A stretch of DNA of 64,000 bases from Prosthecobacter sp. (lineage in GTDB: Bacteria > Verrucomicrobiota > Verrucomicrobiia > Verrucomicrobiales > Verrucomicrobiaceae): contig NZ_JACSRD010000241.1 of assembly GCF_014879935.1 (NCBI RefSeq), positions 1-64,000 of the forward strand, given 5' to 3'. Under the pieces are notes generated by a model that was not told the DNA's origin, made no database searches, and worked only from the letters and a program-made list of their open reading frames with translations. Made by a program: the position numbers and the translations under genes. Of this stretch, positions 1-64,000 are shown piece by piece; position 1 is the first letter of the stretch; the number at the start of each line of letters is the position of its first letter.

Positions 1-780
1 CCTCTTGCCTTCATCAAGGAGGTCTTCGCGCAGGAAAGTGAGGTTTTGGCGGATGTCCGCCGGGATGGCTTCATCAAGCGGCGTGAGCGCCCACTCGGTG
101 GCGTTGGGGCCTTGGTCTTTGATGACCTCAATGCGGGGCTGGTTGGCGTCGGTTTTGATGGTGGCGAGAGATGGCGCCAGTGTCGGCAAAGGTGAGGAAA
201 GGTCTTTGATCCGAATGTTGCGGAACTGCACTGGCCCGCGCGGATGAGCTTGGAGGCCGATGAAGCCTGCGGGCTGACGAAGCCCGGTAAAATCGTTGAT
301 AACGGTGTCATTCAAACTGACCACAACCCTGTTCCCAGTGACGGTGATCTCCAAATCGTTCCAATCGGCTCGGAGCTTCACTCCCGCCTGAGCATCTTTG
401 AAATTGTAAATGGACCCGGTAGGTTGATCGTTTGCTCCTGGTTCAGTAATGGCGACTTCATTGCCTTGTTTCGATGGGATTGAGGCATCATTGCCTGGGT
501 TTTGAAAACGGAAGAAAACACCCGAGTTGTATTCACGACCCTTTCCTTGAAACTCGAGCCTCAATACGAAATCGGTGAAAGGTTGGGACGAAAACCATGA
601 AAAGCCGTTTCCTTTTGATGAAGACATCGTGGCTTCTCCGTTCGATACGCGCATTCCGCCTGGGCCAACATGACTCCAGCCACCGAGATGATCGTTATCG
701 AAGATGGGCGTGAATCCAAGCTCGACAGTGGCGTGAGCAAATGTTGAGAGAAGAATCAGGGAGGCGATGAGGTATTTCAT
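1..780 (-). CDS. Secreted DUF1080 (3-keto-disaccharide hydrolase-like) protein with shared C-terminal module, partial
   Basis: The first 260 residues are visible; the 3' end runs off the left edge of the window. A signal peptide (residues 1-17, ending FAHA) is followed by a DUF1080 concanavalin-like fold at about 20-195, with the family phrases NSGVFFRF, DWNDLEITV, INDFTG and GPVQFRNIRIKDL. From about 211 the shared module of this cluster begins; 48 of its first 49 residues match the paralogue at 2563-3690. DUF1080 proteins bind or cleave glycosides outside the cytoplasm; the substrate here is unknown. Two ECF-like promoter elements lie just upstream. The ATG at 780 is chosen because the signal peptide starts there. 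Confidence 0.88.
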   Translation of the reverse strand, partial: MKYLIASLILLSTFAHATVELGFTPIFDNDHLGGWSHVGPGGMRVSNGEATMSSSKGNGFSWFSSQPFTDFVLRLEFQGKGREYNSGVFFRFQNPGNDASIPSKQGNEVAITEPGANDQPTGSIYNFKDAQAGVKLRADWNDLEITVTGNRVVVSLNDTVINDFTGLRQPAGFIGLQAHPRGPVQFRNIRIKDLSSPLPTLAPSLATIKTDANQPRIEVIKDQGPNATEWALTPLDEAIPADIRQNLTFLREDLLDEGKR

Positions 781-793
781 AGAGCTGGGAGCA

Positions 794-820
794 GATTCGG
801 AAGATGAAGCGGGAGGTTGC
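794..820 (-). promoter_or_regulatory. ECF-like promoter element, copy 1 (proximal, DUF1080 gene 1)
   Basis: On the minus strand this reads GCAACC, 15 bases, CGAATC. The AAC in the upstream half, the CG in the downstream half and the 15-base spacer fit the general form of ECF sigma promoters. The downstream half lies 13 bases before the ATG at 780, so a transcript from here would have almost no leader. Confidence 0.6.
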
Positions 821-845
821 GGGGAAAATGTTGTTTTCAAACAGT

Positions 846-872
846 GATTCGCAGGCCGAGTGGGCGGGTTGC
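846..872 (-). promoter_or_regulatory. ECF-like promoter element, copy 2 (distal, DUF1080 gene 1)
   Basis: A second GCAACC-N15-CGAATC element in the same 103-base gap. Its spacer sequence differs from copy 1, but both hexamers and the spacing are kept. The sequence after the downstream half (ACTnTTTGAA) resembles that at the copy before the second DUF1080 gene. Confidence 0.65.
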
Positions 873-883
873 CAACAAAAACA

Positions 884-2509
884 TCACTTCACTGGCGGCG
901 ACTGCCGCAGGGCTTCGCGGAACTGGGCGTAGAGGGTGTCGAGGGTCTTGCGCACGGCTGCGGTGCGGTTGGCCCAGTCCACTTTGATGCTCTGTTTTTT
1001 CACATCGGCCTCGGCTCCCTGCTGCTGGCGCAGCGCGGTGCGCTGGGACTGTTCCCGCTGATATTGCGGCCAGCTCATCATGTAATTCCGCCGGGCATCC
1101 AGGGCCTGGGTGCTGGTCTTCTGATTCGCGTCCGCTTGTGCGGAGCGGTAGCCCGCCGTGACAAGGGTTTGTTCCCGTTCGTCCAGCGCGGCGATCATGG
1201 CGGTGCAGAGCTGGTGCGCGGCGCGGTAGGCGTCCTGGCCGGCCCTGGGCTTCTGCTTGTATTCGTCCAGCAAGTCTTCGCGCAGGTAGGTGAGGTTCTG
1301 GCGAACGTTCGGCGGCACGCCTTCGTCCAGCGCGGCGAGCACCCACTCGCTGGCGTTGGGCGCGAGCTGGGAGAAGGTTTCCAGCAGTGGCTGGTTGGGA
1401 TCGAGGGTGAGCGCAGCAGTGGGGGCGGCGGTGAGTTGTTGTGGAGCTGACATGGATGAAGCTCCAGCAGCAAGGGCGGCACCACCCGCTCCAATCACTC
1501 TCGGCGAACTGTTGCCTCCGGGTCTGGGCTCTCGTGCATAGGCATCAAATGCGGCGGCAATCCCTGCCTGGGCGGCGTTGCCCCGGTGAAGGATCATGCG
1601 GTTGGACAGCACGATGTCTTCCCCCTGCCTGAGGGTGATGCTGCCGTCCGGGGCCGACTTGTCGATGCTGCGCTGACCGAACGGATTGGCGGCGAAAAGT
1701 CCGTACGACCGGACATGCCAGCGGGTGGGATAGCGAAAACTGGACGGGTGATTGAGCATGGCGACCCCGACGACTTCCCCCGCCACCGGACCGGAGTAGT
1801 CACACCAACTGGCGGCTTTGCCCCATGCATTGTTGTTGGTGTCTCCATGGCTGTTGACGATGGTTCCGCCTTTCCCAGCATCGACGGCCATGCTTCCGGC
1901 GATCCGGATGCAGAAGCCGGCTTCCTTGGCATCGAAGACGACGACTTCCCTGCCGGAAGCCGTCAAGCGCAGGTCGGAATCAATGATCCGCGCACCCTGT
2001 CCGCCTGAGAATGTCATCCGATGCGCCATTTCGCAGACCTTGCGCCCGGCACCATCGAGAATGTCGCAAAGATCCACGATGACCGCCTTCGCCGCATCCG
2101 CGTGCAACTCCGCATACTTTCGATGCTGTATTTTTCCCAGCGTCGGAGCACCCTTGCCTTTTCCGGGCTGGTAAGTTGACGGCTCCTCCCATGTGTCCGC
2201 GCCTCCGATGTTCTGATGGGCAAAGTAGATGCCACGATGCTGCGGATGGTCCGTCGGATCGCCTGGGACGCTTTTCATGGGAAAGCCTCGCGTAATCTCA
2301 TGCCCGCCCGGCGCGATCACGTTTTTCAGGAAGGGTTTGTTGGCCTCGTTCACCACATACTCCGCCAGTGGTGCGCCCGCGTATTCGATGATGGCACCAT
2401 CTCCCGGTGTGGCGCGGATTGAGAAGCCTGCGGCGGCGTGAGACGAACTCGATGTCGTCCAGATCAGAAAGCAGGCGTATGGCAGAAGGCGAGAGCGGGT
2501 CGTTTTCAT
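884..2509 (-). CDS. Secreted PmoA-like (DUF6807) protein with shared C-terminal module
   Basis: This 541-residue protein begins at ATG 2509 with a signal peptide ending SSSSHAAA. Residues about 25-330 match the PmoA-like DUF6807 family, with the hallmark DHPQHRGIYFAHQ followed by GADTWEE, and later NSHGDTNNNAWG and ANPFGQ. The family is common in Planctomycetes and Verrucomicrobia beside sugar-catabolic genes; its biochemistry is poorly known despite the name. Residues about 370-541 are the shared module (NASEWVLAALDEG, VRQNLTYLREDLLDE, ALDARRNYMMSWPQY). The gene starts 53 bases after the upstream DUF1080 gene ends and has no ECF-like element of its own, so the two are probably co-transcribed. 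An upstream in-frame ATG at 2638 lies inside the previous gene and was rejected. Confidence 0.85.
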   Translation of the reverse strand: MKTTRSRLLPYACFLIWTTSSSSHAAAGFSIRATPGDGAIIEYAGAPLAEYVVNEANKPFLKNVIAPGGHEITRGFPMKSVPGDPTDHPQHRGIYFAHQNIGGADTWEEPSTYQPGKGKGAPTLGKIQHRKYAELHADAAKAVIVDLCDILDGAGRKVCEMAHRMTFSGGQGARIIDSDLRLTASGREVVVFDAKEAGFCIRIAGSMAVDAGKGGTIVNSHGDTNNNAWGKAASWCDYSGPVAGEVVGVAMLNHPSSFRYPTRWHVRSYGLFAANPFGQRSIDKSAPDGSITLRQGEDIVLSNRMILHRGNAAQAGIAAAFDAYAREPRPGGNSSPRVIGAGGAALAAGASSMSAPQQLTAAPTAALTLDPNQPLLETFSQLAPNASEWVLAALDEGVPPNVRQNLTYLREDLLDEYKQKPRAGQDAYRAAHQLCTAMIAALDEREQTLVTAGYRSAQADANQKTSTQALDARRNYMMSWPQYQREQSQRTALRQQQGAEADVKKQSIKVDWANRTAAVRKTLDTLYAQFREALRQSPPVK

Positions 2510-2562
2510 AAGGTCTTGAGGGAAACAAGGGGCAATGACGGATGCAGAACACGAAAGCAGGC

Positions 2563-3690
2563 TCATCGCATCGCTTCGCGAAACTGCCGGTAGAGGTTGT
2601 CGAGGTAGGAGCGCATCTGCGTGGCGCGGGTGGCCCATTCGACTTTGAGGCGTTCCTTCTTCACGTCGGCTTTGTCCGTTTCACTTTCCCGCAGGGCGGA
2701 GCGCTGGGACTCTTCACGGGCGTACTGGGGCCAGCTCATCTGGTAATTCCGGCGGGCGTCGAGGGCTTGATTGGATGTCGCTTTGTTCGCATCCGCCTGA
2801 GCTGACCGGTAACCGGCATTCACGCGGGCCAGTTCGCGCTGGTCGAGTGCTGCGAGGAGCTTGTCGCAGTAGTCGGAGGCTAGCTTGTAGGCCGCCGGGC
2901 TGGCTTTGGCGGTTTTTTTGCCTTCGTCGAGCAAGTCCTCGCGCAGGAAGGTAAGGTTCTGGCGAATGTCAGCGGGGATGGCCTCGCCCAGCGGCGTGAG
3001 CGCCCACTCGGTGGCGTTGGGGCCTTGGTCTTTGATGACCTCGATGCGCGGCTGATTGGCATCGGATTGAATCATCGCCAAAGGTGCGGCGGGTGAGGCA
3101 AAGGCTGCGGGGAGGTCTTTGATGCGGACGTTGCGAAATTGCACGGGGCCTTCTGCGTTGCTTTCTAGGCCGATGTAGCCGGACAGGCTTTTGCTCCCAG
3201 TGAAATCATTCACGGTTTGGCCATTGAGCTTCACTGTATAGCGCTGGCCGGAGACAGTAACTTCCATCTCGTTCCAGTCTCCAGTGCGGACGGCGTCCAA
3301 AAACGCAGGTTGAAGGCCCCAGATGGCACCAGTTGATCTGCCGAGTCCGCCGCTGGAGTGTCGAATGCCGACTTCATAGCGGCTTTCTGCCAACGCATTG
3401 ATTTCACCTGAGATGGAAGGGATGCGCAGCCACACTCCCGAATTGAACTCCGTTTTCATCCCTTTGAATTCGAGCTTCAAAGTGAAGTCGGCGAAAGACC
3501 TGCTGCCAAAGACAGCGACTCCCCATTTTGATGGAGAGAGACAAGTGGCGATTCCGTTTGCGATCTTCATCTGCCCCGGGCCGCTTTGCTGCCAAGCCGA
3601 AGCATTTGGTCCTTCAAATAGCGAAACAAACCCAGGCTCCACGGCAGCATGGAGTGAAGTGGCGAAGAGAATGGAGAGGAGTGCTTTCAT
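2563..3690 (-). CDS. Secreted DUF1080 protein with shared C-terminal module
   Basis: 375 residues. The signal peptide is about residues 1-15 (ending SLHA). The DUF1080 fold spans about 18-193, with FNSGVWLRI, DWNEMEVTVSG, VNDFTG and GPVQFRNVRIKDL. The shared module covers about 208-375 and includes GPNATEWALTPLGEAIP, the RQNLTFLREDLLDE stretch near 243-256 and ALDARRNYQMSWPQYARE at about 309-326. Start ATG 3690 was chosen because the signal peptide begins there; the longer frame to 3795 crosses the promoter element at 3717-3743. It is a paralogue of the protein at 1-780. The likely role is binding or processing of a sugar derivative outside the cytoplasm, which is an inference from the family. 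Confidence 0.88.
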   Translation of the reverse strand: MKALLSILFATSLHAAVEPGFVSLFEGPNASAWQQSGPGQMKIANGIATCLSPSKWGVAVFGSRSFADFTLKLEFKGMKTEFNSGVWLRIPSISGEINALAESRYEVGIRHSSGGLGRSTGAIWGLQPAFLDAVRTGDWNEMEVTVSGQRYTVKLNGQTVNDFTGSKSLSGYIGLESNAEGPVQFRNVRIKDLPAAFASPAAPLAMIQSDANQPRIEVIKDQGPNATEWALTPLGEAIPADIRQNLTFLREDLLDEGKKTAKASPAAYKLASDYCDKLLAALDQRELARVNAGYRSAQADANKATSNQALDARRNYQMSWPQYAREESQRSALRESETDKADVKKERLKVEWATRATQMRSYLDNLYRQFREAMR

Positions 3691-3716
3691 GGGAGAGGAG
3701 TTCAAGTTCAAAGAGT

Positions 3717-3743
3717 GATTCGCAAAGCGAGCGGCAGGGTTGC
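3717..3743 (-). promoter_or_regulatory. ECF-like promoter element, copy 3 (DUF1080 gene 2)
   Basis: GCAACC-N15-CGAATC on the minus strand, 26 bases before the ATG at 3690. It is followed by ACTCTTTGAA, as at copy 2. Confidence 0.68.
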
Positions 3744-3761
3744 AGCGGACGAAAACTTTTT

Positions 3762-3836
3762 CACCGCAAGTTGGGATAGCCGCATAGCACGGCATGCAGA
3801 ACGGTTTTTTCTGTGGTTATCTCGTCTCTTGCGGTG
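3762..3836. repeat. CACCGC-type imperfect palindrome, copy 1
   Basis: Arms CACCGCAAG (3762-3770) and CTTGCGGTG (3828-3836) flank about 57 bases. The arms resemble those of the elements at 13249-13328 and 31898-31974, which also begin CACCGC. It lies between the kinase stop and the promoter of the second DUF1080 gene, so it may also act as a transcript end. Confidence 0.5.
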
Positions 3837-3857
3837 GGTGACTGGATTGGGAAGAGT

Positions 3858-5642
3858 TCATCGCCGCAAGGCTTCACGGAACCTGGAGTAGAGGGTGTCG
3901 AGGCTGCGGCTGAGTTTGGCGCTTTGGGCGGCCCAGGCGACTTTTTGGGCTTCGCTGGCCAGGGCGGTGCGGGATTGGTTTTGTTGGGCGAGGGCGCTGC
4001 GTTGATCGCCTTCGCGGGCGTATTGCGGCCAGCTCATCATGTAGTTGCGCCGGGCGTCGAGGGCCTGGTTGGTGTGGGTTTGGTTCGCGGCGGCCTGGGC
4101 ATCGCGGTAGCCGGCGGCGACACGGGCGAGGTCACGCTCGTCGAGAGCGGTAAGGAGGGCCTGGCAGAGCTGCCAGCCGGCGCTGTAGGCGGGAATGGGG
4201 GCGGCGGGTTTGGACTTGCCTTCATCGACGAGATCTTCACGCAAGAGTGTGAGGTTCTGGCGAATGTCGGCGGGCACGGCTTCATCAAGCGGGGCGAGCA
4301 CCCATTTCATGGCGTTCACTGACTGGGCTTTGAGGATGTCGATGCAGGGGGGAGCCGGTTCGGCGGCTGGAGGCGTCGGGACTGGGGCGGGAACCGGCTC
4401 CTGTGGCAGTGGTCGCTGAGGTGTGGTCACTGCAGCCGTCGTGGGAACAGGCTTTGGTTCCGTTTTGGGGGGCACGGGCTCGGGCTTCACCTCCGGCGGT
4501 TCGCGGGTGGGTGGTGGCATGGGCTGCGTGATAGCGGGAACGGATTCAGGCGGTGGCGAGGCTGCTGTCTGTCGGTCCTTGTTGCCAAAGAGGATGGCGG
4601 TTCCCCAGCCGAGTCCGAGAATCAGCAGGGCGAGGGCTGCCCATGTGAGTGCCTCGAAAGCAGAGCGGGTCTTCTTGGGCGGCGGTGCTTTCGGTTTGGG
4701 AGCACGGACGGGATGCCGCGGCGCGGGCGCCGGCTGCGGCGGGCGGGTGGTTCGGATGCTGCCCACGGCGTCACGCAGCTCGCTGACACGCTGGTAGCGG
4801 CGCTCCGGCTCCTGGCGCATGGCTTTGATGACGACCTCATCCAGCCGGGCATCGATGTGGGATTTGATGGAAGGCAGGTCAAAGGCTCCCTGTGGGCGTG
4901 TGCCCGTCAGCATCTCGTAGAGCATGACACCGAGAGCGTAGATGTCGGCGCGATGATCGGCTTTGCCCTGCCACTGTTCGGGTGCCATGTAGTCGGGCGT
5001 GCCCATGACGGCATTCGTGGCGGTGAGCTGGCTATGGATGGAGGAAAGCGGGCGGGCGAGGCCGAAGTCGGCCAACTTTGCCCGGCCATCGCGGGTGATG
5101 AGCACATTGGCGGGCTTGATGTCGCGATGCACGACGCCCTGCGAATGCGCGTAATGCAGCGCCTCACAGATCTGCATGGTGAGTTCCAGCGCCTGATCCG
5201 GTTCCAGCCGCTGACCGTGCAGGAGGTGCGCAAGGTCGGTGCCATCGACGAACTCCATGACGAAGTACAAGTGCCCTTGGCTCGTCTGCCCAAAGTCGAA
5301 GATGGCGACGATGCCCTGATGGCTGAGGCTGGCGAGCGTCTGTGCCTCGCGCTCAAAGCGGGAGGTAAACTCCGCATTCGCCGAAAACTCCGCCGGCAGC
5401 AGCTTGATGGCCACGGGACGCTTCAGCGAGGCTTGTCTTCCTTTGTAAACCGCCCCCATGCCTCCACGACCGATGAGTGCCTCGATCTGATACTGGGGTA
5501 GCATTTCCGCCAACTGTTCCGGCGTGGGCGGCTCCCACGGCGCGGCGGGTGTCGTGCCCGGCACCCCTTCCAAAGCTCCGCGAATCAGATCGCTGGCGGG
5601 ATTTCCAAACAGAGGATCGTCTTGGGGAGGGAAGTCGGACAT
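3858..5642 (-). CDS. Membrane Ser/Thr protein kinase with shared C-terminal module as predicted ectodomain
   Basis: 594 residues. A Hanks-type kinase domain spans about 52-300: glycine loop GRGGMGAVYKG (58-68), lysine in VAIK (80), catalytic loop HRDIKPAN (D174), DFG (D192), APEQW, and DIYALGVMLYEMLTG. All expected catalytic residues are present, so it should be active. A proline/lysine-rich juxtamembrane stretch leads to one transmembrane helix at about 331-352, then a long Pro-rich linker (360-432), then the shared module (434-594; MKWVLAPLDEAVP, RQNLTLLREDLVDEG, ALDARRNYMMSWPQYARE). With the kinase inside, the module would lie outside the membrane, where the three secreted proteins carrying it would also be. 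The sigma-factor gene ends 68 bases upstream, which suggests the kinase controls it. Confidence 0.93.
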   Translation of the reverse strand: MSDFPPQDDPLFGNPASDLIRGALEGVPGTTPAAPWEPPTPEQLAEMLPQYQIEALIGRGGMGAVYKGRQASLKRPVAIKLLPAEFSANAEFTSRFEREAQTLASLSHQGIVAIFDFGQTSQGHLYFVMEFVDGTDLAHLLHGQRLEPDQALELTMQICEALHYAHSQGVVHRDIKPANVLITRDGRAKLADFGLARPLSSIHSQLTATNAVMGTPDYMAPEQWQGKADHRADIYALGVMLYEMLTGTRPQGAFDLPSIKSHIDARLDEVVIKAMRQEPERRYQRVSELRDAVGSIRTTRPPQPAPAPRHPVRAPKPKAPPPKKTRSAFEALTWAALALLILGLGWGTAILFGNKDRQTAASPPPESVPAITQPMPPPTREPPEVKPEPVPPKTEPKPVPTTAAVTTPQRPLPQEPVPAPVPTPPAAEPAPPCIDILKAQSVNAMKWVLAPLDEAVPADIRQNLTLLREDLVDEGKSKPAAPIPAYSAGWQLCQALLTALDERDLARVAAGYRDAQAAANQTHTNQALDARRNYMMSWPQYAREGDQRSALAQQNQSRTALASEAQKVAWAAQSAKLSRSLDTLYSRFREALRR

Positions 5643-5667
5643 GCTTCAAGAAGGGTTTCAGAGAGCA

Positions 5668-5694
5668 GATTCGGAAAGGCGGGCTGCCGGTTGC
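5668..5694 (-). promoter_or_regulatory. ECF-like promoter element, copy 4 (kinase gene)
   Basis: GCAACC-N15-CGAATC on the minus strand, 25 bases before the kinase ATG and within the sigma-kinase gap. The kinase part is unrelated to DUF1080 proteins, so this copy argues against the motif being only a by-product of DUF1080 gene duplication. Confidence 0.7.
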
Positions 5695-5710
5695 ATGCCA
5701 GATCGAAAAA

Positions 5711-6445
5711 TCAGCAGCGCGGATTCATCAGCTCCCGCAGCTCGGCGGTGACGGCCTCGGGGGTGGGATCATCCAGCGTGGCTGCCACCTGTTCGCGGAT
5801 GAGCTGCTGACATCGGGCACGCAGGCGGGAGATGTCGCTTTTCAGCGTGCCCTCGGGGCGGCCGAGTTCCGCCGACAGCTCCGCGAGCTTGGCATCGCCT
5901 TTCCCAGTGATGAATGGGGCCAGCGCGGCAAAGAGGGCGGCCAGTCCGCGCTGCTCGTAGTCGGCACGGAGCTGCCGCATGGCGTTGGTGACCACTGTTT
6001 CCATCCACTGGCGTTGGAAGGCCACGACGGGCGTGGTCTCGTCCACGGGCTCTGCGAGGAGGGCCTGAGTCTCGCTCAGATCGGCCATGCGGGCCACCTG
6101 GCCGGCTCCACGTTTCCGGGCCATGTCGTGGCGGTGACGGTCGATGAGGAATCCCTGCAGCTTGGTGATCAGGAAGGCGCGCAGCTTCACTTTGAGACAT
6201 GACGCATCCACAAAAGCGTTTTTGGCGAGCAGGTGCTCGAAGAAGGCCTGCTTCAAATCCTCCGCTTCTTCGATGGCGTGGCCCTTTCGAAGAATGAAGG
6301 CCACGACTGGCCGTTCATAGAGGCGGCAGAGCTCGTTCAGCGCCTGATCCGAGCCGGGGAGACCCTCCGCCACGGCGAGACGCACCATGCTCCACGCCGT
6401 GGGCGGAAAAGCGGGTGCCGCTGACTGGGGAGCGGAGGAAGTCAT
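5711..6445 (-). CDS. ECF-like RNA polymerase sigma factor
   Basis: 244 residues. A sigma-70 region 2-like part is visible at about 30-100 (LNELCRLYERPVVAF, EDLKQAFFEHLL, KVKLRAFLITKLQGFLIDRHR). A region 4-like helix-turn-helix sits near 190-225 (KLAELSAELGRPEGTLKSDI, then SRLRARCQQLIREQV). It lacks regions 1.1 and 3, as ECF factors do, and belongs to the divergent type often found beside Hanks-type kinases in Planctomycetes and Verrucomicrobia. A known parallel is EcfP/PknT of Vibrio, where phosphorylation switches on the sigma factor. It is the first gene of the cluster and the obvious candidate to read the four GCAACC-N15-CGAATC elements. I found no such element before this gene itself. Confidence 0.82.
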   Translation of the reverse strand: MTSSAPQSAAPAFPPTAWSMVRLAVAEGLPGSDQALNELCRLYERPVVAFILRKGHAIEEAEDLKQAFFEHLLAKNAFVDASCLKVKLRAFLITKLQGFLIDRHRHDMARKRGAGQVARMADLSETQALLAEPVDETTPVVAFQRQWMETVVTNAMRQLRADYEQRGLAALFAALAPFITGKGDAKLAELSAELGRPEGTLKSDISRLRARCQQLIREQVAATLDDPTPEAVTAELRELMNPRC

Positions 6446-6591
6446 CGCGCCGGGCCTTTAACAACATTTGCTGGCCGGTGGCTAGATGAAATCCCCCCGG
6501 ATCAGCAGATTGTTGCCTCGATCCTTGGGCGAAACCGGAAGATGAGCCGGTTTGAAGCTTCCCGCATGAGGAGGGCGGGAGGGCGATGTCG

Positions 6592-7170
6592 TTAATCGTC
6601 GCCGTCTCCGGCGGAGATGTTGCCGTAGAGCTCGGGAAAGCGGCGTTCGAGGGACTTTGGCGTGATGTAGCCGATGAGCTGGGCCTCATGCCAGTCGGCG
6701 AGGCCCCAGTACTCGTGGGGGAAGGCCATGATGACGGCGGCGCAGGTGGGCATCTTCGGGATGTTCGCACGGGCGAGGATCTTTTCGGCGAAGTCGTGCA
6801 TGCCGGGGTTGTGGCCGAAGATCATGGCGTGATGCCAGCTCTCATCGAAGGCACGCATGAGGTCGAGGATGCGCTCCGCCTCGGCGAGGTAGAGTCCGGA
6901 TTCGAGCCTGAGGTTTTCCACGGGGAGCGAGAGCGTCTCCCGCACGACCTGTGCCGTGGTGAGCGCCCTCAAGGCGGTGCTGCTGACGAGGTGGTCGGGA
7001 ACGGGCAGCAGGGCAGGGGAGCCATTCCCCCCGAAGTAGGTGCGGTGCAGAAAAGTGGCGACTGCGGGTGCGGCCCGCTTTCCACGGTCGTTCAGCGGCC
7101 GATCATGGTCCGCGAGCCCAGGCTGTCCCCAGCTGGACTTGGCATGGCGCATGATCGTGAGGTATTTCAT
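6592..7170 (-). CDS. SixA-like histidine phosphatase
   Basis: 192 residues from ATG 7170 (MKYLTIMRHAKSSW). The RHA motif carries the phospho-accepting histidine of the phosphoglycerate-mutase-like phosphatase superfamily, and the RHAKSSW variant is typical of the SixA branch. DRPLNDRGKR, SSTALRALTTAQ and the second catalytic histidine in IFGHNPGM follow in order. SixA dephosphorylates phosphohistidine proteins in E. coli; the target here is unknown. A longer frame upstream runs through the intergenic repeat at 7207-7352 and was rejected. Confidence 0.87.
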   Translation of the reverse strand: MKYLTIMRHAKSSWGQPGLADHDRPLNDRGKRAAPAVATFLHRTYFGGNGSPALLPVPDHLVSSTALRALTTAQVVRETLSLPVENLRLESGLYLAEAERILDLMRAFDESWHHAMIFGHNPGMHDFAEKILARANIPKMPTCAAVIMAFPHEYWGLADWHEAQLIGYITPKSLERRFPELYGNISAGDGDD

Positions 7171-7206
7171 TTCGAGCGAAGAGCGGAGGGCGGAGGGCGG
7201 AGGGAT

Positions 7207-7352
7207 GAAAATGACGAATGACGAATGGCGAATGACGAATGAATGACGAAGCTCCAATCAACGAAAGCGGCGATGTTGCACGCGTCCGGTGGCGTTGAGG
7301 CATTCGGCATTGGGGGTTCGTTCGTCATTCGGATTTCATCATTCGTCATTTG
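7207..7352. repeat. ATGACGAATG-type repeat pair, copy 1
   Basis: The left arm (7207-7250) is a run of imperfect ATGACGAATG / GGCGAATG units. The right arm (7301-7352) holds the reverse complement, CATTCGTCATTCGG and CATTCGTCATT. A GA-rich tandem (GGCGGAG units, 7181-7204) lies beside it. Related copies are at 17580-17664 and 31637-31662. The element fills most of the gap between two genes. Confidence 0.6.
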
Positions 7353-7386
7353 CCAGCGCCGCTGACACAAAGCGTGCCGCAGCACG

Positions 7387-8493
7387 TCACACGGCGACTT
7401 TCTCCAGTTTGATTGGGTAGGTTTGAAAAGCGTTCCACTGGCAGACGATGAGATCACCAGTGTCGAGCACGCAGACATCGTGCCCATGGTCAAAGACACG
7501 CTCAGCCTGCATGAGCGGCTTCAATTTGCCGTCTTCATACACAGGTTCGGTGCCGCCGGGGGCGCTGACGACCTGGTTTTTCGCGTCGAGGATGACGGTG
7601 AAGCCGCTGGGGTTCTGAGGGAGCTTGTTGATGTCGGGCGTTTTGGACCAGCAGACGCCAGCATAGAGCTCCTGGCCGGCGATGACGGGACGACAGACCA
7701 TGGCGCCGGGCACGGGCAGGGTTTCGAGGTGTTTGCCGTCGAGGGTGAAGCGCTGGAAGCAGTTGTCCGCGCGTGAGGTGACGATGACTGTGGCTTTGTC
7801 GGCGCCGTTCCGGGTGTCGATGGCGATGCCGTGGGCGTTGTTGAGGCGCTGTTCCGCAGGAACGCCGTCCTTGCCGCCGAAGCGCTGGATGAACTTGCCG
7901 CGAGCATCGTAGCGCAGCACAAACTGCGAGCCGTAGCCGTCGGCGACGTAGATGTCGCCGTTCGGTGCGATGGCAGTTTCGGTGGGATTGAAGACCATGT
8001 CCGGCTCGTAGGCTCCGACACTCATGGGATGGCTGATGGAGAAGATTTCTTTGCCCGTGAGATCGATTTTCGTGATGCGGCCGGTCTGACGATAGCCGCC
8101 GCTGCCGCTCTTCCAGAGGCCGCTGTCGGTGACGAAGAGGAATTCCTCGCCGTTTTCATTCGAGAGCGTCAGTCCATGGCCGCCGGGCCACACGCTGCCC
8201 CAGGAGTCGAGGATGGTGCCATCGGGCTTGAAGATGAGCATCTGGTTGTCCCAGTGGTCGCCGATCATGAAGAGGCGGCCGTCTTTGACCTGGACCATCT
8301 CGTGGCAGTTCAGGATGGGATGGTGGCGGCCCTGGCCGGCGGGCACCCAGTCCTTGTTCACCTTGTAGCGGAACGATCCGTGCCCGATGACGACGTCCTT
8401 CTTCGGATCGGGAGCGGCACGCAGCGTTTCAGTGAACGTGGCTGCCGCGGCGGTGCCCAGGCCGGCGAAGAGAAAGTGGCGTCGTGTTTTCAT
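7387..8493 (-). CDS. Tat-exported NHL-repeat (six-bladed propeller) protein
   Basis: 368 residues starting MKTRRHFLFAGLGTAAAA, a twin-arginine signal. The mature part has repeated propeller phrases: GHGLTLSNENGEEFLFVTD, TAIAPNGDIYVADGYGSQFV, NNAHGIAIDTRNG, and a last strand VCVLDTGDLIVCQW. Such NHL proteins in Planctomycetes and Verrucomicrobia are usually annotated as 6-bladed propellers or peptidylglycine monooxygenase-like proteins; no catalytic residue can be assigned here. The ATG at 8493 is chosen because it places the RR motif at the N-terminus. It is downstream of the hybrid histidine kinase with a 42-base gap. Confidence 0.8.
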   Translation of the reverse strand: MKTRRHFLFAGLGTAAAATFTETLRAAPDPKKDVVIGHGSFRYKVNKDWVPAGQGRHHPILNCHEMVQVKDGRLFMIGDHWDNQMLIFKPDGTILDSWGSVWPGGHGLTLSNENGEEFLFVTDSGLWKSGSGGYRQTGRITKIDLTGKEIFSISHPMSVGAYEPDMVFNPTETAIAPNGDIYVADGYGSQFVLRYDARGKFIQRFGGKDGVPAEQRLNNAHGIAIDTRNGADKATVIVTSRADNCFQRFTLDGKHLETLPVPGAMVCRPVIAGQELYAGVCWSKTPDINKLPQNPSGFTVILDAKNQVVSAPGGTEPVYEDGKLKPLMQAERVFDHGHDVCVLDTGDLIVCQWNAFQTYPIKLEKVAV

Positions 8494-8535
8494 GCGAGTG
8501 GTCAACCTTTGTCCCAAGCACGGTCACGCGACTTT

Positions 8536-10194
8536 TCAATTCCGTTTCATCATCGTGGCGACGCGATGCACGGTCTGCGTGAGTTCGCCGGCCTCGTAGG
8601 GCTTTGGCAGCACGCCGACGAAGCCACGCTCCAGGAAGACCATCTGCACCTCCTGGGTGACGCTGCCGCTGGTGCAGACGATGCGTGCCTCAGGATCGAG
8701 GTGAAGGATCTCAGCGGCCGTTTCGGTGCCGTTCATGCCGCCGCGGAGGGTGAGGTCCATGAGCACGACGTCGGGCGGGGTGCCGGTGCGGAAGAGACTT
8801 TGATAGATCTTCACGGCATCCTGGCCGTTGTCGCACTGGACGACCTCGTAACCGCAGCGGGTGAGGATCATGTTGGCCACTTTGCGCAGGTCGTCCTCGT
8901 CATCGACGATGAGAACCTTGCCCTTGCCGTGCTTGAGCGGAACAGGGGCCGCATCGGCGGGACTGAGGGGCTTGGTGCTGCCGGAACCTTCCGCAGCAGG
9001 CAGATACACACGGAACTCCGTGCCGACGTTCGGGGTGGAGGTCACGCGGATCTCGCCGCCCATCTCATCGATGAAGCGTTTGCAGGTGGTGAGGCCGATG
9101 CCGTTGCCATCCGCCTTGGTGGTAAAGGATTCGCGGAAAAGACGGCCCAGGTTTTCCCGGGCGATGCCGCAGCCACGGTCGCGCACGACGAGCAGCACAT
9201 GCGGTCCCGGCTTCAACCGGCCATCGCCCGTGCCGCCGACCATGTGGTTGTGCGCCTCGACATCCATGTAGCCGCCGCGTGGCATGGCCTGGATGCCATT
9301 CATGACGAGGTTTTGCAGCACCTGGCTGAGTTTCACCGGATCAGCCAGGGCGAGGCGCAGGTTGTCGTCCTGACGCACGCACACGTGGACGTTCGAGCCG
9401 GCGCCGGCGAATTCCACCGTGTCGCGCATCAGGGCGGAAAGATCCGTGGGCTCGTGCTTGCGGGGCACCGCTTTGGACGCGGTGACGACCTGGGAGGTGA
9501 ACTGCTTCGCGCGCTTCAGACCGGCAAACACAGCCTGCAATTCATGCGCGAGCGCGGGATGCTCCTGCACCTGCTGAATCAGTGCGGACAACCGCACGGT
9601 GACGGGACCGAGAAGGTTGTTCACGTCATGAGCGATGCCCTGGGCGAGAGCCGCCAGGTTTTCTTTGCGCAACTGCACCGATTGCGCGTCCAAATCTTCC
9701 ACAGCAGGCTTCGGGTCGGCCTTGGCAGGCGCATTCGGCTGCGCCGGACTGATGAGAATGGTGAAATTGAGCAGCTTGCGCAGGCTGTTGAACACCGCCC
9801 GCACCCGCCACTTGCAGGGGATGGGAGCCTGGGTGCGCAGGCTCTGCAAAGCGCACTCACATTCATGGCAGCCGCCGTTTTGCACTGCCTGCTGGAGACT
9901 GGCCTGCAACGTGGTGGCATCCTTGTCACCAGCCACGAGATCGTTCAGGCCCAGGCCACGCAGGCCGGTTTCCGGGTCAGCGCCAGCCAGCATCGCGGCG
10001 GCGGCGTTGCTGAAAAGGACCTTGGGACCGCATTTCGGGTCACTGGGCTCGCTTTCGACGATGACCACGCCGTCAGTCACCTGATCGAGAGCCACCCGGA
10101 GGTAGTAGTTGGCCACTTTGAGCTGCTCCAGGCTCTGCTCCATCTCGGCGACCGAGGCGGGAGAGGAGTTGGAAGCAAGTGGCGCAGTGGTCAT
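8536..10194 (-). CDS. Soluble hybrid sensor histidine kinase / response regulator
   Basis: About 552 residues. In order: a PAS-like sensor part (LRVALDQVTDGVVIVES, FSNAAAAMLAG); a Cys/His cluster CHECEC; HisKA with GIAHDVNNLLGP (His about 189); HATPase with QNLVMNGIQA, VRDRGCGI and GNGIGLTTC; and a C-terminal receiver (VLIVDDEDDL, phospho-acceptor in VVLMDLTL, KPYE near the end). There are no transmembrane helices, so it senses an internal signal. CHECEC could bind a metal or act as a redox site; this is speculation. An in-frame ATG at 10227 is possible, but it lies in the AT-rich likely promoter, so 10194 is preferred. Confidence 0.88.
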   Translation of the reverse strand: MTTAPLASNSSPASVAEMEQSLEQLKVANYYLRVALDQVTDGVVIVESEPSDPKCGPKVLFSNAAAAMLAGADPETGLRGLGLNDLVAGDKDATTLQASLQQAVQNGGCHECECALQSLRTQAPIPCKWRVRAVFNSLRKLLNFTILISPAQPNAPAKADPKPAVEDLDAQSVQLRKENLAALAQGIAHDVNNLLGPVTVRLSALIQQVQEHPALAHELQAVFAGLKRAKQFTSQVVTASKAVPRKHEPTDLSALMRDTVEFAGAGSNVHVCVRQDDNLRLALADPVKLSQVLQNLVMNGIQAMPRGGYMDVEAHNHMVGGTGDGRLKPGPHVLLVVRDRGCGIARENLGRLFRESFTTKADGNGIGLTTCKRFIDEMGGEIRVTSTPNVGTEFRVYLPAAEGSGSTKPLSPADAAPVPLKHGKGKVLIVDDEDDLRKVANMILTRCGYEVVQCDNGQDAVKIYQSLFRTGTPPDVVLMDLTLRGGMNGTETAAEILHLDPEARIVCTSGSVTQEVQMVFLERGFVGVLPKPYEAGELTQTVHRVATMMKRN

Positions 10195-10224
10195 GGAATA
10201 TCCGGTCAATTCCGTTCCATTTAG

Positions 10225-10296
10225 CAATCTACGATAATTAATACAACTTTAATTTTTGATATTCTGAGTTTTTCTGACTCCCACTTTTGAGAGTGA
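10225..10296. promoter_or_regulatory. AT-rich divergent promoter region
   Basis: This 70-base stretch is far richer in A and T than its surroundings (runs such as ATAATTAATACAACTTTAA and TTTTTGATATTC). It lies between the divergent histidine kinase and rpmI genes. It probably carries promoters for both, but I cannot assign a convincing -35/-10 pair. Confidence 0.4.
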
Positions 10297-10383
10297 ATGT
10301 TTTCAGTGGCTCTTATTCCAAGGGCCTCCCGGTCTCAAAAACACCTTGCCACTCAGGCCTTCTCGTCTAGCATCCGCGCCCCT

Positions 10384-10593
10384 ATGTCCAAAAACGCTGG
10401 TATCGCCAAGACGAGGAAAGCTGTCGCCAAACGATTCAAAGTCACTGCGACGGGTAAAGTGCTGCGCCGCAAACAAGGCAAGCGCCATATCCTGCAGAAC
10501 AAGAGTCGCAAGCGTAAGCGCAACCTCGGCAAAGTCGCCCTTGTGGCGGAAGTCGATGTGAAGGCGATCAAGATGAACCTCCCGTTCCATTGA
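10384..10593 (+). CDS. rpmI: 50S ribosomal protein L35 (bL35)
   Basis: 69 residues starting [20 protein letters not shown], with the family features [24 protein letters not shown] and a short C-terminal tail. The longer frame from 10297 is rejected because bL35 starts at the MSK. rplT follows after 123 bases. The usual upstream partner infC is not adjacent: the neighbouring gene is a divergent histidine kinase. Confidence 0.97.
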
Positions 10594-10603
10594 TCCCCTC
10601 GCC

Positions 10604-10669
10604 GGTTCCCAACTGGAACCACGATGTGCTCGCCTGGCTCCCTTCGCACGGAGCCTTCGCTCAGGTGAG
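10604..10669 (+). promoter_or_regulatory. Two stem-loops between rpmI and rplT, possible L20 control region
   Basis: Stem-loop 1 is GGTTCC/GGAACC (10604-10620). Stem-loop 2 is larger: outer stem 10629-10636 with 10662-10669 (one G-U pair) and inner stem GCTCC/GGAGC (10637-10641 with 1050-54 of the same line, i.e. 10650-10654). Neither is followed by a T run, so they are not plain terminators. In E. coli, L20 represses this operon by binding RNA structures near rpmI; a similar role here is an inference. Confidence 0.4.
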
Positions 10670-10716
10670 GCGGCGCATCCTCTCCCAACAAACAGCCTGA
10701 TCACTGACAGAAACAC

Positions 10717-11097
10717 ATGCCAAGAGCCACCAACTCCCCCGCCAGCCGGAAGCGCCGCAAGCGCGTGCTGGCAAAAGCCAAAGGTTACCGCGGATTCCGC
10801 AGCACGCACTTCCGCTACGCCAAAGACGCCGTCCGCAAGGCGGAAACCTATGCAACCCGCGACCGCAAGGCCAAGAAGCGCAGCTTCCGCAACCTCTGGG
10901 TCCAGCGCATCAACGCCGCCACCCGCCCGCTCGGCCTGAGCTACTCCCGTTTCATGGAGGGCCTCAAGGCCGCCGGCATCACCCTTGACCGCAAAGTCCT
11001 CGCCGACCTCGCCGTCAAGGATGCGGGTGCCATCGAAGGCCTCGTCCAGCAGGCGAAAGCCGCGCTGGAATCGAAAGCTTCCGCCGCGAAAGCGTAA
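10717..11097 (+). CDS. rplT: 50S ribosomal protein L20 (bL20)
   Basis: 126 residues starting MPRATNSPASRKRRKRVL, followed by AKGYRGFRSTHFRYAKDAV, RDRKAKKRSFRNLWVQRINAA and SRFMEGLKAAGITLDRKVLADLA, all in family order. It binds 23S rRNA early in assembly of the large subunit and often controls its own operon. A strong intrinsic terminator follows at 11126-11156, so rpmI-rplT form a complete transcription unit. Confidence 0.97.
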   Translation: MPRATNSPASRKRRKRVLAKAKGYRGFRSTHFRYAKDAVRKAETYATRDRKAKKRSFRNLWVQRINAATRPLGLSYSRFMEGLKAAGITLDRKVLADLAVKDAGAIEGLVQQAKAALESKASAAKA

Positions 11098-11125
11098 CCT
11101 TCCAGGCATCACCAGGATTTCCCAG

Positions 11126-11156
11126 CAGCCGGAGCTCACGCTCCGGCTGTTTTTTT
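11126..11156 (+). terminator. Intrinsic terminator after rplT
   Basis: A perfect 10-bp stem CAGCCGGAGC/GCTCCGGCTG (11126-11135 with 11140-11149), a TCAC loop, then seven T (11150-11156). It starts 29 bases after the rplT stop. Confidence 0.92.
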
Positions 11157-11275
11157 GTGAGGCGTTCCATTGCGGAGAGACATGGAAGTGGAACGAACGC
11201 CTGCCGGATTGCGGTGTCAGAGACGGCCCACCTCCGCCTTTCCGACGGCCTCCTTCGGAAGTCTCCCTCTGCTCA

Positions 11276-12127
11276 ATGCGCCCCAAAACATCACGTCGTC
11301 AGATCCTTCGCGGCCTCACCGCCCTGGCTGTCGGCGGCTCCTCAGCCGCCATCGCCGCAGATCGCAAGCAACTCCAGATCGAACGCGTCGAGGTTCCTGT
11401 TCCTGGTCTGCCTCCGGCCCTGGATGGCTTTCGCATCGGCCAGTTGAGCGATCTTCACCTGGAGCCATACACCACGGCGGAGGACATCTGGAAGAGTGTG
11501 CAAGCCTGCAACTCGCTGAAGCCGGACCTCATTGCCCTCACGGGAGATTTTGTCACCAATAACACCCGTGCAGCGCCGCTCGTGGCGGACATTCTGTCGC
11601 ACTTGGAGGCACCGCACGGCGTGCATGCCAGCCTGGGCAATCACGATTTCTGGAGCGGTGCCGCGGACGTCGTGCGTGCGTTGCACGAACGGAAAATCCC
11701 CGTGCTCAGCAATGACACGCGCCGTGTTCAGACCGACGTCGGCCCGCTCTGGCTCGGTGGAATTGATTCCGTTTACGTCAACAAGCCGGATGTGCGCAAA
11801 ACACTGCAGCACTGGAAGCAAACCCAGCCACTGGTGCTCATGATGCACGAACCTGACGCGGCGGACGTCATCGCCGCGGCTGGCGTGAAGGCCCTGCAAC
11901 TCTCCGGCCACACCCACGGCGGACAGCTTGTGTTTCGCGGCAAGGAACCCATGTCTCTGCGCCGTGCACGGCATGGCAAAAGATACCTCGCCGGCCATTA
12001 CCGCGTGGGAGGGCTGGAATTGTATGTGAATCGCGGCATCGGCTGTGTCGGTCTGCCGTTGAGAATCGGCTGTCCGCCGGAAGTGACAGAGCTGGTGCTG
12101 CGCAGTCCGGAAATCGCCCGGGCGTGA
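11276..12127 (+). CDS. Tat-exported metallophosphoesterase (YkuE-like)
   Basis: 283 residues starting MRPKTSRRQILRGLTALAVG, a twin-arginine signal. The calcineurin-like phosphoesterase motifs are all present: QLSDLHL, LTGDFV, SLGNHDFW, MMHEPD and SGHTHGGQL. These are the two-metal ligands of the family. The nearest named type is YkuE of Bacillus, also Tat-exported, and UDP-2,3-diacylglucosamine hydrolase LpxG/LpxI-like enzymes are relatives; the substrate cannot be told from sequence. The ATG at 11276 is chosen because it gives the signal peptide. pheS starts 73 bases downstream. Confidence 0.88.
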   Translation: MRPKTSRRQILRGLTALAVGGSSAAIAADRKQLQIERVEVPVPGLPPALDGFRIGQLSDLHLEPYTTAEDIWKSVQACNSLKPDLIALTGDFVTNNTRAAPLVADILSHLEAPHGVHASLGNHDFWSGAADVVRALHERKIPVLSNDTRRVQTDVGPLWLGGIDSVYVNKPDVRKTLQHWKQTQPLVLMMHEPDAADVIAAAGVKALQLSGHTHGGQLVFRGKEPMSLRRARHGKRYLAGHYRVGGLELYVNRGIGCVGLPLRIGCPPEVTELVLRSPEIARA

Positions 12128-12200
12128 GGCGTCGAGGCGGCACATGGCGCCCTCCCGAAGGTTGCGCGTGGCCCTGGGCGCAGCTAAGTGGCCGGTTCCA

Positions 12201-13226
12201 ATGCTCTCCCAACTCGATTCCCTCAAAACCGACGCCCTCGCCGCGCTTGTCGCCGCGCAGGATGAAGCCGCGCTCGAAGCCGTGCGTGTGAACTTCCTTG
12301 GCAAAAAAGGCAGCGTCACCGCGCTCAGCCAGGGCATGAAGGACGTGCCCGTCGATCAGAAAAAGGAAGTCGGTGCCAAACTGAACGACGTGCGCACCGC
12401 CATCACCGACGGCATCGAGTCAAAGAAACTCGCACTGCAGGCCGCGCTCGATGCAAAAGCCGTCGAAGGCATCGACATCACGCTTCCGGGCCGTCCGGGC
12501 ACCGGCAATGGCGCTTTGCACCCGCTCACGCAGATTCGCGATCTCGCCATCCGCACGCTGCGTCGTCTCGGCTTCATTTTGGCCGAAGGACCGGAGATCG
12601 AGACCGAGTTTCACTGCTTCGATGCGTTGAACACACCCGCTGATCACCCCGCCCGCAACGAGAAGGACACCTTCTACCTCCCCGATGGCCGCCTGCTGCG
12701 CACGCACACCTCCAGCGTGCAGATTCGCACGATGGAAGCCGCGAAGTCGCTCCCCATCCGCATCATCGCACCCGGCGCCGCGTATCGCCGCGATGAGATC
12801 GACGCCACGCACCTCAGCGTCTTCAACCAGCTCGAAGGCCTCTACGTCTCCAACGACGTCAGCCTCGCCGATCTCAAAGGCACGCTCGAAGCCTTCTTCC
12901 GCGAGATTTTCGGCCCGAACACCGCCGTGCGCTTCCGCCCGCATTTCTTCCCCTTCACGGAACCGAGCTTTGAGATCGATGTGAAACTCGAAGCGAAGGG
13001 CAAAGACGCTCGCTGGATCGAAATCGCCGGCTGCGGCATGGTTGACCCCGCCGTCTTCACCGCCGTGAACAAATCCCGCGGCGACAACCTCTTCGATCCC
13101 GAGACCACCACCGGCTTCGCCTTCGGCCTCGGCCTCGACCGCCTCGCGATGATCCTCCACAGCATTACCGACATCCGTCACCTCATCGAAAACGACGTCC
13201 GCTTCCTCCAACAGTTCGCCGCTTAA
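12201..13226 (+). CDS. pheS: Phenylalanine-tRNA ligase alpha subunit
   Basis: 341 residues starting MLSQLDSLKTDALAAL. After the N-terminal coiled coil (LGKKGSVTALSQGMKDV) comes the class II catalytic core: GALHPLTQI, GPEIETEFHCFDALNTPADHPAR (motif 2 region), DTFYLPDGRLLRTHTSSVQ, GAAYRRDEIDATH, and the motif 3 region AFGLGLDRLAMIL near the C-terminus. Length and order are standard. It forms an alpha2-beta2 enzyme with PheT, encoded 135 bases downstream. Confidence 0.97.
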   Translation: MLSQLDSLKTDALAALVAAQDEAALEAVRVNFLGKKGSVTALSQGMKDVPVDQKKEVGAKLNDVRTAITDGIESKKLALQAALDAKAVEGIDITLPGRPGTGNGALHPLTQIRDLAIRTLRRLGFILAEGPEIETEFHCFDALNTPADHPARNEKDTFYLPDGRLLRTHTSSVQIRTMEAAKSLPIRIIAPGAAYRRDEIDATHLSVFNQLEGLYVSNDVSLADLKGTLEAFFREIFGPNTAVRFRPHFFPFTEPSFEIDVKLEAKGKDARWIEIAGCGMVDPAVFTAVNKSRGDNLFDPETTTGFAFGLGLDRLAMILHSITDIRHLIENDVRFLQQFAA

Positions 13227-13248
13227 AACTTCATGGACGCTCGATTTC

Positions 13249-13328
13249 ACCGCAGAGGAGCAATGAGGCAGAGGACGCAGAGAAATTCATAAAACTCTGC
13301 ACTCTCTGCTCCTCCGCCCCTCTGCGGT
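13249..13328. repeat. CACCGCAGAGG palindromic repeat between pheS and pheT, copy 2
   Basis: The outer arms ACCGCAGAGG (13249-13258) and CCTCTGCGGT (13319-13328) are perfect. Inside, GAGG, AGAGGACGCAGAG and CTCTGC units continue the pairing to a centre near 13290. It sits inside the pheS-pheT gap and would form a long hairpin in the mRNA. Sequences of this CCGCAGAGG type are widespread in environmental bacterial genomes. Confidence 0.7.
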
Positions 13329-13361
13329 AAATCCGAACGTCTCACCGATCTCTTTCCAGCT

Positions 13362-15758
13362 ATGCAAGTCTCCCTCTCCTGGCTCAGCACTCATCTCGAT
13401 CTCAGCAGCTACACCGTTCCGCAGCTCTCGGATCTCCTCACCTTCGCCGGTGTCGAGGTCGAGGGCATCGAAGAACGCGGTGTGACCACCGACAAGGTCG
13501 TCGTGGCGCAGATCGAGTCCTTCGTGCAGCATCCGAATGCCGACAAACTCAGCGTCTGCCAGGTCAACGACGGCACCGGCATCCGCCAGATCGTCTGCGG
13601 CGCGAAGAACTTCAAAGCGGGCGACAAAGTGCCGCTCGCGCTCCCCGGAGCCGTTTTGCCCGGCGGATTCACCATCAAAGAAGGCAAACTCCGTGACGTG
13701 GCGAGCCTCGGCATGATGTGCAGCGGCAAAGAACTCGGCCTTGGCGAAGATCACAGCGGCCTGCTCATCCTGGATGCCGAAACGACCATCGGCACGCCCT
13801 TCAACCAGCTCGTGCCCTCCGATGTCGTCTTCGACCTCGAGATCACACCGAACCGCCCCGACCTCCTCAGCCATCTGGGCCTCGCCCGCGAGCTCAGCGC
13901 CCTCACCGGCATGCCGCTCAAAGGCCAGCGTGATTACAACAAGACGTCCACGCCGACGAAACTTGAAACTTTAAACCTGAAACTTGAAACTCCCTCCGCC
14001 TGCCCGCTTTACACCGCACGCCTCATCAAAGGCGTCAAAGTCGGCCCCAGCCCCGAGTGGTTGCGCCGCCGCCTCGAAAGCATCGGCCTGCGTCCCATCA
14101 ACAGCATCGTGGACATCACGAACTTCGTCATGATGGAGATGGGCCAGTCGTTGCACTGCTTTGACCTCGACAAGCTCAGCGGCTCCATCGTCGTGCGCAA
14201 CGCCAGCGAAGGTGAGCAGATGCTCGCGCTCGACGGCCAGAGCTACACGCTGCTGGCCGACGATCTCGTCATCGCCGATCAAAAACGCGCCGTCGCCATC
14301 GCCGGCGTCATGGGTGGCGAAGAAACCGGCGTCACCGAAGCCACCACCAACGTGCTCCTCGAAGCCGCGTGGTTCACGCCTTCGAACATCCGCCGCACCT
14401 CGCGCCGACTCGGCCTCAGCAGCGACAGCAGCTACCGCTTTGAGCGCGGCATCGATCCGCAACAAGTCGCCGGCGGTTCCGAACTCGCCACCAAGCTCAT
14501 CCTCTCCATCGCCGGCGGCACCGCGGAAGACGTGCTGCACGTCGCCGGTGAAGCGCCCGCTTTGACCGGCGAGGTCACGCTCGATGAAGACCGCGCCCGC
14601 AAGCTCCTCGGCACGCCCGATCTCACCGGCGATGAAATTCACGCCATCCTCGAAAAACTCGGCCTCGGCAAAAAAGCCGCCACGAAGCACGAGAGCCGCT
14701 GGCACATCCCCAGCTATCGCGCCGATTTGCAGCGCCCCGTCGATCTCATCGAGGAAATCGCCCGCGTCATCGGACTCGACCGCGTTCCGTCGAAAATGAC
14801 CGCCGTCGCCGTGCCCAGCGATGCCACCGATCGCGCTTACGACTTCGCGATGACGATCCGTCAGGCCTTGGTCAATCGCGGCTGCTTTGAAGCGCAAACA
14901 CTGCGCCTCATCGCCGATGCGCAATTGCCCGACACCCTCGGCGGCGGCACCGGCGTCGCCGTGAAAAATCCGCTCAGCGAAGACCACACCACGCTGCGCC
15001 CCAGCATCATCCCCGGCCTCATCGCCACCGCCGCGCTGAACATCCGCCAAGGTGCCGACCGCCTGCGCTTCTTCGAGCTCGGCCGCGTCTTCCTCAAGCT
15101 CCCGAACGGCAACAGCCGCGAAGAAGAACGCCTCGCCATCCTCATCAGCGGCCCAGTCAGCCCATCGAGCTGGCATGCCCGCACGCCGCAGGCCGCCGAC
15201 ATCCATGAGTTGATGGGCATCATTACCCATCTGCCCGGCCTCAGCCGCGTGAGCATCGAGCCCAAAGCCGTCAAAGAATCCCCCGCGAACTTCCTGCTCA
15301 CCAGCGAACTCCGCGCCGGCAATCGCAACCTCGGCTGGATCGCCCAACTGCATCCTTCGCGTGCTCGCGACATCAGCGCCCGTCATCCCGTCTATGTCGC
15401 CGAATTGCTCCTCAGCGCCCTCCGCCAGGGCAGCACCGGCCCCGCGAAGTTTGAAGAACTCCCGCGCTTTCCCGGCATGACCCGTGATGTCGCCATGGAA
15501 GTCCCCGCCGACCTCCCCCACGCCAAAGTCGCCGCCTTCTTTGCCAGCCAGAAAGAGCCCCTCTTCATCGCCAGCGAAGTCTTCGACGTCTTCACCGACC
15601 CCACCGGCCAAAAAATCGCCAAAGACCGCAAATCCATCGCCTGGACCCTCACCTACCGCAGCCCCGAAAAGACCCTCGAAACCGCCGAAGTCGATGCCGC
15701 CCACCAGCGCATCCTCGCCGCGCTGGAGAAAGCTTTGCCGGCCACGGTGCGGCGGTGA
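13362..15758 (+). CDS. pheT: Phenylalanine-tRNA ligase beta subunit
   Basis: 798 residues starting MQVSLSWLSTHLDL. In order: tRNA-binding EMAP-like domain (about 38-150; HPNADKLSVCQVNDG), B3/B4 editing domain (about 215-400; RPINSIVDITNFVMMEMGQ, CFDLDKL, VMGGEETGV), B5 (405-475), catalytic-like core (480-690) and C-terminal FDX-ACB domain (about 700-798). Residues about 199-210 (KLETLNLKLETP) are low-complexity and encoded by an in-frame copy of an intergenic repeat family at 13958-13991, between the tRNA-binding and editing domains. The rest is ordinary, so the enzyme is probably functional. Confidence 0.97.
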   Translation: MQVSLSWLSTHLDLSSYTVPQLSDLLTFAGVEVEGIEERGVTTDKVVVAQIESFVQHPNADKLSVCQVNDGTGIRQIVCGAKNFKAGDKVPLALPGAVLPGGFTIKEGKLRDVASLGMMCSGKELGLGEDHSGLLILDAETTIGTPFNQLVPSDVVFDLEITPNRPDLLSHLGLARELSALTGMPLKGQRDYNKTSTPTKLETLNLKLETPSACPLYTARLIKGVKVGPSPEWLRRRLESIGLRPINSIVDITNFVMMEMGQSLHCFDLDKLSGSIVVRNASEGEQMLALDGQSYTLLADDLVIADQKRAVAIAGVMGGEETGVTEATTNVLLEAAWFTPSNIRRTSRRLGLSSDSSYRFERGIDPQQVAGGSELATKLILSIAGGTAEDVLHVAGEAPALTGEVTLDEDRARKLLGTPDLTGDEIHAILEKLGLGKKAATKHESRWHIPSYRADLQRPVDLIEEIARVIGLDRVPSKMTAVAVPSDATDRAYDFAMTIRQALVNRGCFEAQTLRLIADAQLPDTLGGGTGVAVKNPLSEDHTTLRPSIIPGLIATAALNIRQGADRLRFFELGRVFLKLPNGNSREEERLAILISGPVSPSSWHARTPQAADIHELMGIITHLPGLSRVSIEPKAVKESPANFLLTSELRAGNRNLGWIAQLHPSRARDISARHPVYVAELLLSALRQGSTGPAKFEELPRFPGMTRDVAMEVPADLPHAKVAAFFASQKEPLFIASEVFDVFTDPTGQKIAKDRKSIAWTLTYRSPEKTLETAEVDAAHQRILAALEKALPATVRR
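13958..13991 (+). repeat. GAAACTTGAAA-type repeat unit inside pheT
   Basis: Three near-copies of GAAACTTGAAAC / TTTAAACCTGAAAC run in tandem within the pheT reading frame. The intergenic element at 59304-59360 has the same units (GAAACTTGAGACCTGAAACCTGAAAC). Confidence 0.6.
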
Positions 15759-15765
15759 ATTCTCT

Positions 15766-16089
15766 TCAAAAGGGCAAATCGCCTTCTTCCAGCGGTCGGC
15801 GTGAGTGATGTCGCACTGATAAGATGACAACGCCCTTGCCTGTGATGGTGAAAAGAATGCGAAACTGGCCCCGACGTTTGCGGAAGAGCAACTGGCGGAT
15901 CTCCACAGGAAATCTTCGGCTTTCCGGGGCCAGGCGATGGCGTTGTGGTTCTTCAGCCAGAGATTCCACCTTGGAGATCAGCTCTTCCCGCCAGCGCTCG
16001 GCTGAGAGAGGGGCGCGGGATTTGATCCAAAGATAGACATCCTCCAGCTCCTGCTGCGCGTGCGCTGTGTAGGCGACATCGAAGCTCAT
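15766..16089 (-). CDS. ParE/RelE-family toxin
   Basis: 107 residues. Typical ParE start MSFDVAYTAHAQQELEDVYLWI, then RWREELISKVESLAEEPQRHRLAPES, and a core ending in the family strand pattern RRGQFRILFTITGKGVVILSVRHHSRRPL. It overlaps the upstream antitoxin by 4 bases (ATGA), so the two are co-translated. ParE toxins poison gyrase and RelE cuts mRNA at the ribosome; which applies here cannot be told. Its stop lies 7 bases from the convergent pheT stop. Confidence 0.87.
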   Translation of the reverse strand: MSFDVAYTAHAQQELEDVYLWIKSRAPLSAERWREELISKVESLAEEPQRHRLAPESRRFPVEIRQLLFRKRRGQFRILFTITGKGVVILSVRHHSRRPLEEGDLPF

Positions 16090-16358
16090 AATTTACGCAA
16101 CCGCTGGTGCACGGCCTTGGCGGGGATTGTTTTGCCTGCGGCCATCTGCTTGAGGCTCACTTGGATTGACTTGATCGCTGCGAGTTCCTCCAGCGCCTCG
16201 TTCAACTTCTCATACGTCTTGCGTCCCAGAAGCACTGCCTCAGCCCGCCCATTGACAGTAAGTACTTCTGGCCGCCCGGTTTTGTTCACGCGACTCAGGT
16301 GAGTCTTGGCGTTGCGTTGAAAGTCTGTCAGTGGGTGGATGTCTTCGAGCTGGAACAT
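16086..16358 (-). CDS. Phd/YefM-family antitoxin
   Basis: 90 residues from ATG 16358 (MFQLEDIHPLTDFQRNAKTH). The Phd/YefM core follows: RVNKTGRPEVLTVNGRAEAVLLGRKTYEKL, then an acidic/hydrophobic C-terminal tail that would wrap the toxin. Starting at 16409 would add residues not typical of the family and almost reach the next gene. It precedes and overlaps the toxin gene, the usual order, and probably represses the pair. Confidence 0.87.
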   Translation of the reverse strand: MFQLEDIHPLTDFQRNAKTHLSRVNKTGRPEVLTVNGRAEAVLLGRKTYEKLNEALEELAAIKSIQVSLKQMAAGKTIPAKAVHQRLRKL

Positions 16359-16405
16359 GCGCAGGAGTAAGCATGGAATTCCATGCGAATCCAGCGCGCA
16401 TTCCG

Positions 16406-17572
16406 TCAAGCGAGTTGGCCAATCACCTTCGTCACGCGATCCATCTCGGCTTCGGTGTTGTAGAAATGCGGGCTGAAGCGCAGCAGCGGTTGCCCGGCGC
16501 GGTTGTGGCGCAGGGAGGTGGCGATGTGGTGCTCGGCGAGGTGCTTGGAGATGTCTTCGAGCGACCGTGACAGATGCTGGATCGTGGTGATGCCGGAAGC
16601 GTGGATGCTTTTCGGGTCAGGGCCGAGGAAGGTGAACCCCTGCGGTGCCAGACCGGCATGCAGACGGGCTTTGAGCTTCAAGAGCTGGGCGCTGATGGCT
16701 TCGAGGCCGACTTCCTGGATCAAGTCGATGCCAGCCTTCATGCCCAGGATGCCGGAGATGTTGAGCGCGCCGGGTTCATAGCGACGTCCGCCGCGTTCGA
16801 AGGCGATTTCCTCCTGCGCGATGAAGTTCGGGCTGCGCACGTTCCAGGAACCGAGCAGGCTGGGCCGCAGCATGTCCTGCAGCTCTTCCCGCACGTAAAA
16901 AATGCCCGCACTCATCGGTCCGAGCATCCATTTGTGCGAGTCGGCGGAGAGGAAATCGACATGATCGACGCGGGTCTCGAATGCGCCGACGGTTTGAATG
17001 GCATCGAGGCAGAACAACACGCCGCGTTCGCGCAGCATGCGGCCGATGCGGTCGATTTCGATCCGGTAGCCGCTCAAAAAGTGGCAGGAGGCGAGTGCGA
17101 CGAGCTTCGTTCTCGGCGTGAGCGCCGCTTCGACAAGTTGGGGCGTGATTTCGCCGGGAGACTTCGGTTGAAGACGCTTCAAGACAACGCCGTGGCGTTC
17201 GAGATCGCTCCACGGATACACATTCGCGGGATAGTCATCGAGATAGCTGACGACTTCATCGCCGGGCTGCCACGGCAGGCCGTTGGCGACGAGACTCAAA
17301 CCGACGGAAGTCGGGCCGATGAGCGCAATCTCGCTGGCCTTGGCACCGATGAGCTTCGCGGCGACGACGCGTGTCTCATTCACCGCACGCCAGGCTTCAG
17401 GATACTCCTGCATGCGCAGGCAACTTTGCTCCAGGTAATCCTGCATCGTGCGTGCGACACGTCGTGGCAGGATGGTGACGCCGGCGTGGGCCAGGAAGAG
17501 GCTGTCTTTGATCACCGGGAACTCCTGCTGGCGCAGAGATTCGTCGGAGAGAAGGGCGTCGAGAGTGAGCAT
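16406..17572 (-). CDS. Class V aminotransferase (PLP-dependent, CsdA/isopenicillin-epimerase-like)
   Basis: 388 residues. The class V fold is clear: LFLAHAGVTILPRRV near the start, GPTSVGLSLVANGL, LVALASCHFLSGYRIEID, FCLDAIQTVG, and the PLP-lysine motif SADSHKWMLGPMSAGIFYV. The C-terminal domain has SGITTIQHLSR and LLRFSPHFYNTEAEMDRV. Such enzymes act as cysteine desulfurases, kynureninase-like enzymes or epimerases; no active-site loop Cys typical of desulfurases is evident, so the substrate is open. It is not part of an obvious pathway here. An ATGACGAATG-type repeat lies just upstream. Confidence 0.85.
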   Translation of the reverse strand: MLTLDALLSDESLRQQEFPVIKDSLFLAHAGVTILPRRVARTMQDYLEQSCLRMQEYPEAWRAVNETRVVAAKLIGAKASEIALIGPTSVGLSLVANGLPWQPGDEVVSYLDDYPANVYPWSDLERHGVVLKRLQPKSPGEITPQLVEAALTPRTKLVALASCHFLSGYRIEIDRIGRMLRERGVLFCLDAIQTVGAFETRVDHVDFLSADSHKWMLGPMSAGIFYVREELQDMLRPSLLGSWNVRSPNFIAQEEIAFERGGRRYEPGALNISGILGMKAGIDLIQEVGLEAISAQLLKLKARLHAGLAPQGFTFLGPDPKSIHASGITTIQHLSRSLEDISKHLAEHHIATSLRHNRAGQPLLRFSPHFYNTEAEMDRVTKVIGQLA

Positions 17573-17579
17573 GGCGGCA

Positions 17580-17664
17580 AAATGACGAATGTGGAATGAC
17601 GAATGCCGAATGATTACGAATTGCCAGACTCATTCGTCATTCCGTCATTCGGAATTCGTCAATC
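17580..17664. repeat. ATGACGAATG-type repeat pair, copy 2
   Basis: The left arm has AATGACGAATGTGGAATGACGAATGCCGAATG (units of about 11 bases); the right arm (17631-17664) is the inverse, CATTCGTCATTCCGTCATTCGG. It fills the gap between two genes on the minus strand, like copy 1. Confidence 0.6.
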
Positions 17665-17671
17665 TGGGTGC

Positions 17672-18043
17672 CTAGGCGACCTTCAGCGTCTTGGCTCCCT
17701 CATCGATGAGGTGCCAGAAGTTCTTTGACTGGCTGAGTGCCTCGTCTTCGCCGCCGCCAGGGAGGTTGCTGCGGAAGAGGAAGTCCGTGAGCGTGTTTTT
17801 GTGCAGCACGCGATGCACGCGCACATTGCCATCCACGATGGCGAAGTAGATGCGGTGGTCGCCGGCACGGCAGCGGTAGAGCTTCTTGCTGCCGCGTTCG
17901 AGCACGCCGTAGCGTTTGGCCAGGATGGCGTCGTCGATGTCCGCCGGCTGTATGTTCAGGGCTTCAAGAAGGTGAAACTGCACCTGGGTGGGCAGTTGGG
18001 AGAGCTCGGAGGCGCTGATGTCGTTGAAAACGATCTGGATCAC
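17672..18043 (-). CDS. RelE-like small protein, GTG start
   Basis: 123 residues. The central part has a RelE-like core: KRYGVLERGSKKLYRCRAGDHRIYFAIVDGNVRVHRVLHKNTLTDFL. Unlike ordinary toxins it is longer at the C-terminus (residues about 95-123) and has no antitoxin gene next to it. The start codon is GTG at 18043, with the surA-like gene ending 15 bases upstream on the same strand, so they are likely co-transcribed. It may be a domesticated RelE fold rather than a toxin; this is an inference. Confidence 0.7.
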   Translation of the reverse strand: MIQIVFNDISASELSQLPTQVQFHLLEALNIQPADIDDAILAKRYGVLERGSKKLYRCRAGDHRIYFAIVDGNVRVHRVLHKNTLTDFLFRSNLPGGGEDEALSQSKNFWHLIDEGAKTLKVA

Positions 18044-18058
18044 GGCGGTGCGTCGGGT

Positions 18059-19033
18059 TTAGAGCCTTTTGATGACGTGCTTCTTGCGCACGCCCTCCAT
18101 CCACTTGTCGATGTTGCCCTTGGATTTCTCCGCGTTGATCAGCTTTTCGATCTCGGCGCGTTTGTCGGCCAGGGAAGGGGCGGTGCCGAGTTTCTTCGCG
18201 TCCAGGGCGACGATAATGTAGCTGGCCTCCTGATCGACGATGGGGCTGATGCCGCCGGTCTTCAGCTCCATGGCCGCGTTGGCGATGGCGGGCATCATGT
18301 CGGTCTTGGCCATCCAGTCCCAGGAGCCACCGTTCTCAGCACGGCTGTCCTGCGAGTAGGTGCGGGCCGTGGCGGCAAAGTCAGCCCCGCCGACGATCTT
18401 CGCACGCAGATCCTGGGCCAGCTTCTTCTGCTTCTCAGCCGTGGAGCCTGCCTCGCCGCTGAATTTCGGAATGGTGATCGTCGAGATCTTGAGCTGGTCG
18501 CCCTCGCGCCACTTGTCCACGTTCTTGTTGTAGTACTCCTCGACCTCGCGTGGCGTGGCGGGCGGGTGCTCGCCGGAATTGCGGGCGCGCATGACGTTCA
18601 TGATGACCATCTTTTCCCGCAGCTCGCGGAACTTCCGCAGGGACATCCCGGTCTTGTTCAGCTCATCCACGAAGGCGTCGCGGTTGCCTTTGAAGCTCTC
18701 GCGGATGATGGAGTTGATGTCGTCATCGACGTATTGCGCCTTGATGACGCCGCCGAGCTTCTTGAACTCGGCCAGCAGGATCTCGCGGTCGATCAGGCTT
18801 TCGAGCGCGGACTCGCGCAGGATGTTCAGCTCCTTCTCGGCACGGGCCGGGTCGTTCATGAACTGGTAACGGATGATCTGCTCCTGGGCCTTGACCATGT
18901 CGCGCACCTCGGACGCCATGATGGGATTGCCATCCACCACGGCGACGATGCGGTTGGAGTAGGTCTGGGCCGTGACGCTGGTGCATAAGGCGGCGGCAAA
19001 AAGGACGGGCAGGCAGGAGCGCAGGGAAATCAT
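18059..19033 (-). CDS. SurA/PpiC-type periplasmic peptidyl-prolyl isomerase chaperone
   Basis: 324 residues from ATG 19033, with a signal peptide ending CTSVTAQ. The SurA N-terminal chaperone fold (RIVAVVDGNPIMASEVRDMV, LESLIDREILLAEFKKLG, then helices) is followed by a parvulin domain at about 185-290 (DQLKISTITIPKF, LAQDLRAKIVGGADFAATARTYSQDS, NGGSWDWM, GGISPIVDQEASYIIVALDAKK). It should help outer-membrane proteins fold. An in-frame ATG at 19051 would add six residues. Confidence 0.88.
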   Translation of the reverse strand: MISLRSCLPVLFAAALCTSVTAQTYSNRIVAVVDGNPIMASEVRDMVKAQEQIIRYQFMNDPARAEKELNILRESALESLIDREILLAEFKKLGGVIKAQYVDDDINSIIRESFKGNRDAFVDELNKTGMSLRKFRELREKMVIMNVMRARNSGEHPPATPREVEEYYNKNVDKWREGDQLKISTITIPKFSGEAGSTAEKQKKLAQDLRAKIVGGADFAATARTYSQDSRAENGGSWDWMAKTDMMPAIANAAMELKTGGISPIVDQEASYIIVALDAKKLGTAPSLADKRAEIEKLINAEKSKGNIDKWMEGVRKKHVIKRL

Positions 19034-19178
19034 GACACGGGGAAGCGCCATCCTATGGCTCAGGGGCCTTGTGGCAAGATGAAGTTGACCTCTTGCTGCC
19101 GTGGTTTGCAGCTTCGCCTTGCGTCGTCGCCGCTCCGCTTTCTACTCTGCGCCTCCAATCGCCGACCCCTCCCCAGCC

Positions 19179-21212
<2,034 letters not shown>

Positions 21213-21288
21213 TCCGCGCCCTGCCGCAGCATCACGGAGCAGCCAGTCATGAGTGCTTTGATCTCCAAGGCACTCGTGAACGGGTGTT

Positions 21289-21311
21289 GCGGCTCCTTTC
21301 CCGGGAGCCGC
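21289..21311 (+). other. Stem-loop downstream of acs
   Basis: GCGGCTCC (21289-21296) pairs perfectly with GGAGCCGC (21304-21311) over a 7-base loop. There is no T run, so it would not be a normal intrinsic terminator; it may stabilise the acs mRNA end. Confidence 0.4.
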
Positions 21312-21389
21312 TGCAGTGGGTGAGGTTTTCGTTCGTCACTGCCGGCAAAGCTTGCCTTCCGACGCGCCCGCGTGGCAAGGTTGGCTCCC

Positions 21390-23366
21390 ATGAGCACCGT
21401 CGCAGACGATTTCCTCACCTGGGCCACCGATTCCTCACGCACTTTGGAGGAGCGCTTCGGCATCCTGCGACTCGTCGAGTGTGTTTACTCCAGGTACTAC
21501 CGGGGGCCGGACAAACGCCCCGTCAATTACGAGGCCGAACGGCACCGGCTGGAAGACCGCCGCTACAATGCCGTCTTCGAACCCGTCTGGGACGATGAGG
21601 ATCTTCGTCTCGCGGCCGGCCTCCTGCCCCAGGTGCTGGAGATTGACCTGCATCAATACAGCAACGACCGGCCCCTGCGGGATCTGGGCTTCCTGCGCTT
21701 CGTCCCTCATCTCACGTCGCTGAAATTGGCCCAGATCGAGGTCGAATCCCTCGACATCCTGCGCCATCTGCCTGCGCTGCGCAGCTTTCAGGCGTTGCTC
21801 ATGGACCGCGTGGAAGACTACAGCGCCCTGGCGTCCTGCCGGGAGCTGACAGCGCTGCATGTGCAGGGCCAGCACCCCTGGCCGGTCTTCAGCGGGCTGG
21901 AGAGCTTGCCGCTCCTGGAAGACGTTGCCTGGCATCTGCCGTTGCGTGCCTTCACGGAGATCCCGCGTCTGCCGGCCGTGAAACGGCTCGATCTCAGTTG
22001 TTGGAACTCCGATTCCCTCGTTGGGTGCCTGCGGGACTTTCACCAGCTCCCGGAGATGCCCTTGCTCGAGCATTTTTGGGGCGGCGGCTTCTACCGGCTC
22101 GAGGGTATCGAGCGCTTCCCCCGCCTCCGCACCGCCCGCATCAGCGGTTTCTTCCGCACGCTGGCCCCCATCGCCCGCATGCCCGCGCTCACCCACCTGC
22201 GCATCGTGTGCGACGAACTGCGGGACATTGCTGCCGCCGCTGTCATGCCCCGGCTGCACCAGTTCGTCCTCCGCAGCATCCGTCCGCAGGACTGGACGCC
22301 CCTCATGGAGTCCACCACCCTCCGCGAGGTCCTCACCGACGGCTGCGAGACACCGCAGCCCGACTTCGACACCCTCCAGATCGTCCTGCCATCCCGCGAC
22401 GATGTCTTCGCCGTTTCCACACCCCGCCCCCTGCCTCTCCTGCGTCTCTTCAGCTTTGATCGGCAGTGCAAAGACCGTTCCCTCGTTCCACCGGACGACG
22501 GCTTTCCAGACGGGCCGGCTGGCTGGGATGGCTGCCATTTCATGCGCCAGTCCGAGGAATGGTGGTTCACCGACCTGCTGAGGGAGTCGCTTCGCGAGGC
22601 CGGCCTGCTCAAGCTCCCGGGCGTGCGTGTCGGTTTTGGCAGCCGGCGGCGGGACCGCCCTTCCACGGCCACCCACGGCAAACCGGTGATCGCCTACCGT
22701 CACATCACGCTCCGCCTGCTCCGGACCGAGGCCATCAGCCATCTGCGGGACTTGGTGAAGGCCGCGCGCACAGCCCTCTCCCGCACCCGCTTTCCCTGGC
22801 AGGTCAATCTCATCCTCAACGCTGAGGTCGATGCCGACGAGTGGGACGAAGACTGGCGGGACAGCGACGACTCGCCCCAGGAGCGTGCCATGGAGCATCT
22901 GCGGGACGAACAACAGCGTGAACGCGAGCAGGAGCGCCTCCGCCTCTTCCTGGCCGATCAGCACCGGCTGGCCCTCCTCCAGGAGCAGGGGACCACGCCC
23001 GCTCCCGGAGACATCGGGCCCCGCCGTCTGCCTCCCGCCAGACCTCTTCCGCCCGTCTTTCAGCCCCCAGCCGAGCCAGGGAGCCCTGGGCAGCAGGACG
23101 ATGACGATGAGGCATTCTCCTCCGACGACAACGAGGGTGGCATTGCGGAGGCCGAACCCGGCCAGGACGATGGTGAGGATGAATCGTGGCTCCCGCAGGT
23201 CGAACTCAGCGACCCCAACTTCCGCTGGAACCAACTGACGCTCTTCCTGACGCTCACCGAAGACGCCCTCTGGTGCCCCACCCATCGCGGTGACATCGAG
23301 GCGGCCAGCTACCTGATGGATCTGCCCATCAAGCAGCCCCCCGGTTCCGGCTCCGCACCGGCGTGA
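21390..23366 (+). CDS. Leucine-rich-repeat-like protein with charged C-terminal region, unknown function
   Basis: 658 residues from ATG 21390 (MSTVADDFLTWATDSS). Residues about 60-330 have irregular LRR-like units (LTSLKLAQIEVESLDILRHL, LRSFQALLMDRVEDYSALAS, VKRLDLSCW, LRTARISGFFRTLAPIARMP). Residues about 480-620 are highly charged: an Arg/Glu coiled-coil-like part (EHLRDEQQREREQERL), a Pro-rich stretch, and a very acidic run (DDDDEAFSSDD). There is no signal peptide or transmembrane helix. The LRR part suggests protein binding. It is preceded by a 177-base gap after acs. I do not recognise a named family. Confidence 0.75.
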   Translation: MSTVADDFLTWATDSSRTLEERFGILRLVECVYSRYYRGPDKRPVNYEAERHRLEDRRYNAVFEPVWDDEDLRLAAGLLPQVLEIDLHQYSNDRPLRDLGFLRFVPHLTSLKLAQIEVESLDILRHLPALRSFQALLMDRVEDYSALASCRELTALHVQGQHPWPVFSGLESLPLLEDVAWHLPLRAFTEIPRLPAVKRLDLSCWNSDSLVGCLRDFHQLPEMPLLEHFWGGGFYRLEGIERFPRLRTARISGFFRTLAPIARMPALTHLRIVCDELRDIAAAAVMPRLHQFVLRSIRPQDWTPLMESTTLREVLTDGCETPQPDFDTLQIVLPSRDDVFAVSTPRPLPLLRLFSFDRQCKDRSLVPPDDGFPDGPAGWDGCHFMRQSEEWWFTDLLRESLREAGLLKLPGVRVGFGSRRRDRPSTATHGKPVIAYRHITLRLLRTEAISHLRDLVKAARTALSRTRFPWQVNLILNAEVDADEWDEDWRDSDDSPQERAMEHLRDEQQREREQERLRLFLADQHRLALLQEQGTTPAPGDIGPRRLPPARPLPPVFQPPAEPGSPGQQDDDDEAFSSDDNEGGIAEAEPGQDDGEDESWLPQVELSDPNFRWNQLTLFLTLTEDALWCPTHRGDIEAASYLMDLPIKQPPGSGSAPA

Positions 23367-23627
23367 TCCGGCAGTTGACCGATTTTACACTCCTGCCACA
23401 CAGGTCACAGACTGCGGCGGCACGTCAGGTAGCTCGAAATTCCGATTCCGAGGCAGGAACATCGCGGAATTCAGGTCGCCGCAGTTCAGTCCGAACCGTG
23501 AGGAGACTGGCAACTCCTCCGCGTTCAATCCGGCAAACAACGGACATGGATGCTCCATGGCGATATGAGCTCGGTCCCAAAGGCGAAGATGCAGGACCTG
23601 CAAAGTCAAGATGCTAGGTGGCGACAC
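23367..23627. other. 261-base intergenic region with a small hairpin
   Basis: No gene is supported here. A hairpin GAGGAG-ACTGGCAA-CTCCTC lies near 23502-23522. An AGGTGG purine run 12 bases before ATG 23628 may serve as the ribosome binding site of the next gene. Confidence 0.4.
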
Positions 23628-24632
23628 ATGGTTCCGTTTCACAAACGAATCCAAATAAACTCCCTCACCCTGTTCACGCTCGCTCTTTTCACCAGCCTCG
23701 CCATGGCCCAACAACCCGACGCGGGCAAAGCAGCGAAGAAGGGCAGGGGAAAAGCCAAGACCTCCTCCGCGGAACTGGCGAAGCGGATGACGACGTGGTT
23801 TACGGAGTTCGACCACACGCCGGACATTGTTTACAAGACCGTGGGTGATCAAAAGCTGCAGCTCGATCTGCTCACGCCGAAGGGACTCCAAACTGAAGCC
23901 GCGCCGCTGCTGGTTTACATCCACGGTGGCGGCTGGGGAGGTGGGGATCGCTACCGCTGTGCTCGACCCGACATCAGCGGCGTTTTCAAGCGTTGCGCGG
24001 CGGCGGGCATTCTCTGCGCGACGATCGAGTATCGGCTGAACTCGCCCAAGGCCACCGCGTTTGACAGCGCCACGGATTGCAAAGACGCGCTGCGCTTCCT
24101 CGTGAAGAACGCGAAGCAGTATCGCATCAACCCCGAGCGCATCGGCACCATCGGCGGCTCCGCAGGCGGGCATCTCTCGCTCGTCACCGCGCTCGGTGAT
24201 CCGAAAGACTTCCCCGGCGATCCTGCGCTCGCGGGCTTTGATCCGAAGTCGCTGCGGTGCGAGATCGCGCACTATCCGGCCACCGACTTCACCGACGTGA
24301 AGCTCGCCGAGCGCTTCGTCGGCTCGAATCGCGCCGTGCTCATGTTTGGCGGCCCAGCCGATCAAAAAGCCGATGTCATCCGCCTGCTCAGCCCCGTTCA
24401 GCTCATCAAAAAGGACTCCACACCGGTGCTCTGCTTCCACGGCGACAAAGACACCGTGCTGTCCGTTGAAAACGCCCGCCGTCTTTTCGCCAAAGGCAAG
24501 GAAGTCGGTGCTGACATCCAATACATCGAGGTCAAAGACGGCAGTCACGGCTTCGGTTCCAAGGGAACACCCAGCATCGATGAGATCGTCACTTTGGCCT
24601 CCGACTTCGTCATTTCCAAGCTCACCAAGTAA
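23628..24632 (+). CDS. Secreted alpha/beta hydrolase (BD-FAE-like esterase)
   Basis: 334 residues starting MVPFHKRIQINSLTLFTLAL with a signal peptide ending SLAMAQ. A Lys-rich linker (AKKGRGKAK) precedes the fold. The family motifs are present: oxyanion loop YIHGGGWGGGD, nucleophile GGSAGGH, acid in CFHGDKD and base in KDGSHGFG. It belongs to the HGGGW esterases that deacetylate carbohydrates or hydrolyse short esters. A similar hydrolase starts 3 bases after its stop, so the two form an operon. Confidence 0.87.
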   Translation: MVPFHKRIQINSLTLFTLALFTSLAMAQQPDAGKAAKKGRGKAKTSSAELAKRMTTWFTEFDHTPDIVYKTVGDQKLQLDLLTPKGLQTEAAPLLVYIHGGGWGGGDRYRCARPDISGVFKRCAAAGILCATIEYRLNSPKATAFDSATDCKDALRFLVKNAKQYRINPERIGTIGGSAGGHLSLVTALGDPKDFPGDPALAGFDPKSLRCEIAHYPATDFTDVKLAERFVGSNRAVLMFGGPADQKADVIRLLSPVQLIKKDSTPVLCFHGDKDTVLSVENARRLFAKGKEVGADIQYIEVKDGSHGFGSKGTPSIDEIVTLASDFVISKLTK

Positions 24633-24634
24633 CT

Positions 24635-25516
24635 ATGATCCGCACCGCACTCTTCATCGCCCTCCTCGCCAACACCACCGCTCTCGCGCAACGCGTCACC
24701 ACACCCGCCGGGCCACCTGCGACGCTGAAGGCCGAGTTTGACCTCGTGTATGGTAAAACGCCCGAACAGGAGCTGAAGCTCGACGTTTACCGCCCGAAGA
24801 GCGACGCCGTGCTGCCCGCGTGCGTGCTCGTGCATGGCGGTGGCTGGACCGGTGGCGACAAGGAACGCTTTCGTGCGCTCGGCTTCGCGCTCGCGGAGAA
24901 AGGCTATGTCGTCGCGAACGTCGAATACCGGCTCGCCGGTGCGGCGAAGTATCCGGCGGCCGTGCAGGATTGCAGCCTCGCCGTGCGCTGGGTGCGGGCG
25001 AACGCGGCGCGCTTTGGCCTCGATCCGAAGCTCATCGGTGCGTGGGGTGGCAGCGCGGGCGGGCATCTCGTCGGCCTGCTTGCCGCCGCGCCGCAGCATG
25101 AGCGCTTCCTCACCGCCGAGCTGAAGGACGTCTCTGCCGCCGTGCAGGCCACCTGCATCATGGCCGGCCCCACCGACCTCACGAGCGCCACCTTCGTCGA
25201 GTCGCTGCGCAAGGCGAAGGAGAAGAGCAACAGCTACACCTGGTTCGGCAAGCTCTACGACGACGCGCCTGACCTCTACCGCGACGCCTCACCCCTCACC
25301 CACTTCACCAAGACCGCCAGCCCCATCCTCTTTCTCACCGGCGACCTCGACAACCCCGCCCGCGACCAAGCTGCCATCGAAAAACTGAAAACACTCGGCG
25401 TGCCCACGAGACAAACCATCCTCAAAGACGCCAAACACGGCTGCTGGATGCAGAAGCCGTGGTTTGAGCCGTGTGTGAACGCAGTGGATGGGTGGTTTAA
25501 GGAGCACTTGAAGTAG
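24635..25516 (+). CDS. Secreted alpha/beta hydrolase (BD-FAE-like esterase)
   Basis: 293 residues with a signal peptide ending TTALAQ. Motifs: VHGGGWTGGDK (oxyanion), GGSAGGHLVG (nucleophile Ser), LTGDLDN (acid) and KDAKHGCWM (base). The GTG-free ATG at 24635 lies two bases after the previous stop. It is a paralogue of the upstream esterase; the two may act on the same acetylated polysaccharide, an inference from pairing. Confidence 0.87.
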   Translation: MIRTALFIALLANTTALAQRVTTPAGPPATLKAEFDLVYGKTPEQELKLDVYRPKSDAVLPACVLVHGGGWTGGDKERFRALGFALAEKGYVVANVEYRLAGAAKYPAAVQDCSLAVRWVRANAARFGLDPKLIGAWGGSAGGHLVGLLAAAPQHERFLTAELKDVSAAVQATCIMAGPTDLTSATFVESLRKAKEKSNSYTWFGKLYDDAPDLYRDASPLTHFTKTASPILFLTGDLDNPARDQAAIEKLKTLGVPTRQTILKDAKHGCWMQKPWFEPCVNAVDGWFKEHLK

Positions 25517-25592
25517 TGTTTGGCTGCTGCCCGTCGAATAGTCGTGGCGCATTCTCCTCCCCTTCTTGAACCCGATCTTCTGAAAAATCACC

Positions 25593-26649
25593 ATGCCCAA
25601 CGCCAAAGCCTTCGCCGCCTCCAGCGCCACCTCGCCGCTCGCTCTTTCCAACATCCCGCGCCGTGAACCGACGGATCGCGATGTGGAGATCGACATTCTT
25701 TACTGCGGCGTCTGCCATTCCGACCTGCATCAGGTGCGCAATGAATGGAGCGCGGTGCCTACGACCTATCCCTGCGTGCCAGGGCATGAGATCGTTGGCC
25801 GCGTGACGAAGACCGGCTCCGCGGTCACGAAGCATCGCGTGGGCGATGTTGTGGGCGTGGGCTGCCTCGTCGATTCGGATCAAAAGTGCCCGAGCTGCGC
25901 CGCGAACCGCGAGCAGTTCTGCCCGCACGCCACTTTCACCTACAACTCGCCCGACAAGCACGGCACCGCGCCGGTGACCTACGGCGGCTATTCGACAAGC
26001 ATCGTCGTGAATGAGCATTTCACACTCAAGGTGCCAACGAACCTGAACCTCGCCGGAGTCGCGCCATTGCTCTGCCGGCATCACCACCTACTCGCCCATC
26101 CGTGGCTGGGGCGATGTGAAGGGTAAAAAGATCGGCGTGATCGGCCTCGGCGGTCTTGGACACATGGGCGTGAAGTTTGCGCATGCCTTCGGCGCTCATA
26201 CGGTCGTGCTCACCACCTCCGCGGGCAAAAAAGACGACGCTTTGCGCCTCGGCGCCGACGAGGTCGTCATCACCCGCGACGCGAACGAGATGCAAAAGCA
26301 CGCCGGCAGCTTCGACTTCATCCTCGACACCGTCTCCGCCGATCACGACATCAACGCCTACCTGGACCTCCTCGTCACCGACGGCACGCTCACGCTCGTC
26401 GGCCTGCCGAGCAATCCGCTCTCCGTGGCGGCGTTTGGCCTGTTGCTCGGCCGCAAACGCCTCGCTGGATCGCTCATCGGCGGCATCGCCGAGACGCAGG
26501 AGATGCTCGACTTCTGCGGTGCGAATCAAATCGTCTCCGACGTCGAAATCATCGCCATCCAGCAGATCAACGAGGCCTACGAGCGCCTGCTCAAGTCCGA
26601 TGTGAAGTATCGCTTCTCCATCGACATGGCCTCGCTGAAGAACGGGTGA
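25593..26649 (+). pseudogene. YahK-like zinc alcohol dehydrogenase/aldehyde reductase, broken by a frameshift
   Basis: Two frames together give a complete YahK-type NADPH aldehyde reductase. The first (25593-26126) has GVCHSDLHQ (catalytic Cys41), PGHEIVG (His65), the structural zinc cysteines (C91, C99, C102, C110) and the third catalytic ligand Cys161. The frame then shifts: after TGC at 26073-26075, adding two bases (GC) restores AGITTYSPIRGWGDVKGKK and joins the second frame (26116-26649), which has GLGGLGHMG (NAD(P) site) and ETQEMLDF. Only this lesion is visible and everything else is clean, so it may be a very recent mutation or a sequencing error. Confidence 0.85.
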
Positions 26650-26714
26650 TTGCTGAAAGTGTTTCGTGAGTGTGGATTCGCAAAGAGCGAGTGTGGATGT
26701 TCGTTCTTCCATTC

Positions 26715-28034
26715 ATGCGCATTCACATTGTTTTGTCGTTGTTCTTCACCGCCTCGCTCCACGCCGCTGATTTCCACGGCTGGGCCTGCGAGAGTCCGCG
26801 CGATGAAATCAGGCCGCAGTTCAGCAGCAGCGGCGAAAACACGCTCATCATCACCCACGACGCGCGCGAGGGCCTCGACGGCTGGTTTCAAAAGAGCTTC
26901 GAGGTGAAGGGCGGCACGTTTTATCGCTTCGAGGCACGGCGAAGAACCACCGGCGTCACGAACCTGCGCCAGAGCTGCCTCGTGCGTGTGTTGTGGCAGG
27001 ACGAGAAAGGCAACGGCGTGAAGCTCGATGCCGCGCCGGAGTATCTCACGCCCGGTCTGCCCATGCCCAGCGCCGAGCCCGAATATCCCGCCGATGGCCA
27101 AACGGATGCCGAGGGCTGGGCCACCGTCAGCGGCGTGTATCGCGCCCCGTCAAAGGCCGCGAAAGCCATCGTCGAGCTGCATCTGCAATGGGCACCCGGA
27201 GGTCGCGTCGAGTGGCGCGGAGCCCATCTCGCGACCACCGAGCCTCCCGCGCCGCGCAAGGTGCGCCTCGCCACCATCCATCACAAACCCAACGGCAAAT
27301 CACCGCGCGAAAACTGCGCCGAGTTTGCCCCGCTGCTCACCGAGGCCGCGCAAAAGCACGCCGACCTCGTCGTGCTCGGCGAGACGGTGCCCACCGCTTC
27401 GGCAGAGGTGAAGTCATTGAAGATCCAAGAAACCGCCGAGCCCATCCCCGGCCCCTCCACCACCTACTTCGCCGGACTCGCCAAACAGCACCGGCTGCAC
27501 GTCGTGCTCAGCCTTTACGAGCGAGACGCCCATCTCATCTACAACACAGCCGTGCTCCTCGGCCCCGATGGCACCTTGATCGGCAAGTATCGCAAAGTCT
27601 CCCTCCCGCCCGGCGAAGCCGCGAAAGGCATCGCCCCCGGCAAAGACTATCCCGTCTTCGACACCGCCTTTGGCAAAGTCGGCATGATGGTCTGCTACGA
27701 CGGCTTCTTCCCCGAGGTCGCCCGCGAACTCACGAAGAACGGCGCGGAAGTCATCGCATGGCCCGTCTGGGGCTGCAATCCGCTCCTCGCCCAGGCCCGC
27801 GCCTGCGAAAATCATGTCTTCGTCATCAGCAGCACCTTCATGAAACCCGACGACGGCTGGATGTATTCCGCCATCTACGACCAAGGCGGCCGCCCCCTCG
27901 CCAAAGGCGAGCAATGGGGCACCGTCGTCGTCACCGAAGTCGATCTCAACCAACCCTACTACGGCCCCTACAACCTCGGCGACTTCCATTCGATGATCGC
28001 GCGGCATCGCCCGCCGGTGCCGACGGGGAAGTGA
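26715..28034 (+). CDS. Secreted carbon-nitrogen hydrolase (nitrilase superfamily) with N-terminal beta-sandwich
   Basis: 439 residues with a signal peptide ending TASLHAAD. Residues about 20-180 form a carbohydrate-binding-like beta-sandwich (GWFQKSFEVKGGTFYRFEAR, AKAIVELHLQWAPGGRVEW). Residues about 190-430 are the nitrilase fold with the Glu-Lys-Cys triad: LGETVP, KYRKVSLPPGE and MMVCYDGFFPEVAREL. Nitrilase enzymes are usually cytoplasmic; an exported one with a binding domain suggests an external amide substrate. An ATG at 26697 is also possible. Start 26715 gives a normal signal peptide. Confidence 0.85.
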   Translation: MRIHIVLSLFFTASLHAADFHGWACESPRDEIRPQFSSSGENTLIITHDAREGLDGWFQKSFEVKGGTFYRFEARRRTTGVTNLRQSCLVRVLWQDEKGNGVKLDAAPEYLTPGLPMPSAEPEYPADGQTDAEGWATVSGVYRAPSKAAKAIVELHLQWAPGGRVEWRGAHLATTEPPAPRKVRLATIHHKPNGKSPRENCAEFAPLLTEAAQKHADLVVLGETVPTASAEVKSLKIQETAEPIPGPSTTYFAGLAKQHRLHVVLSLYERDAHLIYNTAVLLGPDGTLIGKYRKVSLPPGEAAKGIAPGKDYPVFDTAFGKVGMMVCYDGFFPEVARELTKNGAEVIAWPVWGCNPLLAQARACENHVFVISSTFMKPDDGWMYSAIYDQGGRPLAKGEQWGTVVVTEVDLNQPYYGPYNLGDFHSMIARHRPPVPTGK

Positions 28035-28072
28035 GGAATGTGCGTCCTTTCCCACAGGATGGATCGGTTTGA

Positions 28073-28408
28073 ATGTGTCCTTCGGAAAAGGACACTTCCC
28101 CCAAGCTCAAACGCTACCTCCGCTTCCACGCCGACCGCGATTTTGACAAAATCATTCGCTGGCTAACTCACACAAAGAAGTCAGATCAGGCAGTAGAGCC
28201 GAGTAAAACGAGACAGATGACCGCAGGTCACCCGAAGGGCAGCGAAGCGCCTCCCTTGCGGATGGAGCACTATAATCAAGTGCGTAGAGGAACATTCAAT
28301 CTGCATGACTTTGGCACGGTGATTGCCATCGCATTTGGTGCCGAGTCTACGTTCTCTATGATCTCGTTTCTCGAAGAGTATGGCTTTTCCTGCAAACCAA
28401 CCAGTTAA
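28073..28408 (+). CDS. Small unknown protein beside the ABC-3C locus
   Basis: 111 residues starting MCPSEKDTSPKLKRYLRFH. The first 40 residues are charged and helical-looking; the end (FNLHDFGTVIAIAFGAESTFSMI) is hydrophobic. An AGGATGG run lies about 15 bases upstream. It is more A+T-rich than the neighbouring genes and convergent with the ABC-3C operon. I do not recognise the family, and part of the middle (MTAGHPKGSEAPP) could be read-through of non-coding sequence, so it may not be a real gene. Confidence 0.4.
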   Translation: MCPSEKDTSPKLKRYLRFHADRDFDKIIRWLTHTKKSDQAVEPSKTRQMTAGHPKGSEAPPLRMEHYNQVRRGTFNLHDFGTVIAIAFGAESTFSMISFLEEYGFSCKPTS

Positions 28409-28424
28409 TGAATCACTTGCTCCA

Positions 28425-30227
28425 TCAGAAAATCGGCATTCTGAACAAACGTCCCTCGTCACCATCATCATGAAGGTTCCGGACCACTTCGCCAGGAGCG
28501 AACTCGTGAACAGTGTCATCAGCATTGCGTGGCAATTCGTGCTGAATAGCGCTCAGGATGTATTGAATGCCAAAGTCACCACATAGCCGTTGCACCAGCT
28601 TTAGGAGGGCGATCTTCTTTCGGTCGTCTTCGCCTTCTAGGGCTCCATCGTGGTAGATGAAATGGTAGAATCGATTGCCTGCGTATTCGGTGAGAATCGC
28701 CAAATCAAAAGCCATGCAGAGCAGCTTTTTGAAGGTTGTGCCGTCAGCCTCGCTGCTAAACTCCCCGGTGCCGCTCGTCTGCTTGACCTCGACGTGGAAG
28801 TCGAGGTTGCCCAGTTCGTTCTGTTTCACGAATAGCACGGCGGGAACGTGAAGGAACTCGTCGGCGATCTTTTGGAAGCGTTCTCTAATGGAACGGTATC
28901 GCGCAGAGGGCGGGTGAATGCGTTTCTTGATTTCGCTGGTGAGTCGATCTGATTCCTGCTGAGCTAACAGAGCTTTTTCTTGCAATTGAGCCATCTCTTC
29001 CACGCGGGCCAAGTGCTGCCGAAGCTGACCGAGACTTTCCTCCGAGCGAACCAGTTCCATCTGGAGGGTCTTGAAACGCTGAAGTGATTCCTGATTCTTG
29101 AACACCTCAAGGTATCGCTGTCGCTGATCGGAGAGCGCTTTGTGGGTTTCTGATTCCTTTGCGAGTGCCGTCTCCAGAGACTTGATGCGCTGCTTCAAGT
29201 ATTTGTTTCTCTCGCTGGCCAGTTTGCGATTAAACTCAACCAGCTCCTCATACGACTTCACCAAGAGGTCGGGCAGCACCAAGGCACACTCGTCATAGGT
29301 GCTCTTAATCTCACTGAGATTGAACTCAAGGGGGCTGGCTAAGCCGTCCTTTGCCGCCTGGAGATCTCTTTTTGCGTAATAGACTTTTTGCTCGGACTCC
29401 CTGAGTCCGGCCTCCACGTTTTTCACTAGGTCATCGGAGACCTCCATCTCCATATCATGAAAAGAGAACTCTTGAAGCTGTAATGCCTTTCTCTGAATGG
29501 CCGACTCTGAGAGGCTAATCTCGGCTGAAAGGCGGTCACCATCGCTTTCCGTGTATCCACTATTACCTCTTAGAATCTTTGCCGCTTCCTGGCTGCCTTC
29601 GGCGACCCGATCCGATTCATACTTGGCGAGAATCATGTCTCCTGGTAGCCCAAGCAAATCCGCCATGTATGGCTTCCAATAAATGTCAGCGCTGCGTTGA
29701 AACTTCTCCACGCGGAAGACATCCCGGTAGTCGTTCTGAGTTCGCAGGAAGTATGACAGCCCTTTGCGGTAGTCCCATCCCGGAAACGCATCGAAGGCAA
29801 GCCAGCCATTCAGAATGTCCTTGGCCTTCCCGATCGGGATATTCCAGTGGTCCCACGCCTCTTCCTCAGCAGCTAGAAGAGGCGCGGAATCATCCAATTG
29901 GCCGTGTGATTTAAGGGCAATTTTTGTGTCACCCTTGGCCGCGCGGCGAATCGTGGCGTGTGTCTTTCCGTCCGGCAGGAGAATTTCGAGGAAGAAAACG
30001 AAGCTTTCAAAGCGCTCTTGATGCTTCCGCATGAAGAAGTCTCCTTCGACCTCTTTGAGCAACATGAAATCGAGAAGGCGAGTCAGCAACGTCTTGCCAA
30101 GGTTATGGTCGCTCTTGGTTCCATCTTCAGGAACCCGGACTTCGGCAAGAATGACGTTCAGTCCAGGCCCGAACGGAATCTCGGGGAATATCTCCTTCTC
30201 GTTGGCGTAGATCCGAACAAGCTTCAT
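28425..30227 (-). CDS. DUF2326-type ABC ATPase of an ABC-three-component system
   Basis: 600 residues. A P-loop lies near residues 40-50 (HNLGKTLLTRLLDFML), the HNLGKT form typical of DUF2326 proteins. A long coiled coil follows at about 215-460 (for example RKLASERNKYLKQRIKSLE). The C-terminal ATP-site half has FYHFIYHDGALEGEDDRKK, which fits the DUF2326 HDG signature. ABC-3C systems were defined by genomic context by Aravind and co-workers as predicted conflict systems; the ATPase is thought to sense foreign nucleic acid or protein complexes. Its start overlaps the middle component by 4 bases. Visibly more A+T-rich than the flanks. Confidence 0.87.
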   Translation of the reverse strand: MKLVRIYANEKEIFPEIPFGPGLNVILAEVRVPEDGTKSDHNLGKTLLTRLLDFMLLKEVEGDFFMRKHQERFESFVFFLEILLPDGKTHATIRRAAKGDTKIALKSHGQLDDSAPLLAAEEEAWDHWNIPIGKAKDILNGWLAFDAFPGWDYRKGLSYFLRTQNDYRDVFRVEKFQRSADIYWKPYMADLLGLPGDMILAKYESDRVAEGSQEAAKILRGNSGYTESDGDRLSAEISLSESAIQRKALQLQEFSFHDMEMEVSDDLVKNVEAGLRESEQKVYYAKRDLQAAKDGLASPLEFNLSEIKSTYDECALVLPDLLVKSYEELVEFNRKLASERNKYLKQRIKSLETALAKESETHKALSDQRQRYLEVFKNQESLQRFKTLQMELVRSEESLGQLRQHLARVEEMAQLQEKALLAQQESDRLTSEIKKRIHPPSARYRSIRERFQKIADEFLHVPAVLFVKQNELGNLDFHVEVKQTSGTGEFSSEADGTTFKKLLCMAFDLAILTEYAGNRFYHFIYHDGALEGEDDRKKIALLKLVQRLCGDFGIQYILSAIQHELPRNADDTVHEFAPGEVVRNLHDDGDEGRLFRMPIF

Positions 30228-30502
30228 GAGGCCACGCCTCCATCGTTTTGAAGGTTAGTGCGAGCGGCTTCAATGTATTCAATGCGATCAGCTTGCGGAT
30301 GGTATTCAATCCGACCGACAAGGAACAAGAAATTGATAGACGGCAGGAAGTTAACGTCCGCGTCAGGCCCCATGGATCTGGCCAGCCGATCCCGCAACTT
30401 CGCGACAGATGCGACTCTCTCGCGGCGCAAGTAGCTCAACAACTCGGCACCCGCACGGAGGACGCAGAGGTTTAGATCAAGATGTTTCTCCGGTGTGATC
30501 AT
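30224..30502 (-). CDS. ABC-3C middle component
   Basis: 92 residues from ATG 30502 (MITPEKHLDLNLCVLRAGAE). The helical core LLSYLRRERVASVAKLRDRL is followed by NFLPSINFLFLVGRIEYHPQ, a winged-helix-like pattern expected for middle components. It overlaps the effector stop at 30499-30501 (ATGA) and the ATPase start (30224-30227) in the same way, which fixes the start. It probably bridges the effector and the ATPase. Confidence 0.8.
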   Translation of the reverse strand: MITPEKHLDLNLCVLRAGAELLSYLRRERVASVAKLRDRLARSMGPDADVNFLPSINFLFLVGRIEYHPQADRIEYIEAARTNLQNDGGVAS

Positions 30503-31527
30503 GGCTTCTCTTCCGGGGTTCGGCGACCAAGGTCGCAGTGGCAATACATGTAGTGCAAGAATGCGTAAATCAGCGCATCCTGACCGGCCAGTGCTCCCCT
30601 TGCTTGAAGACGATCAAATATGTCGTCGAAGATCTTCTCAAAGGCACCAAACTCATTGCGATGAGCCTCATACTTGTTTTTGAACTGCCGAGCTATGTTG
30701 GTGTAGCGCTTTCGCCACTCCTGATTCCTCGGGTTGATCAGGAATGCCCGGATCGCCTTAAACTGCGGCATGTCATCAACGACACTCGATTGAAAATACT
30801 CCTCACTCAGGTTGTTGATCTCATTCTTTGCCTTCAGCGCTGGAGCTGCAAATTCAGGGTCATTAGTCGCAGTCGTTAGCTCGGCGAACAAATCGACGTT
30901 CGAGTCGAAAAACAGGATGAGCTTTTCCAGGTCTTGCGGGTGGATCACTACCGCAGGTCCGCTCATGATCTCTACAGGCCAGGTTTCTTTGAGAACAAGA
31001 CGACAGAGATGGTGCTCGCTGGTGAAGTAATCACGATCCACTCCCTGCGTCTTGGTGAGCCAGACGGCGTAGGCTTCTTGGCCGGGTAGATCGTCTGCCG
31101 TCGGATCAGCTGGGTGTTCGGGTTTGAAATGGGCTGTCGCTTTGGCGTGATCAAACCCAAAATAAATGCTCAAGCGCCTTTTGTAATAACGCGCAAAATG
31201 GACTTCCCACTGCGTGTATGTCGCCTTGGCTATTCCAGCAGGCAGGACATGTGCCCACTTGGCAGCCGCTGCCTCTGGAGGGTAAGAACCACTGCGCTGT
31301 CCAACAAGAGCGATAACCGCGTCTGCTGTGCGGACATACTGCTCAAGCTTGTCCAACGTGGTTTCGGTGTTTTCCTCCTGACGGAAATCAATCTGAACCT
31401 TTCCGATGACGCCTTTGCTTCGCAAGTCGGCTGCCAGCGCCTCAGAGACACGGCCATACTCACCTGTCACCCGGCTGATGAAGATGTGAAATGGACGGTG
31501 TTGCTCCGAGGAACCCATGACGGACAT
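30499..31527 (-). CDS. ABC-3C effector: DUF4062/TIR-like N-terminus with ABC-3C C-terminal domain
   Basis: 342 residues. The N-terminus (about 12-90; FHIFISRVTGEYGRVSEAL, QYVRTADAVIALVGQRSGS) has the strand-turn-helix start and alternating beta/alpha pattern of DUF4062 and TIR-like domains. The C-terminus (about 210-340; AIRAFLINPRNQEWRKRY, FDDIFDRLQA, LIYAFLHYMYCHCDLG) fits the ABC-3C C-terminal domain that docks on the middle component. It is the first gene of the operon. The effector mechanism is unknown: I cannot point to a certain TIR NADase glutamate. An alternative ATG is at 31518. Confidence 0.78.
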   Translation of the reverse strand: MSVMGSSEQHRPFHIFISRVTGEYGRVSEALAADLRSKGVIGKVQIDFRQEENTETTLDKLEQYVRTADAVIALVGQRSGSYPPEAAAAKWAHVLPAGIAKATYTQWEVHFARYYKRRLSIYFGFDHAKATAHFKPEHPADPTADDLPGQEAYAVWLTKTQGVDRDYFTSEHHLCRLVLKETWPVEIMSGPAVVIHPQDLEKLILFFDSNVDLFAELTTATNDPEFAAPALKAKNEINNLSEEYFQSSVVDDMPQFKAIRAFLINPRNQEWRKRYTNIARQFKNKYEAHRNEFGAFEKIFDDIFDRLQARGALAGQDALIYAFLHYMYCHCDLGRRTPEEKP

Positions 31528-31536
31528 CGTGAAGTT

Positions 31537-31740
31537 TTAGGGAGCAAATTGCAAGGTTGATGTGGACTGTTCTTGATCGGTGTAGGCGCGGGTCTTGCCG
31601 ACGCCGCCCATGCCGTGGATGGCGGCAGGACGAGCCTGAATGACGAAATCCGAATGACGAATGTCGAAGGGAATGCTGCTGCTCTGTGAGGTGGTGGGCG
31701 TCCCTCCGAGGACGGTGATGTCAAACTCGGTGAGGTTCGG
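31537..31740 (-). pseudogene. Relic of an NB-ARC/STAND-type NTPase
   Basis: The minus-strand frame ending TAA at 31537-31539 reads NLTEFDITVLGGTP, a repeat-derived stretch (IRHSDFVIQ), then AAIHGMGGVGKTRAYTDQEQ. IHGMGGVGKT is the classic Walker A of NB-ARC/STAND proteins. Only about 65 codons remain, with no start codon and no Walker B. An ATGACGAATG-type repeat sits between the two recognisable parts. The stop lies 10 bases before the ABC-3C effector start, so the ATPase relic is cut off exactly at the accessory operon. Confidence 0.55.
31637..31662. repeat. ATGACGAATG-type repeat, copy 3
   Basis: TGAATGACGAAATCCGAATG then ACGAATG, matching the units at 7207-7352 and 17580-17664. It lies inside the frame of the NTPase relic. 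Confidence 0.55.
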
Positions 31741-31786
31741 GCTGGGTTGAGAAAGCGGTGCTGCGCGGGATGCTTTCCAGACGGGG

Positions 31787-31851
31787 ATGGGATGGCAAAA
31801 ACATGGGTGGCAAAAGATGGATTCGATTTTTAGCCGCCCATCTTTTTGCCA
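31787..31851. repeat. TGGCAAAAGATGG-type repeat with inverted arm
   Basis: GGATGGCAAAAACATGGG, then TGGCAAAAGATGG (31790-31820), and the inverse GCCGCCCATCTTTTTGCCA (31833-31851). A distinct class from the other repeats of the window. Confidence 0.55.
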
Positions 31852-31897
31852 GACGATCAGTGAACCAATGCTGCCAAGGAAACACTGAACAATGCCA

Positions 31898-31974
31898 CAC
31901 CGCGAGAGATCAGGATGGCGCGAGAGAATCAGTTCGGAAGGCTCTCTCTAGCGCCTTCATGGTCTCTCGCGGTG
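31898..31974. repeat. CACCGCGAGAGA palindrome, copy 3
   Basis: Perfect 12-base outer arms (31898-31909 and 31963-31974); inner GGCGCGAGAGA and TCTCTCTAGCGCC continue the pairing. Confidence 0.65.
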
Positions 31975-32122
31975 CAACCTGATTTTAATCAGCGTCTCCC
32001 TAATGCTCGGCCAACAGGCCCTTCACACTGAATGACTGGCAGGCAAGAACCTCACGAGGCGGTTCTTTGCCGAAAAGATCACCAAACCCGCATCTGAAGC
32101 AGCGTTGATTCTCATATTGCCC

Positions 32123-33478
32123 ATGACCTCCCTCCGCCACCTCCCGCTTCTCCTGCTCCCCACGCTCGCTCTCGGCTGGGGTGGCACGGAGCATTCGCAG
32201 ATCACGGCGGAGGCGGTGCGGATGATGCCGGAGGAAGTGGCGACGATCATCGCGCCGGAGTCTGGGGCGTTGACGCACATCTACTGCGAGTTTCCGGACC
32301 AGAACTGGCCGGCTTACGGGCAGTGGGGCGATGGGAATGCGGAGCCGTATCTGCCGCGGTTTGCGGACACGCGGCGGGAGTGGGACATCTCGTTTTACTG
32401 CGGGTGGAATCCGGTCACGCGGGAGGGCACGGGCTATCCGCACAGCACGCCGCAGGCGTATGAGGCGGTGCCGAAGTATTTCCTCCGTGCGGTGGAGGCG
32501 CTGAAAGCCGGACGGCTTGAGGACGGCGCGCGGTTTCTCGGCGTGGCGATGCATTACATCGAGGACAGCGCGGCCTTCGGGCATTTGCAGGCCGTGCATC
32601 GCAGCTTTCACTGGGACACGAAGTCGCCGCTGAACGCGGGCGACTACTCACCGCAACAACTCGGCGACACGCCGGAGCAGGCCGCTGAACAACTCGTCGC
32701 CCGCATGAAGGCGATGGTCGAGATCACCGAAAAGGCTGTGGACCCGATTTTGACGAAACTGGGCATGCCCATGACCGAGGTGAAGCGGCGGTCGAAAGAC
32801 GATCCGTATCCGAAAGAGGCCGTGCGTGCCGTTTTGACCGCCAAACACGAGTTCGCAGCCGAAATGGACGCCGCGGCCCGCACGAGCGCGAGCGCCGCCG
32901 CGCACGTCTGCGCGGACATGCTGTTCACCGCGCTGAGTTTTGCCCCGAAACCCTTCCCGCAGCCGAAACCGAACGCCACGGGCGTGAACCTCGTCTTCAA
33001 TCCGTCGTTTGAACAAGCGGGCGATGAAAACGCGGAAGGCTGGTGCATCGGCTGGCTCGATCTGAACGACAAAACGGGGCGTGCCGAGTGGTATCGCGCC
33101 GGAACGCACTGGGACAAGCCGGTGAAGCAAGGCGCTCGCTCCGCGATGGTGCTCTGGGCACCGGAGAAAGGCATCCAGTGGCGTCAGACTTGGCGCAACG
33201 CTTTGCGCGTGAACCCCGGCGAGGTCTATCGCGCCAGCGCGTGGGTGAAAAGCCGCACGGAGAAAGGCCGAAGCCATCTCACGCTCGAACTCAGCGACAC
33301 GCACTACCACACCATCGCCCAGCCGATCAGCAATGAAGCCGAAGGCAAAGGCGACTGGACGGAGCTGAAGCTCGAAACCACCATCCCGCCCGACGCCCGC
33401 TGGCTCCGCGTCATCCTCCATTCGAATGCGGACGGAGCGGCGTGGTTCGACGAGGTGAGTGTGGAACGGGTGAGGTGA
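32123..33478 (+). CDS. Secreted zinc-phospholipase C/S1-P1 nuclease-like protein with C-terminal binding domain
   Basis: 451 residues from ATG 32123. The signal peptide ends TLALG, so the mature protein would begin WGGTEHSQITAEAV. In phospholipase C and S1/P1 nucleases the mature N-terminal Trp binds zinc, which fits. MHYIEDSAAFGHLQAVH supplies the histidine/aspartate zinc ligands. The C-terminal part (about 290-451; NLVFNPSFEQAG, YRASAWVKSR, AAWFDEVSVERV) is a CBM4/9-like beta-sandwich. The reaction is likely hydrolysis of a phosphodiester or phospholipid outside the cell. A TTG-started frame at 32105 adds six residues and was rejected. Confidence 0.8.
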   Translation: MTSLRHLPLLLLPTLALGWGGTEHSQITAEAVRMMPEEVATIIAPESGALTHIYCEFPDQNWPAYGQWGDGNAEPYLPRFADTRREWDISFYCGWNPVTREGTGYPHSTPQAYEAVPKYFLRAVEALKAGRLEDGARFLGVAMHYIEDSAAFGHLQAVHRSFHWDTKSPLNAGDYSPQQLGDTPEQAAEQLVARMKAMVEITEKAVDPILTKLGMPMTEVKRRSKDDPYPKEAVRAVLTAKHEFAAEMDAAARTSASAAAHVCADMLFTALSFAPKPFPQPKPNATGVNLVFNPSFEQAGDENAEGWCIGWLDLNDKTGRAEWYRAGTHWDKPVKQGARSAMVLWAPEKGIQWRQTWRNALRVNPGEVYRASAWVKSRTEKGRSHLTLELSDTHYHTIAQPISNEAEGKGDWTELKLETTIPPDARWLRVILHSNADGAAWFDEVSVERVR

Positions 33479-33502
33479 GGGACGCCCGGACGCTCGATGA
33501 AC

Positions 33503-35962
33503 TCAGCGGCCGAGGTCTTCGAGATCGAGTCGGAGTTCCGGCGAGAGGGCGCGGGCATGCGACAGCGACTGGCGCACCTGCTGATCACGCATGGAGGCAG
33601 GACGCGTGTCATCTGGCAGCACGGTGGCGGCGATGGCGGTGGCGAGGTAGTGATTGGCGGCACGGATGGCCTGGAGGAGGTTTTCGGCCTCGCTGGCAGG
33701 CAATTCGCAGGAGGGAAAGCGCGGCTCGGGGAAGCGCCGGCCGGCCCAGTTGAGGAAACGCACGCCGTAGAGCCCCTGCTCACGTGCGTGAACGGCCGGG
33801 CCGAGGAAGGCGAAGAGAGGATGGTCGTCCGTGATGAAGGGGGAACTGCCAAAATGGGGACTGGCTGTGCGCAGATCACCGAGGAGGAGCATCTGGGCAT
33901 GGCGGCCGGATTTGAGAAAGGGGGAGCGGTCGATGAGGCCTGCAGCTTCGATCCGGTGCTGGAGTTCGGAGGCGGACACATTCATGGGCCGTGTGGAGCC
34001 GAGGAGGCCGGCCACCGGCTGCATGGGATCAAACGAGGCACGCAGAAGAACGGCGTGCGGGAAGACTTGGAGAAAGGTGCGGGTCACGAGATCCGCAGTG
34101 GCGGCGCTGTGCTGGTAGCAGGGCAGCCAGAGGCAGAAGACGCCGTTGTCGGCGAGCCTGGAGCGGGCGAGTTCAAAGAGTTCGCGCGAGTAGAGGTGCG
34201 ACGTGGCCTCTTCCGCCGGGAAGAAGAGGTCGCTGATGATGGCGTCGTAGGAGCTGGCGGCGCGGGCGAGCACCTGGCGTCCGTCATCCGTGATGACGTG
34301 TGCCCGCGGATCGCTGAAGAGGCGTGAATTCCAGGTGGAGAAGTGTTCGCGCGCAGCCGACACGACTTCGGGCACGAGTTCCACGGCGTCGAGGTGGCGG
34401 ACGGGAAAGTCGAGCACCGCGTCCGCGGAAATGCCGGCGGCCATGCCGATGGTGAGGACGCGCTCCGGCCGCGGGCAGAGCAGCAGTGGCGCCCAGCTCT
34501 GATGCTGCTGGGATGCCAGCGCACGTCCGGTGCCGCTGAGGCGCTGGCGGCTGTTGAGGAGGATCTGGCGCGAGCCGTCTTTCTCCACGACACTGACCGG
34601 GCCGTATGCGCCGCAGCGGCTGTCGATCAGATTCAGATCGGGTGTGACGCCGGGCGGCGGTGACGGCATGGCGGTGAGCCACAATCCGCCTGCGATCAGC
34701 GTGATGGCCCATGACAGACGAGGACGAAGCACCAGGAGCGCGATCAGGGCATAGCCCCAGGCGACCGCGTGGGTGGCCGTGGCGAGGCTGGTGCAAGGCA
34801 GAATCACATGCAGCAAGAGCAGGCCGCCCGCCGCGGCACCGAGCTTGTTGCCGGCCAGCGCCAGCCCCAGGGTGCGGCCTTCGCCACGCACGCTGTGACC
34901 CAGCAGTTCCCAGGCGAGCGGAAAGATGCCGCCGAGGCAAAACACCAGCGGCAGCGCTGGCAGGCAGAAGCCGAGCACCTCCAGGCACTGGCCCAGGGGC
35001 GTGGTGGCCGTCAGTGGCGGTGGCTCCAGGCTCCAGCGTCGGCCAAACCAGGGCAGAAGAAGGAGCCACACCGCACCAGCGGCGGCAAAACGACGCATCA
35101 ACACGCGCAGAGACACACCACGCCGCCGCAGGGCGCCGACGGCCAGCGCCCCCAGGCCGAGTCCGGCGATAAAGACCGCCAGAACGCCGCTCATGGCGAA
35201 GAGGGAGCCCTCGAGCACTTGCCGTGTCCAAAGCAGCAGCAGGGCCTGCGCTGCGAGTGAGAGCAAGCCGGAGGCAACAAGGCAGAACCACCCGAAGAGG
35301 CCTCCGCCTGGCTGTGCGGGCCGCGGCTTTGCTGACAAAGAGGCGGGAAGCGGTGCTTTGACACTCATGGCGAGACCACCGGCGATGAACTGCACCGCCG
35401 CCGCCACGAGAAAGGTGCCGAGAATGCCCAGGTGCCATGGCAGCAGCACGCCACCCGTGATCACGCCGAGCGTGGCTCCGAGCAGATTGACTCCATAAAA
35501 GGCAGAGCCTGATGCCGCACGCTCCGCAGGTGTGGCGACAAATGATTCCGCGAGGCAGGGAAAAGCCACGCCAGCACACAGCGAGGCCGGACCTGCGAGC
35601 AGGAGCGCCACGCAGAGGTGAAGCCATGTTCCTTGCGGCCAGTGAGCCAGATGAGGCCACAGTCCGCGGCAGAGCAGCAGGCTGAGCACCGCAGTGATCG
35701 CAGCCAGCATTTCAAAGCGTGCATAAAGCCGCAGCGGAGCCGTTCCGGGCCTCAGCAGTCGTGCGCCGAGCAGATTCCCGCCTGCCGCCGCCGCGAAAAA
35801 GACGGTGGTCACGAGCGTGGCGGCTGTGACCGTGCTGCCAGCCCACAGCGCCATCTCCCGCATCCACACCAGCTCGAATGTCAGGGTGCTGAAGCCAGAC
35901 AGGCCCCACAGCGCCAGCATGCGGCGGCGAAGCGGAATCGAATGGGTGAGGCTGGAGGGCAT
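33503..35962 (-). CDS. Polytopic membrane protein with spermidine-synthase-like methyltransferase domain
   Basis: 819 residues from ATG 35962. The N-terminal half has about 12 hydrophobic helices in transporter-like order (FSTLTFELVWMREMALW at the start is typical). The C-terminal half (about 480-700) is spermidine-synthase/SAM-fold-like: VLTIGMAAGISADAVLDF, LDAVELVPEVV, RAHVITDDGRQVLARA, YDAIISDLFFPAEEATSHL. Such fused proteins are common in Verrucomicrobia; the substrate is not known to be a polyamine. It starts 19 bases after the LacI stop. ATG 36010 would overlap that gene by 29 bases, so 35962 is preferred. Confidence 0.8.
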   Translation of the reverse strand: MPSSLTHSIPLRRRMLALWGLSGFSTLTFELVWMREMALWAGSTVTAATLVTTVFFAAAAGGNLLGARLLRPGTAPLRLYARFEMLAAITAVLSLLLCRGLWPHLAHWPQGTWLHLCVALLLAGPASLCAGVAFPCLAESFVATPAERAASGSAFYGVNLLGATLGVITGGVLLPWHLGILGTFLVAAAVQFIAGGLAMSVKAPLPASLSAKPRPAQPGGGLFGWFCLVASGLLSLAAQALLLLWTRQVLEGSLFAMSGVLAVFIAGLGLGALAVGALRRRGVSLRVLMRRFAAAGAVWLLLLPWFGRRWSLEPPPLTATTPLGQCLEVLGFCLPALPLVFCLGGIFPLAWELLGHSVRGEGRTLGLALAGNKLGAAAGGLLLLHVILPCTSLATATHAVAWGYALIALLVLRPRLSWAITLIAGGLWLTAMPSPPPGVTPDLNLIDSRCGAYGPVSVVEKDGSRQILLNSRQRLSGTGRALASQQHQSWAPLLLCPRPERVLTIGMAAGISADAVLDFPVRHLDAVELVPEVVSAAREHFSTWNSRLFSDPRAHVITDDGRQVLARAASSYDAIISDLFFPAEEATSHLYSRELFELARSRLADNGVFCLWLPCYQHSAATADLVTRTFLQVFPHAVLLRASFDPMQPVAGLLGSTRPMNVSASELQHRIEAAGLIDRSPFLKSGRHAQMLLLGDLRTASPHFGSSPFITDDHPLFAFLGPAVHAREQGLYGVRFLNWAGRRFPEPRFPSCELPASEAENLLQAIRAANHYLATAIAATVLPDDTRPASMRDQQVRQSLSHARALSPELRLDLEDLGR

Positions 35963-35981
35963 GTCTGTCGGCTGGGAGCGG

Positions 35982-37016
35982 TCAACGAGCAGCGCAGGTG
36001 GCACCGGCATGCCAGGTGCCTTGAATGAGCGTGAGGCGTGGGACGGCGGGCAGCCCCTTGCGTCCTTGCTCGATGGCTGCGGCGAGGGTCTCGATCAGCG
36101 TGGCGGCGATGATGTCCTCCCGCTGCCAGATGCCGGTGTTTTGATGATGGGGGTTCACTCCCTGCCACGCGAGGCCGATGTCCTGCGGCACGCGCAGTCC
36201 GGCCGATTCGGCCAATTCCTTCATGCCGCGCACCTGGGACACCATGCAGTCCACGCGGTGTTTTTTGATCCAGCGGGCCATCTGCCGGCCCGAGGCGGGG
36301 CTGAGATCGGGCAGCAGGCAGGCGGGGATGTCCGTGAGAGCCGGATGACTGAGCACGAAGCGGCGCTGGGCGGCGCTCAGGGACCAGTTCATGGCCTGCT
36401 CGATGTCCGCGAGGGTGCAGATGCCGATCCGCCGATAGCCGAGACCGACGAGTTCATCGAACAGCGTGCCGCAGTTCGCGGTGTCGTCCCCGTCCACACT
36501 GTCCAGGGTGGCAGGGGACTGCATGCTGCCGCTGTGAACGACGGCAAACTTGGACCAGTTGAAGGCCCAGTCGGAGAGCTGGAAGCTGGATTTAAACTGC
36601 TGAATGACGAAGCCCTGGATGCCCGCGGCGTGCAGGCGACGGCTGATCCTGCCCGCCTGATCCGGCTGGACAGCGGAGTGGCACTCCAGCTTGTATCCGA
36701 GCTCCTCAGCACGGCGCACTGCGGGGTCCCAGTAGAGCGCGTGGGCCCTCGCCTCCTGGGGCAGGGAAAGGTCGTGATCCGTGAGCCAGGCGAGCGTCCC
36801 CTGGTAGGCACGTTGCTTCGTGGCACGCACGTGGCTCATCAGCTGCGAGAGCTTCGGATCGCGGCGGTAGCCGAGCCTGGCGGCGGCGCGTGCCACGCTC
36901 TTTTTCACCGTGTCAGTGATGCGCGGGTCGTTGCGCAGGGCGCGGGAGACGGTGGAGGCGGAGAGTCCGAGATGGACGGCCACATCACGGAGCGTGCAGG
37001 ATGGCTTGGGAAGCAT
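35982..37016 (-). CDS. LacI-family transcriptional regulator
   Basis: 344 residues. N-terminal helix-turn-helix TLRDVAVHLGLSASTVSRALRN with hinge ARAAARLGYRRDP, then a periplasmic-binding-like sensor domain: GIQGFVIQQFKSS, NWSKFAVVHSGS, GYRRIGICT, DIGLAWQG and GREDIIAATLIE-like end. It lies head to head with the 37121-42655 gene, with two palindromes in the gap at 37053-37065 and 37079-37086. It is followed by the membrane methyltransferase-like gene with a 19-base gap. A sugar-type ligand is expected but not shown. Confidence 0.9.
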   Translation of the reverse strand: MLPKPSCTLRDVAVHLGLSASTVSRALRNDPRITDTVKKSVARAAARLGYRRDPKLSQLMSHVRATKQRAYQGTLAWLTDHDLSLPQEARAHALYWDPAVRRAEELGYKLECHSAVQPDQAGRISRRLHAAGIQGFVIQQFKSSFQLSDWAFNWSKFAVVHSGSMQSPATLDSVDGDDTANCGTLFDELVGLGYRRIGICTLADIEQAMNWSLSAAQRRFVLSHPALTDIPACLLPDLSPASGRQMARWIKKHRVDCMVSQVRGMKELAESAGLRVPQDIGLAWQGVNPHHQNTGIWQREDIIAATLIETLAAAIEQGRKGLPAVPRLTLIQGTWHAGATCAAR

Positions 37017-37052
37017 GGGAAGGCACGCAGACTGAACGCGGCCCGCGTTTCG

Positions 37053-37065
37053 TGCAACGATTGCA
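37053..37065. promoter_or_regulatory. Candidate LacI-family operator 1
   Basis: TGCAA-CGA-TTGCA, a palindrome with 5-base arms, resembles LacI-family operators (TGnAA...TTnCA around a CG centre). It lies in the divergent gap between the regulator and the giant secreted protein. Confidence 0.5.
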
Positions 37066-37078
37066 TGAAATAACCCTT

Positions 37079-37086
37079 CAACGTTG
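37079..37086. promoter_or_regulatory. Candidate LacI-family operator 2
   Basis: CAACGTTG is an 8-base perfect palindrome with the AACGTT core used by many LacI-family proteins. Its centre lies about 24 bases from operator 1, a little more than two helical turns. Confidence 0.35.
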
Positions 37087-37120
37087 CCGCGCGGTCTGGC
37101 ATCATCCGCGCCTTCCGACC

Positions 37121-40100
37121 ATGAACCGTCTTTGCAGAGCTTTTTTCCTGCTCGTCCTGCTGTGTCCTTCCGCCTTCCTTCGTGCCGCCGTCACGCAGGA
37201 CTTTGTGATCGATTTGAAAGCCACCATCTCCGACACCGCGCCGCACATCGTGCTGGGCTGGACGCAGCGGGTGCAGAGCAACATCACCGCACAGAAGATC
37301 CACCGGCGGCTGAAGGGTGAGACGACCTGGGTGAAACTGGCGGACCTCACGACGACGCAGACGAGCTACACGGACACCACCGCCACCACGGGCGTGGAGT
37401 ATGAATACTGGATGGAGCGGACGCTTTCCGGCCTGACGCCGAACACGGCGATGGGTTACCTCAGCGCCGGGGTGAAGGTGCCGGAGGTGCATGATCGCGG
37501 GAAGATGCTGCTCTTGATCGATGGCACGCTGGAGGCGTCGCTGGTGCCGGAGCTGGAGCAGTTGAAGGCGGATCTCGCCGCGGATGGCTGGACGGTGCAG
37601 GGCATCACGGTGCAGCGGACGGACACGGTCGCCGCCACCAAGGCGCTCATCACCGCGGCCTACAACAGTGATCCGGTGAATTTGAAGCAGATCTACCTCT
37701 TCGGCCATGTGCCGGTGCCGTATGCGGGCAATTCCGCTCCAGACGGGCATGGCAACCACGTGGGAGCGTGGGCGGCGGACGGATTTTACGGTGAGATGAA
37801 CGGCACATGGACTGACACGACCGTGAACAACACCACGGCCTCGCGTGCCGAGAACGACAACATTCCGGGGGATGGGAAATTCGACCAGACCAGCTTTCCG
37901 AGCCTCGTGGAGCTGGGGGTGGGCCGTGTGGACATGTACCGGCTGGGGCGCTCACCCTCCGCCATTTCAGCGACGACGGAGGTGGAGCTGTCACTGATGC
38001 GCCGCTACCTGCAAAAGGCGCATGAGTTCCGGCACAAGACCCTGCGTTATGCCGCCATCCCGCGTCGCACGCTGATCCGTGATGGCTTTGGCCACGCCTT
38101 CAGCAGCGAACCCTTCGCCGTCACGGCCTGGGCGGGCGCTTACAGCTCCGTGGGGCATCCGCCGACGTATCCGATCGATGCGGCACCGACTTACACCTGG
38201 TTCACTCCCGCTTATGCCGGCGGCCAGGACTACCTGTGGGGACATGGCTGCGGCGGCGGCAGCTATGAATCCGCCAGTTCATTCGGCAACTCGACGGACC
38301 TCGGTCACCTGCCAAGCCGGGTGGTCTTCACCAGCATCTTCGGCTCGTATCACGGCGACTGGGATTCCGACAGCAACCTGATGCGCTCGGTGCTGGCGGG
38401 CACGGCTGATGGCGACTCGCTGGGCCTGTGCTGCTTCTGGCAGGGACGCCCGAACTACTTCGTGCATCACCTCGGCATGGGTGAGACGCTCGGCCACATG
38501 ACGCGGGCGTCGATGAACGCGGGCGTGACAGGCGGTCCGGGCTACACGCCAGGCGGATCATCCTTCCGCGGCACGCATCTCGGGCTGCTGGGAGATCCGG
38601 CGCTGCGCATGCATCAGGTGGAGCCGCCGCGAAAGCTCGGCGCGCGCAGTTCTTCCGGCCAGGTGGAGCTGACGTGGGCCGCCTCGACTGAAACAGGTCT
38701 TCAGGGCTATCATGTGTATCGTGCGGCCACTCCCACGGGTCCGTTCACCAAGCTGACAGCCAATGCGCAGGCCGGGACCACCTACACCGACTCGACAGCG
38801 ACCGCCGGGAACACCTACAGCTACCTCGTGCGCACGTTGAAGCTCGATTCGGTGCCAGGAGGCTCGTATTACAATCTCAGCGTCGGCTCCGCTGCCACGA
38901 TCACCGCCAGCAGCTCCCCCAGCGCACCGCCGGCCAATCCGAGCGAGCTGGTGATCGTCTCACAGGGCAGCGCCACGAGCGCGCAACTGGCGTGGCAGGA
39001 CAATGCGGGCGACGAAACGGGCTACCGCATTGAGCGAAAAGTGAACAGCGGCGGCGCGTGGACCACGCTGGCGGCTCTTCCGGCCAACGCCACCAGCCAC
39101 ACGGACAGCGGCCCCTTCACGCCTCTGGCCGCCTATTTCTACCGGATCGTCGCCACCAATGCCGCGGGTGACTCGGTGCCATCGAACATGGCGTCCTTTG
39201 AAGCGAGCGCCGGCTTCATCGAAATGACCGCGCGGGTCATCAACGTGGACAAAACAGCGGGAACGGTGACCGTGGCAGCCAGACGTTTCGGTGGTGCCAC
39301 CGGTGCGGTGACGGTCAGCTACGCCACCTCCAACAGCAGCGCCACGGCGGGAACGCATTACACCAGCAAGAGCGGCAGCCTGGGCTGGGCGGATGGAGAA
39401 AGTGGCGAGAAATCCATCACCGTGAACATCACCAACACAGCCAGCCCCCAGCAGGAGCGGCAGTTTTATGTGACGCTGAGCAGCCCGGGCAATGGCGCAC
39501 GGCTGGGCGTCTTCAACCGCATCTCCATCCTCATTCAGGACGCCAGCGCCACCCTTTCGGCCCCATGGGCGCAATCGTTGCTCGGCAGCGCCGCGTCCTA
39601 TCCCTACGGCACCACCGCCTACAGCGCCGCGGCGACGGATGCGGAGGGCTTCATCGGCTCCAGCATGATCGGCGGCAGTGTGGCCAGCGGCGGGACGACT
39701 GACTCCTGCCGGTTCATCTACCAGCAGCGCACGGGAGACGGTGTCATGACCGCCTATGTGCGCAGCACATCGCCTGCGAATTCCAGCGCCCGCATGGGCC
39801 TCATGATCCGCGCCACGGCCACCGCCAACTCCAAACTGGCCGGCATCATGGCCAGCTCCTCCACCGGCACGTCCGGCTACGGCACGAAGATCATCTCCCG
39901 CAGCAGCACCACGCTCTCTGAGAGCCCTTCCACCACCAATCAGCTCGTCACACCCTGCTGGGTGAGGCTGACGCGTCTCGGCGACCTCTTTCTCACGGAG
40001 CATTCCACCAACGGCAGCACCTGGACCTCGGTCGGTCAGGCCACGGTGACGGGCATCCCCTCCACGGCGGTTTGGGGCCTGTTCAACATGGCTGGCGGCG

Positions 40101-42655
40101 TGGCCATCTCCTCCGACCATAGTGCGAACTACCAACTGGCCGGTTTTGAAAACATCAGCTTCGACACCATTCCCGCGCCAGACACACCGGATGGCGTCAC
40201 GGCCACCGCCGTGTCCAACACCTCCGTCACCGTGCAGTGGAACACCAGGCCCTACACGGCCGCCTATCTCGTGCAGCGCCGGGCGGAGGGCGAGGACTTC
40301 GCCACCATCGCCACCGTGGTGGCGAATGCGTCCGTCGCCACGCAAACCAGCGCGTCCAGTGCTGGCGGTGACACCCCCTATCAGTTCCGCATCATCGCGA
40401 TGAATTCGTCCGGCCAGAGCGCACCCTCCACCGTGCTGAATGTCGTCACACCGCCGGGGGATGTGGAGGTGCTCCGCACCGCCGAGGCCGATGCCACGGT
40501 GTATTTCACGGACCAGACGACGAATTTCGGCGCCGCAGGCATCCTCACCGTCGGCGGCCTTGATCCGGTGGACTTTGATCTCAGCACCAGCGCCAAGACT
40601 TATCTGCGCTTCAACATGGCCGGCCTGCCCTCCGGCATGAAGAGCGCCCAGTTGCGCCTCAGTCACGTCGCGAATCGCTTCCTGGCGGAGGCTGGCTACT
40701 ACTACATGGCGACTTTCAGCCTGAACAACGACGCCTCGGATGCTTGGAACGAAACCACGCTCACCTGGGCGAACGCACCGCAGAATGACACGGCTGACGT
40801 GGGCGTGCTGACGCCTTCGAGCAATCTCGGCTACGGCTACCTGCCCTCGTTTCCGGCCGTGGGGGCGCAGTCCAGCTTCACGCTCACCGCCACCAATCTC
40901 CAGGCCTCTGTCGGCGCGAACAATCTGCTCACGCTCGTCTGCTTGGAGGAATGGGAGACCGCGCAGGCCGACTGGGCGTCCAAGGAGAACATCAGCCACG
41001 CCGCTCCCACCCTGCGGATGACTTTCACCAATCCGCTGCCGCGTCGTCCGGGCTTCCTTGCCGTCACGCCCGGCACCGGCAGCCAGATGGTGCTGGGCTG
41101 GACGGATGGCGCCACGGATGAGACGGGCTTCGAGATCGAACGTCGTGCCGCGAATGGCGCGTGGACATTGCTGGCCGCACCTGCGGCCGACTCGACGACC
41201 TACACGGACACCACCAGCCAGCCGGGCGTCATTTATGAATACCGCATCCGCTCCCTCGGCGCTGCCGGTGCCTCCTCATGGAGCACGCCCAGCACCACGA
41301 TGGGAAATTCCGTGGCGCTCATCACCGATGCTGCCACGTCCCCGGACGGCGTCACGGCCACGCCTGCGGGCGCACCGCCGGGCAATGGCTTTGTACCTGT
41401 GGGCTTGCAGTATTACCCGCCTGCCCAGGCCTTTGTCAGCAGCGTCACGCTGAGCACTTCCGCCCTGCGAAACAACTTCAACGGCTGGCTCGGCACCAAA
41501 ATCACCACGGGCTCCAGTCCGGTGATCGTGCGCGAACTCGGCCGCTGGGTGCTCAGCGGCAACTCCGCCGCCCATACGGTGAAAATCGTCTATGCCACGC
41601 CCGTGTCCGATGTGCCCGGCGCCTCCGTGGTCGTGAACACGGCCGGAGCACCCGTGGGTTTCCTCTACGTCCCGCTCGCCTCGCCGGTCACACTCCCGGC
41701 GAACACCGCCTGCTACATCGTCAGCCAGGAAGTGAGCGGCGGGGATCAATGGTATGAGGGAAACAACACGCTCACCTATGCCACCAGCATCGCCACGGTG
41801 AACCAGTCCGTGTATTCCAGCAACGGCACCACCTACACCACCTCCTACAGCGCCAACAACAGCTACATCCCCGTGTCTTTCCGTTGGTCGGAGCCTCGGC
41901 AGCCCTTCGTCACCAGCCATGGCATGACCACGCTGCGCAATGATGTCTCTGGCTGGTTCGGCATGCAGATCAAGGTCGGCTCCACGGCGATGTTTGTCGC
42001 GGAACTCGGCCGATGGGTGGCACCCGGTAACAATGGCACCCATGCGGTGCGTCTCATCGGGCCGGGCGGCACGGTGCTGGGCACCGCAAACGTCGCCACT
42101 TCCGGCATCACGCCCGGACAATTTGCCTACGCGCCGATCACACCGGTCACTCTCAGCGCCGGTGGCACCTATCATGTGCTCAGCCAGGAGACCGCGGGTG
42201 GCGATCAGTGGTATGACTTCATCACGCCTGCCGCCGGCACGGCGACCGCGTATCAGCAGTGGCTGCTGGCCAGCAACCTGCCCATGGACGGCAGCGCGGA
42301 CGGCTCCGCCACGGCCACCCCCGCCAACGACGGCCTGCCCAACCTCATCAAGTATGCGCTGGGCCTCGATCCGGCCAGCAACGGTCATGATGGCCGTCTT
42401 GCCCATGGAACCACGACGGATGGCGGCCAGGACTACCTCACCTTCACCTACATCCGCCCCGAGCCCGCGCCTGAGGGGGTGAGTTATGCCGTGGAAAGCA
42501 GTGCGGACCTGAATCCGTCCACATGGAGCACTGCTGGCATCGTTCCGGTCAGCAGCACCGTGAATGGTGGCCTGCGCACCATCACCGTGCGTGACACCAC
42601 CCCGATGAGCGGTGGCAACAAGCGGTTCCTGCGCCTCAAAGTGTCCCAGCCGTGA
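37121..42655 (+). CDS. Giant secreted multidomain protein: C25-peptidase-like, FN3, Calx-beta and DNRLRE-like domains
   Basis: 1844 residues from ATG 37121; signal peptide ends PSAFLRA. After a first FN3 unit, residues about 120-500 resemble a gingipain-type C25 (caspase-like) fold: MLLLIDGTL, QIYLFGHVPVP, and DYLWGHGCGGG carrying the expected His at about 375. The expected Cys position (about 405-412, SIFGSYHGDWD) has no Cys, so it is probably inactive or uses another nucleophile. Then FN3, Calx-beta, a DUF1349-like sandwich, FN3, a DNRLRE/CBM96-like domain (TYLRFNMAGLP), FN3, two paralogous domains of about 130 residues (LRNNFNGWLG, LRNDVSGWFG) and a typical verrucomicrobial C-terminus (LIKYALGLDP). 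Probably cell-surface. Confidence 0.85.
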   Translation: MNRLCRAFFLLVLLCPSAFLRAAVTQDFVIDLKATISDTAPHIVLGWTQRVQSNITAQKIHRRLKGETTWVKLADLTTTQTSYTDTTATTGVEYEYWMERTLSGLTPNTAMGYLSAGVKVPEVHDRGKMLLLIDGTLEASLVPELEQLKADLAADGWTVQGITVQRTDTVAATKALITAAYNSDPVNLKQIYLFGHVPVPYAGNSAPDGHGNHVGAWAADGFYGEMNGTWTDTTVNNTTASRAENDNIPGDGKFDQTSFPSLVELGVGRVDMYRLGRSPSAISATTEVELSLMRRYLQKAHEFRHKTLRYAAIPRRTLIRDGFGHAFSSEPFAVTAWAGAYSSVGHPPTYPIDAAPTYTWFTPAYAGGQDYLWGHGCGGGSYESASSFGNSTDLGHLPSRVVFTSIFGSYHGDWDSDSNLMRSVLAGTADGDSLGLCCFWQGRPNYFVHHLGMGETLGHMTRASMNAGVTGGPGYTPGGSSFRGTHLGLLGDPALRMHQVEPPRKLGARSSSGQVELTWAASTETGLQGYHVYRAATPTGPFTKLTANAQAGTTYTDSTATAGNTYSYLVRTLKLDSVPGGSYYNLSVGSAATITASSSPSAPPANPSELVIVSQGSATSAQLAWQDNAGDETGYRIERKVNSGGAWTTLAALPANATSHTDSGPFTPLAAYFYRIVATNAAGDSVPSNMASFEASAGFIEMTARVINVDKTAGTVTVAARRFGGATGAVTVSYATSNSSATAGTHYTSKSGSLGWADGESGEKSITVNITNTASPQQERQFYVTLSSPGNGARLGVFNRISILIQDASATLSAPWAQSLLGSAASYPYGTTAYSAAATDAEGFIGSSMIGGSVASGGTTDSCRFIYQQRTGDGVMTAYVRSTSPANSSARMGLMIRATATANSKLAGIMASSSTGTSGYGTKIISRSSTTLSESPSTTNQLVTPCWVRLTRLGDLFLTEHSTNGSTWTSVGQATVTGIPSTAVWGLFNMAGGVAISSDHSANYQLAGFENISFDTIPAPDTPDGVTATAVSNTSVTVQWNTRPYTAAYLVQRRAEGEDFATIATVVANASVATQTSASSAGGDTPYQFRIIAMNSSGQSAPSTVLNVVTPPGDVEVLRTAEADATVYFTDQTTNFGAAGILTVGGLDPVDFDLSTSAKTYLRFNMAGLPSGMKSAQLRLSHVANRFLAEAGYYYMATFSLNNDASDAWNETTLTWANAPQNDTADVGVLTPSSNLGYGYLPSFPAVGAQSSFTLTATNLQASVGANNLLTLVCLEEWETAQADWASKENISHAAPTLRMTFTNPLPRRPGFLAVTPGTGSQMVLGWTDGATDETGFEIERRAANGAWTLLAAPAADSTTYTDTTSQPGVIYEYRIRSLGAAGASSWSTPSTTMGNSVALITDAATSPDGVTATPAGAPPGNGFVPVGLQYYPPAQAFVSSVTLSTSALRNNFNGWLGTKITTGSSPVIVRELGRWVLSGNSAAHTVKIVYATPVSDVPGASVVVNTAGAPVGFLYVPLASPVTLPANTACYIVSQEVSGGDQWYEGNNTLTYATSIATVNQSVYSSNGTTYTTSYSANNSYIPVSFRWSEPRQPFVTSHGMTTLRNDVSGWFGMQIKVGSTAMFVAELGRWVAPGNNGTHAVRLIGPGGTVLGTANVATSGITPGQFAYAPITPVTLSAGGTYHVLSQETAGGDQWYDFITPAAGTATAYQQWLLASNLPMDGSADGSATATPANDGLPNLIKYALGLDPASNGHDGRLAHGTTTDGGQDYLTFTYIRPEPAPEGVSYAVESSADLNPSTWSTAGIVPVSSTVNGGLRTITVRDTTPMSGGNKRFLRLKVSQP

Positions 42656-42689
42656 ACGCTGGTGCTCCGGTGATCGTTTTCGTGCTGCC

Positions 42690-44366
42690 ATGCAAGAACT
42701 CCGCCTCATCACCCTGCTTTCCATCCTTCTCCTGCCACGACTCGCTGCAGCGTGGGGAGCGGGGCATGATGATGTGGCGCGTGAGGTGATGGGTCGGCTA
42801 CCGGAGGCGCTGCGGACGAAATTCACGCCGGAAATCATCGAGGAGGCGATCAAGCATGACAGCCATTACCCGGACAGTTTTCAGCCGTTTTTGCCCGAGG
42901 AGGTCGGAGAGAAGGCCGTCGCAGCACTGAAGCAGGCGGGGCTGAAGTCGCGCTACGATCTGCATCTCGATCATGGACGCGTGGCGGGCTTTGCGCAGCT
43001 CGTGGAGGCGATTCGCGAGGGCGATGCGGCGCACATCGCGCACTGGATCGCGTCGCATTCGCACGTCATCGCGGACATGGCGGCGTGCAATCACGATCCC
43101 ATGGTGCACACCGCGACCTACGGCTGGGGTCCGTGGAAGGTGAAGCTGCCGCATGAGGGTGATTTCTCGAAGGTGGCCCCGCTGCTCGATCTCGGCGGCT
43201 CGGGGCACGACACCGCAGGCGGTGCGGAGGCCTTCGCGGCGGCGATTGATCGGATCATGCTGCGTGATGACGGTCGCGATGCCGCACGGCAGATTCAGGA
43301 ACTGCTACTCTATGGACAAGAGGGCGCACGCTTTTGTAGTTCGCGTGGGGTGAAGGTGCTGCAAGGCGCGGCGGCCTGGATCGACACGCAGGACCTGAAG
43401 GGCCGCGAGATGCTCTGGCAAAACATCGGCGAACTCGGTGCCTGGGCCGTGGTGCGCACTTTGCGCGATGTGGAGGTGGCGATGCGTTTCGCCAAAGACG
43501 GCACGCAGGTCCAGCTCACGCCCGAGGCCACCGCGGCGGCGAAAAGCACCATCGAGTCGCTCATGCGTGAGCGTCGCCTGGATGAGGACGCGCTCTTTGC
43601 GCCTGTGCTGCGTGAGTTGCAGCCAGGTGATGCAAACATCACCGGCATCGTCCTGGAGCCCACATGGGACATGAACGATGCCATGCTCGGCTTCTCCAGC
43701 CGCGTGCAAAGTGCCGCCACGGTGCGCACGCTGCAAAAACTCGGCCGCCCGCATGCCACTTTCGATGTGCGGCGATTGCTCGCGGAGGGTTTTCCAGAGC
43801 CGAAGCAGGTGCCGCTCATGATCGTCGTCGCCACGCAGTTCACCAGCTACCACTGGATGAAGACGGACGTGCTCGAAACGGCGCTCGCCGATTATCTGAA
43901 GCGCGGCGGACGCGTGCTGTGGATCATGGGACATGGCGGATGGCCGAAGAAGGTGCTCGCGCCCTTCAGCAGCGCCTTGCAGCGCACCGAGAAGGCCTAC
44001 CTGCCAGTGCCGGGGAAGCGCTTCACCGGCTCCAAACTCATCGCGCATCTTCCCGGAGACCCCGCGTGGCAGATCGTGAACACGCCCGAGACTCCCGCCG
44101 GCTGGCAGCGCCCCTACTGCCCATGGCGACTGGAACCCACCACCGACACCGCCCTCGAACCGCTGCTCACCCTCGAAAGCGAAGGCGTGAAGCACCTCGT
44201 CGGAGCCTGCACCTCCGATCATCGCCTCGCCCTGCTGCCGATCTATGCTGTGACGCCGCATCTCCTGAGCGGAGAAAGCCGTGTCACCTCGCCCTCCGAG
44301 CCGGAGCTGGATGAAGCGAGCACGAAAGTGCTGCTAGGAGTGATGGAGAAGATGGTCGGGAAGTGA
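42690..44366 (+). CDS. Secreted zinc-phospholipase C/S1-P1-like protein, second type
   Basis: 558 residues from ATG 42690; the signal peptide ends LPRLAAA, so the mature protein would begin WGAGHDDVAREVMG. Trp at position 1 with GHDD is the zinc-binding start of the phospholipase C/S1-P1 fold, as in 32123-33478. Further candidate ligands are HIAHWIASHSHVIADMAACNHDP. Residues about 330-558 form a different domain (VPLMIVVATQFTSYHWMKTDVL, GGRVLWIMGHGGWPKK), like the GATase/ThuA-type folds that hold a Rossmann-like core. Substrate unknown. It starts 34 bases after the giant gene, so the two may be co-transcribed. Confidence 0.72.
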   Translation: MQELRLITLLSILLLPRLAAAWGAGHDDVAREVMGRLPEALRTKFTPEIIEEAIKHDSHYPDSFQPFLPEEVGEKAVAALKQAGLKSRYDLHLDHGRVAGFAQLVEAIREGDAAHIAHWIASHSHVIADMAACNHDPMVHTATYGWGPWKVKLPHEGDFSKVAPLLDLGGSGHDTAGGAEAFAAAIDRIMLRDDGRDAARQIQELLLYGQEGARFCSSRGVKVLQGAAAWIDTQDLKGREMLWQNIGELGAWAVVRTLRDVEVAMRFAKDGTQVQLTPEATAAAKSTIESLMRERRLDEDALFAPVLRELQPGDANITGIVLEPTWDMNDAMLGFSSRVQSAATVRTLQKLGRPHATFDVRRLLAEGFPEPKQVPLMIVVATQFTSYHWMKTDVLETALADYLKRGGRVLWIMGHGGWPKKVLAPFSSALQRTEKAYLPVPGKRFTGSKLIAHLPGDPAWQIVNTPETPAGWQRPYCPWRLEPTTDTALEPLLTLESEGVKHLVGACTSDHRLALLPIYAVTPHLLSGESRVTSPSEPELDEASTKVLLGVMEKMVGK

Positions 44367-44378
44367 TCTGCCAAAACG

Positions 44379-46412
44379 CTATTCACCACGGGCCTCCACG
44401 CCCTTCTTCAGCACCTCCATCTGAAGCTCGCGCCAGGCTGCGGTGCCGTGGCGGGCTTTGACGGGCTCGATGGTCAGGGTATCGCCGGCTTCGAGGAGGT
44501 GGCGCTGGACTTTCACGGGATCGACGGCTCGCGGGGCGATGTTTTGCTGCACGGCGAGCGCGGCGATGACGCCGACGGCCTGGCCGATGTTCAGGGTGTG
44601 GGGTTGCAGGCGCGTGGCGCCGTTGACCATGCGGCTTTGGCTGAAGTTTTTCTCGGCGGGGAGGAAGCCATCGAGCGTTTCGGGGATGAGGCACTCGAAC
44701 GGAATGGCGAAGGGGCCGACGCCGCGTTCGCCGAACTTGTGCGGGATGTCGCTCTCGCGGTCGAGCTCGGGTTCGAGCCATTCTTTGCGCATGGAGCCGT
44801 GCAGGTCGATGGCGTAGTCGCCTAGCGCGATGGTGTGGCGAAATTGCAGCGGCTTGCTGGTCACGCGTTCGATCTCGGCGGGACGCAGCGTGTGCAGGCC
44901 GACGATGCGGCGGCTCTCGCGCGTGTAGGGGATGACGCAGAAATGCACGAGCACCGCGCGAAACGGCGCGAGTTCTGGTTGCTCCTTGATCCACGCATCG
45001 ACCTCGGCGCAATGCGCGGGCGTGTCGTAGCCTTCGTCGTTCGCCACTGACCAGTCGGTCTTGCCGAGCGTGGCTTGGATATAGTGGAGAAGATGCAGCG
45101 TCTTGAGCTGCATGACGCGATTCATCGCGAGACGTGCAGCGGGATCTTCGATCTCGGCGACGGTGGAATGCACGTCGTTGTTGTAGTTCAAATGCGTGCG
45201 CGTGATGACGCTGTTGTCGGCCGGGCGGGCGCTGTCCGGCATGCCGCGATAGCCGATGAAGGTGGCCCAGTTCCACGGTTTGGCCTTCAAATCGACCTTC
45301 TCACCGGCGACGAGCGATTTGGCAAAGGTGGCGTGCACCTTGTCGGTGTAGCCGGGTGGTTTTTCGCGCACGAGCAGCTCATCGGGCACGCCCTGCGGAT
45401 ACTGTTTCACCACGGCGGTCCAGGTGTTGGACTGCACATGGCGTTTCGGGTCGATGGCATCGCTGAGGCAATTGCCCACACGATAGCGGGCTCCGGTGAT
45501 CGGGATCACATCGCCCCACTCGGTGGCATCGACGAGCACCTTGCAGGCGATGCGGCGCGTCTGGCCTGCATGGCTGATTTCGACGCCGGTGATCGTGTTG
45601 CCATCCTTCGTGACTTTGGAAACACGGGCGAGCAGGGCCAGATCGAGCACGCCACGGCCTTTCGCATCGCCCAGCATGACGTGGAGCAATCGACGGCCCA
45701 CGCGTGGCTCGACGCCGACGTGACCATGCCAGTAAGCCGTGAGATGATTCACGCCGAGCGGCCGGTAATGCGCGGCGATGAGCCCGCAAAGCTCGCGATA
45801 GAGCCCGCGCTCGCGCACCAGCGTGCGGCCCTCGTCCATCGAGGTCACGCCCGCAGCCATCGCCTGACCGCCGATCCAGTCCGTCTCCTCCAAAAGCAGC
45901 ACGCTGGCTCCCAGTCTCGCTGCCTGCACCCCTGCACCGACACCACCCATGCCCGCACCGGCGATGACGACATCATAACTCTCGCGCAGCTCATCAAAGC
46001 TCGTCGCCTCCAGCGGCGTGGCATTCACCGACTTCGGCGGATCGACCGGCAACTGCGCCGCACCGCGAGTCAGCACGATGGCGACATTTTTGCCGACGCA
46101 CACGCCGCCGGGAATCGCCGTCTTCTTCCAATAATCCGGCGAACCGAGCACGCGCTGCTTCGTGAGCACTTCGAGCGCCTCATCCAGCGTTTTCACCGGC
46201 TTGTAGATGCCCGCGATTTTGATCAACAGCGACCCCACACGAGCGCCATCGCATTTTCCGGCCTCGGTAGCGTTCTCCCGCCAGTAATCCGGCGACTCGA
46301 TGATGTGCTTTTCCGCCAACGCCGCTAGATCCTCCTCCGTGAACTGCGTGCTGGCAGCCTGCGATGTGAGCGTGAAGGCGAGAAAGAGCGAAAAGAAGGC
46401 GCGGAGGTGCAT
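44379..46412 (-). CDS. Secreted FAD-dependent oxidoreductase
   Basis: 677 residues from ATG 46412 with a signal peptide ending TLTSQAA. Two repeated units of about 45 residues follow the signal (ESPDYWRENATEAGKCDG and GSPDYWKKTAIPGGVCVG), then the FAD-binding fold (YDVVIAGAGMGGVGAGVQAARLG, WIGGQAMAAGVTSMDEG). The C-terminal part has NGATRLQPHTLNIGQAVGVI, the FAD-oxidoreductase (PF12831-like) ending. The secreted form is common in Planctomycetes and Verrucomicrobia, often with polysaccharide genes. Substrate unknown. Confidence 0.85.
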   Translation of the reverse strand: MHLRAFFSLFLAFTLTSQAASTQFTEEDLAALAEKHIIESPDYWRENATEAGKCDGARVGSLLIKIAGIYKPVKTLDEALEVLTKQRVLGSPDYWKKTAIPGGVCVGKNVAIVLTRGAAQLPVDPPKSVNATPLEATSFDELRESYDVVIAGAGMGGVGAGVQAARLGASVLLLEETDWIGGQAMAAGVTSMDEGRTLVRERGLYRELCGLIAAHYRPLGVNHLTAYWHGHVGVEPRVGRRLLHVMLGDAKGRGVLDLALLARVSKVTKDGNTITGVEISHAGQTRRIACKVLVDATEWGDVIPITGARYRVGNCLSDAIDPKRHVQSNTWTAVVKQYPQGVPDELLVREKPPGYTDKVHATFAKSLVAGEKVDLKAKPWNWATFIGYRGMPDSARPADNSVITRTHLNYNNDVHSTVAEIEDPAARLAMNRVMQLKTLHLLHYIQATLGKTDWSVANDEGYDTPAHCAEVDAWIKEQPELAPFRAVLVHFCVIPYTRESRRIVGLHTLRPAEIERVTSKPLQFRHTIALGDYAIDLHGSMRKEWLEPELDRESDIPHKFGERGVGPFAIPFECLIPETLDGFLPAEKNFSQSRMVNGATRLQPHTLNIGQAVGVIAALAVQQNIAPRAVDPVKVQRHLLEAGDTLTIEPVKARHGTAAWRELQMEVLKKGVEARGE

Positions 46413-46450
46413 GATGAGGGGCGAAGACGGTTTATTCCCTGCGGGCCTGC

Positions 46451-47440
46451 TCACTTCTGACGGAGGCGATACTTTTGCAGGCTGCTGTTCGGTTTGTCAG
46501 GCAGCGTGCGCTCGATCAGGCCGGCCTCCAGGGCAGGTTGCAGGTAGTTTTTGCGGAAGGTGGGCCGGTGGGCGAGGCGCAACTTTTTCATGCAGGCCAG
46601 CGCGGTCAATGGCTGTGCAGCGAGGCATTTGAGAAGCGCTTTGACTTGGTCGCTCACTTGATCGCCGACTTGGTCGGTGGCGGAGGCTTCGTGCAGGGCT
46701 TGCAGCTGGGCGGAAAGGAGGAATTCGATGAAGGCGGTGGAGTTGCCCGCCCTGTCGGAGGTCGCGAGCGCCGCGTAATACTCGGCCTGCCGCTCCCGGA
46801 TCACGGTTTCGACCGGCACCCAGGCCAGCAGCGGCTTCCACCGGCTCAGGATGAGCGTCTGCCAAAGCCTTCCCATGCGCCCGTTGCCATCTGAGAAGGG
46901 ATGGATGAACTCAAACTCATAGTGAAACACGCAGCTCGCGATCAGCGGATGCGCATCGGTGTTCTTGAGCCAGTTGAGCAGCTCGTTCATGAGTCCCGGC
47001 ACGCGGGCGGCAGGCGGAGCCAGATGCACGATCTTTTTTCCCTGGGCGATTCCGACGCCAGTAGTGCGAAAGCGTCCCGGATGGTCCACGAGGCCGCTCA
47101 TGAGCAGTTTGTGAGCGGTCAGCAAATCTTTGGATGACCACGGTTTCCATGCCGGCATCGCCTCGTAGGCGGCGAAGGCATTGCGGACCTCCTGGATTTC
47201 CTTTGGTGGTCCCAACACTCGCTTGCCCGCGATCACTGCGGTAACTTGCTCGAGTGTGAGTGAGTTGTTCTCGATGGCCAGAGAGGCTTGGATCGACCGC
47301 AGGCGGTTTCCGCGGCGCAAAGTCGGCGGAGTAGGTGAGCCCGCTCGCCCAGTGAGCTGCCCCAGCGCCTCACCAATATCTGCCACCAGCGCGAGGACGC
47401 GCGGTGTCAGCGTGTAGGGTGGTTGGTAGGACGTGCCCAT
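46451..47440 (-). CDS. Fic-family protein (AMPylase-type) with N-terminal inhibitory helix
   Basis: 329 residues. The catalytic loop HPFSDGNGRMGR carries the His and Asn-Gly-Arg of active Fic enzymes. The autoinhibitory helix motif (S/T)xxxE(G/N) is seen upstream as SLAIEN, so it is a class II Fic regulated by its own N-terminus. Flap residues HLAPPAARVP precede the loop. The C-terminus (DQVGDQVSDQVKALLKCLAA onward) is winged-helix-like. Fic proteins transfer AMP or other nucleotide parts to proteins; the target is unknown. Confidence 0.9.
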   Translation of the reverse strand: MGTSYQPPYTLTPRVLALVADIGEALGQLTGRAGSPTPPTLRRGNRLRSIQASLAIENNSLTLEQVTAVIAGKRVLGPPKEIQEVRNAFAAYEAMPAWKPWSSKDLLTAHKLLMSGLVDHPGRFRTTGVGIAQGKKIVHLAPPAARVPGLMNELLNWLKNTDAHPLIASCVFHYEFEFIHPFSDGNGRMGRLWQTLILSRWKPLLAWVPVETVIRERQAEYYAALATSDRAGNSTAFIEFLLSAQLQALHEASATDQVGDQVSDQVKALLKCLAAQPLTALACMKKLRLAHRPTFRKNYLQPALEAGLIERTLPDKPNSSLQKYRLRQK

Positions 47441-47506
47441 GGGCAGTCATTAAAGCATGAGGAAAGCGCGGATGGAAAGCGTTGTGTGTGCTTCTAATCC
47501 CCAATC

Positions 47507-48811
47507 ATGACTTTGAGGCTTCTTCTTCCTGTTTTTCTCGCCGCAGCCGCTTTCGCGGCGGATGGGCCGGTTTCCGGCGAAATCTCCGTGGCGGCTTATC
47601 CGTCGATTCAGGCGGCTTTGGCGGCGAATCCGGGAAAACTCGTTTTTGTGCCGGCGGGCGATCATGGGATCACGGAGAAGATTCGTATCCGGGGCGAGCG
47701 GAGCGGGCTTTATGGGCCGGGGCGCATCATTCAGCAGAATCCTGAGCAACCGATTATCGAAATCGAAAACGCCAAGGGCATCGAGATCCGCGATGTGACG
47801 CTCACGCGGCCGGATGACAAGACGGAGACGCAGACTGAGGCGCTGCGGGCGCAAAACTGCCGCGATTTGGTCATCGAGAACGTGAAGGTGATCAACAACC
47901 GCACGAAGTCGGGCGCGATTTTGGTCACGGACAGCCGCACGACGCGGATCAGCCGCTGTTTGGTGCGCAATTACATGAAGGTGAGCATTGATGACCGCAC
48001 GCAGGGCGATGTTTCCGGCTACGCGTTTCGTTGCACGGACGGCACGGGCATCATGGTGCGGTATTGCCAGGGCACACTCATCGAGGGCAATCACGTCATC
48101 GAAGAGACGTATTTCCCGTCGAAGGAGAGCCGCGACAAATTCAAGCTGGGTGTCTTTGTGAAAAAGAACCCGCAAAAAGGCCCGCATCTCAGCCAGCAGG
48201 CCTGGGACGCCGGTTACACGGACAATTGGCGGCAAGGAAGCGCCATCCAGGTGACCGCGCCGGAGACCAGCGACTTCACGCGATTGCTCGGCAACCACAT
48301 CGAAAATGCCGCGCAGGGCATCGACCTGCACTGCGACCATGTGATTGTCTCGAACAACATCGTCAATCATGCGCACATCGGCATGAAGGCGATGCACGGC
48401 AGCCGCAACGTGCTCATCACGGGCAATCAATTCAGCCGCAACGACCTGTGGGCGATCGGTTTGATGCCCGGAGCGGCGGCACATCCGGCGCAGGACGGCA
48501 AACCGGCGAATGCAGACGGCGGATCGATCATCGCGAACAACCTCATCTCCGATTTCGGCTATGGCGATGCGCACTGGATGTGGGGCGAGGAGCGTTCGCC
48601 CTTCAAATTCGACGCGGGACAGGACCCGGACGATCCACCGCTCACGGAAGTGCTCATCCAGGGTAATCTTGTGCATAACACAGGTGCGCCGCGCTACATC
48701 TACGACGTCCTCATCGCCAACGAGCCCAGTGGTCCGCAGGGACTGCATTTCAGCAACAACGTCTTCCCACCGGGCACACGCGGCGTGTGCAATCAGGAGA
48801 TGAAGCCGTGA
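47507..48811 (+). CDS. Secreted right-handed parallel beta-helix protein
   Basis: 434 residues, signal peptide ending AAAFAA. Repeated beta-helix turns are visible: IEIENAKGIEIRDVTLTRP, CRDLVIENVKVINNRT, TRISRCLVRNY, GTLIEGNHVIEE, DHVIVSNNIVNHAHIG and RNVLITGNQFSRND. Such proteins are often polysaccharide lyases or hydrolases (pectate-lyase-like), but no catalytic site can be named. It is divergent from the Fic gene. Confidence 0.82.
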   Translation: MTLRLLLPVFLAAAAFAADGPVSGEISVAAYPSIQAALAANPGKLVFVPAGDHGITEKIRIRGERSGLYGPGRIIQQNPEQPIIEIENAKGIEIRDVTLTRPDDKTETQTEALRAQNCRDLVIENVKVINNRTKSGAILVTDSRTTRISRCLVRNYMKVSIDDRTQGDVSGYAFRCTDGTGIMVRYCQGTLIEGNHVIEETYFPSKESRDKFKLGVFVKKNPQKGPHLSQQAWDAGYTDNWRQGSAIQVTAPETSDFTRLLGNHIENAAQGIDLHCDHVIVSNNIVNHAHIGMKAMHGSRNVLITGNQFSRNDLWAIGLMPGAAAHPAQDGKPANADGGSIIANNLISDFGYGDAHWMWGEERSPFKFDAGQDPDDPPLTEVLIQGNLVHNTGAPRYIYDVLIANEPSGPQGLHFSNNVFPPGTRGVCNQEMKP

Positions 48812-49004
48812 TGCATGGCTTTTGTCGAAACGCAGGACTTGTCTGGCTGGAGAGCTGTCAACCTGCGCCTATCTCATGAGGTCATGGGATAGGGATTGTG
48901 GCTCCGCTGACCTAAACCGGTGCTGCTGAAAGAAGACGCACCCAGGGGGATCTACAATTCACGACTTTTCCGGCTCGTTGCTTTATCGCAAGCTTGCGCG
49001 GTGC

Positions 49005-50054
49005 TCACTTCGCCCGTGTCTGGAACGTGCGTGAGTGCTTCTGCGACGGCACATTCACCGTGTAGCTCTTTGCGTCCGCGGTGACCGTGCAGTAGATGTG
49101 ATGCGCGGCGCAGCCATCAGCCAGATCGCCGTGATTGGCGATCATGGCCTTGTCAGCGGTGTTCTCGTGGTCGTCGCGGATGTTCTCATGCACCTGATAC
49201 ATGGCCTGGATGGTCGGCGTGGACTTCAGGGCGTCCATGGCGCTCTTGCTCGTGCCTTTCTTCGGGCCGTTGTTCATCACGGAAACCGTCGGCTGCAGGC
49301 TGCGAACGAGGACGGGGTTGCTGCTTACGTCGAGGCCGTGGTGGTTGACCTGATAAAGATCGACGGTGCCGACGAGGTTGAAGGGCGTGACGAGCTTCTC
49401 CTCCACATTCCAGGTCAAATCACCGCCGTCAAAGAAGCGGAAGTCGCCGAACTCCAGCAGCAGCACGACGCTGTTCGCGTTGTCGGTGGGATCAGGCGCT
49501 TTCGGCGGCACGGAGCCGGTGAGCGGGTTCTGCGCTTGATCGGGATAGGGTGGGATGAACTTCTGATTTGCCCCGAGGCAACGCAGCTTCAGTTTCGGGC
49601 CGCTCTCACTCTGCTTGAGTGGAATCACATCTCCTGCGGCCAGCGTCACACGCTTTTCCACCTTCGCATCGCGATACGGGCGGCTCATCAAGGTCCAGCG
49701 CATGTCCTTGCCTCTGCCATCGGGGCTGTCTTCCGTGATGCCCTTGTCGTAAAGCGCGCCCACGGGCATCAGCGCCGCCAGTTCGGCCAGACCGCCGAAG
49801 TGGTCGCCGTGGAAGTGCGTGATGACGACATGATCGATGCGCTTCAGCCCGGCGATCTCGGTGGCAACCTTCTGAATGCGCTGCGGATCGCGTCCGCCCG
49901 GATTCCCGGTGTCCACGAGCACGGATTCGCCCTCGGGTGTGACAATCAGCGTCGAGCCACCGCCTTCGGAGTCGATCCAGTAGATGTCGAGCGTCTTGTC
50001 ACGAGCGACGGCGGTGAGAGTGAAGGCGAGGAGGGCGATGAGGGTGCGGATCAT
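49005..50054 (-). CDS. Exported metallo-beta-lactamase-fold hydrolase (ComEC-C-like)
   Basis: 349 residues from ATG 50054 with a signal peptide ending LTAVA. Metal-binding motif [11 protein letters not shown] (HxHxDH) with VDTGNPGG before it, then FRFFDGGDL and [15 protein letters not shown], which resemble the ComEC C-terminal hydrolase domain. The substrate may be a nucleic acid or a phosphodiester. No partner gene hints at the role. Its start is near two hairpins at 50105-50152. Confidence 0.83.
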
Positions 50055-50104
50055 GGCAGGTGGTGCGTTGTTCACGGTTGAGTGAGGAAGAGTCTCTCGG
50101 CGTA

Positions 50105-50152
50105 GATTCGAGTGTCACTCGAATCCCTGAGGCTTCGATTGCCAATCGAAGC
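50105..50152. repeat. Two tandem palindromes between convergent-to-tandem genes
   Basis: Palindrome 1: GATTCGAGTG-T-CACTCGAATC (50105-50125), perfect 10-base arms. Palindrome 2: GCTTCGATT-GCC-AATCGAAGC (50132-50152), perfect 9-base arms, overlapping the stop of the giant gene. No T run. REP-like or mRNA-end structures. Confidence 0.6.
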
Positions 50153-53100
50153 TACCGTCCCGGCGGATCGACTTCCTTCACGGTGGCGCCGTGGGTGTCG
50201 CTAAGCACGAGGATGGAGAGCTTGGAGACGTTGTTGAGCTCCGCGGGCTTCAGCATCGGGTAATCGAGGCCGTTGGCAGGCATGTCGGCACTTGGCGGTG
50301 CAGCCCCATTCTCCGGTGCATTCAGGCTGGCGTAGTCAAAGCGGCCGCGGAGGTCGGTGTAGCCGTCTTTGAAGAAGCGGACGGTGCCGTTGTTGAGCTT
50401 CGCATAGACCTTCACGTAGGCCTTCGGCAGCGGTTTGTCGGTGGTGACGTCGCGCGTTTCGAGGCGGCCGTAGTTTTCGGTGAGGGTGAGCTTGAGCGTG
50501 TTGGCGTGGTAGGCCTGCGTCTGGCGTTTTCCGGCACCGATGACCTCCACGAGCACGTTCGCCTTCGCGAATTCGCCCGGCAGCGGCATGTCGAGCTTGG
50601 TGGCGTCTTTGGGAAGGGCCTGCGTGGTGGTTTTGTTCGGCTTGATGATGCTGAACCGGCCCGCGTCCTGGCTGACGAAGGGATTGCTGCTGAAGCTGAA
50701 CTCCGGATCCATCAGGTAGTAGTTCAGCGTGACCTCGGAGAGGTTTTTCCAGTTGAGCGAGATGGTCTGTTTTTCGACCTTGAAGTCAAAACCGGGCTCG
50801 GTGGCCGTCAAAGCTCCTTGCTGGGCCTCTCGGTCGGGTTGGTTGGGTTTTTCGGGCTTCGTGGCTTTGCCGTCGATTTCGTCGGTTTGGGTCAAAACAT
50901 CCGAAAAGAGCGTTTTCCAGCGTGGAGGCAGTTCCGAGCCTGCGAGCCGCTTCGAGGCCACACCGCGTGCTGCCGCCACATCCCCCTCGTAAAAGGCCGC
51001 GTAGCACTGGAAGTAGTCGTGTTGGAGGCGCGTCGGCAGTTTCGTGGCGTCGATGGCCTTGAAGCGTGCCAGAGCCTCCTCGACGCGGTCCTGGAGGAAG
51101 AGGTGATAAACCACGCTCATGCTGTCCATGGCATCGAGCTGCGGCTTGTGCGCCAGCGCGGTGAGGAGCTGCGTGTATTGCTGCAGCACCGCGGGATTCG
51201 CGATGCGCCACTCGCTGCCGAGTCGATGGGCGCGTTGATTGACGAGCGGGCTGTATTCGAGGTGCTCGTAGCTGCGCAGCTCGATGGGTTCGATGGTGAG
51301 CAGCTTGCTGGCGAAGTAGGGGCCGTAGCCATCGTCGTCCTTCAAAAGCTGCCCGAGCATCGCCGCGTCGTTGTGCAGGAAGGCGTAGCTGAAGACCGCG
51401 TCGTTGCCGACATGATGCTGATTCATGAAGCCGACGAGCTTCTGGTAGAAATCGCCCTGCTTGCAGCGCCAGGCGACGCGTTCGAGGTCGAGCGCTTCAA
51501 GGTTGTTCTGCTCCAGGAAAGCGAAGACCTCGGCCTCGGTGCTGTTTTGCGAGACGTAATCCCACGAGGCCTTGTCCACCTGCGTGAGTTTGGCCACGAC
51601 GTTGAATTCCATCGGCTTCGCCGCCGCACCGCCGACGTTCACGGGGAAGTGCGCGAACTTCACGCCCGCCTTCGCGGACACCGCAGGGAAGTAGAAGTGA
51701 TACTCAAAGGTCTGCGTCGTGTAGGGCTCCAGGCGCACCTGTTTCGAGTCGGTGGCCTTGCTGCCGAGGATGGGAAGCGCGCCCTGCGGGATTTGCAGCA
51801 GCACGGCGGCCTTCACGCGACTGCTCGTCGGGTTCGTGACGACGACATTCGCGCCGTAGGTCACGCCGGTGAGGAATTCGTCCGTCACATACTTCTCGAA
51901 CTTCTCATTGCCCTCCATCCGGTAGCGGTCGCCCTGCCGGAAGAAGCTCTGCGAGACGAGGAGCTGGCCCTGCGCCGACTTGTCGCCATCCACGGGCTTG
52001 ATCTCCTTGTGGAAAAGAATGCACGGCCCGCCCGCGGTGAAGGTGAACTGGCCGTTCTCCGCCTTTGTGGTGTGCTTCGGTGCCTCAAACGGCAGATCGA
52101 GCACCGCCAGCGCCAGCATCATCTCCGGGAAGCTGTGGCAAGCCTCGGCGAAGTTCGGTGAAACGAAGCCACCCTTCGATCCCGCCGCCACCCACGCGGC
52201 GTAATCGTGCCAAAAGGCATTCACCGTGATGAGATCGGCGTTCTGCTCGGTGATGCGCCGCTTGTAGTAATTGTTCTCCGCCCATTCCTTCGTCGGGCCA
52301 AGGGCGCGGTAGAAGACGCGGACGAGTCCACGAGCGGCACCGGCGGCATCTCTGCCGAAGTATCCAAATCCTGCAATGGAACCAGCTCGCACAACCGGTT
52401 CGTTTAGGTCCACCCAACCGTTCAAAGCCAGTTCGCGTCCACTTCTAAGCTCTTCCAGTTCTTTGCGTCCAGCCATGCGATCACCATCTGCATCAGCTTT
52501 TCTCAACTCGGGAAGACGCTGGAGTTCATCTGCGGTCATTGAGCGGCGAAGGGCACCTGGGGCACCACCGACTCCAATGCCTTTGCCGAAACCACCACCA
52601 GCAGCAGGAGCCTCCGCTGCGAAACTATCCGCCGGGGCCGCAGGTGCTGCTGCGGGCATCGGCGACATGGGTGGAGGAGGAGACTTCGCCGCAGCGTCAT
52701 AAGCGGCCTTGTCGAATCCATCGAGGTCCCCTTTTTCCATCGCCCGGCCGCGCAGCGCCGTCTCAAACAGGCGGTCCGCTTCCTCCGGATTCGGCGGGAT
52801 CATTTCCCAAAGCTCACGCACATGCCGTGCAGCATTTGGCGCTTCGTTTTGAAGGCGCTGAGCCAGCAGGATGCGCTCGACGATGTTCAGGCGGGCGTAG
52901 GCCCAGGGTTCGAGGTGTTTCGAGAGATCGAGGCCGAGCAGATACTCGTCCATGAAGGTCTTGTCCTTCTTGTGGGCGAGGTAGGGCTTCACGACTTTGT
53001 CGAAGAAGGGCTTGTCCTTGTGCTGGAGGAAGAGGTTGAGCTCGTGGCAGGCGTATTCGCCGTATTTGGCGAGCTTTTCGTCGTCTTTGAGCTTCGGCCA

Positions 53101-56100
53101 GTTCAGCACGAAGGCGAACTCGGCGAGGTGAGGATTGAGCGTGTTCAAGAGGCTGTACACGCCGCTGAGCGTCTCGTAGGTCTCCAACTCGCTCGTGAGG
53201 ATGTCGGTGAGGGTGAGTGACTTGCCGGTATCGAGCACGGTGATCTCTTTTTTCTGCGTGAAGGGCTTCGCGGGATCGAGATTCCGCGCGAGGCGCTGAT
53301 CGGCAAATTTCGTCGGCACCTCCGGCAGCGTGAGCGTGCGCCACGAGGCGTTTTGCAGGTCCTCGGCGTAGATTTGCACGTGCTGGCGGTCGCCGAACAT
53401 CTTGCGCTCGATGCGCACGACGCCTTCTTTGTCGGAAACGAGGTTGTAGATGACCGGCGCGGCGCTGGCGATGAAATCGAGGTTCGTGCCGCCTTGCGGG
53501 CCTGCCTGGGCCTTCATCTTCTTCGCGGGCATCGCTTTGGGAGCTTCGACCGCTCCAGCGGCTCCACCGCGAGTCATGGACGCGCCTTCACCGGCTTGAT
53601 TGGCGAGCGCATCGAGATCAGTGCTGCGAATTTCCCACGGATTGAGCAGCAGGCCGGGGCGGGTGAGCATGTTGCCGGGGAAGAGCTTCGCGTAACGGCG
53701 TTCCAGGATGTAGCGGTATTCATCGCCGATCTCGCGGTCGGCGGAGTAGAGGTTGGGATTGCGTGCAGGTGTGCCAGAAGCCGCGCCGAAGCGTGCGAAG
53801 CCGCCAAGACCGCCAAAAAGACCGCTGCCAGGATCGAATCGCGATGCAGCAACATGCACGCGGGCAAACGGGCTGCTGTTCGCGAGTTTGACGGTGATGA
53901 AGTCTTTGTCGGTGGTGGTCTCGGTGATTTGGAGCGGCGAATTGCCTTTGAGTTCGAGCTGGCGGTGCTTGCCGAGGACCCAGCCGCCGATTTGGGTGCC
54001 TGCGGTGACTTTGATGGTGATGAGCGGCTGGCCGGAGATTTGCAGGGAGTAGTCCCCGGGTTTGAGGCCGGTGATGGTGAGGAAATTTTTTTCTGTTTGG
54101 AGGAGGGAGGAGAGGTCGGCGGTGTAAGTGCCGGAGGTTTGGGCGAGTAAGGAAGCGATGGGGCGTTGCGCTGCTGCTGCGGGTTGGAAACCCGTGCTCC
54201 ACGGAATGTGCGCGGTCTCGCCCTCTTTGAGGTGAATCGTAGCAGACGGCGTCGTGTCGGCTTCCTCAAGCGGCCAGGAGGACTGGCGACCGTTGGGGAT
54301 TCTTGCGGTGATTTGCTCGATGCCGTCGAGATTGCCGAGGGCGACGCGGCCTTTGTCGTCGGTTTTGAGGGCGTGGGTCTGCACGCGGGTGAAGTCGCGA
54401 TGCTTGAAGGTGAAGATGACTTGCTGGTCGGCGACGGGTTCGCCGTTTTTGCCGAGAAGCTCAAAGACGCGGCTGCCATCGAAGGTGCTGAGATGGCCGT
54501 CGTTGGTGGCTTCGGTTTTGTCGATGCCGTTGAGCGTCCAGGTGTGGCTGGCGTTGAGATCGCGCTTCGTGCCACCGGCACTGAGGACATCCACCTTGCC
54601 ACTGAGCGTGACGCTGAAGCTGGCGAGACGCTCGGGCACGGTGAGCGTGTGCGTGAGGACGCTGCCGGCGCTGAGTTTGAGGTCTTTGACTTCACGCGTC
54701 GTCGAAATGCCGTCGTGGGTGATGCTGGTGATGGTCAGCTTGGGCTCGGTGAGCAGTTCGGGGGCGAGATGTGTCTCCCCGAGCATCAAGGCGGTGCGCA
54801 CGGCCAGCGTGGCCTCGCGACGCGCGAGGAGTTGCTCGCGCTCGATGTGGAATTGCGCATCAAGACGGTATTCCTCGGCGTGGTGGTTAAATTGCGTGAG
54901 TGTGGCGAAGGTGCCGGCGGCATCGCCGATGATGAGGTTCTTCGTGCCGGGCTGATTCGTGAACGGAATGGCGATGCGGCCGAGTTTTTCATCGACGGTG
55001 AGTTTGCGCCCCTCAAACCATGCGACGGCGTCTTTGACGGGCTGGTTCTTTTCATCGAGCACGAGCACCAAATCGCCCGCGGGGCCGGTTTGCTGCAAAA
55101 GGTGCCACTGGCCGGTGCGGATGAGCGCACGGCTGCTGCGGCCACCGCCGATGAATTCGATGATCCAGGCCCCGCGTTTGCCTTTGAGGTCGGGGAAGGC
55201 GAATTTTTGCCGCGTGCGCGTGAACGGGCCGCCATCGAAGGCGTGCGTCTGCTCGCTGTTGGCGACGAGGCCGTCGAGATTGAGGTCGGTGTTGAGCTGG
55301 CGCTGCTGCGTCTGGAAAAAGTTGAGCGTGTTGAGCTCGAAAATCTTCACGATGAGCTTCGGCGTGTTTTTGACGACCACATCGAACGCGATGTCATCGC
55401 CCGGCAGGAACTGCGGCGCATTCGTGGCGGGGAATTCGATGTCCACGCGGTCTTTGAGCGCCTGAAACTCCGTCGGCGTGATGAGCGAGGCCCAGCGTTC
55501 GGGATTGCCAATGCCATTCGTGATGAGCGCCTCGGCAAGGATGGGCTTCAGCCAGGTGTCGCTGACGTGCTCGATCCACGGGGCGAGGAGATCGCGCGGA
55601 TTCGAGTCGGCTTTCGCGGATGTGGCAAAGAGGTGGAGGAAGTAGTCGCGGACGAGTTCTTCATCGTTGTGGACGGGGGGCGAGCTGATGAGCGGATCGC
55701 TGAGGTCGGCGTCGAGGTCGCACCAGTCGGAGTTGTAGGTGCGGAGGAACTCCTCGTTGATGTAGGCCATGCGGCGCGGGAGCTTCAGGTAGGTGAGGAA
55801 GCGCTCGCGATCATAGACGCCCTTTTTGCGGTCGTGATCGAGGCGGAGGTAAAGGATGCGGGCTTTGAGGGTTTTGTGCGAGTTGACGCCCTTCGCGAAG
55901 GCCCACACGCGGTCGAGCCAGGCCTCGCGCTCCGCTTCGTCGAATTCGAGGTTCACATCGGCGCTGGGGGCCAGTTTGCGCAAATAAGTGTAGATGAAGG
56001 CCGTGCTGCCGATGTTCTGGCCTCTCAGCTCATCCAGCTGCGTGAGCAAAAGCTGCCGATGAATCGGCAAATCGCCAAAACCGATGCTCGGCTCGGCTTG

Positions 56101-56721
56101 GAAGTCCGCTTTCACCGCCTCGATCAGATTTGGCACATCGGGGCGCTGGAGCTTTTGCAGCACGCTGCGGCGTTGATCCGGCGTGAGCGGCACCTGATCG
56201 CGAATGAGCGAGGCGAGCGCCTCCTGCGAGAGGCTTTGGAGGCCGCGGTCGTTGTTCAAAGCATCACGCAGAAAGACCTCGCGGCTGATTTTCGCCGGAT
56301 CGAGGCTGGTGGGCAGGTCCGGCTTCGCATCCGGCACCTGGCGCTGGTGATCGTGGCGGATGCCGAGGCGCTCGATGAGGTATTTGAGGGTGACGAGCGG
56401 CTCCTTCTCATAGTTCAAGATGGCCTCGCGGTTCAAAATGACGCGGCGTGCCTCGTTTTCGTCCGGCGTGCGCTGCCGCCACTCGTTGAGCAGATTGTTG
56501 AGCTTCGCCGTGTCGCGGACGTTTTGGTAATGCAGCGCGTGGAAGAAATAGTACTCCTCCGAGCCCGGCACGAGCTCCCCGAGGGCTTTTTCGCGGTCCG
56601 CCGCGAGAGCGAAGCGCTCGATGAAGCCGATTTCGTTTTCGGCGTGGAGGGGGTAGAACAGGCCGAACGCGAGCACGAACGGAAGGAAGCGAAGGCGTGA
56701 GAAGGGGATGGCAGATTTCAT
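50152..56721 (-). CDS. Giant secreted protein (2189 residues) with macroglobulin-like beta-sandwiches and an EF-hand-like island
   Basis: Signal peptide at the start (MKSAIPFSRLRFLPFVLAFG, ending PLHAE). Residues about 40-430 are helical repeats. About 430-1000 holds beta-sandwich units like macroglobulin MG domains (FAFPDLKGKRGAWIIEFIGG, LVLVLDEKNQPVKDAVAWFE, FELLGKNGEPVADQQVIFTF). A low-complexity, Ala/Pro/Gly-rich part at about 1345-1400 precedes an EF-hand-like loop at 1410-1421 (DADGDRMAGRKE), coded by 52459-52494. The final third has helical repeats and more beta structure. No thioester motif is evident, so this is not a classical alpha-2-macroglobulin. The family is not one I can name with certainty. 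Confidence 0.8.
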   Translation of the reverse strand: MKSAIPFSRLRFLPFVLAFGLFYPLHAENEIGFIERFALAADREKALGELVPGSEEYYFFHALHYQNVRDTAKLNNLLNEWRQRTPDENEARRVILNREAILNYEKEPLVTLKYLIERLGIRHDHQRQVPDAKPDLPTSLDPAKISREVFLRDALNNDRGLQSLSQEALASLIRDQVPLTPDQRRSVLQKLQRPDVPNLIEAVKADFQAEPSIGFGDLPIHRQLLLTQLDELRGQNIGSTAFIYTYLRKLAPSADVNLEFDEAEREAWLDRVWAFAKGVNSHKTLKARILYLRLDHDRKKGVYDRERFLTYLKLPRRMAYINEEFLRTYNSDWCDLDADLSDPLISSPPVHNDEELVRDYFLHLFATSAKADSNPRDLLAPWIEHVSDTWLKPILAEALITNGIGNPERWASLITPTEFQALKDRVDIEFPATNAPQFLPGDDIAFDVVVKNTPKLIVKIFELNTLNFFQTQQRQLNTDLNLDGLVANSEQTHAFDGGPFTRTRQKFAFPDLKGKRGAWIIEFIGGGRSSRALIRTGQWHLLQQTGPAGDLVLVLDEKNQPVKDAVAWFEGRKLTVDEKLGRIAIPFTNQPGTKNLIIGDAAGTFATLTQFNHHAEEYRLDAQFHIEREQLLARREATLAVRTALMLGETHLAPELLTEPKLTITSITHDGISTTREVKDLKLSAGSVLTHTLTVPERLASFSVTLSGKVDVLSAGGTKRDLNASHTWTLNGIDKTEATNDGHLSTFDGSRVFELLGKNGEPVADQQVIFTFKHRDFTRVQTHALKTDDKGRVALGNLDGIEQITARIPNGRQSSWPLEEADTTPSATIHLKEGETAHIPWSTGFQPAAAAQRPIASLLAQTSGTYTADLSSLLQTEKNFLTITGLKPGDYSLQISGQPLITIKVTAGTQIGGWVLGKHRQLELKGNSPLQITETTTDKDFITVKLANSSPFARVHVAASRFDPGSGLFGGLGGFARFGAASGTPARNPNLYSADREIGDEYRYILERRYAKLFPGNMLTRPGLLLNPWEIRSTDLDALANQAGEGASMTRGGAAGAVEAPKAMPAKKMKAQAGPQGGTNLDFIASAAPVIYNLVSDKEGVVRIERKMFGDRQHVQIYAEDLQNASWRTLTLPEVPTKFADQRLARNLDPAKPFTQKKEITVLDTGKSLTLTDILTSELETYETLSGVYSLLNTLNPHLAEFAFVLNWPKLKDDEKLAKYGEYACHELNLFLQHKDKPFFDKVVKPYLAHKKDKTFMDEYLLGLDLSKHLEPWAYARLNIVERILLAQRLQNEAPNAARHVRELWEMIPPNPEEADRLFETALRGRAMEKGDLDGFDKAAYDAAAKSPPPPMSPMPAAAPAAPADSFAAEAPAAGGGFGKGIGVGGAPGALRRSMTADELQRLPELRKADADGDRMAGRKELEELRSGRELALNGWVDLNEPVVRAGSIAGFGYFGRDAAGAARGLVRVFYRALGPTKEWAENNYYKRRITEQNADLITVNAFWHDYAAWVAAGSKGGFVSPNFAEACHSFPEMMLALAVLDLPFEAPKHTTKAENGQFTFTAGGPCILFHKEIKPVDGDKSAQGQLLVSQSFFRQGDRYRMEGNEKFEKYVTDEFLTGVTYGANVVVTNPTSSRVKAAVLLQIPQGALPILGSKATDSKQVRLEPYTTQTFEYHFYFPAVSAKAGVKFAHFPVNVGGAAAKPMEFNVVAKLTQVDKASWDYVSQNSTEAEVFAFLEQNNLEALDLERVAWRCKQGDFYQKLVGFMNQHHVGNDAVFSYAFLHNDAAMLGQLLKDDDGYGPYFASKLLTIEPIELRSYEHLEYSPLVNQRAHRLGSEWRIANPAVLQQYTQLLTALAHKPQLDAMDSMSVVYHLFLQDRVEEALARFKAIDATKLPTRLQHDYFQCYAAFYEGDVAAARGVASKRLAGSELPPRWKTLFSDVLTQTDEIDGKATKPEKPNQPDREAQQGALTATEPGFDFKVEKQTISLNWKNLSEVTLNYYLMDPEFSFSSNPFVSQDAGRFSIIKPNKTTTQALPKDATKLDMPLPGEFAKANVLVEVIGAGKRQTQAYHANTLKLTLTENYGRLETRDVTTDKPLPKAYVKVYAKLNNGTVRFFKDGYTDLRGRFDYASLNAPENGAAPPSADMPANGLDYPMLKPAELNNVSKLSILVLSDTHGATVKEVDPPGR

Positions 56722-56901
56722 GGCCAGAAGTCAGGTTGTGGACAACGATGCGGCCAGCATCACGGGTAAGGCGAGCTTTTATTGTAAAGCGACTGTCAAT
56801 TCGCAGGCAGTGCGCAGCCCCGGTGCCTGCGTCAGGTGGCAAAAAAGTGATTGAAAGAGGGGGGGCGGGAACTACTGTCGCGGCCCTTACCTCCCAGACC
56901 C
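56722..56901. other. Divergent gap between giant gene and ferredoxin gene
   Basis: 180 bases with no gene. It contains a purine run (GAAAGAGGGGGGGCGGGAA) 25-45 bases before the ferredoxin start. Promoters for both genes must lie here, but no clear pair of boxes can be assigned. Confidence 0.3.
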
Positions 56902-57135
56902 ATGGCAGACGCAGCAAACAAATACGCCCACAACGCAGCCGGAGCTTATTATGTCGATGACCAGTGCATCGACTGCGATCTGTGCCGTGAAACCGCCCCG
57001 GCGAACTTCAAACGCGACGACGACGGCGGCCATTCCTACGTTTACAAGCAGCCGGAGTCCGATGAGGAACGCAATCTCTGCGAAGAGGCGCTCACGGGCT
57101 GCCCGGTCGAGGCCATCGGCCGCGACGGCGAGTGA
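56902..57135 (+). CDS. 4Fe-4S ferredoxin
   Basis: 77 residues from ATG 56902 (MADAANKYAHNAAGAYYVDD). Cluster ligands: CIDCDLC and the fourth Cys in GCPVEAIG. A single [4Fe-4S] cluster of the short monocluster type. An acidic surface (DDDGG, ESDEER) is typical of electron carriers. It ends 20 bases before a good intrinsic terminator, so it is transcribed alone. Confidence 0.92.
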   Translation: MADAANKYAHNAAGAYYVDDQCIDCDLCRETAPANFKRDDDGGHSYVYKQPESDEERNLCEEALTGCPVEAIGRDGE

Positions 57136-57154
57136 TTTTTTCCGGGATGCCGAC

Positions 57155-57182
57155 GGGCCGGACGCTCTCCGGCCCTGTTTTT
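57155..57182 (+). terminator. Intrinsic terminator after ferredoxin
   Basis: GGGCCGGA/TCCGGCCC (57155-57162 with 57168-57175), a 5-base loop, then TGTTTTT. It may also serve the convergent gene at 57192. Confidence 0.9.
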
Positions 57183-57191
57183 GACCCAGGA

Positions 57192-58223
57192 TCAAGGCAG
57201 GACCAGCCAACGGGGGGTGATGACCTGCTCCAGGCGCACGCACTGATTTGACTGGGCGTCCGGTGGGAAGGAGACCATGAGGGTGTAACCCCGGAAACCG
57301 GTGGGACCGGTGCCGGAGAGGTCCGTCTCCAGCCAGCGGCAGAGGTCCGTGCCGCGCTCGGTGTAGGCGTAGAGGGAGCTTTCCCCGTTTTCGGAGGTGA
57401 GCTTCACGCAGAGATACCGTGACGAGTCGGAGAACTCGAAGTTGTAGTACTCAAACAGGCGCACGTAAGCCCTCATGCGCACCGGTTTGACCGGCCGCGT
57501 CTCACGGAAGGCCTGAAAGGAGAGCTCGCCGTAGCCGGTGACGCTTTCCCAGTCGATCAGGAACTTTCCGTCCGGTCCACGGCGCATGGCAACCTCCAGG
57601 GATCCTGTGGGGCGGTTGCTGGCGTAGCTGAAGTAGAGGATCTCCGTGCCATCGATCTCGTAGCGTGCCTTCGCCGCCATGCTGCCAGGCACCGGGTCGG
57701 TGCCTTTCTGGTTCTCGTAGAAGTCCTTCATCAGAGGAGCGACACGGGCGAGGTCGAAGACCAGCGGTTTGCGGTCTTCAATGGTCTGCGCCTTCCAAAA
57801 CTCGTCCAGCGTGGCCAGTGCGGCGGTCATGTCTTCTCCGCTTTCATTGAGGGGCAGTTCCTTGATGGAGGAGATCGCTGGCACGGGCGATTCACGCCGG
57901 GTCTCAGGGGCTCCAACCGGGGCCGAGGGGGTGCCGGCAGCAGGGGGATTGGAGACGGCTGGTGCCGGCGAGGCGATCTTTGGCAGGACTGACGCCGGTG
58001 CCGGCTCTGCTGCGGCCGCATCGACCGTGAGGCCGAGGTTTTCCAATTCGCGGGCACGAGTCTCGGCTTTCTGGGCGAGTGAAACCAGCGCCTTCCGGCT
58101 GGCGATGGAATCGAAATACCAGCGCCAGCCGACGAACAGGGTCAGCCCCAGGCACACGCAGAGCGTGAACGCCACGCCCATGAAGGCGCGATGGGAACCG
58201 ATGGAGCCGGAGGACATTGGCAT
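57192..58223 (-). CDS. Membrane-anchored protein of unknown function
   Basis: 343 residues. One transmembrane helix near residues 14-32 (FMGVAFTLCVCLGLTLFVGW), then a coiled-coil-like part and a Pro/Ala-rich linker (about 70-120), then a globular domain (about 130-343; FDLARVAPLMKDFYENQKG, VRLFEYYNFEFSDSSRYLCVKL). It would face the periplasm. I do not recognise the family. It is divergent from kdsD. Confidence 0.78.
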   Translation of the reverse strand: MPMSSGSIGSHRAFMGVAFTLCVCLGLTLFVGWRWYFDSIASRKALVSLAQKAETRARELENLGLTVDAAAAEPAPASVLPKIASPAPAVSNPPAAGTPSAPVGAPETRRESPVPAISSIKELPLNESGEDMTAALATLDEFWKAQTIEDRKPLVFDLARVAPLMKDFYENQKGTDPVPGSMAAKARYEIDGTEILYFSYASNRPTGSLEVAMRRGPDGKFLIDWESVTGYGELSFQAFRETRPVKPVRMRAYVRLFEYYNFEFSDSSRYLCVKLTSENGESSLYAYTERGTDLCRWLETDLSGTGPTGFRGYTLMVSFPPDAQSNQCVRLEQVITPRWLVLP

Positions 58224-58325
58224 GACGGACGATTATTGAAAAAAGCAGGTCATCATGACGGGGAAACGATTGATTCTCAAGCACTTGGTTGCCCCACCCC
58301 GGACTCCGCTTACACTCGCCGGCCC

Positions 58326-59297
58326 ATGAATTACCCGGAGAAGGCACGCCGCGTCATCCAGCTCGAAATTGACGAGCTGCAGCGGCTGCACGCACGGATC
58401 GACGACAGCTTCGCCCGGGCCATCGAGCTGATGCTGCCCTGTGTGCGGAACCGGGGGAAGCTGATCGTGTGCGGGGTGGGCAAAAGCGGGAATATCGGCC
58501 GGAAACTGGCCGCCACGCTGAACAGCACGGGTGCGACCACGGTGCTGCTCAACGTGGGCGACGCGCTGCATGGCGACCTGGGGGTCGTCGATCCTGGCGA
58601 TCTGGCCATCCTGCTCAGCTACAGCGGGGAAACCTCCGAACTCCTGGACCTGCTGCCGCATCTGAAGCGATTCGACATTCCCATCGTCGCCATCACGGGT
58701 GGACTGCAGTCCACCCTGGCGAAAAATGCCGATGTCGTGCTCGATGTGCATGTCACCCAGGAGGCCTGCCCGCTGAATCTGGCCCCGACCTCCAGCACCA
58801 CGACGATGCTGGTCCTGTGCGACGCGCTGGCGATGGCGCTCCTTGAAGCCCGCGGCTTCCAGTCGGAGGACTTTGCGAAATTACACCCGGGCGGCTCGCT
58901 CGGCCGGGCGCTGCTCACCCGGGTCAGCGACGTGATGCGCAGTGGCGACCAATTGGCGAAAATCACGCCGGACACGCACGTGCGCGAGGCGCTGGAGGCC
59001 ATGACAAAGGCCCGCAGTGGGGCCGCGATCGTCGAAAACGACGACGGCACCCTGGCCGGCGTCTTCACGCATGGAGACTTTGTCCGCGCCTTCCAGAAAG
59101 ACGACGCCATCGCGGCGAAAGCGGTGAGCGGTTTCATGACGCCGAGCCCCATCAGCATCCAGGCTGACAAACTCGCCGCCGAGGTGCTGGCGACACTCCA
59201 GAAGTATCGCATCGATGACGTGGTGGTGGTCGATGGAGATGGTAGAGCCGTCGGGATGATCGACACACAGGACCTGACACGCCTGCGGCTGATTTGA
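58326..59297 (+). CDS. kdsD: Arabinose-5-phosphate isomerase (KpsF/GutQ family)
   Basis: 323 residues from ATG 58326 (MNYPEKARRVIQLEIDEL). SIS domain (about 30-180; GKLIVCGVGKSGNIGRKLAATL, GDLAILLSYSGETSELLDL, and the LAPTSSTTTMLVLCDALAMAL stretch around 155-175, given here in full because it is diagnostic of the family), then two CBS domains (VSDVMRSGDQLAKI; VSGFMTPSPISIQADKL). It makes arabinose-5-phosphate, the first step to Kdo for lipopolysaccharide. The usual Kdo neighbours are not adjacent. Confidence 0.93.
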   Translation: MNYPEKARRVIQLEIDELQRLHARIDDSFARAIELMLPCVRNRGKLIVCGVGKSGNIGRKLAATLNSTGATTVLLNVGDALHGDLGVVDPGDLAILLSYSGETSELLDLLPHLKRFDIPIVAITGGLQSTLAKNADVVLDVHVTQEACPLNLAPTSSTTTMLVLCDALAMALLEARGFQSEDFAKLHPGGSLGRALLTRVSDVMRSGDQLAKITPDTHVREALEAMTKARSGAAIVENDDGTLAGVFTHGDFVRAFQKDDAIAAKAVSGFMTPSPISIQADKLAAEVLATLQKYRIDDVVVVDGDGRAVGMIDTQDLTRLRLI

Positions 59298-59303
59298 GGT
59301 TCC

Positions 59304-59360
59304 AAGTTTCAGGTTTCAGGCGGTGCGTGACGTGAAACTTGAGACCTGAAACCTGAAACG
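59304..59360. repeat. GAAACTTGAAA-type inverted repeat between convergent genes
   Basis: AAGTTTCAGGTTTCAGG (59304-59320) and GAAACTTGAGACCTGAAA then CCTGAAAC (59333-59359) form a hairpin between kdsD and the TraB/GumN gene. The same unit occurs in frame within pheT at 13958-13991. It could serve as a bidirectional transcript end. Confidence 0.6.
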
Positions 59361-59363
59361 AAC

Positions 59364-60308
59364 TCAGAAGTCCGTCACCTCGCGGTAGTGCCGCACGCGG
59401 TAGCCGCGTTGGCGGAAAAGCTCGATCAATCCCGTGTCCGAGGTGAAATGGCCGGTGCCGACGAGCACCATGACCTTTTCGCCATTCTTCAGCATCGGCT
59501 CCAGGTGCCCCATCCAGGCCAGGTTTCGTGCGACGAGGAAGAGATTCAGCAGGTCGGGATACTTCTCCGCCTCGCGATACAGCATGTCCTGCAGCGTCTC
59601 CAGATTGCCATGCCGCCAGGCCTGGATCAGCTTTTCATACTCCTGGGCCACGCCGCTGACCTCACCCAGCGTCTGCTCCAGGAGCTCGCGTTGCTGCTGG
59701 TCGGTCAGCGAGGCGAAAAGCTGGATCTGGAACTCCACGGTCTCCAGACCCTCCATCGGCTTGCCATCCTGCTTCGCCCGCTGCTCAAAGTGGGAGTCCA
59801 CGCCCATGTCCGGCTTCGCACCCAGGTTCGCATACTCCACATTCGTCATCAGCAACGCCACGAACCAGGGGCGGTAGCGGTTCATGGATGACATGTCCAG
59901 ACCGTGCTTCTCCGTCCACTTTTTGACAGCCTGCCAGGTTTCCTTGCTCACATGCGCCTGGAGGGAGGTGTCTGCGGAATACATGCCGAGCTGGGACATG
60001 CGGCTGGTCAGCTCCGCGCCGGAAGCCGCTCCTGGCGGCAGTTCCAGCACGAGCTTGTTGGAGTACATGTAGGCCGCCTCGTAGCCAGGGGCCAGCGGGT
60101 AATCCTTTTCGCGCAAGATGTGAATCGTGCCGCAGAGATAGAGACGGCCGCCGTTTGGCGCGTCCACCACCCACACGCTGCCGTCGCCATCGCCGTCTGG
60201 TACAAAAGCGGACGATTCGTCCATCCTGTCGGTCCTGGCCGCCTCACGTTCGCAGGCGCTCGCGCAAACGATGATTGCGAAGGTCAAAAGGAGGCGGAAG
60301 AAGGGCAT
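59364..60308 (-). CDS. TraB/GumN-family lipoprotein
   Basis: 314 residues from ATG 60308 (MPFFRLLLTFAIIVC), lipobox ASAC-E near residue 19, so a lipid-anchored protein. TraB/GumN motifs: RLYLCGTIHILREKDYPL near residue 55 (the GT-H signature) and VMVLVGTGHFTSDTGLIELFRQRGY near the C-terminus (the second GTGH signature), plus GVDSHFEQRAKQDGK. The family includes proteins with proposed metalloprotease-like active sites; the role is not established. A GTG-started frame from 60323 is rejected. Confidence 0.88.
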   Translation of the reverse strand: MPFFRLLLTFAIIVCASACEREAARTDRMDESSAFVPDGDGDGSVWVVDAPNGGRLYLCGTIHILREKDYPLAPGYEAAYMYSNKLVLELPPGAASGAELTSRMSQLGMYSADTSLQAHVSKETWQAVKKWTEKHGLDMSSMNRYRPWFVALLMTNVEYANLGAKPDMGVDSHFEQRAKQDGKPMEGLETVEFQIQLFASLTDQQQRELLEQTLGEVSGVAQEYEKLIQAWRHGNLETLQDMLYREAEKYPDLLNLFLVARNLAWMGHLEPMLKNGEKVMVLVGTGHFTSDTGLIELFRQRGYRVRHYREVTDF

Positions 60309-60355
60309 TCGCGATCCAAACACGCGGCCAAGGAGGGTTGCAACTGGGATGTGAG

Positions 60356-61045
60356 TTAGCGATGCTTCTGATCGGACTCGTGAACGGCAGGGGTATAGAA
60401 AGGCCAGCGTGTGATCAGCACACTTTCCAGCGAACCGACGGTGATCAGGCGATTCTGGGTCCCTTCGTCATCCACATACTCGTACAGGTGCGCACTTTGC
60501 CAATGCTCATCAGTCCAGTCGGGGACGAGGGGGTGGGACAAGAATGGGGCTCGCTGGTGGTGAGGTTCCATCTTGAGCGCTTTTATAAGAGCCACAGTGC
60601 TCTGCTTCGAGCATCGGAAGGTAAACGCTTTGTTACCAGAGTACGCCAGTGTCGGCGCAGAGACATCCATTCCCTCTGCATCTGGCGGAATCTCGACTGC
60701 AAAGTATTCGACGAAGAGTTTCCGGATCCCGTCTTCCCTGGAATAGGTCGAGGCGTGGAACAGGGCTGAGACTAACATAAACGCCGATGGCAGCAGTCCT
60801 AGCCACGTCCGCCCATGCCATATGCGTCTCGACGCATAAACCAGCCACACGATCAACAACCAGATGCCAAGTATGAAAGCGGCCGGAATGGTGATAATCG
60901 CCGTCATGTAGCACGCAAACGCCAAGACTCCCTCGCTCGATGGGTAAAGGGTGAGATCCCAGAAACAACTGCCGATAAACGTCAACTGTGCCAGCACCAC
61001 CACCCAGCCATAGTGGAGTCGTTTCGGGGCCTGTGAGGTGCTCAT
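60356..61045 (-). CDS. Small membrane protein of unknown function
   Basis: 229 residues from ATG 61045 (MSTSQAPKRLHYGWVVVLAQ). Three hydrophobic helices in the first 110 residues (LTFIGSCFWDL, ACYMTAIITIPAAFILGIWL, LLPSAFMLVSALFHAS), then a soluble domain (about 110-229; VEYFAVEIPPDAEGMDVS, HLYEYVDDEGTQNRLITVGS). The longer frame to 61333 runs into the next gene and lacks family support. More A+T-rich than its neighbours. Not recognised. Confidence 0.72.
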   Translation of the reverse strand: MSTSQAPKRLHYGWVVVLAQLTFIGSCFWDLTLYPSSEGVLAFACYMTAIITIPAAFILGIWLLIVWLVYASRRIWHGRTWLGLLPSAFMLVSALFHASTYSREDGIRKLFVEYFAVEIPPDAEGMDVSAPTLAYSGNKAFTFRCSKQSTVALIKALKMEPHHQRAPFLSHPLVPDWTDEHWQSAHLYEYVDDEGTQNRLITVGSLESVLITRWPFYTPAVHESDQKHR

Positions 61046-61077
61046 GCTGCTGTAATACAACGACCGAGCTTGTGAGA

Positions 61078-62532
61078 TCAAGCCACCACCTGCCGCACCA
61101 CATTCCCATGCACGTCCGTGAGCCGGAACTGGCGGCCTTGGAAGCGGAAGGTGAAGCGGTCGTGGTCGATGCCGAGCAGGTGCATCAGCGTGGCCTGAAA
61201 GTCGTGAACATGGACGCCGTCCTTCGCCACGTTGAAGCCGAATTCGTCGCTCTCGCCGTAGGTCATGCCGGGTTTTATGCCACCACCGGCCATCCAGATC
61301 GTGAACACATACGGATGATGATCGCGGCCCCACTGCTTCGTGTCCTCGATCTTGCCCTGCAGGAACGGCGTGCGGCCAAACTCACCGCCCCAGATGACCA
61401 GCGTATCCTCCAGCAGCCCGCGTTGCTTCAAATCCTTCACCAGCGCCGCGCTCGGCGCGTCCGTGTCGGTGGCTTGAATCTTGAGCTGCGTGTTCAGATT
61501 GCGATGCTGGTCCCAACCCGCATGCATGAGCTGCACGAAACGCACGCCGCGTTCTGCCAGACGCCGCGCCATGAGGCAGTTGTAGGCGTAGCTGCCCTGC
61601 CGCATCACGTCCGGGCCATACATGTCCAGGATGTGCTTCGGTTCGTTCGAAAAATCCGTCAGCTCCGGCACGCTGGCCTGCATCTTGTAGGCCATCTCGT
61701 ATTGCGCGATGCGCGTGGCGATCTCCGGATCGCCGTAATCCTTCAGCTTCATCTCGTTCAGGCCGGCGATGCCGTCCAGAATGGTGCGCTTCATCTCGCG
61801 GCTCATGCCGTCGGGATTGCTCAGATACAAAACGGGATCGCCGCTGCCGCGGAACTTCACGCCCTGATACTTCGACGGCAGAAAGCCGCTGCCCCAGCAG
61901 AAGTCATAAAAAATCTGGCCACAGCTCGCCTCCTTGTCGCGCGAGGTCATCACCACGAAAGCCGGCAGATCGTCGCAATCGCTGCCCAGGCCGTAGCTCA
62001 GCCACGAACCGATCGCCGGACGCCCCGCCTGCTCGCTGCCCGTCATGAAAAACGTGATCGCCGGCGCGTGGTTCACCTGCGTCGTGTGCATCGACTTGAT
62101 GAAGCACAAATCGTCAGAGATCGCCGCCGTATGCGGCATGAAATCGCTCACCGTCGCGCCACTGCGGCCGTGGCGGGAGAAATTCGTGATCTCGCCCAGC
62201 ACCGGCCGCGCTGTCTGTCCGCCGGTCATCGTGCTGAAGCGCTTTCCTCCCACCACGCTGTCCGGAATCTGCGTGCCATGCATCTTCTTGAGCATCGGTT
62301 TATGATCAAAAAGGTCCACATGGGAAGGCGCACCGTTTTGCAGCAGGTAGATCACCCGTTTCGCCCTCGGTGCGAAATGCGGCAGCGCCGGAGCCATCGC
62401 ATCCGCCATCTGCGCCGCGAATCCTTCCCGCGTCAGCAGCGATCCCAAGGCCGCTCCACCCAGCCCCATCGCCGTCTTCCCAAACAGGGCACGGCGGGTC
62501 AGATGCAGGCGGTTGGCGTCAAGCGGGTTCAT
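61078..62532 (-). CDS. Tat-exported DUF1501 protein
   Basis: 484 residues from ATG 62532 (MNPLDANRLHLTRRALFGKT), a twin-arginine signal. The DUF1501 (sulfatase/alkaline-phosphatase-like) signatures are present: KRVIYLLQNGAPSHVDLFDHKP, MHTTQVNHAPAITFFMTGS, MHAGWDQH, IWGGEFGRTPFLQ and GRDHHPYVFTIWMAGGGIKPG. DUF1501 genes usually follow a DUF1553/planctomycete cytochrome-like partner; here none is visible within 1.5 kb upstream. Substrate unknown. Confidence 0.9.
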   Translation of the reverse strand: MNPLDANRLHLTRRALFGKTAMGLGGAALGSLLTREGFAAQMADAMAPALPHFAPRAKRVIYLLQNGAPSHVDLFDHKPMLKKMHGTQIPDSVVGGKRFSTMTGGQTARPVLGEITNFSRHGRSGATVSDFMPHTAAISDDLCFIKSMHTTQVNHAPAITFFMTGSEQAGRPAIGSWLSYGLGSDCDDLPAFVVMTSRDKEASCGQIFYDFCWGSGFLPSKYQGVKFRGSGDPVLYLSNPDGMSREMKRTILDGIAGLNEMKLKDYGDPEIATRIAQYEMAYKMQASVPELTDFSNEPKHILDMYGPDVMRQGSYAYNCLMARRLAERGVRFVQLMHAGWDQHRNLNTQLKIQATDTDAPSAALVKDLKQRGLLEDTLVIWGGEFGRTPFLQGKIEDTKQWGRDHHPYVFTIWMAGGGIKPGMTYGESDEFGFNVAKDGVHVHDFQATLMHLLGIDHDRFTFRFQGRQFRLTDVHGNVVRQVVA

Positions 62533-62575
62533 GGAGTGGCGACGAATCGTCGCCATCCACACGGCTCTTTCAGCT

Positions 62576-62725
62576 CAAAGTGGTGCGCACAGTCCCCTGT
62601 GCGGCGCTCCGCCATCAAACTTCGCTCTTATCGTCCAAGAAGCGCCGGTCTCTGCGAGGTTCTGGTTCCGGAAGCGTGTCAGATGGCTGCGCACAACCGC
62701 ACAGGGGACTGTGCGGGCCACTTTG
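62576..62725. repeat. Inverted repeat with 29-base arms
   Basis: CAAAGTGG-TG-CGCACAGTCC then CCTGTGCGG (62576-62604) and its inverse 62697-62725, 27 of 29 bases matching. The inner 19 bases are perfect. About 92 bases lie between the arms, and the whole fills the gap between the DUF1501 gene and the following esterase gene. Confidence 0.7.
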
Positions 62726-62789
62726 CTGCCGCCTTTACGAAAAATGTGTTCCAACAGTGAGGTTTGATCCGCTACGATCTCCATCATCC

Positions 62790-63620
62790 ATGAAATCGTT
62801 GCTCTTCCTCCTCACCGCGTTGCCCCTCAGTGCCGCCGAACCCATCGAGCTCAAGCTCTGGCCTGACGGCCCTCCGGGGAAAATGCAGCCGCATTCCAAG
62901 GCCACCGAGGACTTCATCCGCACCAAGGCCGGCAAAAGCACGATCACCGACATTCACGAACCAACGATCACCGTGTATCGCCCGGAAAAGCCGAACGGCA
63001 CCGCCGTCATCGTCGCTCCCGGCGGAGGCTACGTCTTTCTCTCCGCCATTCATGAAGGCACGCAAGTCTGCGAATGGCTGAACACCCTCGGCGTCACCGG
63101 CATCCTGCTCAAATATCGAACTCCGACCCGCGATGAGGCCGCTCCGCATGAAAAACCGGTTCAGGATGCCGCCAAAGCCATCGCCCTGGTCCGCGAGCAT
63201 GCCAAGGACTGGAGCCTCGATCCGAAGCGTGTCGGCCTGCTCGGTTTCAGCGCGGGTGGAAATCTGCTGGCTCATATCGCGTGTGATCGTCTGGCAAAGA
63301 CCGAGTTGCCAGATTTTGGCGTCATGATCTACGGCGGCGGTTTTGTGGACTATAAAGAGCCGACCAAGCTGAAAGAAGGCTTCACCGTGCCTGGCGATGC
63401 GCCACCCATGTTTCTCGCTTGTGCCCACGACGACGGCCAGAATCCCACAGCGGCTACCGTGCTCTATCTCGAATACAAGAAGCACAAAATCCCCTGCGAA
63501 CTCCATCTCTTCACCAAAGGCGGCCACGGCTTCGGGATGCGGGACAACAAGCAGCCCATCAATGCGTGGCCGCAACGTGCGGCTGATTGGATGAATTCGA
63601 TGGGCTGGTTGCACAAGTGA
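62790..63620 (+). CDS. Secreted alpha/beta hydrolase (BD-FAE/acetyl esterase-like)
   Basis: 276 residues from ATG 62790 (MKSLLFLLTALPLSAAEPIE), signal peptide ending PLSAAE. Motifs: VIVAPGGGYVFLS (oxyanion loop), GLLGFSAGGNLLAH (nucleophile Ser), ACAHDDGQNP (acid) and KGGHGFGM (base). It starts with the PIELKLWPDGPPG phrase common to secreted esterases of Planctomycetes and Verrucomicrobia. The ApbE-like gene starts 16 bases downstream. Confidence 0.88.
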   Translation: MKSLLFLLTALPLSAAEPIELKLWPDGPPGKMQPHSKATEDFIRTKAGKSTITDIHEPTITVYRPEKPNGTAVIVAPGGGYVFLSAIHEGTQVCEWLNTLGVTGILLKYRTPTRDEAAPHEKPVQDAAKAIALVREHAKDWSLDPKRVGLLGFSAGGNLLAHIACDRLAKTELPDFGVMIYGGGFVDYKEPTKLKEGFTVPGDAPPMFLACAHDDGQNPTAATVLYLEYKKHKIPCELHLFTKGGHGFGMRDNKQPINAWPQRAADWMNSMGWLHK

Positions 63621-63636
63621 AACGACCTCTGCTGTC

Positions 63637-64000
63637 ATGAGCACCTCTTTGACTCATTCCGAATTCAGCCGCCGGCGTTTCATCGCTCTGGCTTCAGGAG
63701 CATTGATGTCAGGCTGTTCTCGTAACTCCGGCTCGTGGGTTCACACTCGAATCTCCTCAGCTCTCGGGGCTGCGGTGAAGATGACTGTCCTGCACGCGGA
63801 CGAAGACATTGCCAATGCAGCGCTCGACGCGGCTTTCGCGGAACTGGAGCGTGTCGAGAGCGTGATGAGCCTCTACCGGCCTGAGAGCCAGATTTCGCGG
63901 CTGAACCGAGATGGAGCGCTCGAAATGCCGGACGCCTCCTTGGTCGAAGTGCTGCGATTCGCGGCCGAAGTGGCTGAAAAGTCGGATGGAGCCTTCGATG
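63637..64000 (+). CDS. ApbE-like FAD:protein FMN transferase, partial
   Basis: The first 121 residues are visible. The N-terminus MSTSLTHSEFSRRRFIALAS has a twin-arginine motif followed by a lipobox-like LMSGC, so it is exported and probably lipid-anchored. The mature part starts like ApbE: ALGAAVKMTVLHAD, AAFAELERVESVMSLYRPES and SQISRLNRDG. ApbE attaches FMN to proteins such as RnfG/NqrC. No such target is seen in the window. Confidence 0.85.
   Translation, partial: MSTSLTHSEFSRRRFIALASGALMSGCSRNSGSWVHTRISSALGAAVKMTVLHADEDIANAALDAAFAELERVESVMSLYRPESQISRLNRDGALEMPDASLVEVLRFAAEVAEKSDGAFD

Follow-up and report, generated by a model that had tools for sequence, protein, structure and literature searches.

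A helical module shared by a predicted transmembrane kinase and its putative secreted neighbours behind an ECF-type sigma factor in Prosthecobacter

In the window, a stretch of 64,000 nucleotides from Prosthecobacter sp. (contig NZ_JACSRD010000241.1, here C205), a Ser/Thr kinase and three neighbouring proteins end in one module of about 160 residues, behind a gene for a sigma-70-like (ECF-type) factor. Judging from sequence comparisons, we see an even chance that these genes form a sigma–kinase signalling operon with exchangeable secreted co-receptors that would dock through the module; the ligand, the docking, the phosphorylation and the target genes of such an operon are putative.

Genes of the locus

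The genes described here lie on the minus strand. The sigma factor P0005 (5711..6445) is the first gene of a probable operon, and its stop codon is separated by 68 bases from the start of the kinase gene P0004 (3858..5642). The first-pass annotation had placed an ECF-like sigma factor directly upstream on the same strand, and this stands: P0005 is sigma-70-like, matching TIGR02937 (NCBIfam) with E 2.8e-7 and 30.3 bits, below the cut-off of 42.9 bits, and Sigma70_r4_2 (Pfam) with 14.9 bits (cut-off 25.7). P0004 matches PF00069 (Pkinase; Pfam) at residues 51–265 (E 2.2e-52, 178.5 bits, cut-off 31.7), and a Kyte-Doolittle scan gives one 19-residue peak of hydrophobicity (2.03 at residue 335), with a predicted transmembrane helix at approximately 4584..4640. 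By its domain cut-off and one predicted helix, P0004 is a Hanks-type, single-span Ser/Thr protein kinase, in which the kinase domain is followed by the helix, a Pro-rich linker and the C-terminal module; the kinase profile matches 77 places in this genome.

The neighbours are the DUF1080 protein P0003 (2563..3795), the DUF6807 protein P0002 (884..2638) and a second DUF1080 protein, P0001 (1..840), which is cut by the contig end. From the positions of Met residues, their likely true starts are at 3690 (MKALLSILFATSLHAAV), 2509 (MKTTRSRLLPYACFLIWTTSSSSHAAAG) and 780 (MKYLIASLILLSTFAHAT), respectively, and the first two of these resemble signal peptides by eye. PF06439 is matched by residues 42–212 of P0001 (E 1.4e-33, 117 bits) and residues 55–226 of P0003 (E 1.6e-29, 103.7 bits; cut-off 26.8 for both), and PF14100 (DUF6807) by residues 84–364 of P0002 (E 5.3e-56, 190.6 bits, cut-off 27; all Pfam). 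DUF1080 and DUF6807 proteins are sugar-related, which for PF06439 is also conveyed by its Pfam name, 3-keto-disaccharide hydrolase. The genome holds 47 PF06439 matches versus seven module matches, and most of its DUF1080 proteins are without the module.

The window does not break off arbitrarily at position 1: contig C205 ends there. Leftward extension in search of more copies, proposed in the first-pass annotation, leads to contig C275, which probably adjoins C205 by synteny with the relative G030; it starts with residues 120–160 of one module copy, followed by two complete copies. In the kinase/neighbour comparison that also covers G125 (see below), no SHD1-like part common to the C275 kinase and its neighbour was seen.

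The shared module

The claim that four adjacent proteins share one C-terminal module is borne out by BLASTP, with 58% identity over 166 residues for P0002/P0003 (E 1.7e-64), 59% over 152 for P0002/P0004 (E 8e-53), 56% over 160 for P0003/P0004 (E 2.5e-55), 70% over 43 for P0001/P0004 (E 1e-17) and 54% over 61 for P0001/P0002 (E 7e-18); on these scores the likeness is far beyond chance. Whole-protein comparisons at E < 0.01 find C-terminal parts only, in agreement with the claim of unrelated N-terminal parts; the exception is the DUF1080 pair P0001/P0003, alike along its length, in which the reported 48 of 49 identical residues (DANQPR...DEGK, one D/G difference) are confirmed. In a search of the genome, the copies lie at 3861..4343 in the kinase (E 3.8e-88; coordinates from alignment A3), 2566..3045 in P0003 (E 4.0e-90) and 902..1384 in P0002 (E 9.5e-90; coordinates from A3), and the first 44 residues of the P0001 copy lie at 1..132. 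Alignment A3 has 19 module rows and leaves out two partial copies of this genome, a truncated copy from G069 and the fragments of G062 and G003; the copy of G535, found later, is also outside A3 and is included in alignments A4 and A5.

No Pfam or NCBIfam model matches the module at cut-off. A known domain was sought in Pfam, NCBIfam, PHROGs, PADLOC and PDB sequences, with chance-level matches only (best: IcmQ 0.035, a phrog 0.085, PDB 5hzd E 0.18). PADLOC gave no match at E 0.1 for three module copies or P0005; P0004 was compared with the defence models for likeness to the PD-T4-6 anti-phage kinase outside the generic kinase domain, and among the 25 listed of its 37 matches, no best stretch reaches the module (residues 434–594), PDLC04039 ending at residue 414. 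A role as a C-terminal sorting signal was rejected because the module sits mid-protein in the kinase of G111 and close to the N-terminal end in the protein of G580.

Structure prediction, also proposed at the outset, was carried through: the module comes out as a domain of four helices that carries a conserved insertion. The insertion holds the most conserved stretch of the module alignment, ALDARRNYxMSWPQYARE (mean 0.89), and has low AlphaFold confidence in two copies, for which the shallow alignment (19–20 rows) may be the sole cause; it is missing from three kinase–DUF1080 fusions (n = 3 kinases, two genomes). Foldseek searches with the module gave a best E of 0.18 and none at or below 0.001, and the best VIA match (Z 10.0) is inside the range given for helical bundles. 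The matches in Foldseek and VIA are four-helix bundles of unrelated proteins (the 5-HT3 and nicotinic receptor transmembrane bundles, BAR domains and McpS), at a level to be expected of any helical model.

Sigma factor and distribution

In a quick tree (in which two paralogue rows are the same ORF twice, from overlapping loci in C6), the sigma factors of this genome, G034, G037, G111 and G004 group in a single clade (SH-aLRT 100) that covers five of the six genomes with a module-bearing kinase. The clade sigmas are 57–73% identical to P0005, paralogues in its own genome at most 37%. G034, another species of the genus, has the sigma, a kinase with the module (STK-m) and four further module proteins; G111, of another family, has the sigma, two module proteins and a kinase with both the module and an FGE domain (STK-m-FGE). 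On this comparative evidence the sigma–kinase–partner association is inherited, which upholds one part of the first-pass reading, that of a signalling system and no chance cluster.

Orthologous sigma factors are without a module match in six of 11 genomes (G030, G041, G050, G057, G125 and G209), so the sigma does not need the module. The contigs of G050 and G209 end before the operon could be read, contig C652 of G037 ends beside its kinase, and in G057 pieces resembling DUF1080 and laminin-G come after the sigma gene, the stretch read containing no kinase. A comparison of three upstream regions gave no convincing alignment of a conserved promoter ahead of the sigma gene.

The first-pass annotation had reasoned that the system idea would fall if the module were a common domain usually found away from kinases and sigma factors. 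As worded, that objection does not apply: the module is rare, with matches in at least nine of 386 genomes of the order and at least three of 387 of a phylum sample (lower bounds, at most nine candidates being scored per genome); its tie to kinases is partial. Eleven genomes carry it, at 25 places in total: in six it belongs to a kinase encoded after a sigma gene, in three it occurs without a kinase in the stretch read, and in two (G062 and G003) it is present as fragments only.

Kinase ectodomains and their neighbours

At E 1e-4, 8 of 149 pairings of a kinase ectodomain with one of its own neighbours give a match, versus 11 of 2971 other pairings. Twenty-one loci were entered, C148 was dropped for too short an ectodomain, L123 was not entered, and neighbours were defined mechanically as same-strand ORFs of at least 100 residues. 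Within the Prosthecobacter genome, the ectodomains of three kinases (window, C243 and C217) match a neighbour, one of them through the widespread FGE domain; the common part at C217 also matches other kinases, and at C243 the nearest sigma homologue is 3.5 kb off on the opposite strand. With 3 of 20 ectodomains, part-sharing is not supported as a general rule for the sigma–kinase loci of this genome.

Domain exchange, fusion and module replacement

DUF1080 is carried by separate module proteins in this genome, G034 and G111, and inside the kinase (kinase–DUF1080–module) in both G037 kinases and the G004 kinase, above the Pfam cut-off in all of these separate and fused proteins. Two more neighbours have counterparts fused to kinases in relatives: a protein of C275 and G030 matches the end of a G041 kinase at 56 and 62%, and a neighbour in G125 resembles a portion of the G004 kinase (33% over 338 residues). 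In G125 the sigma is orthologous, the genes are ordered as in G111 and the kinase is 72% identical to the G111 kinase over residues 2–317, but the kinase ectodomain and a neighbour have another module in common (42.5%, E 1.8e-22). As read from these alignments, G125 is a matched replacement of the shared module on kinase and neighbour, in a single case.

A module tree of the 14 long closest rows, with groups named by domain after the first tree was seen, does not unite the DUF1080 partners (AU p 2.6e-41) or the small-domain partners (AU p 6e-54) in one clade, and a weak test speaks against one clade of kinase modules (p 0.034). By these tests the branching of the module trees does not mirror the N-terminal domains, a pattern of mix and match.

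The module might instead be a common binding or anchoring domain, for instance one that attaches to peptidoglycan or to the outer membrane at its inner face, and its carriers independent proteins drawn to the same place or ligand with no mutual contact. It occurs without a kinase in the stretch read in G009 (almost alone), G580 (ahead of leucine-rich repeats) and G535 (ahead of an unassigned C-terminal stretch), so kinase docking cannot be its sole use; the VIA alignment also lists the McpS ligand-binding domain, at a Z of 7.9 that is inside the range of generic helical bundles. However, common anchorage leaves unexplained both the different module common to the G125 kinase and its neighbour and the fusion of partner domains to the kinase in relatives, and we consider it unlikely.

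That the arrangement is a mosaic by-product of tandem duplication and of recombination through a repeated module, the neighbours being functionally unlinked, is a good deal less credible still. Module copies have identical DNA stretches of 20–53 bases in common, and their N-terminal domains are shuffled, both as such a history would have it. Against it, the copies are under purifying selection as estimated from sequence (dN/dS approximately 0.03–0.19 for five module pairs), including copies with different N-termini: a near-identical G034 pair of this kind has dN 0.027 and dS 0.85, a dS that also speaks against explaining its likeness by recent gene conversion alone. Nor does a mosaic account for the fact that kinase and partners alike have kept the module in two families, or for the matched replacement in G125.

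Proposed mechanism

In the co-receptor reading, the kinase P0004 would span the inner membrane and, as its predicted topology suggests, expose its module to the periplasm, and the neighbouring proteins would be exported. The partners would place sugar-associated or other binding domains (DUF1080, DUF6807, a laminin-G/DUF1080-like domain and small unnamed domains) ahead of the common module. The module most likely mediates docking or mixed oligomerisation, by which the secreted sensor domains would be mounted on the kinase; ligand binding to the mounted sensors would alter kinase activity, and the kinase would transfer phosphate to the sigma factor of its operon or to a regulator of that factor, thereby activating the sigma. 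A more specific form, in which a kinase with a private sigma takes interchangeable, module-docked secreted sensors, and the module is replaced jointly on kinase and partners to give operons with mutually exclusive plugs, is put forward tentatively, at somewhat less than even chances.

As to the ‘response’ half of the first-pass reading, the partners look like putative sensors or co-receptors more than a putative output regulon. Were they sigma-induced degradative or binding outputs, whose module competes with or titrates the kinase and so switches the response off, their position in the window, after the sigma and kinase genes and on one strand, and their sugar-related domains would be accounted for; the DUF1080–kinase fusions of relatives, read alongside the available part of the Planctomycetota survey, fit an input better than an output (PMC11032199), and we regard such feedback as improbable.

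Relation to known systems

Planctomycetota and their relatives have many bacterial Ser/Thr kinases, and we know of no input for most of these. Single-span kinases with periplasmic DUF1080 or FGE (sulfatase-modifying) domains occur in Planctomycetota and have the kinase architecture of the window, and the G037 and G004 kinases correspond to their DUF1080–kinase type with the module added; unlike in these kinases, DUF1080 in the window is on separate proteins, tied to the kinase only via the common module. In the part of the survey available, DUF1080 is the most abundant among domains found only in the periplasm on Planctomycetota Ser/Thr kinases (PMC11032199).

The locus also resembles pairs of an ECF43 sigma factor and a Hanks-type kinase (PknS/EcfK of Xanthomonas and PknT/EcfP of Vibrio), in which the sigma likewise adjoins a single-span Ser/Thr kinase with a periplasmic domain. 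In contrast to ECF43, for which we know of no module-sharing partners, the window locus has partners with the kinase’s periplasmic module. As far as the excerpted accounts go, ECF43 sigma factors have a phospho-accepting Thr in region 2.2 and are without the acidic DAED motif there (PMC8999054, PMC13147305). P0005, by contrast, reads EEAEDLKQ in region 2.2 and so keeps acidic residues (EAED), the last two motif positions across the 11 orthologues being ED in nine, EE in one and QD in one. Kinase adjacency agrees with membership in ECF43 and region 2.2 does not. The Thr of TPxxAxQRxW is invariant in 11 of 11 orthologues and is a candidate phosphorylation site; by position it lies between the sigma 2 and sigma 4 regions, like T106 in the linker of EcfK, as given in the portion available (PMC13147305). 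ECF59, ECF61, ECF62, ECF217 and others are described as groups in which, as in this locus, a kinase replaces the anti-sigma factor and the acidic motif is kept or similar, and the excerpted description of kinase-linked groups other than ECF43 has no common kinase/partner module (PMC8999054).

In this locus, sensor domains supplied in trans by secreted partners appear recognisable from sequence alone. If true, the inputs of orphan kinases would be readable from modules shared with adjacent genes, and the arrangement would be a bacterial counterpart to receptor/co-receptor pairing, testable with small helical domains.

A shared C-terminal module in the probable window operon

The window starts at the end of contig C205. 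Its first genes, all on the minus strand, encode a sigma-like protein (5711-6445), the Ser/Thr kinase (3858-5642), one complete DUF1080 protein (2563-3795), the DUF6807 protein (884-2638), and another DUF1080 protein truncated where the contig ends (1-840). In the three complete module proteins, the last 160 residues are 56-59% identical in pairwise comparisons (E 1e-52 to 1e-64), and the cut copy is matched over 43-61 residues (E ~1e-17), which confirms the first-pass annotation that four adjacent proteins have one module in common. No Pfam or NCBIfam model matched the module at or above cut-off. AlphaFold prediction on two different copies gave a four-helix core of high confidence (10-residue blocks mostly 80-96) and, in both, an insertion at about residues 80-127 with blocks below 65. 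Conservation peaks within this insertion, at ALDARRNYxMSWPQYARE (mean column identity 0.89 across 15 rows; 0.63-0.84 elsewhere); the insertion is absent from the three kinase-DUF1080 fusions. An insertion that is conserved yet looks unfolded would fit a binding motif that becomes ordered in a complex. The kinases scanned have a single hydrophobic segment C-terminal to the kinase domain; the own-genome partners (the secreted-type, module-bearing neighbors) have signal-peptide-like stretches from internal Met residues (by eye) and hydrophobic scores below the 1.6 threshold, whereas partners in two related genomes (G034 and G111) score above it.

A module profile search matched the genome at seven sites, of which four lie in C205 and three at the beginning of contig C275. 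The first residues of C275 are residues 120-160 of a module copy, followed by two complete module proteins; this contig also encodes a second kinase, with sulfatase-modifying (FGE) domains. In the relative G030, a single run comprises counterparts of the two genes upstream of the window sigma (93% identical over the part compared, and 79%), a homolog of the window sigma (84%), an FGE kinase (80% to the C275 kinase across its N-terminal 376 residues), and a following protein (62% to its C275 counterpart). This arrangement supports the view that C275 continues C205. A further suggestion from it is that loci with the same sigma gene may have or lack the module-bearing block as a whole.

Sigma factor and orthologous loci

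The sigma-kinase pair is ordinary in this genome, since 19 of 32 homologs of the window sigma are followed on their own strand by a kinase domain at most 400 bases away; the kinase profile has 77 matches in all. The special feature of the window locus is the common module, not this pairing. A quick tree that included 29 rows of own-genome paralogs (two of which are one ORF) places the sigmas from the window genome, G034, G037, G111, and G004 in a single clade (SH-aLRT 100). These are 57-73% identical to the window sigma; the own-genome paralogs reach at most 37%. Orthologs of the window sigma (E 1e-70) are present in 11 of the order's 386 genomes, with a module match in five and none in six (G030, G041, G050, G057, G125, and G209, two of which have contigs too short for reading the operon). 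The earlier proposal of one system is well supported by orthologous loci: judged from these sequences, the sigma and the module-kinase appear to be one inherited system in which the pairing is not obligate.

ECF43 sigma factors lack the acidic motif in region 2.2 and are phosphorylated on a Thr there (PMC8999054, PMC13147305). Membership in ECF43 by this feature was ruled out because acidic residues persist in region 2.2 of the window-type sigma. EcfK is activated also via T106, which lies in its interdomain linker (PMC13147305). The Thr of TPxxAxQRxW, invariant in the window-sigma clade (11/11), is likewise expected at a linker position, and is a candidate phosphorylation site only.

Distribution of the module

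Module matches were identified in 7 of the 68 family genomes, 2 of 74 of the family of G111, at least 9 of 386 of the order, and at least 3 of 387 of the phylum sample; the last two counts are lower bounds, with a maximum of nine candidates scored per genome, and the samples overlap. The distinct genomes number 11 (own, G003, G004, G009, G034, G037, G062, G069, G111, G535, and G580). Two short peptide patterns scanned against contigs (≥3 kb) of 84,980 species returned five loci, titled Verrucomicrobia, Verrucomicrobiaceae, Akkermansiaceae, or Lentisphaerae.

Six of the 11 genomes (own, G034, G037, G004, G111, and G069) have a kinase that bears the module, all with a sigma gene upstream of a module-bearing kinase, directly so except in G111, where two secreted-type genes intervene. 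G037 encodes two such kinases, the contig of the second stopping beside it; in G069, the module copy is interrupted by a stop and the sigma is more distant (37%). G009, G580, and G535 encode module proteins with a hydrophobic N-terminus (the scan covered one of the two in G009), and the stretches read there contain no kinase; G062 and G003 have module fragments only. At two loci from two genomes (L031, 6937-7692; L060, 8835-9554), small proteins with a hydrophobic N-terminal region consist of little more than the module, and here too the stretch read contains no kinase. Decayed forms, among loci L056 (G069), L156 (G057), L032 (G062), and L035 (G003), include a truncated module, lone module fragments, and a sigma gene with laminin-G-like and DUF1080-like pieces after it; these suggest that the system has been lost repeatedly.

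Separate and fused putative sensor domains

DUF1080 is on separate proteins with a C-terminal module in the window genome, G034, and G111, and inside the kinase, followed by a short module form at the end, in both G037 kinases and the G004 kinase; every one of these DUF1080 domains exceeds the Pfam cut-off. For the laminin-G-like partner in G034, both matching Pfam models score below cut-off, and the small-domain partners tested had no Pfam matches. Two further neighbors show the same separate-or-fused relation: the protein that follows the kinase in C275 and in G030 resembles the end of a G041 kinase (56% and 62%), and a G125 neighbor matches a portion of the G004 kinase (33% over 338 residues). 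Chiefly because orthologous sigma loci include both fused and separate forms, we infer that the partners would work together with the kinase. DUF1080 as a periplasmic domain of single-span kinases has been described in Planctomycetota (PMC11032199).

A domain ending in WYLPAPFARTILDIVDVYRKAG or a close variant is on a separate protein in two genomes, at L028 (5956-6969) and L153 (7642-8664), and a WYLPAPFARTILDIVDVYRKAG-type domain is fused at the kinase end in a third genome (L155, 5008-8553); a Pfam search of the L028 protein gave nothing above cut-off.

N-terminal exchange and module replacement

Trees of 14 long modules resolved three groups, each mixing N-terminal types. A single module clade was rejected for the five DUF1080 partners (p 2.6e-41) and the four small-domain partners (p 6e-54), and weakly for the three kinase modules (p 0.034); these groups were set by domain content after the first tree was seen, which the p values ignore. 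Two G034 modules with different N-termini are 94% identical, and, given their dN of 0.027 and dS of 0.85, the likeness looks maintained by selection, with recent copying the less likely cause. For the four remaining module pairs tested, dN/dS is ~0.08-0.19.

In G125, the sigma is orthologous (58%), the gene order is as in G111, the kinase is 72% identical to that of G111 over residues 2-317, and the present module was unmatched. The G125 kinase ectodomain and the preceding protein have a different 170-residue stretch in common (42.5%, E 1.8e-22 in a small comparison), at residues 603-775 and 58-225, respectively (L158, G125 C26:22000-38000, positions 2095-8742), behind the orthologous sigma. 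This matched replacement is a single case. The two non-kinase neighbors at L158 also have a 129-residue stretch in common (41%).

Within the window genome, 21 loci out of the 77 kinase matches, chosen near sigma homologs and including C275, were entered in an ectodomain test against same-strand neighbors within 6 kb. Kinase ectodomains matched their own neighbors in 8 of 149 pairs and the neighbors of other kinases in 11 of 2971 (E 1e-4). The own-neighbor matches come from 3 of 20 kinases: the window kinase, C217 (the FGE case), and C243, where the kinase stalk is also in two kinase-less membrane proteins and a short stretch in two more neighbors. Two of the 11 other-neighbor matches pair the window kinase with C275, which probably belongs to its operon. 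The C243 locus (L124, G000 C243:15000-31000) is a second case of kinase-neighbor sharing, unrelated to the window module: the kinase (8164-10263) and both kinase-less neighbors (13223-15283 and 15304-16001) have a common transmembrane helix and extracytoplasmic stalk domain (37% and 32%), and a zinc-ribbon-like start is also in at least one neighbor.

Implications for signaling

Sharing of a module between a kinase and its secreted neighbors was not found in the openly licensed papers searched on DUF1080, DUF6807, ECF factors, kinases, and Verrucomicrobiota. As the best mechanism, we infer that the secreted partners would serve as co-receptors that dock on the kinase. Kinase-linked sigma signaling is already known; the common, exchangeable module adds a variation to it.
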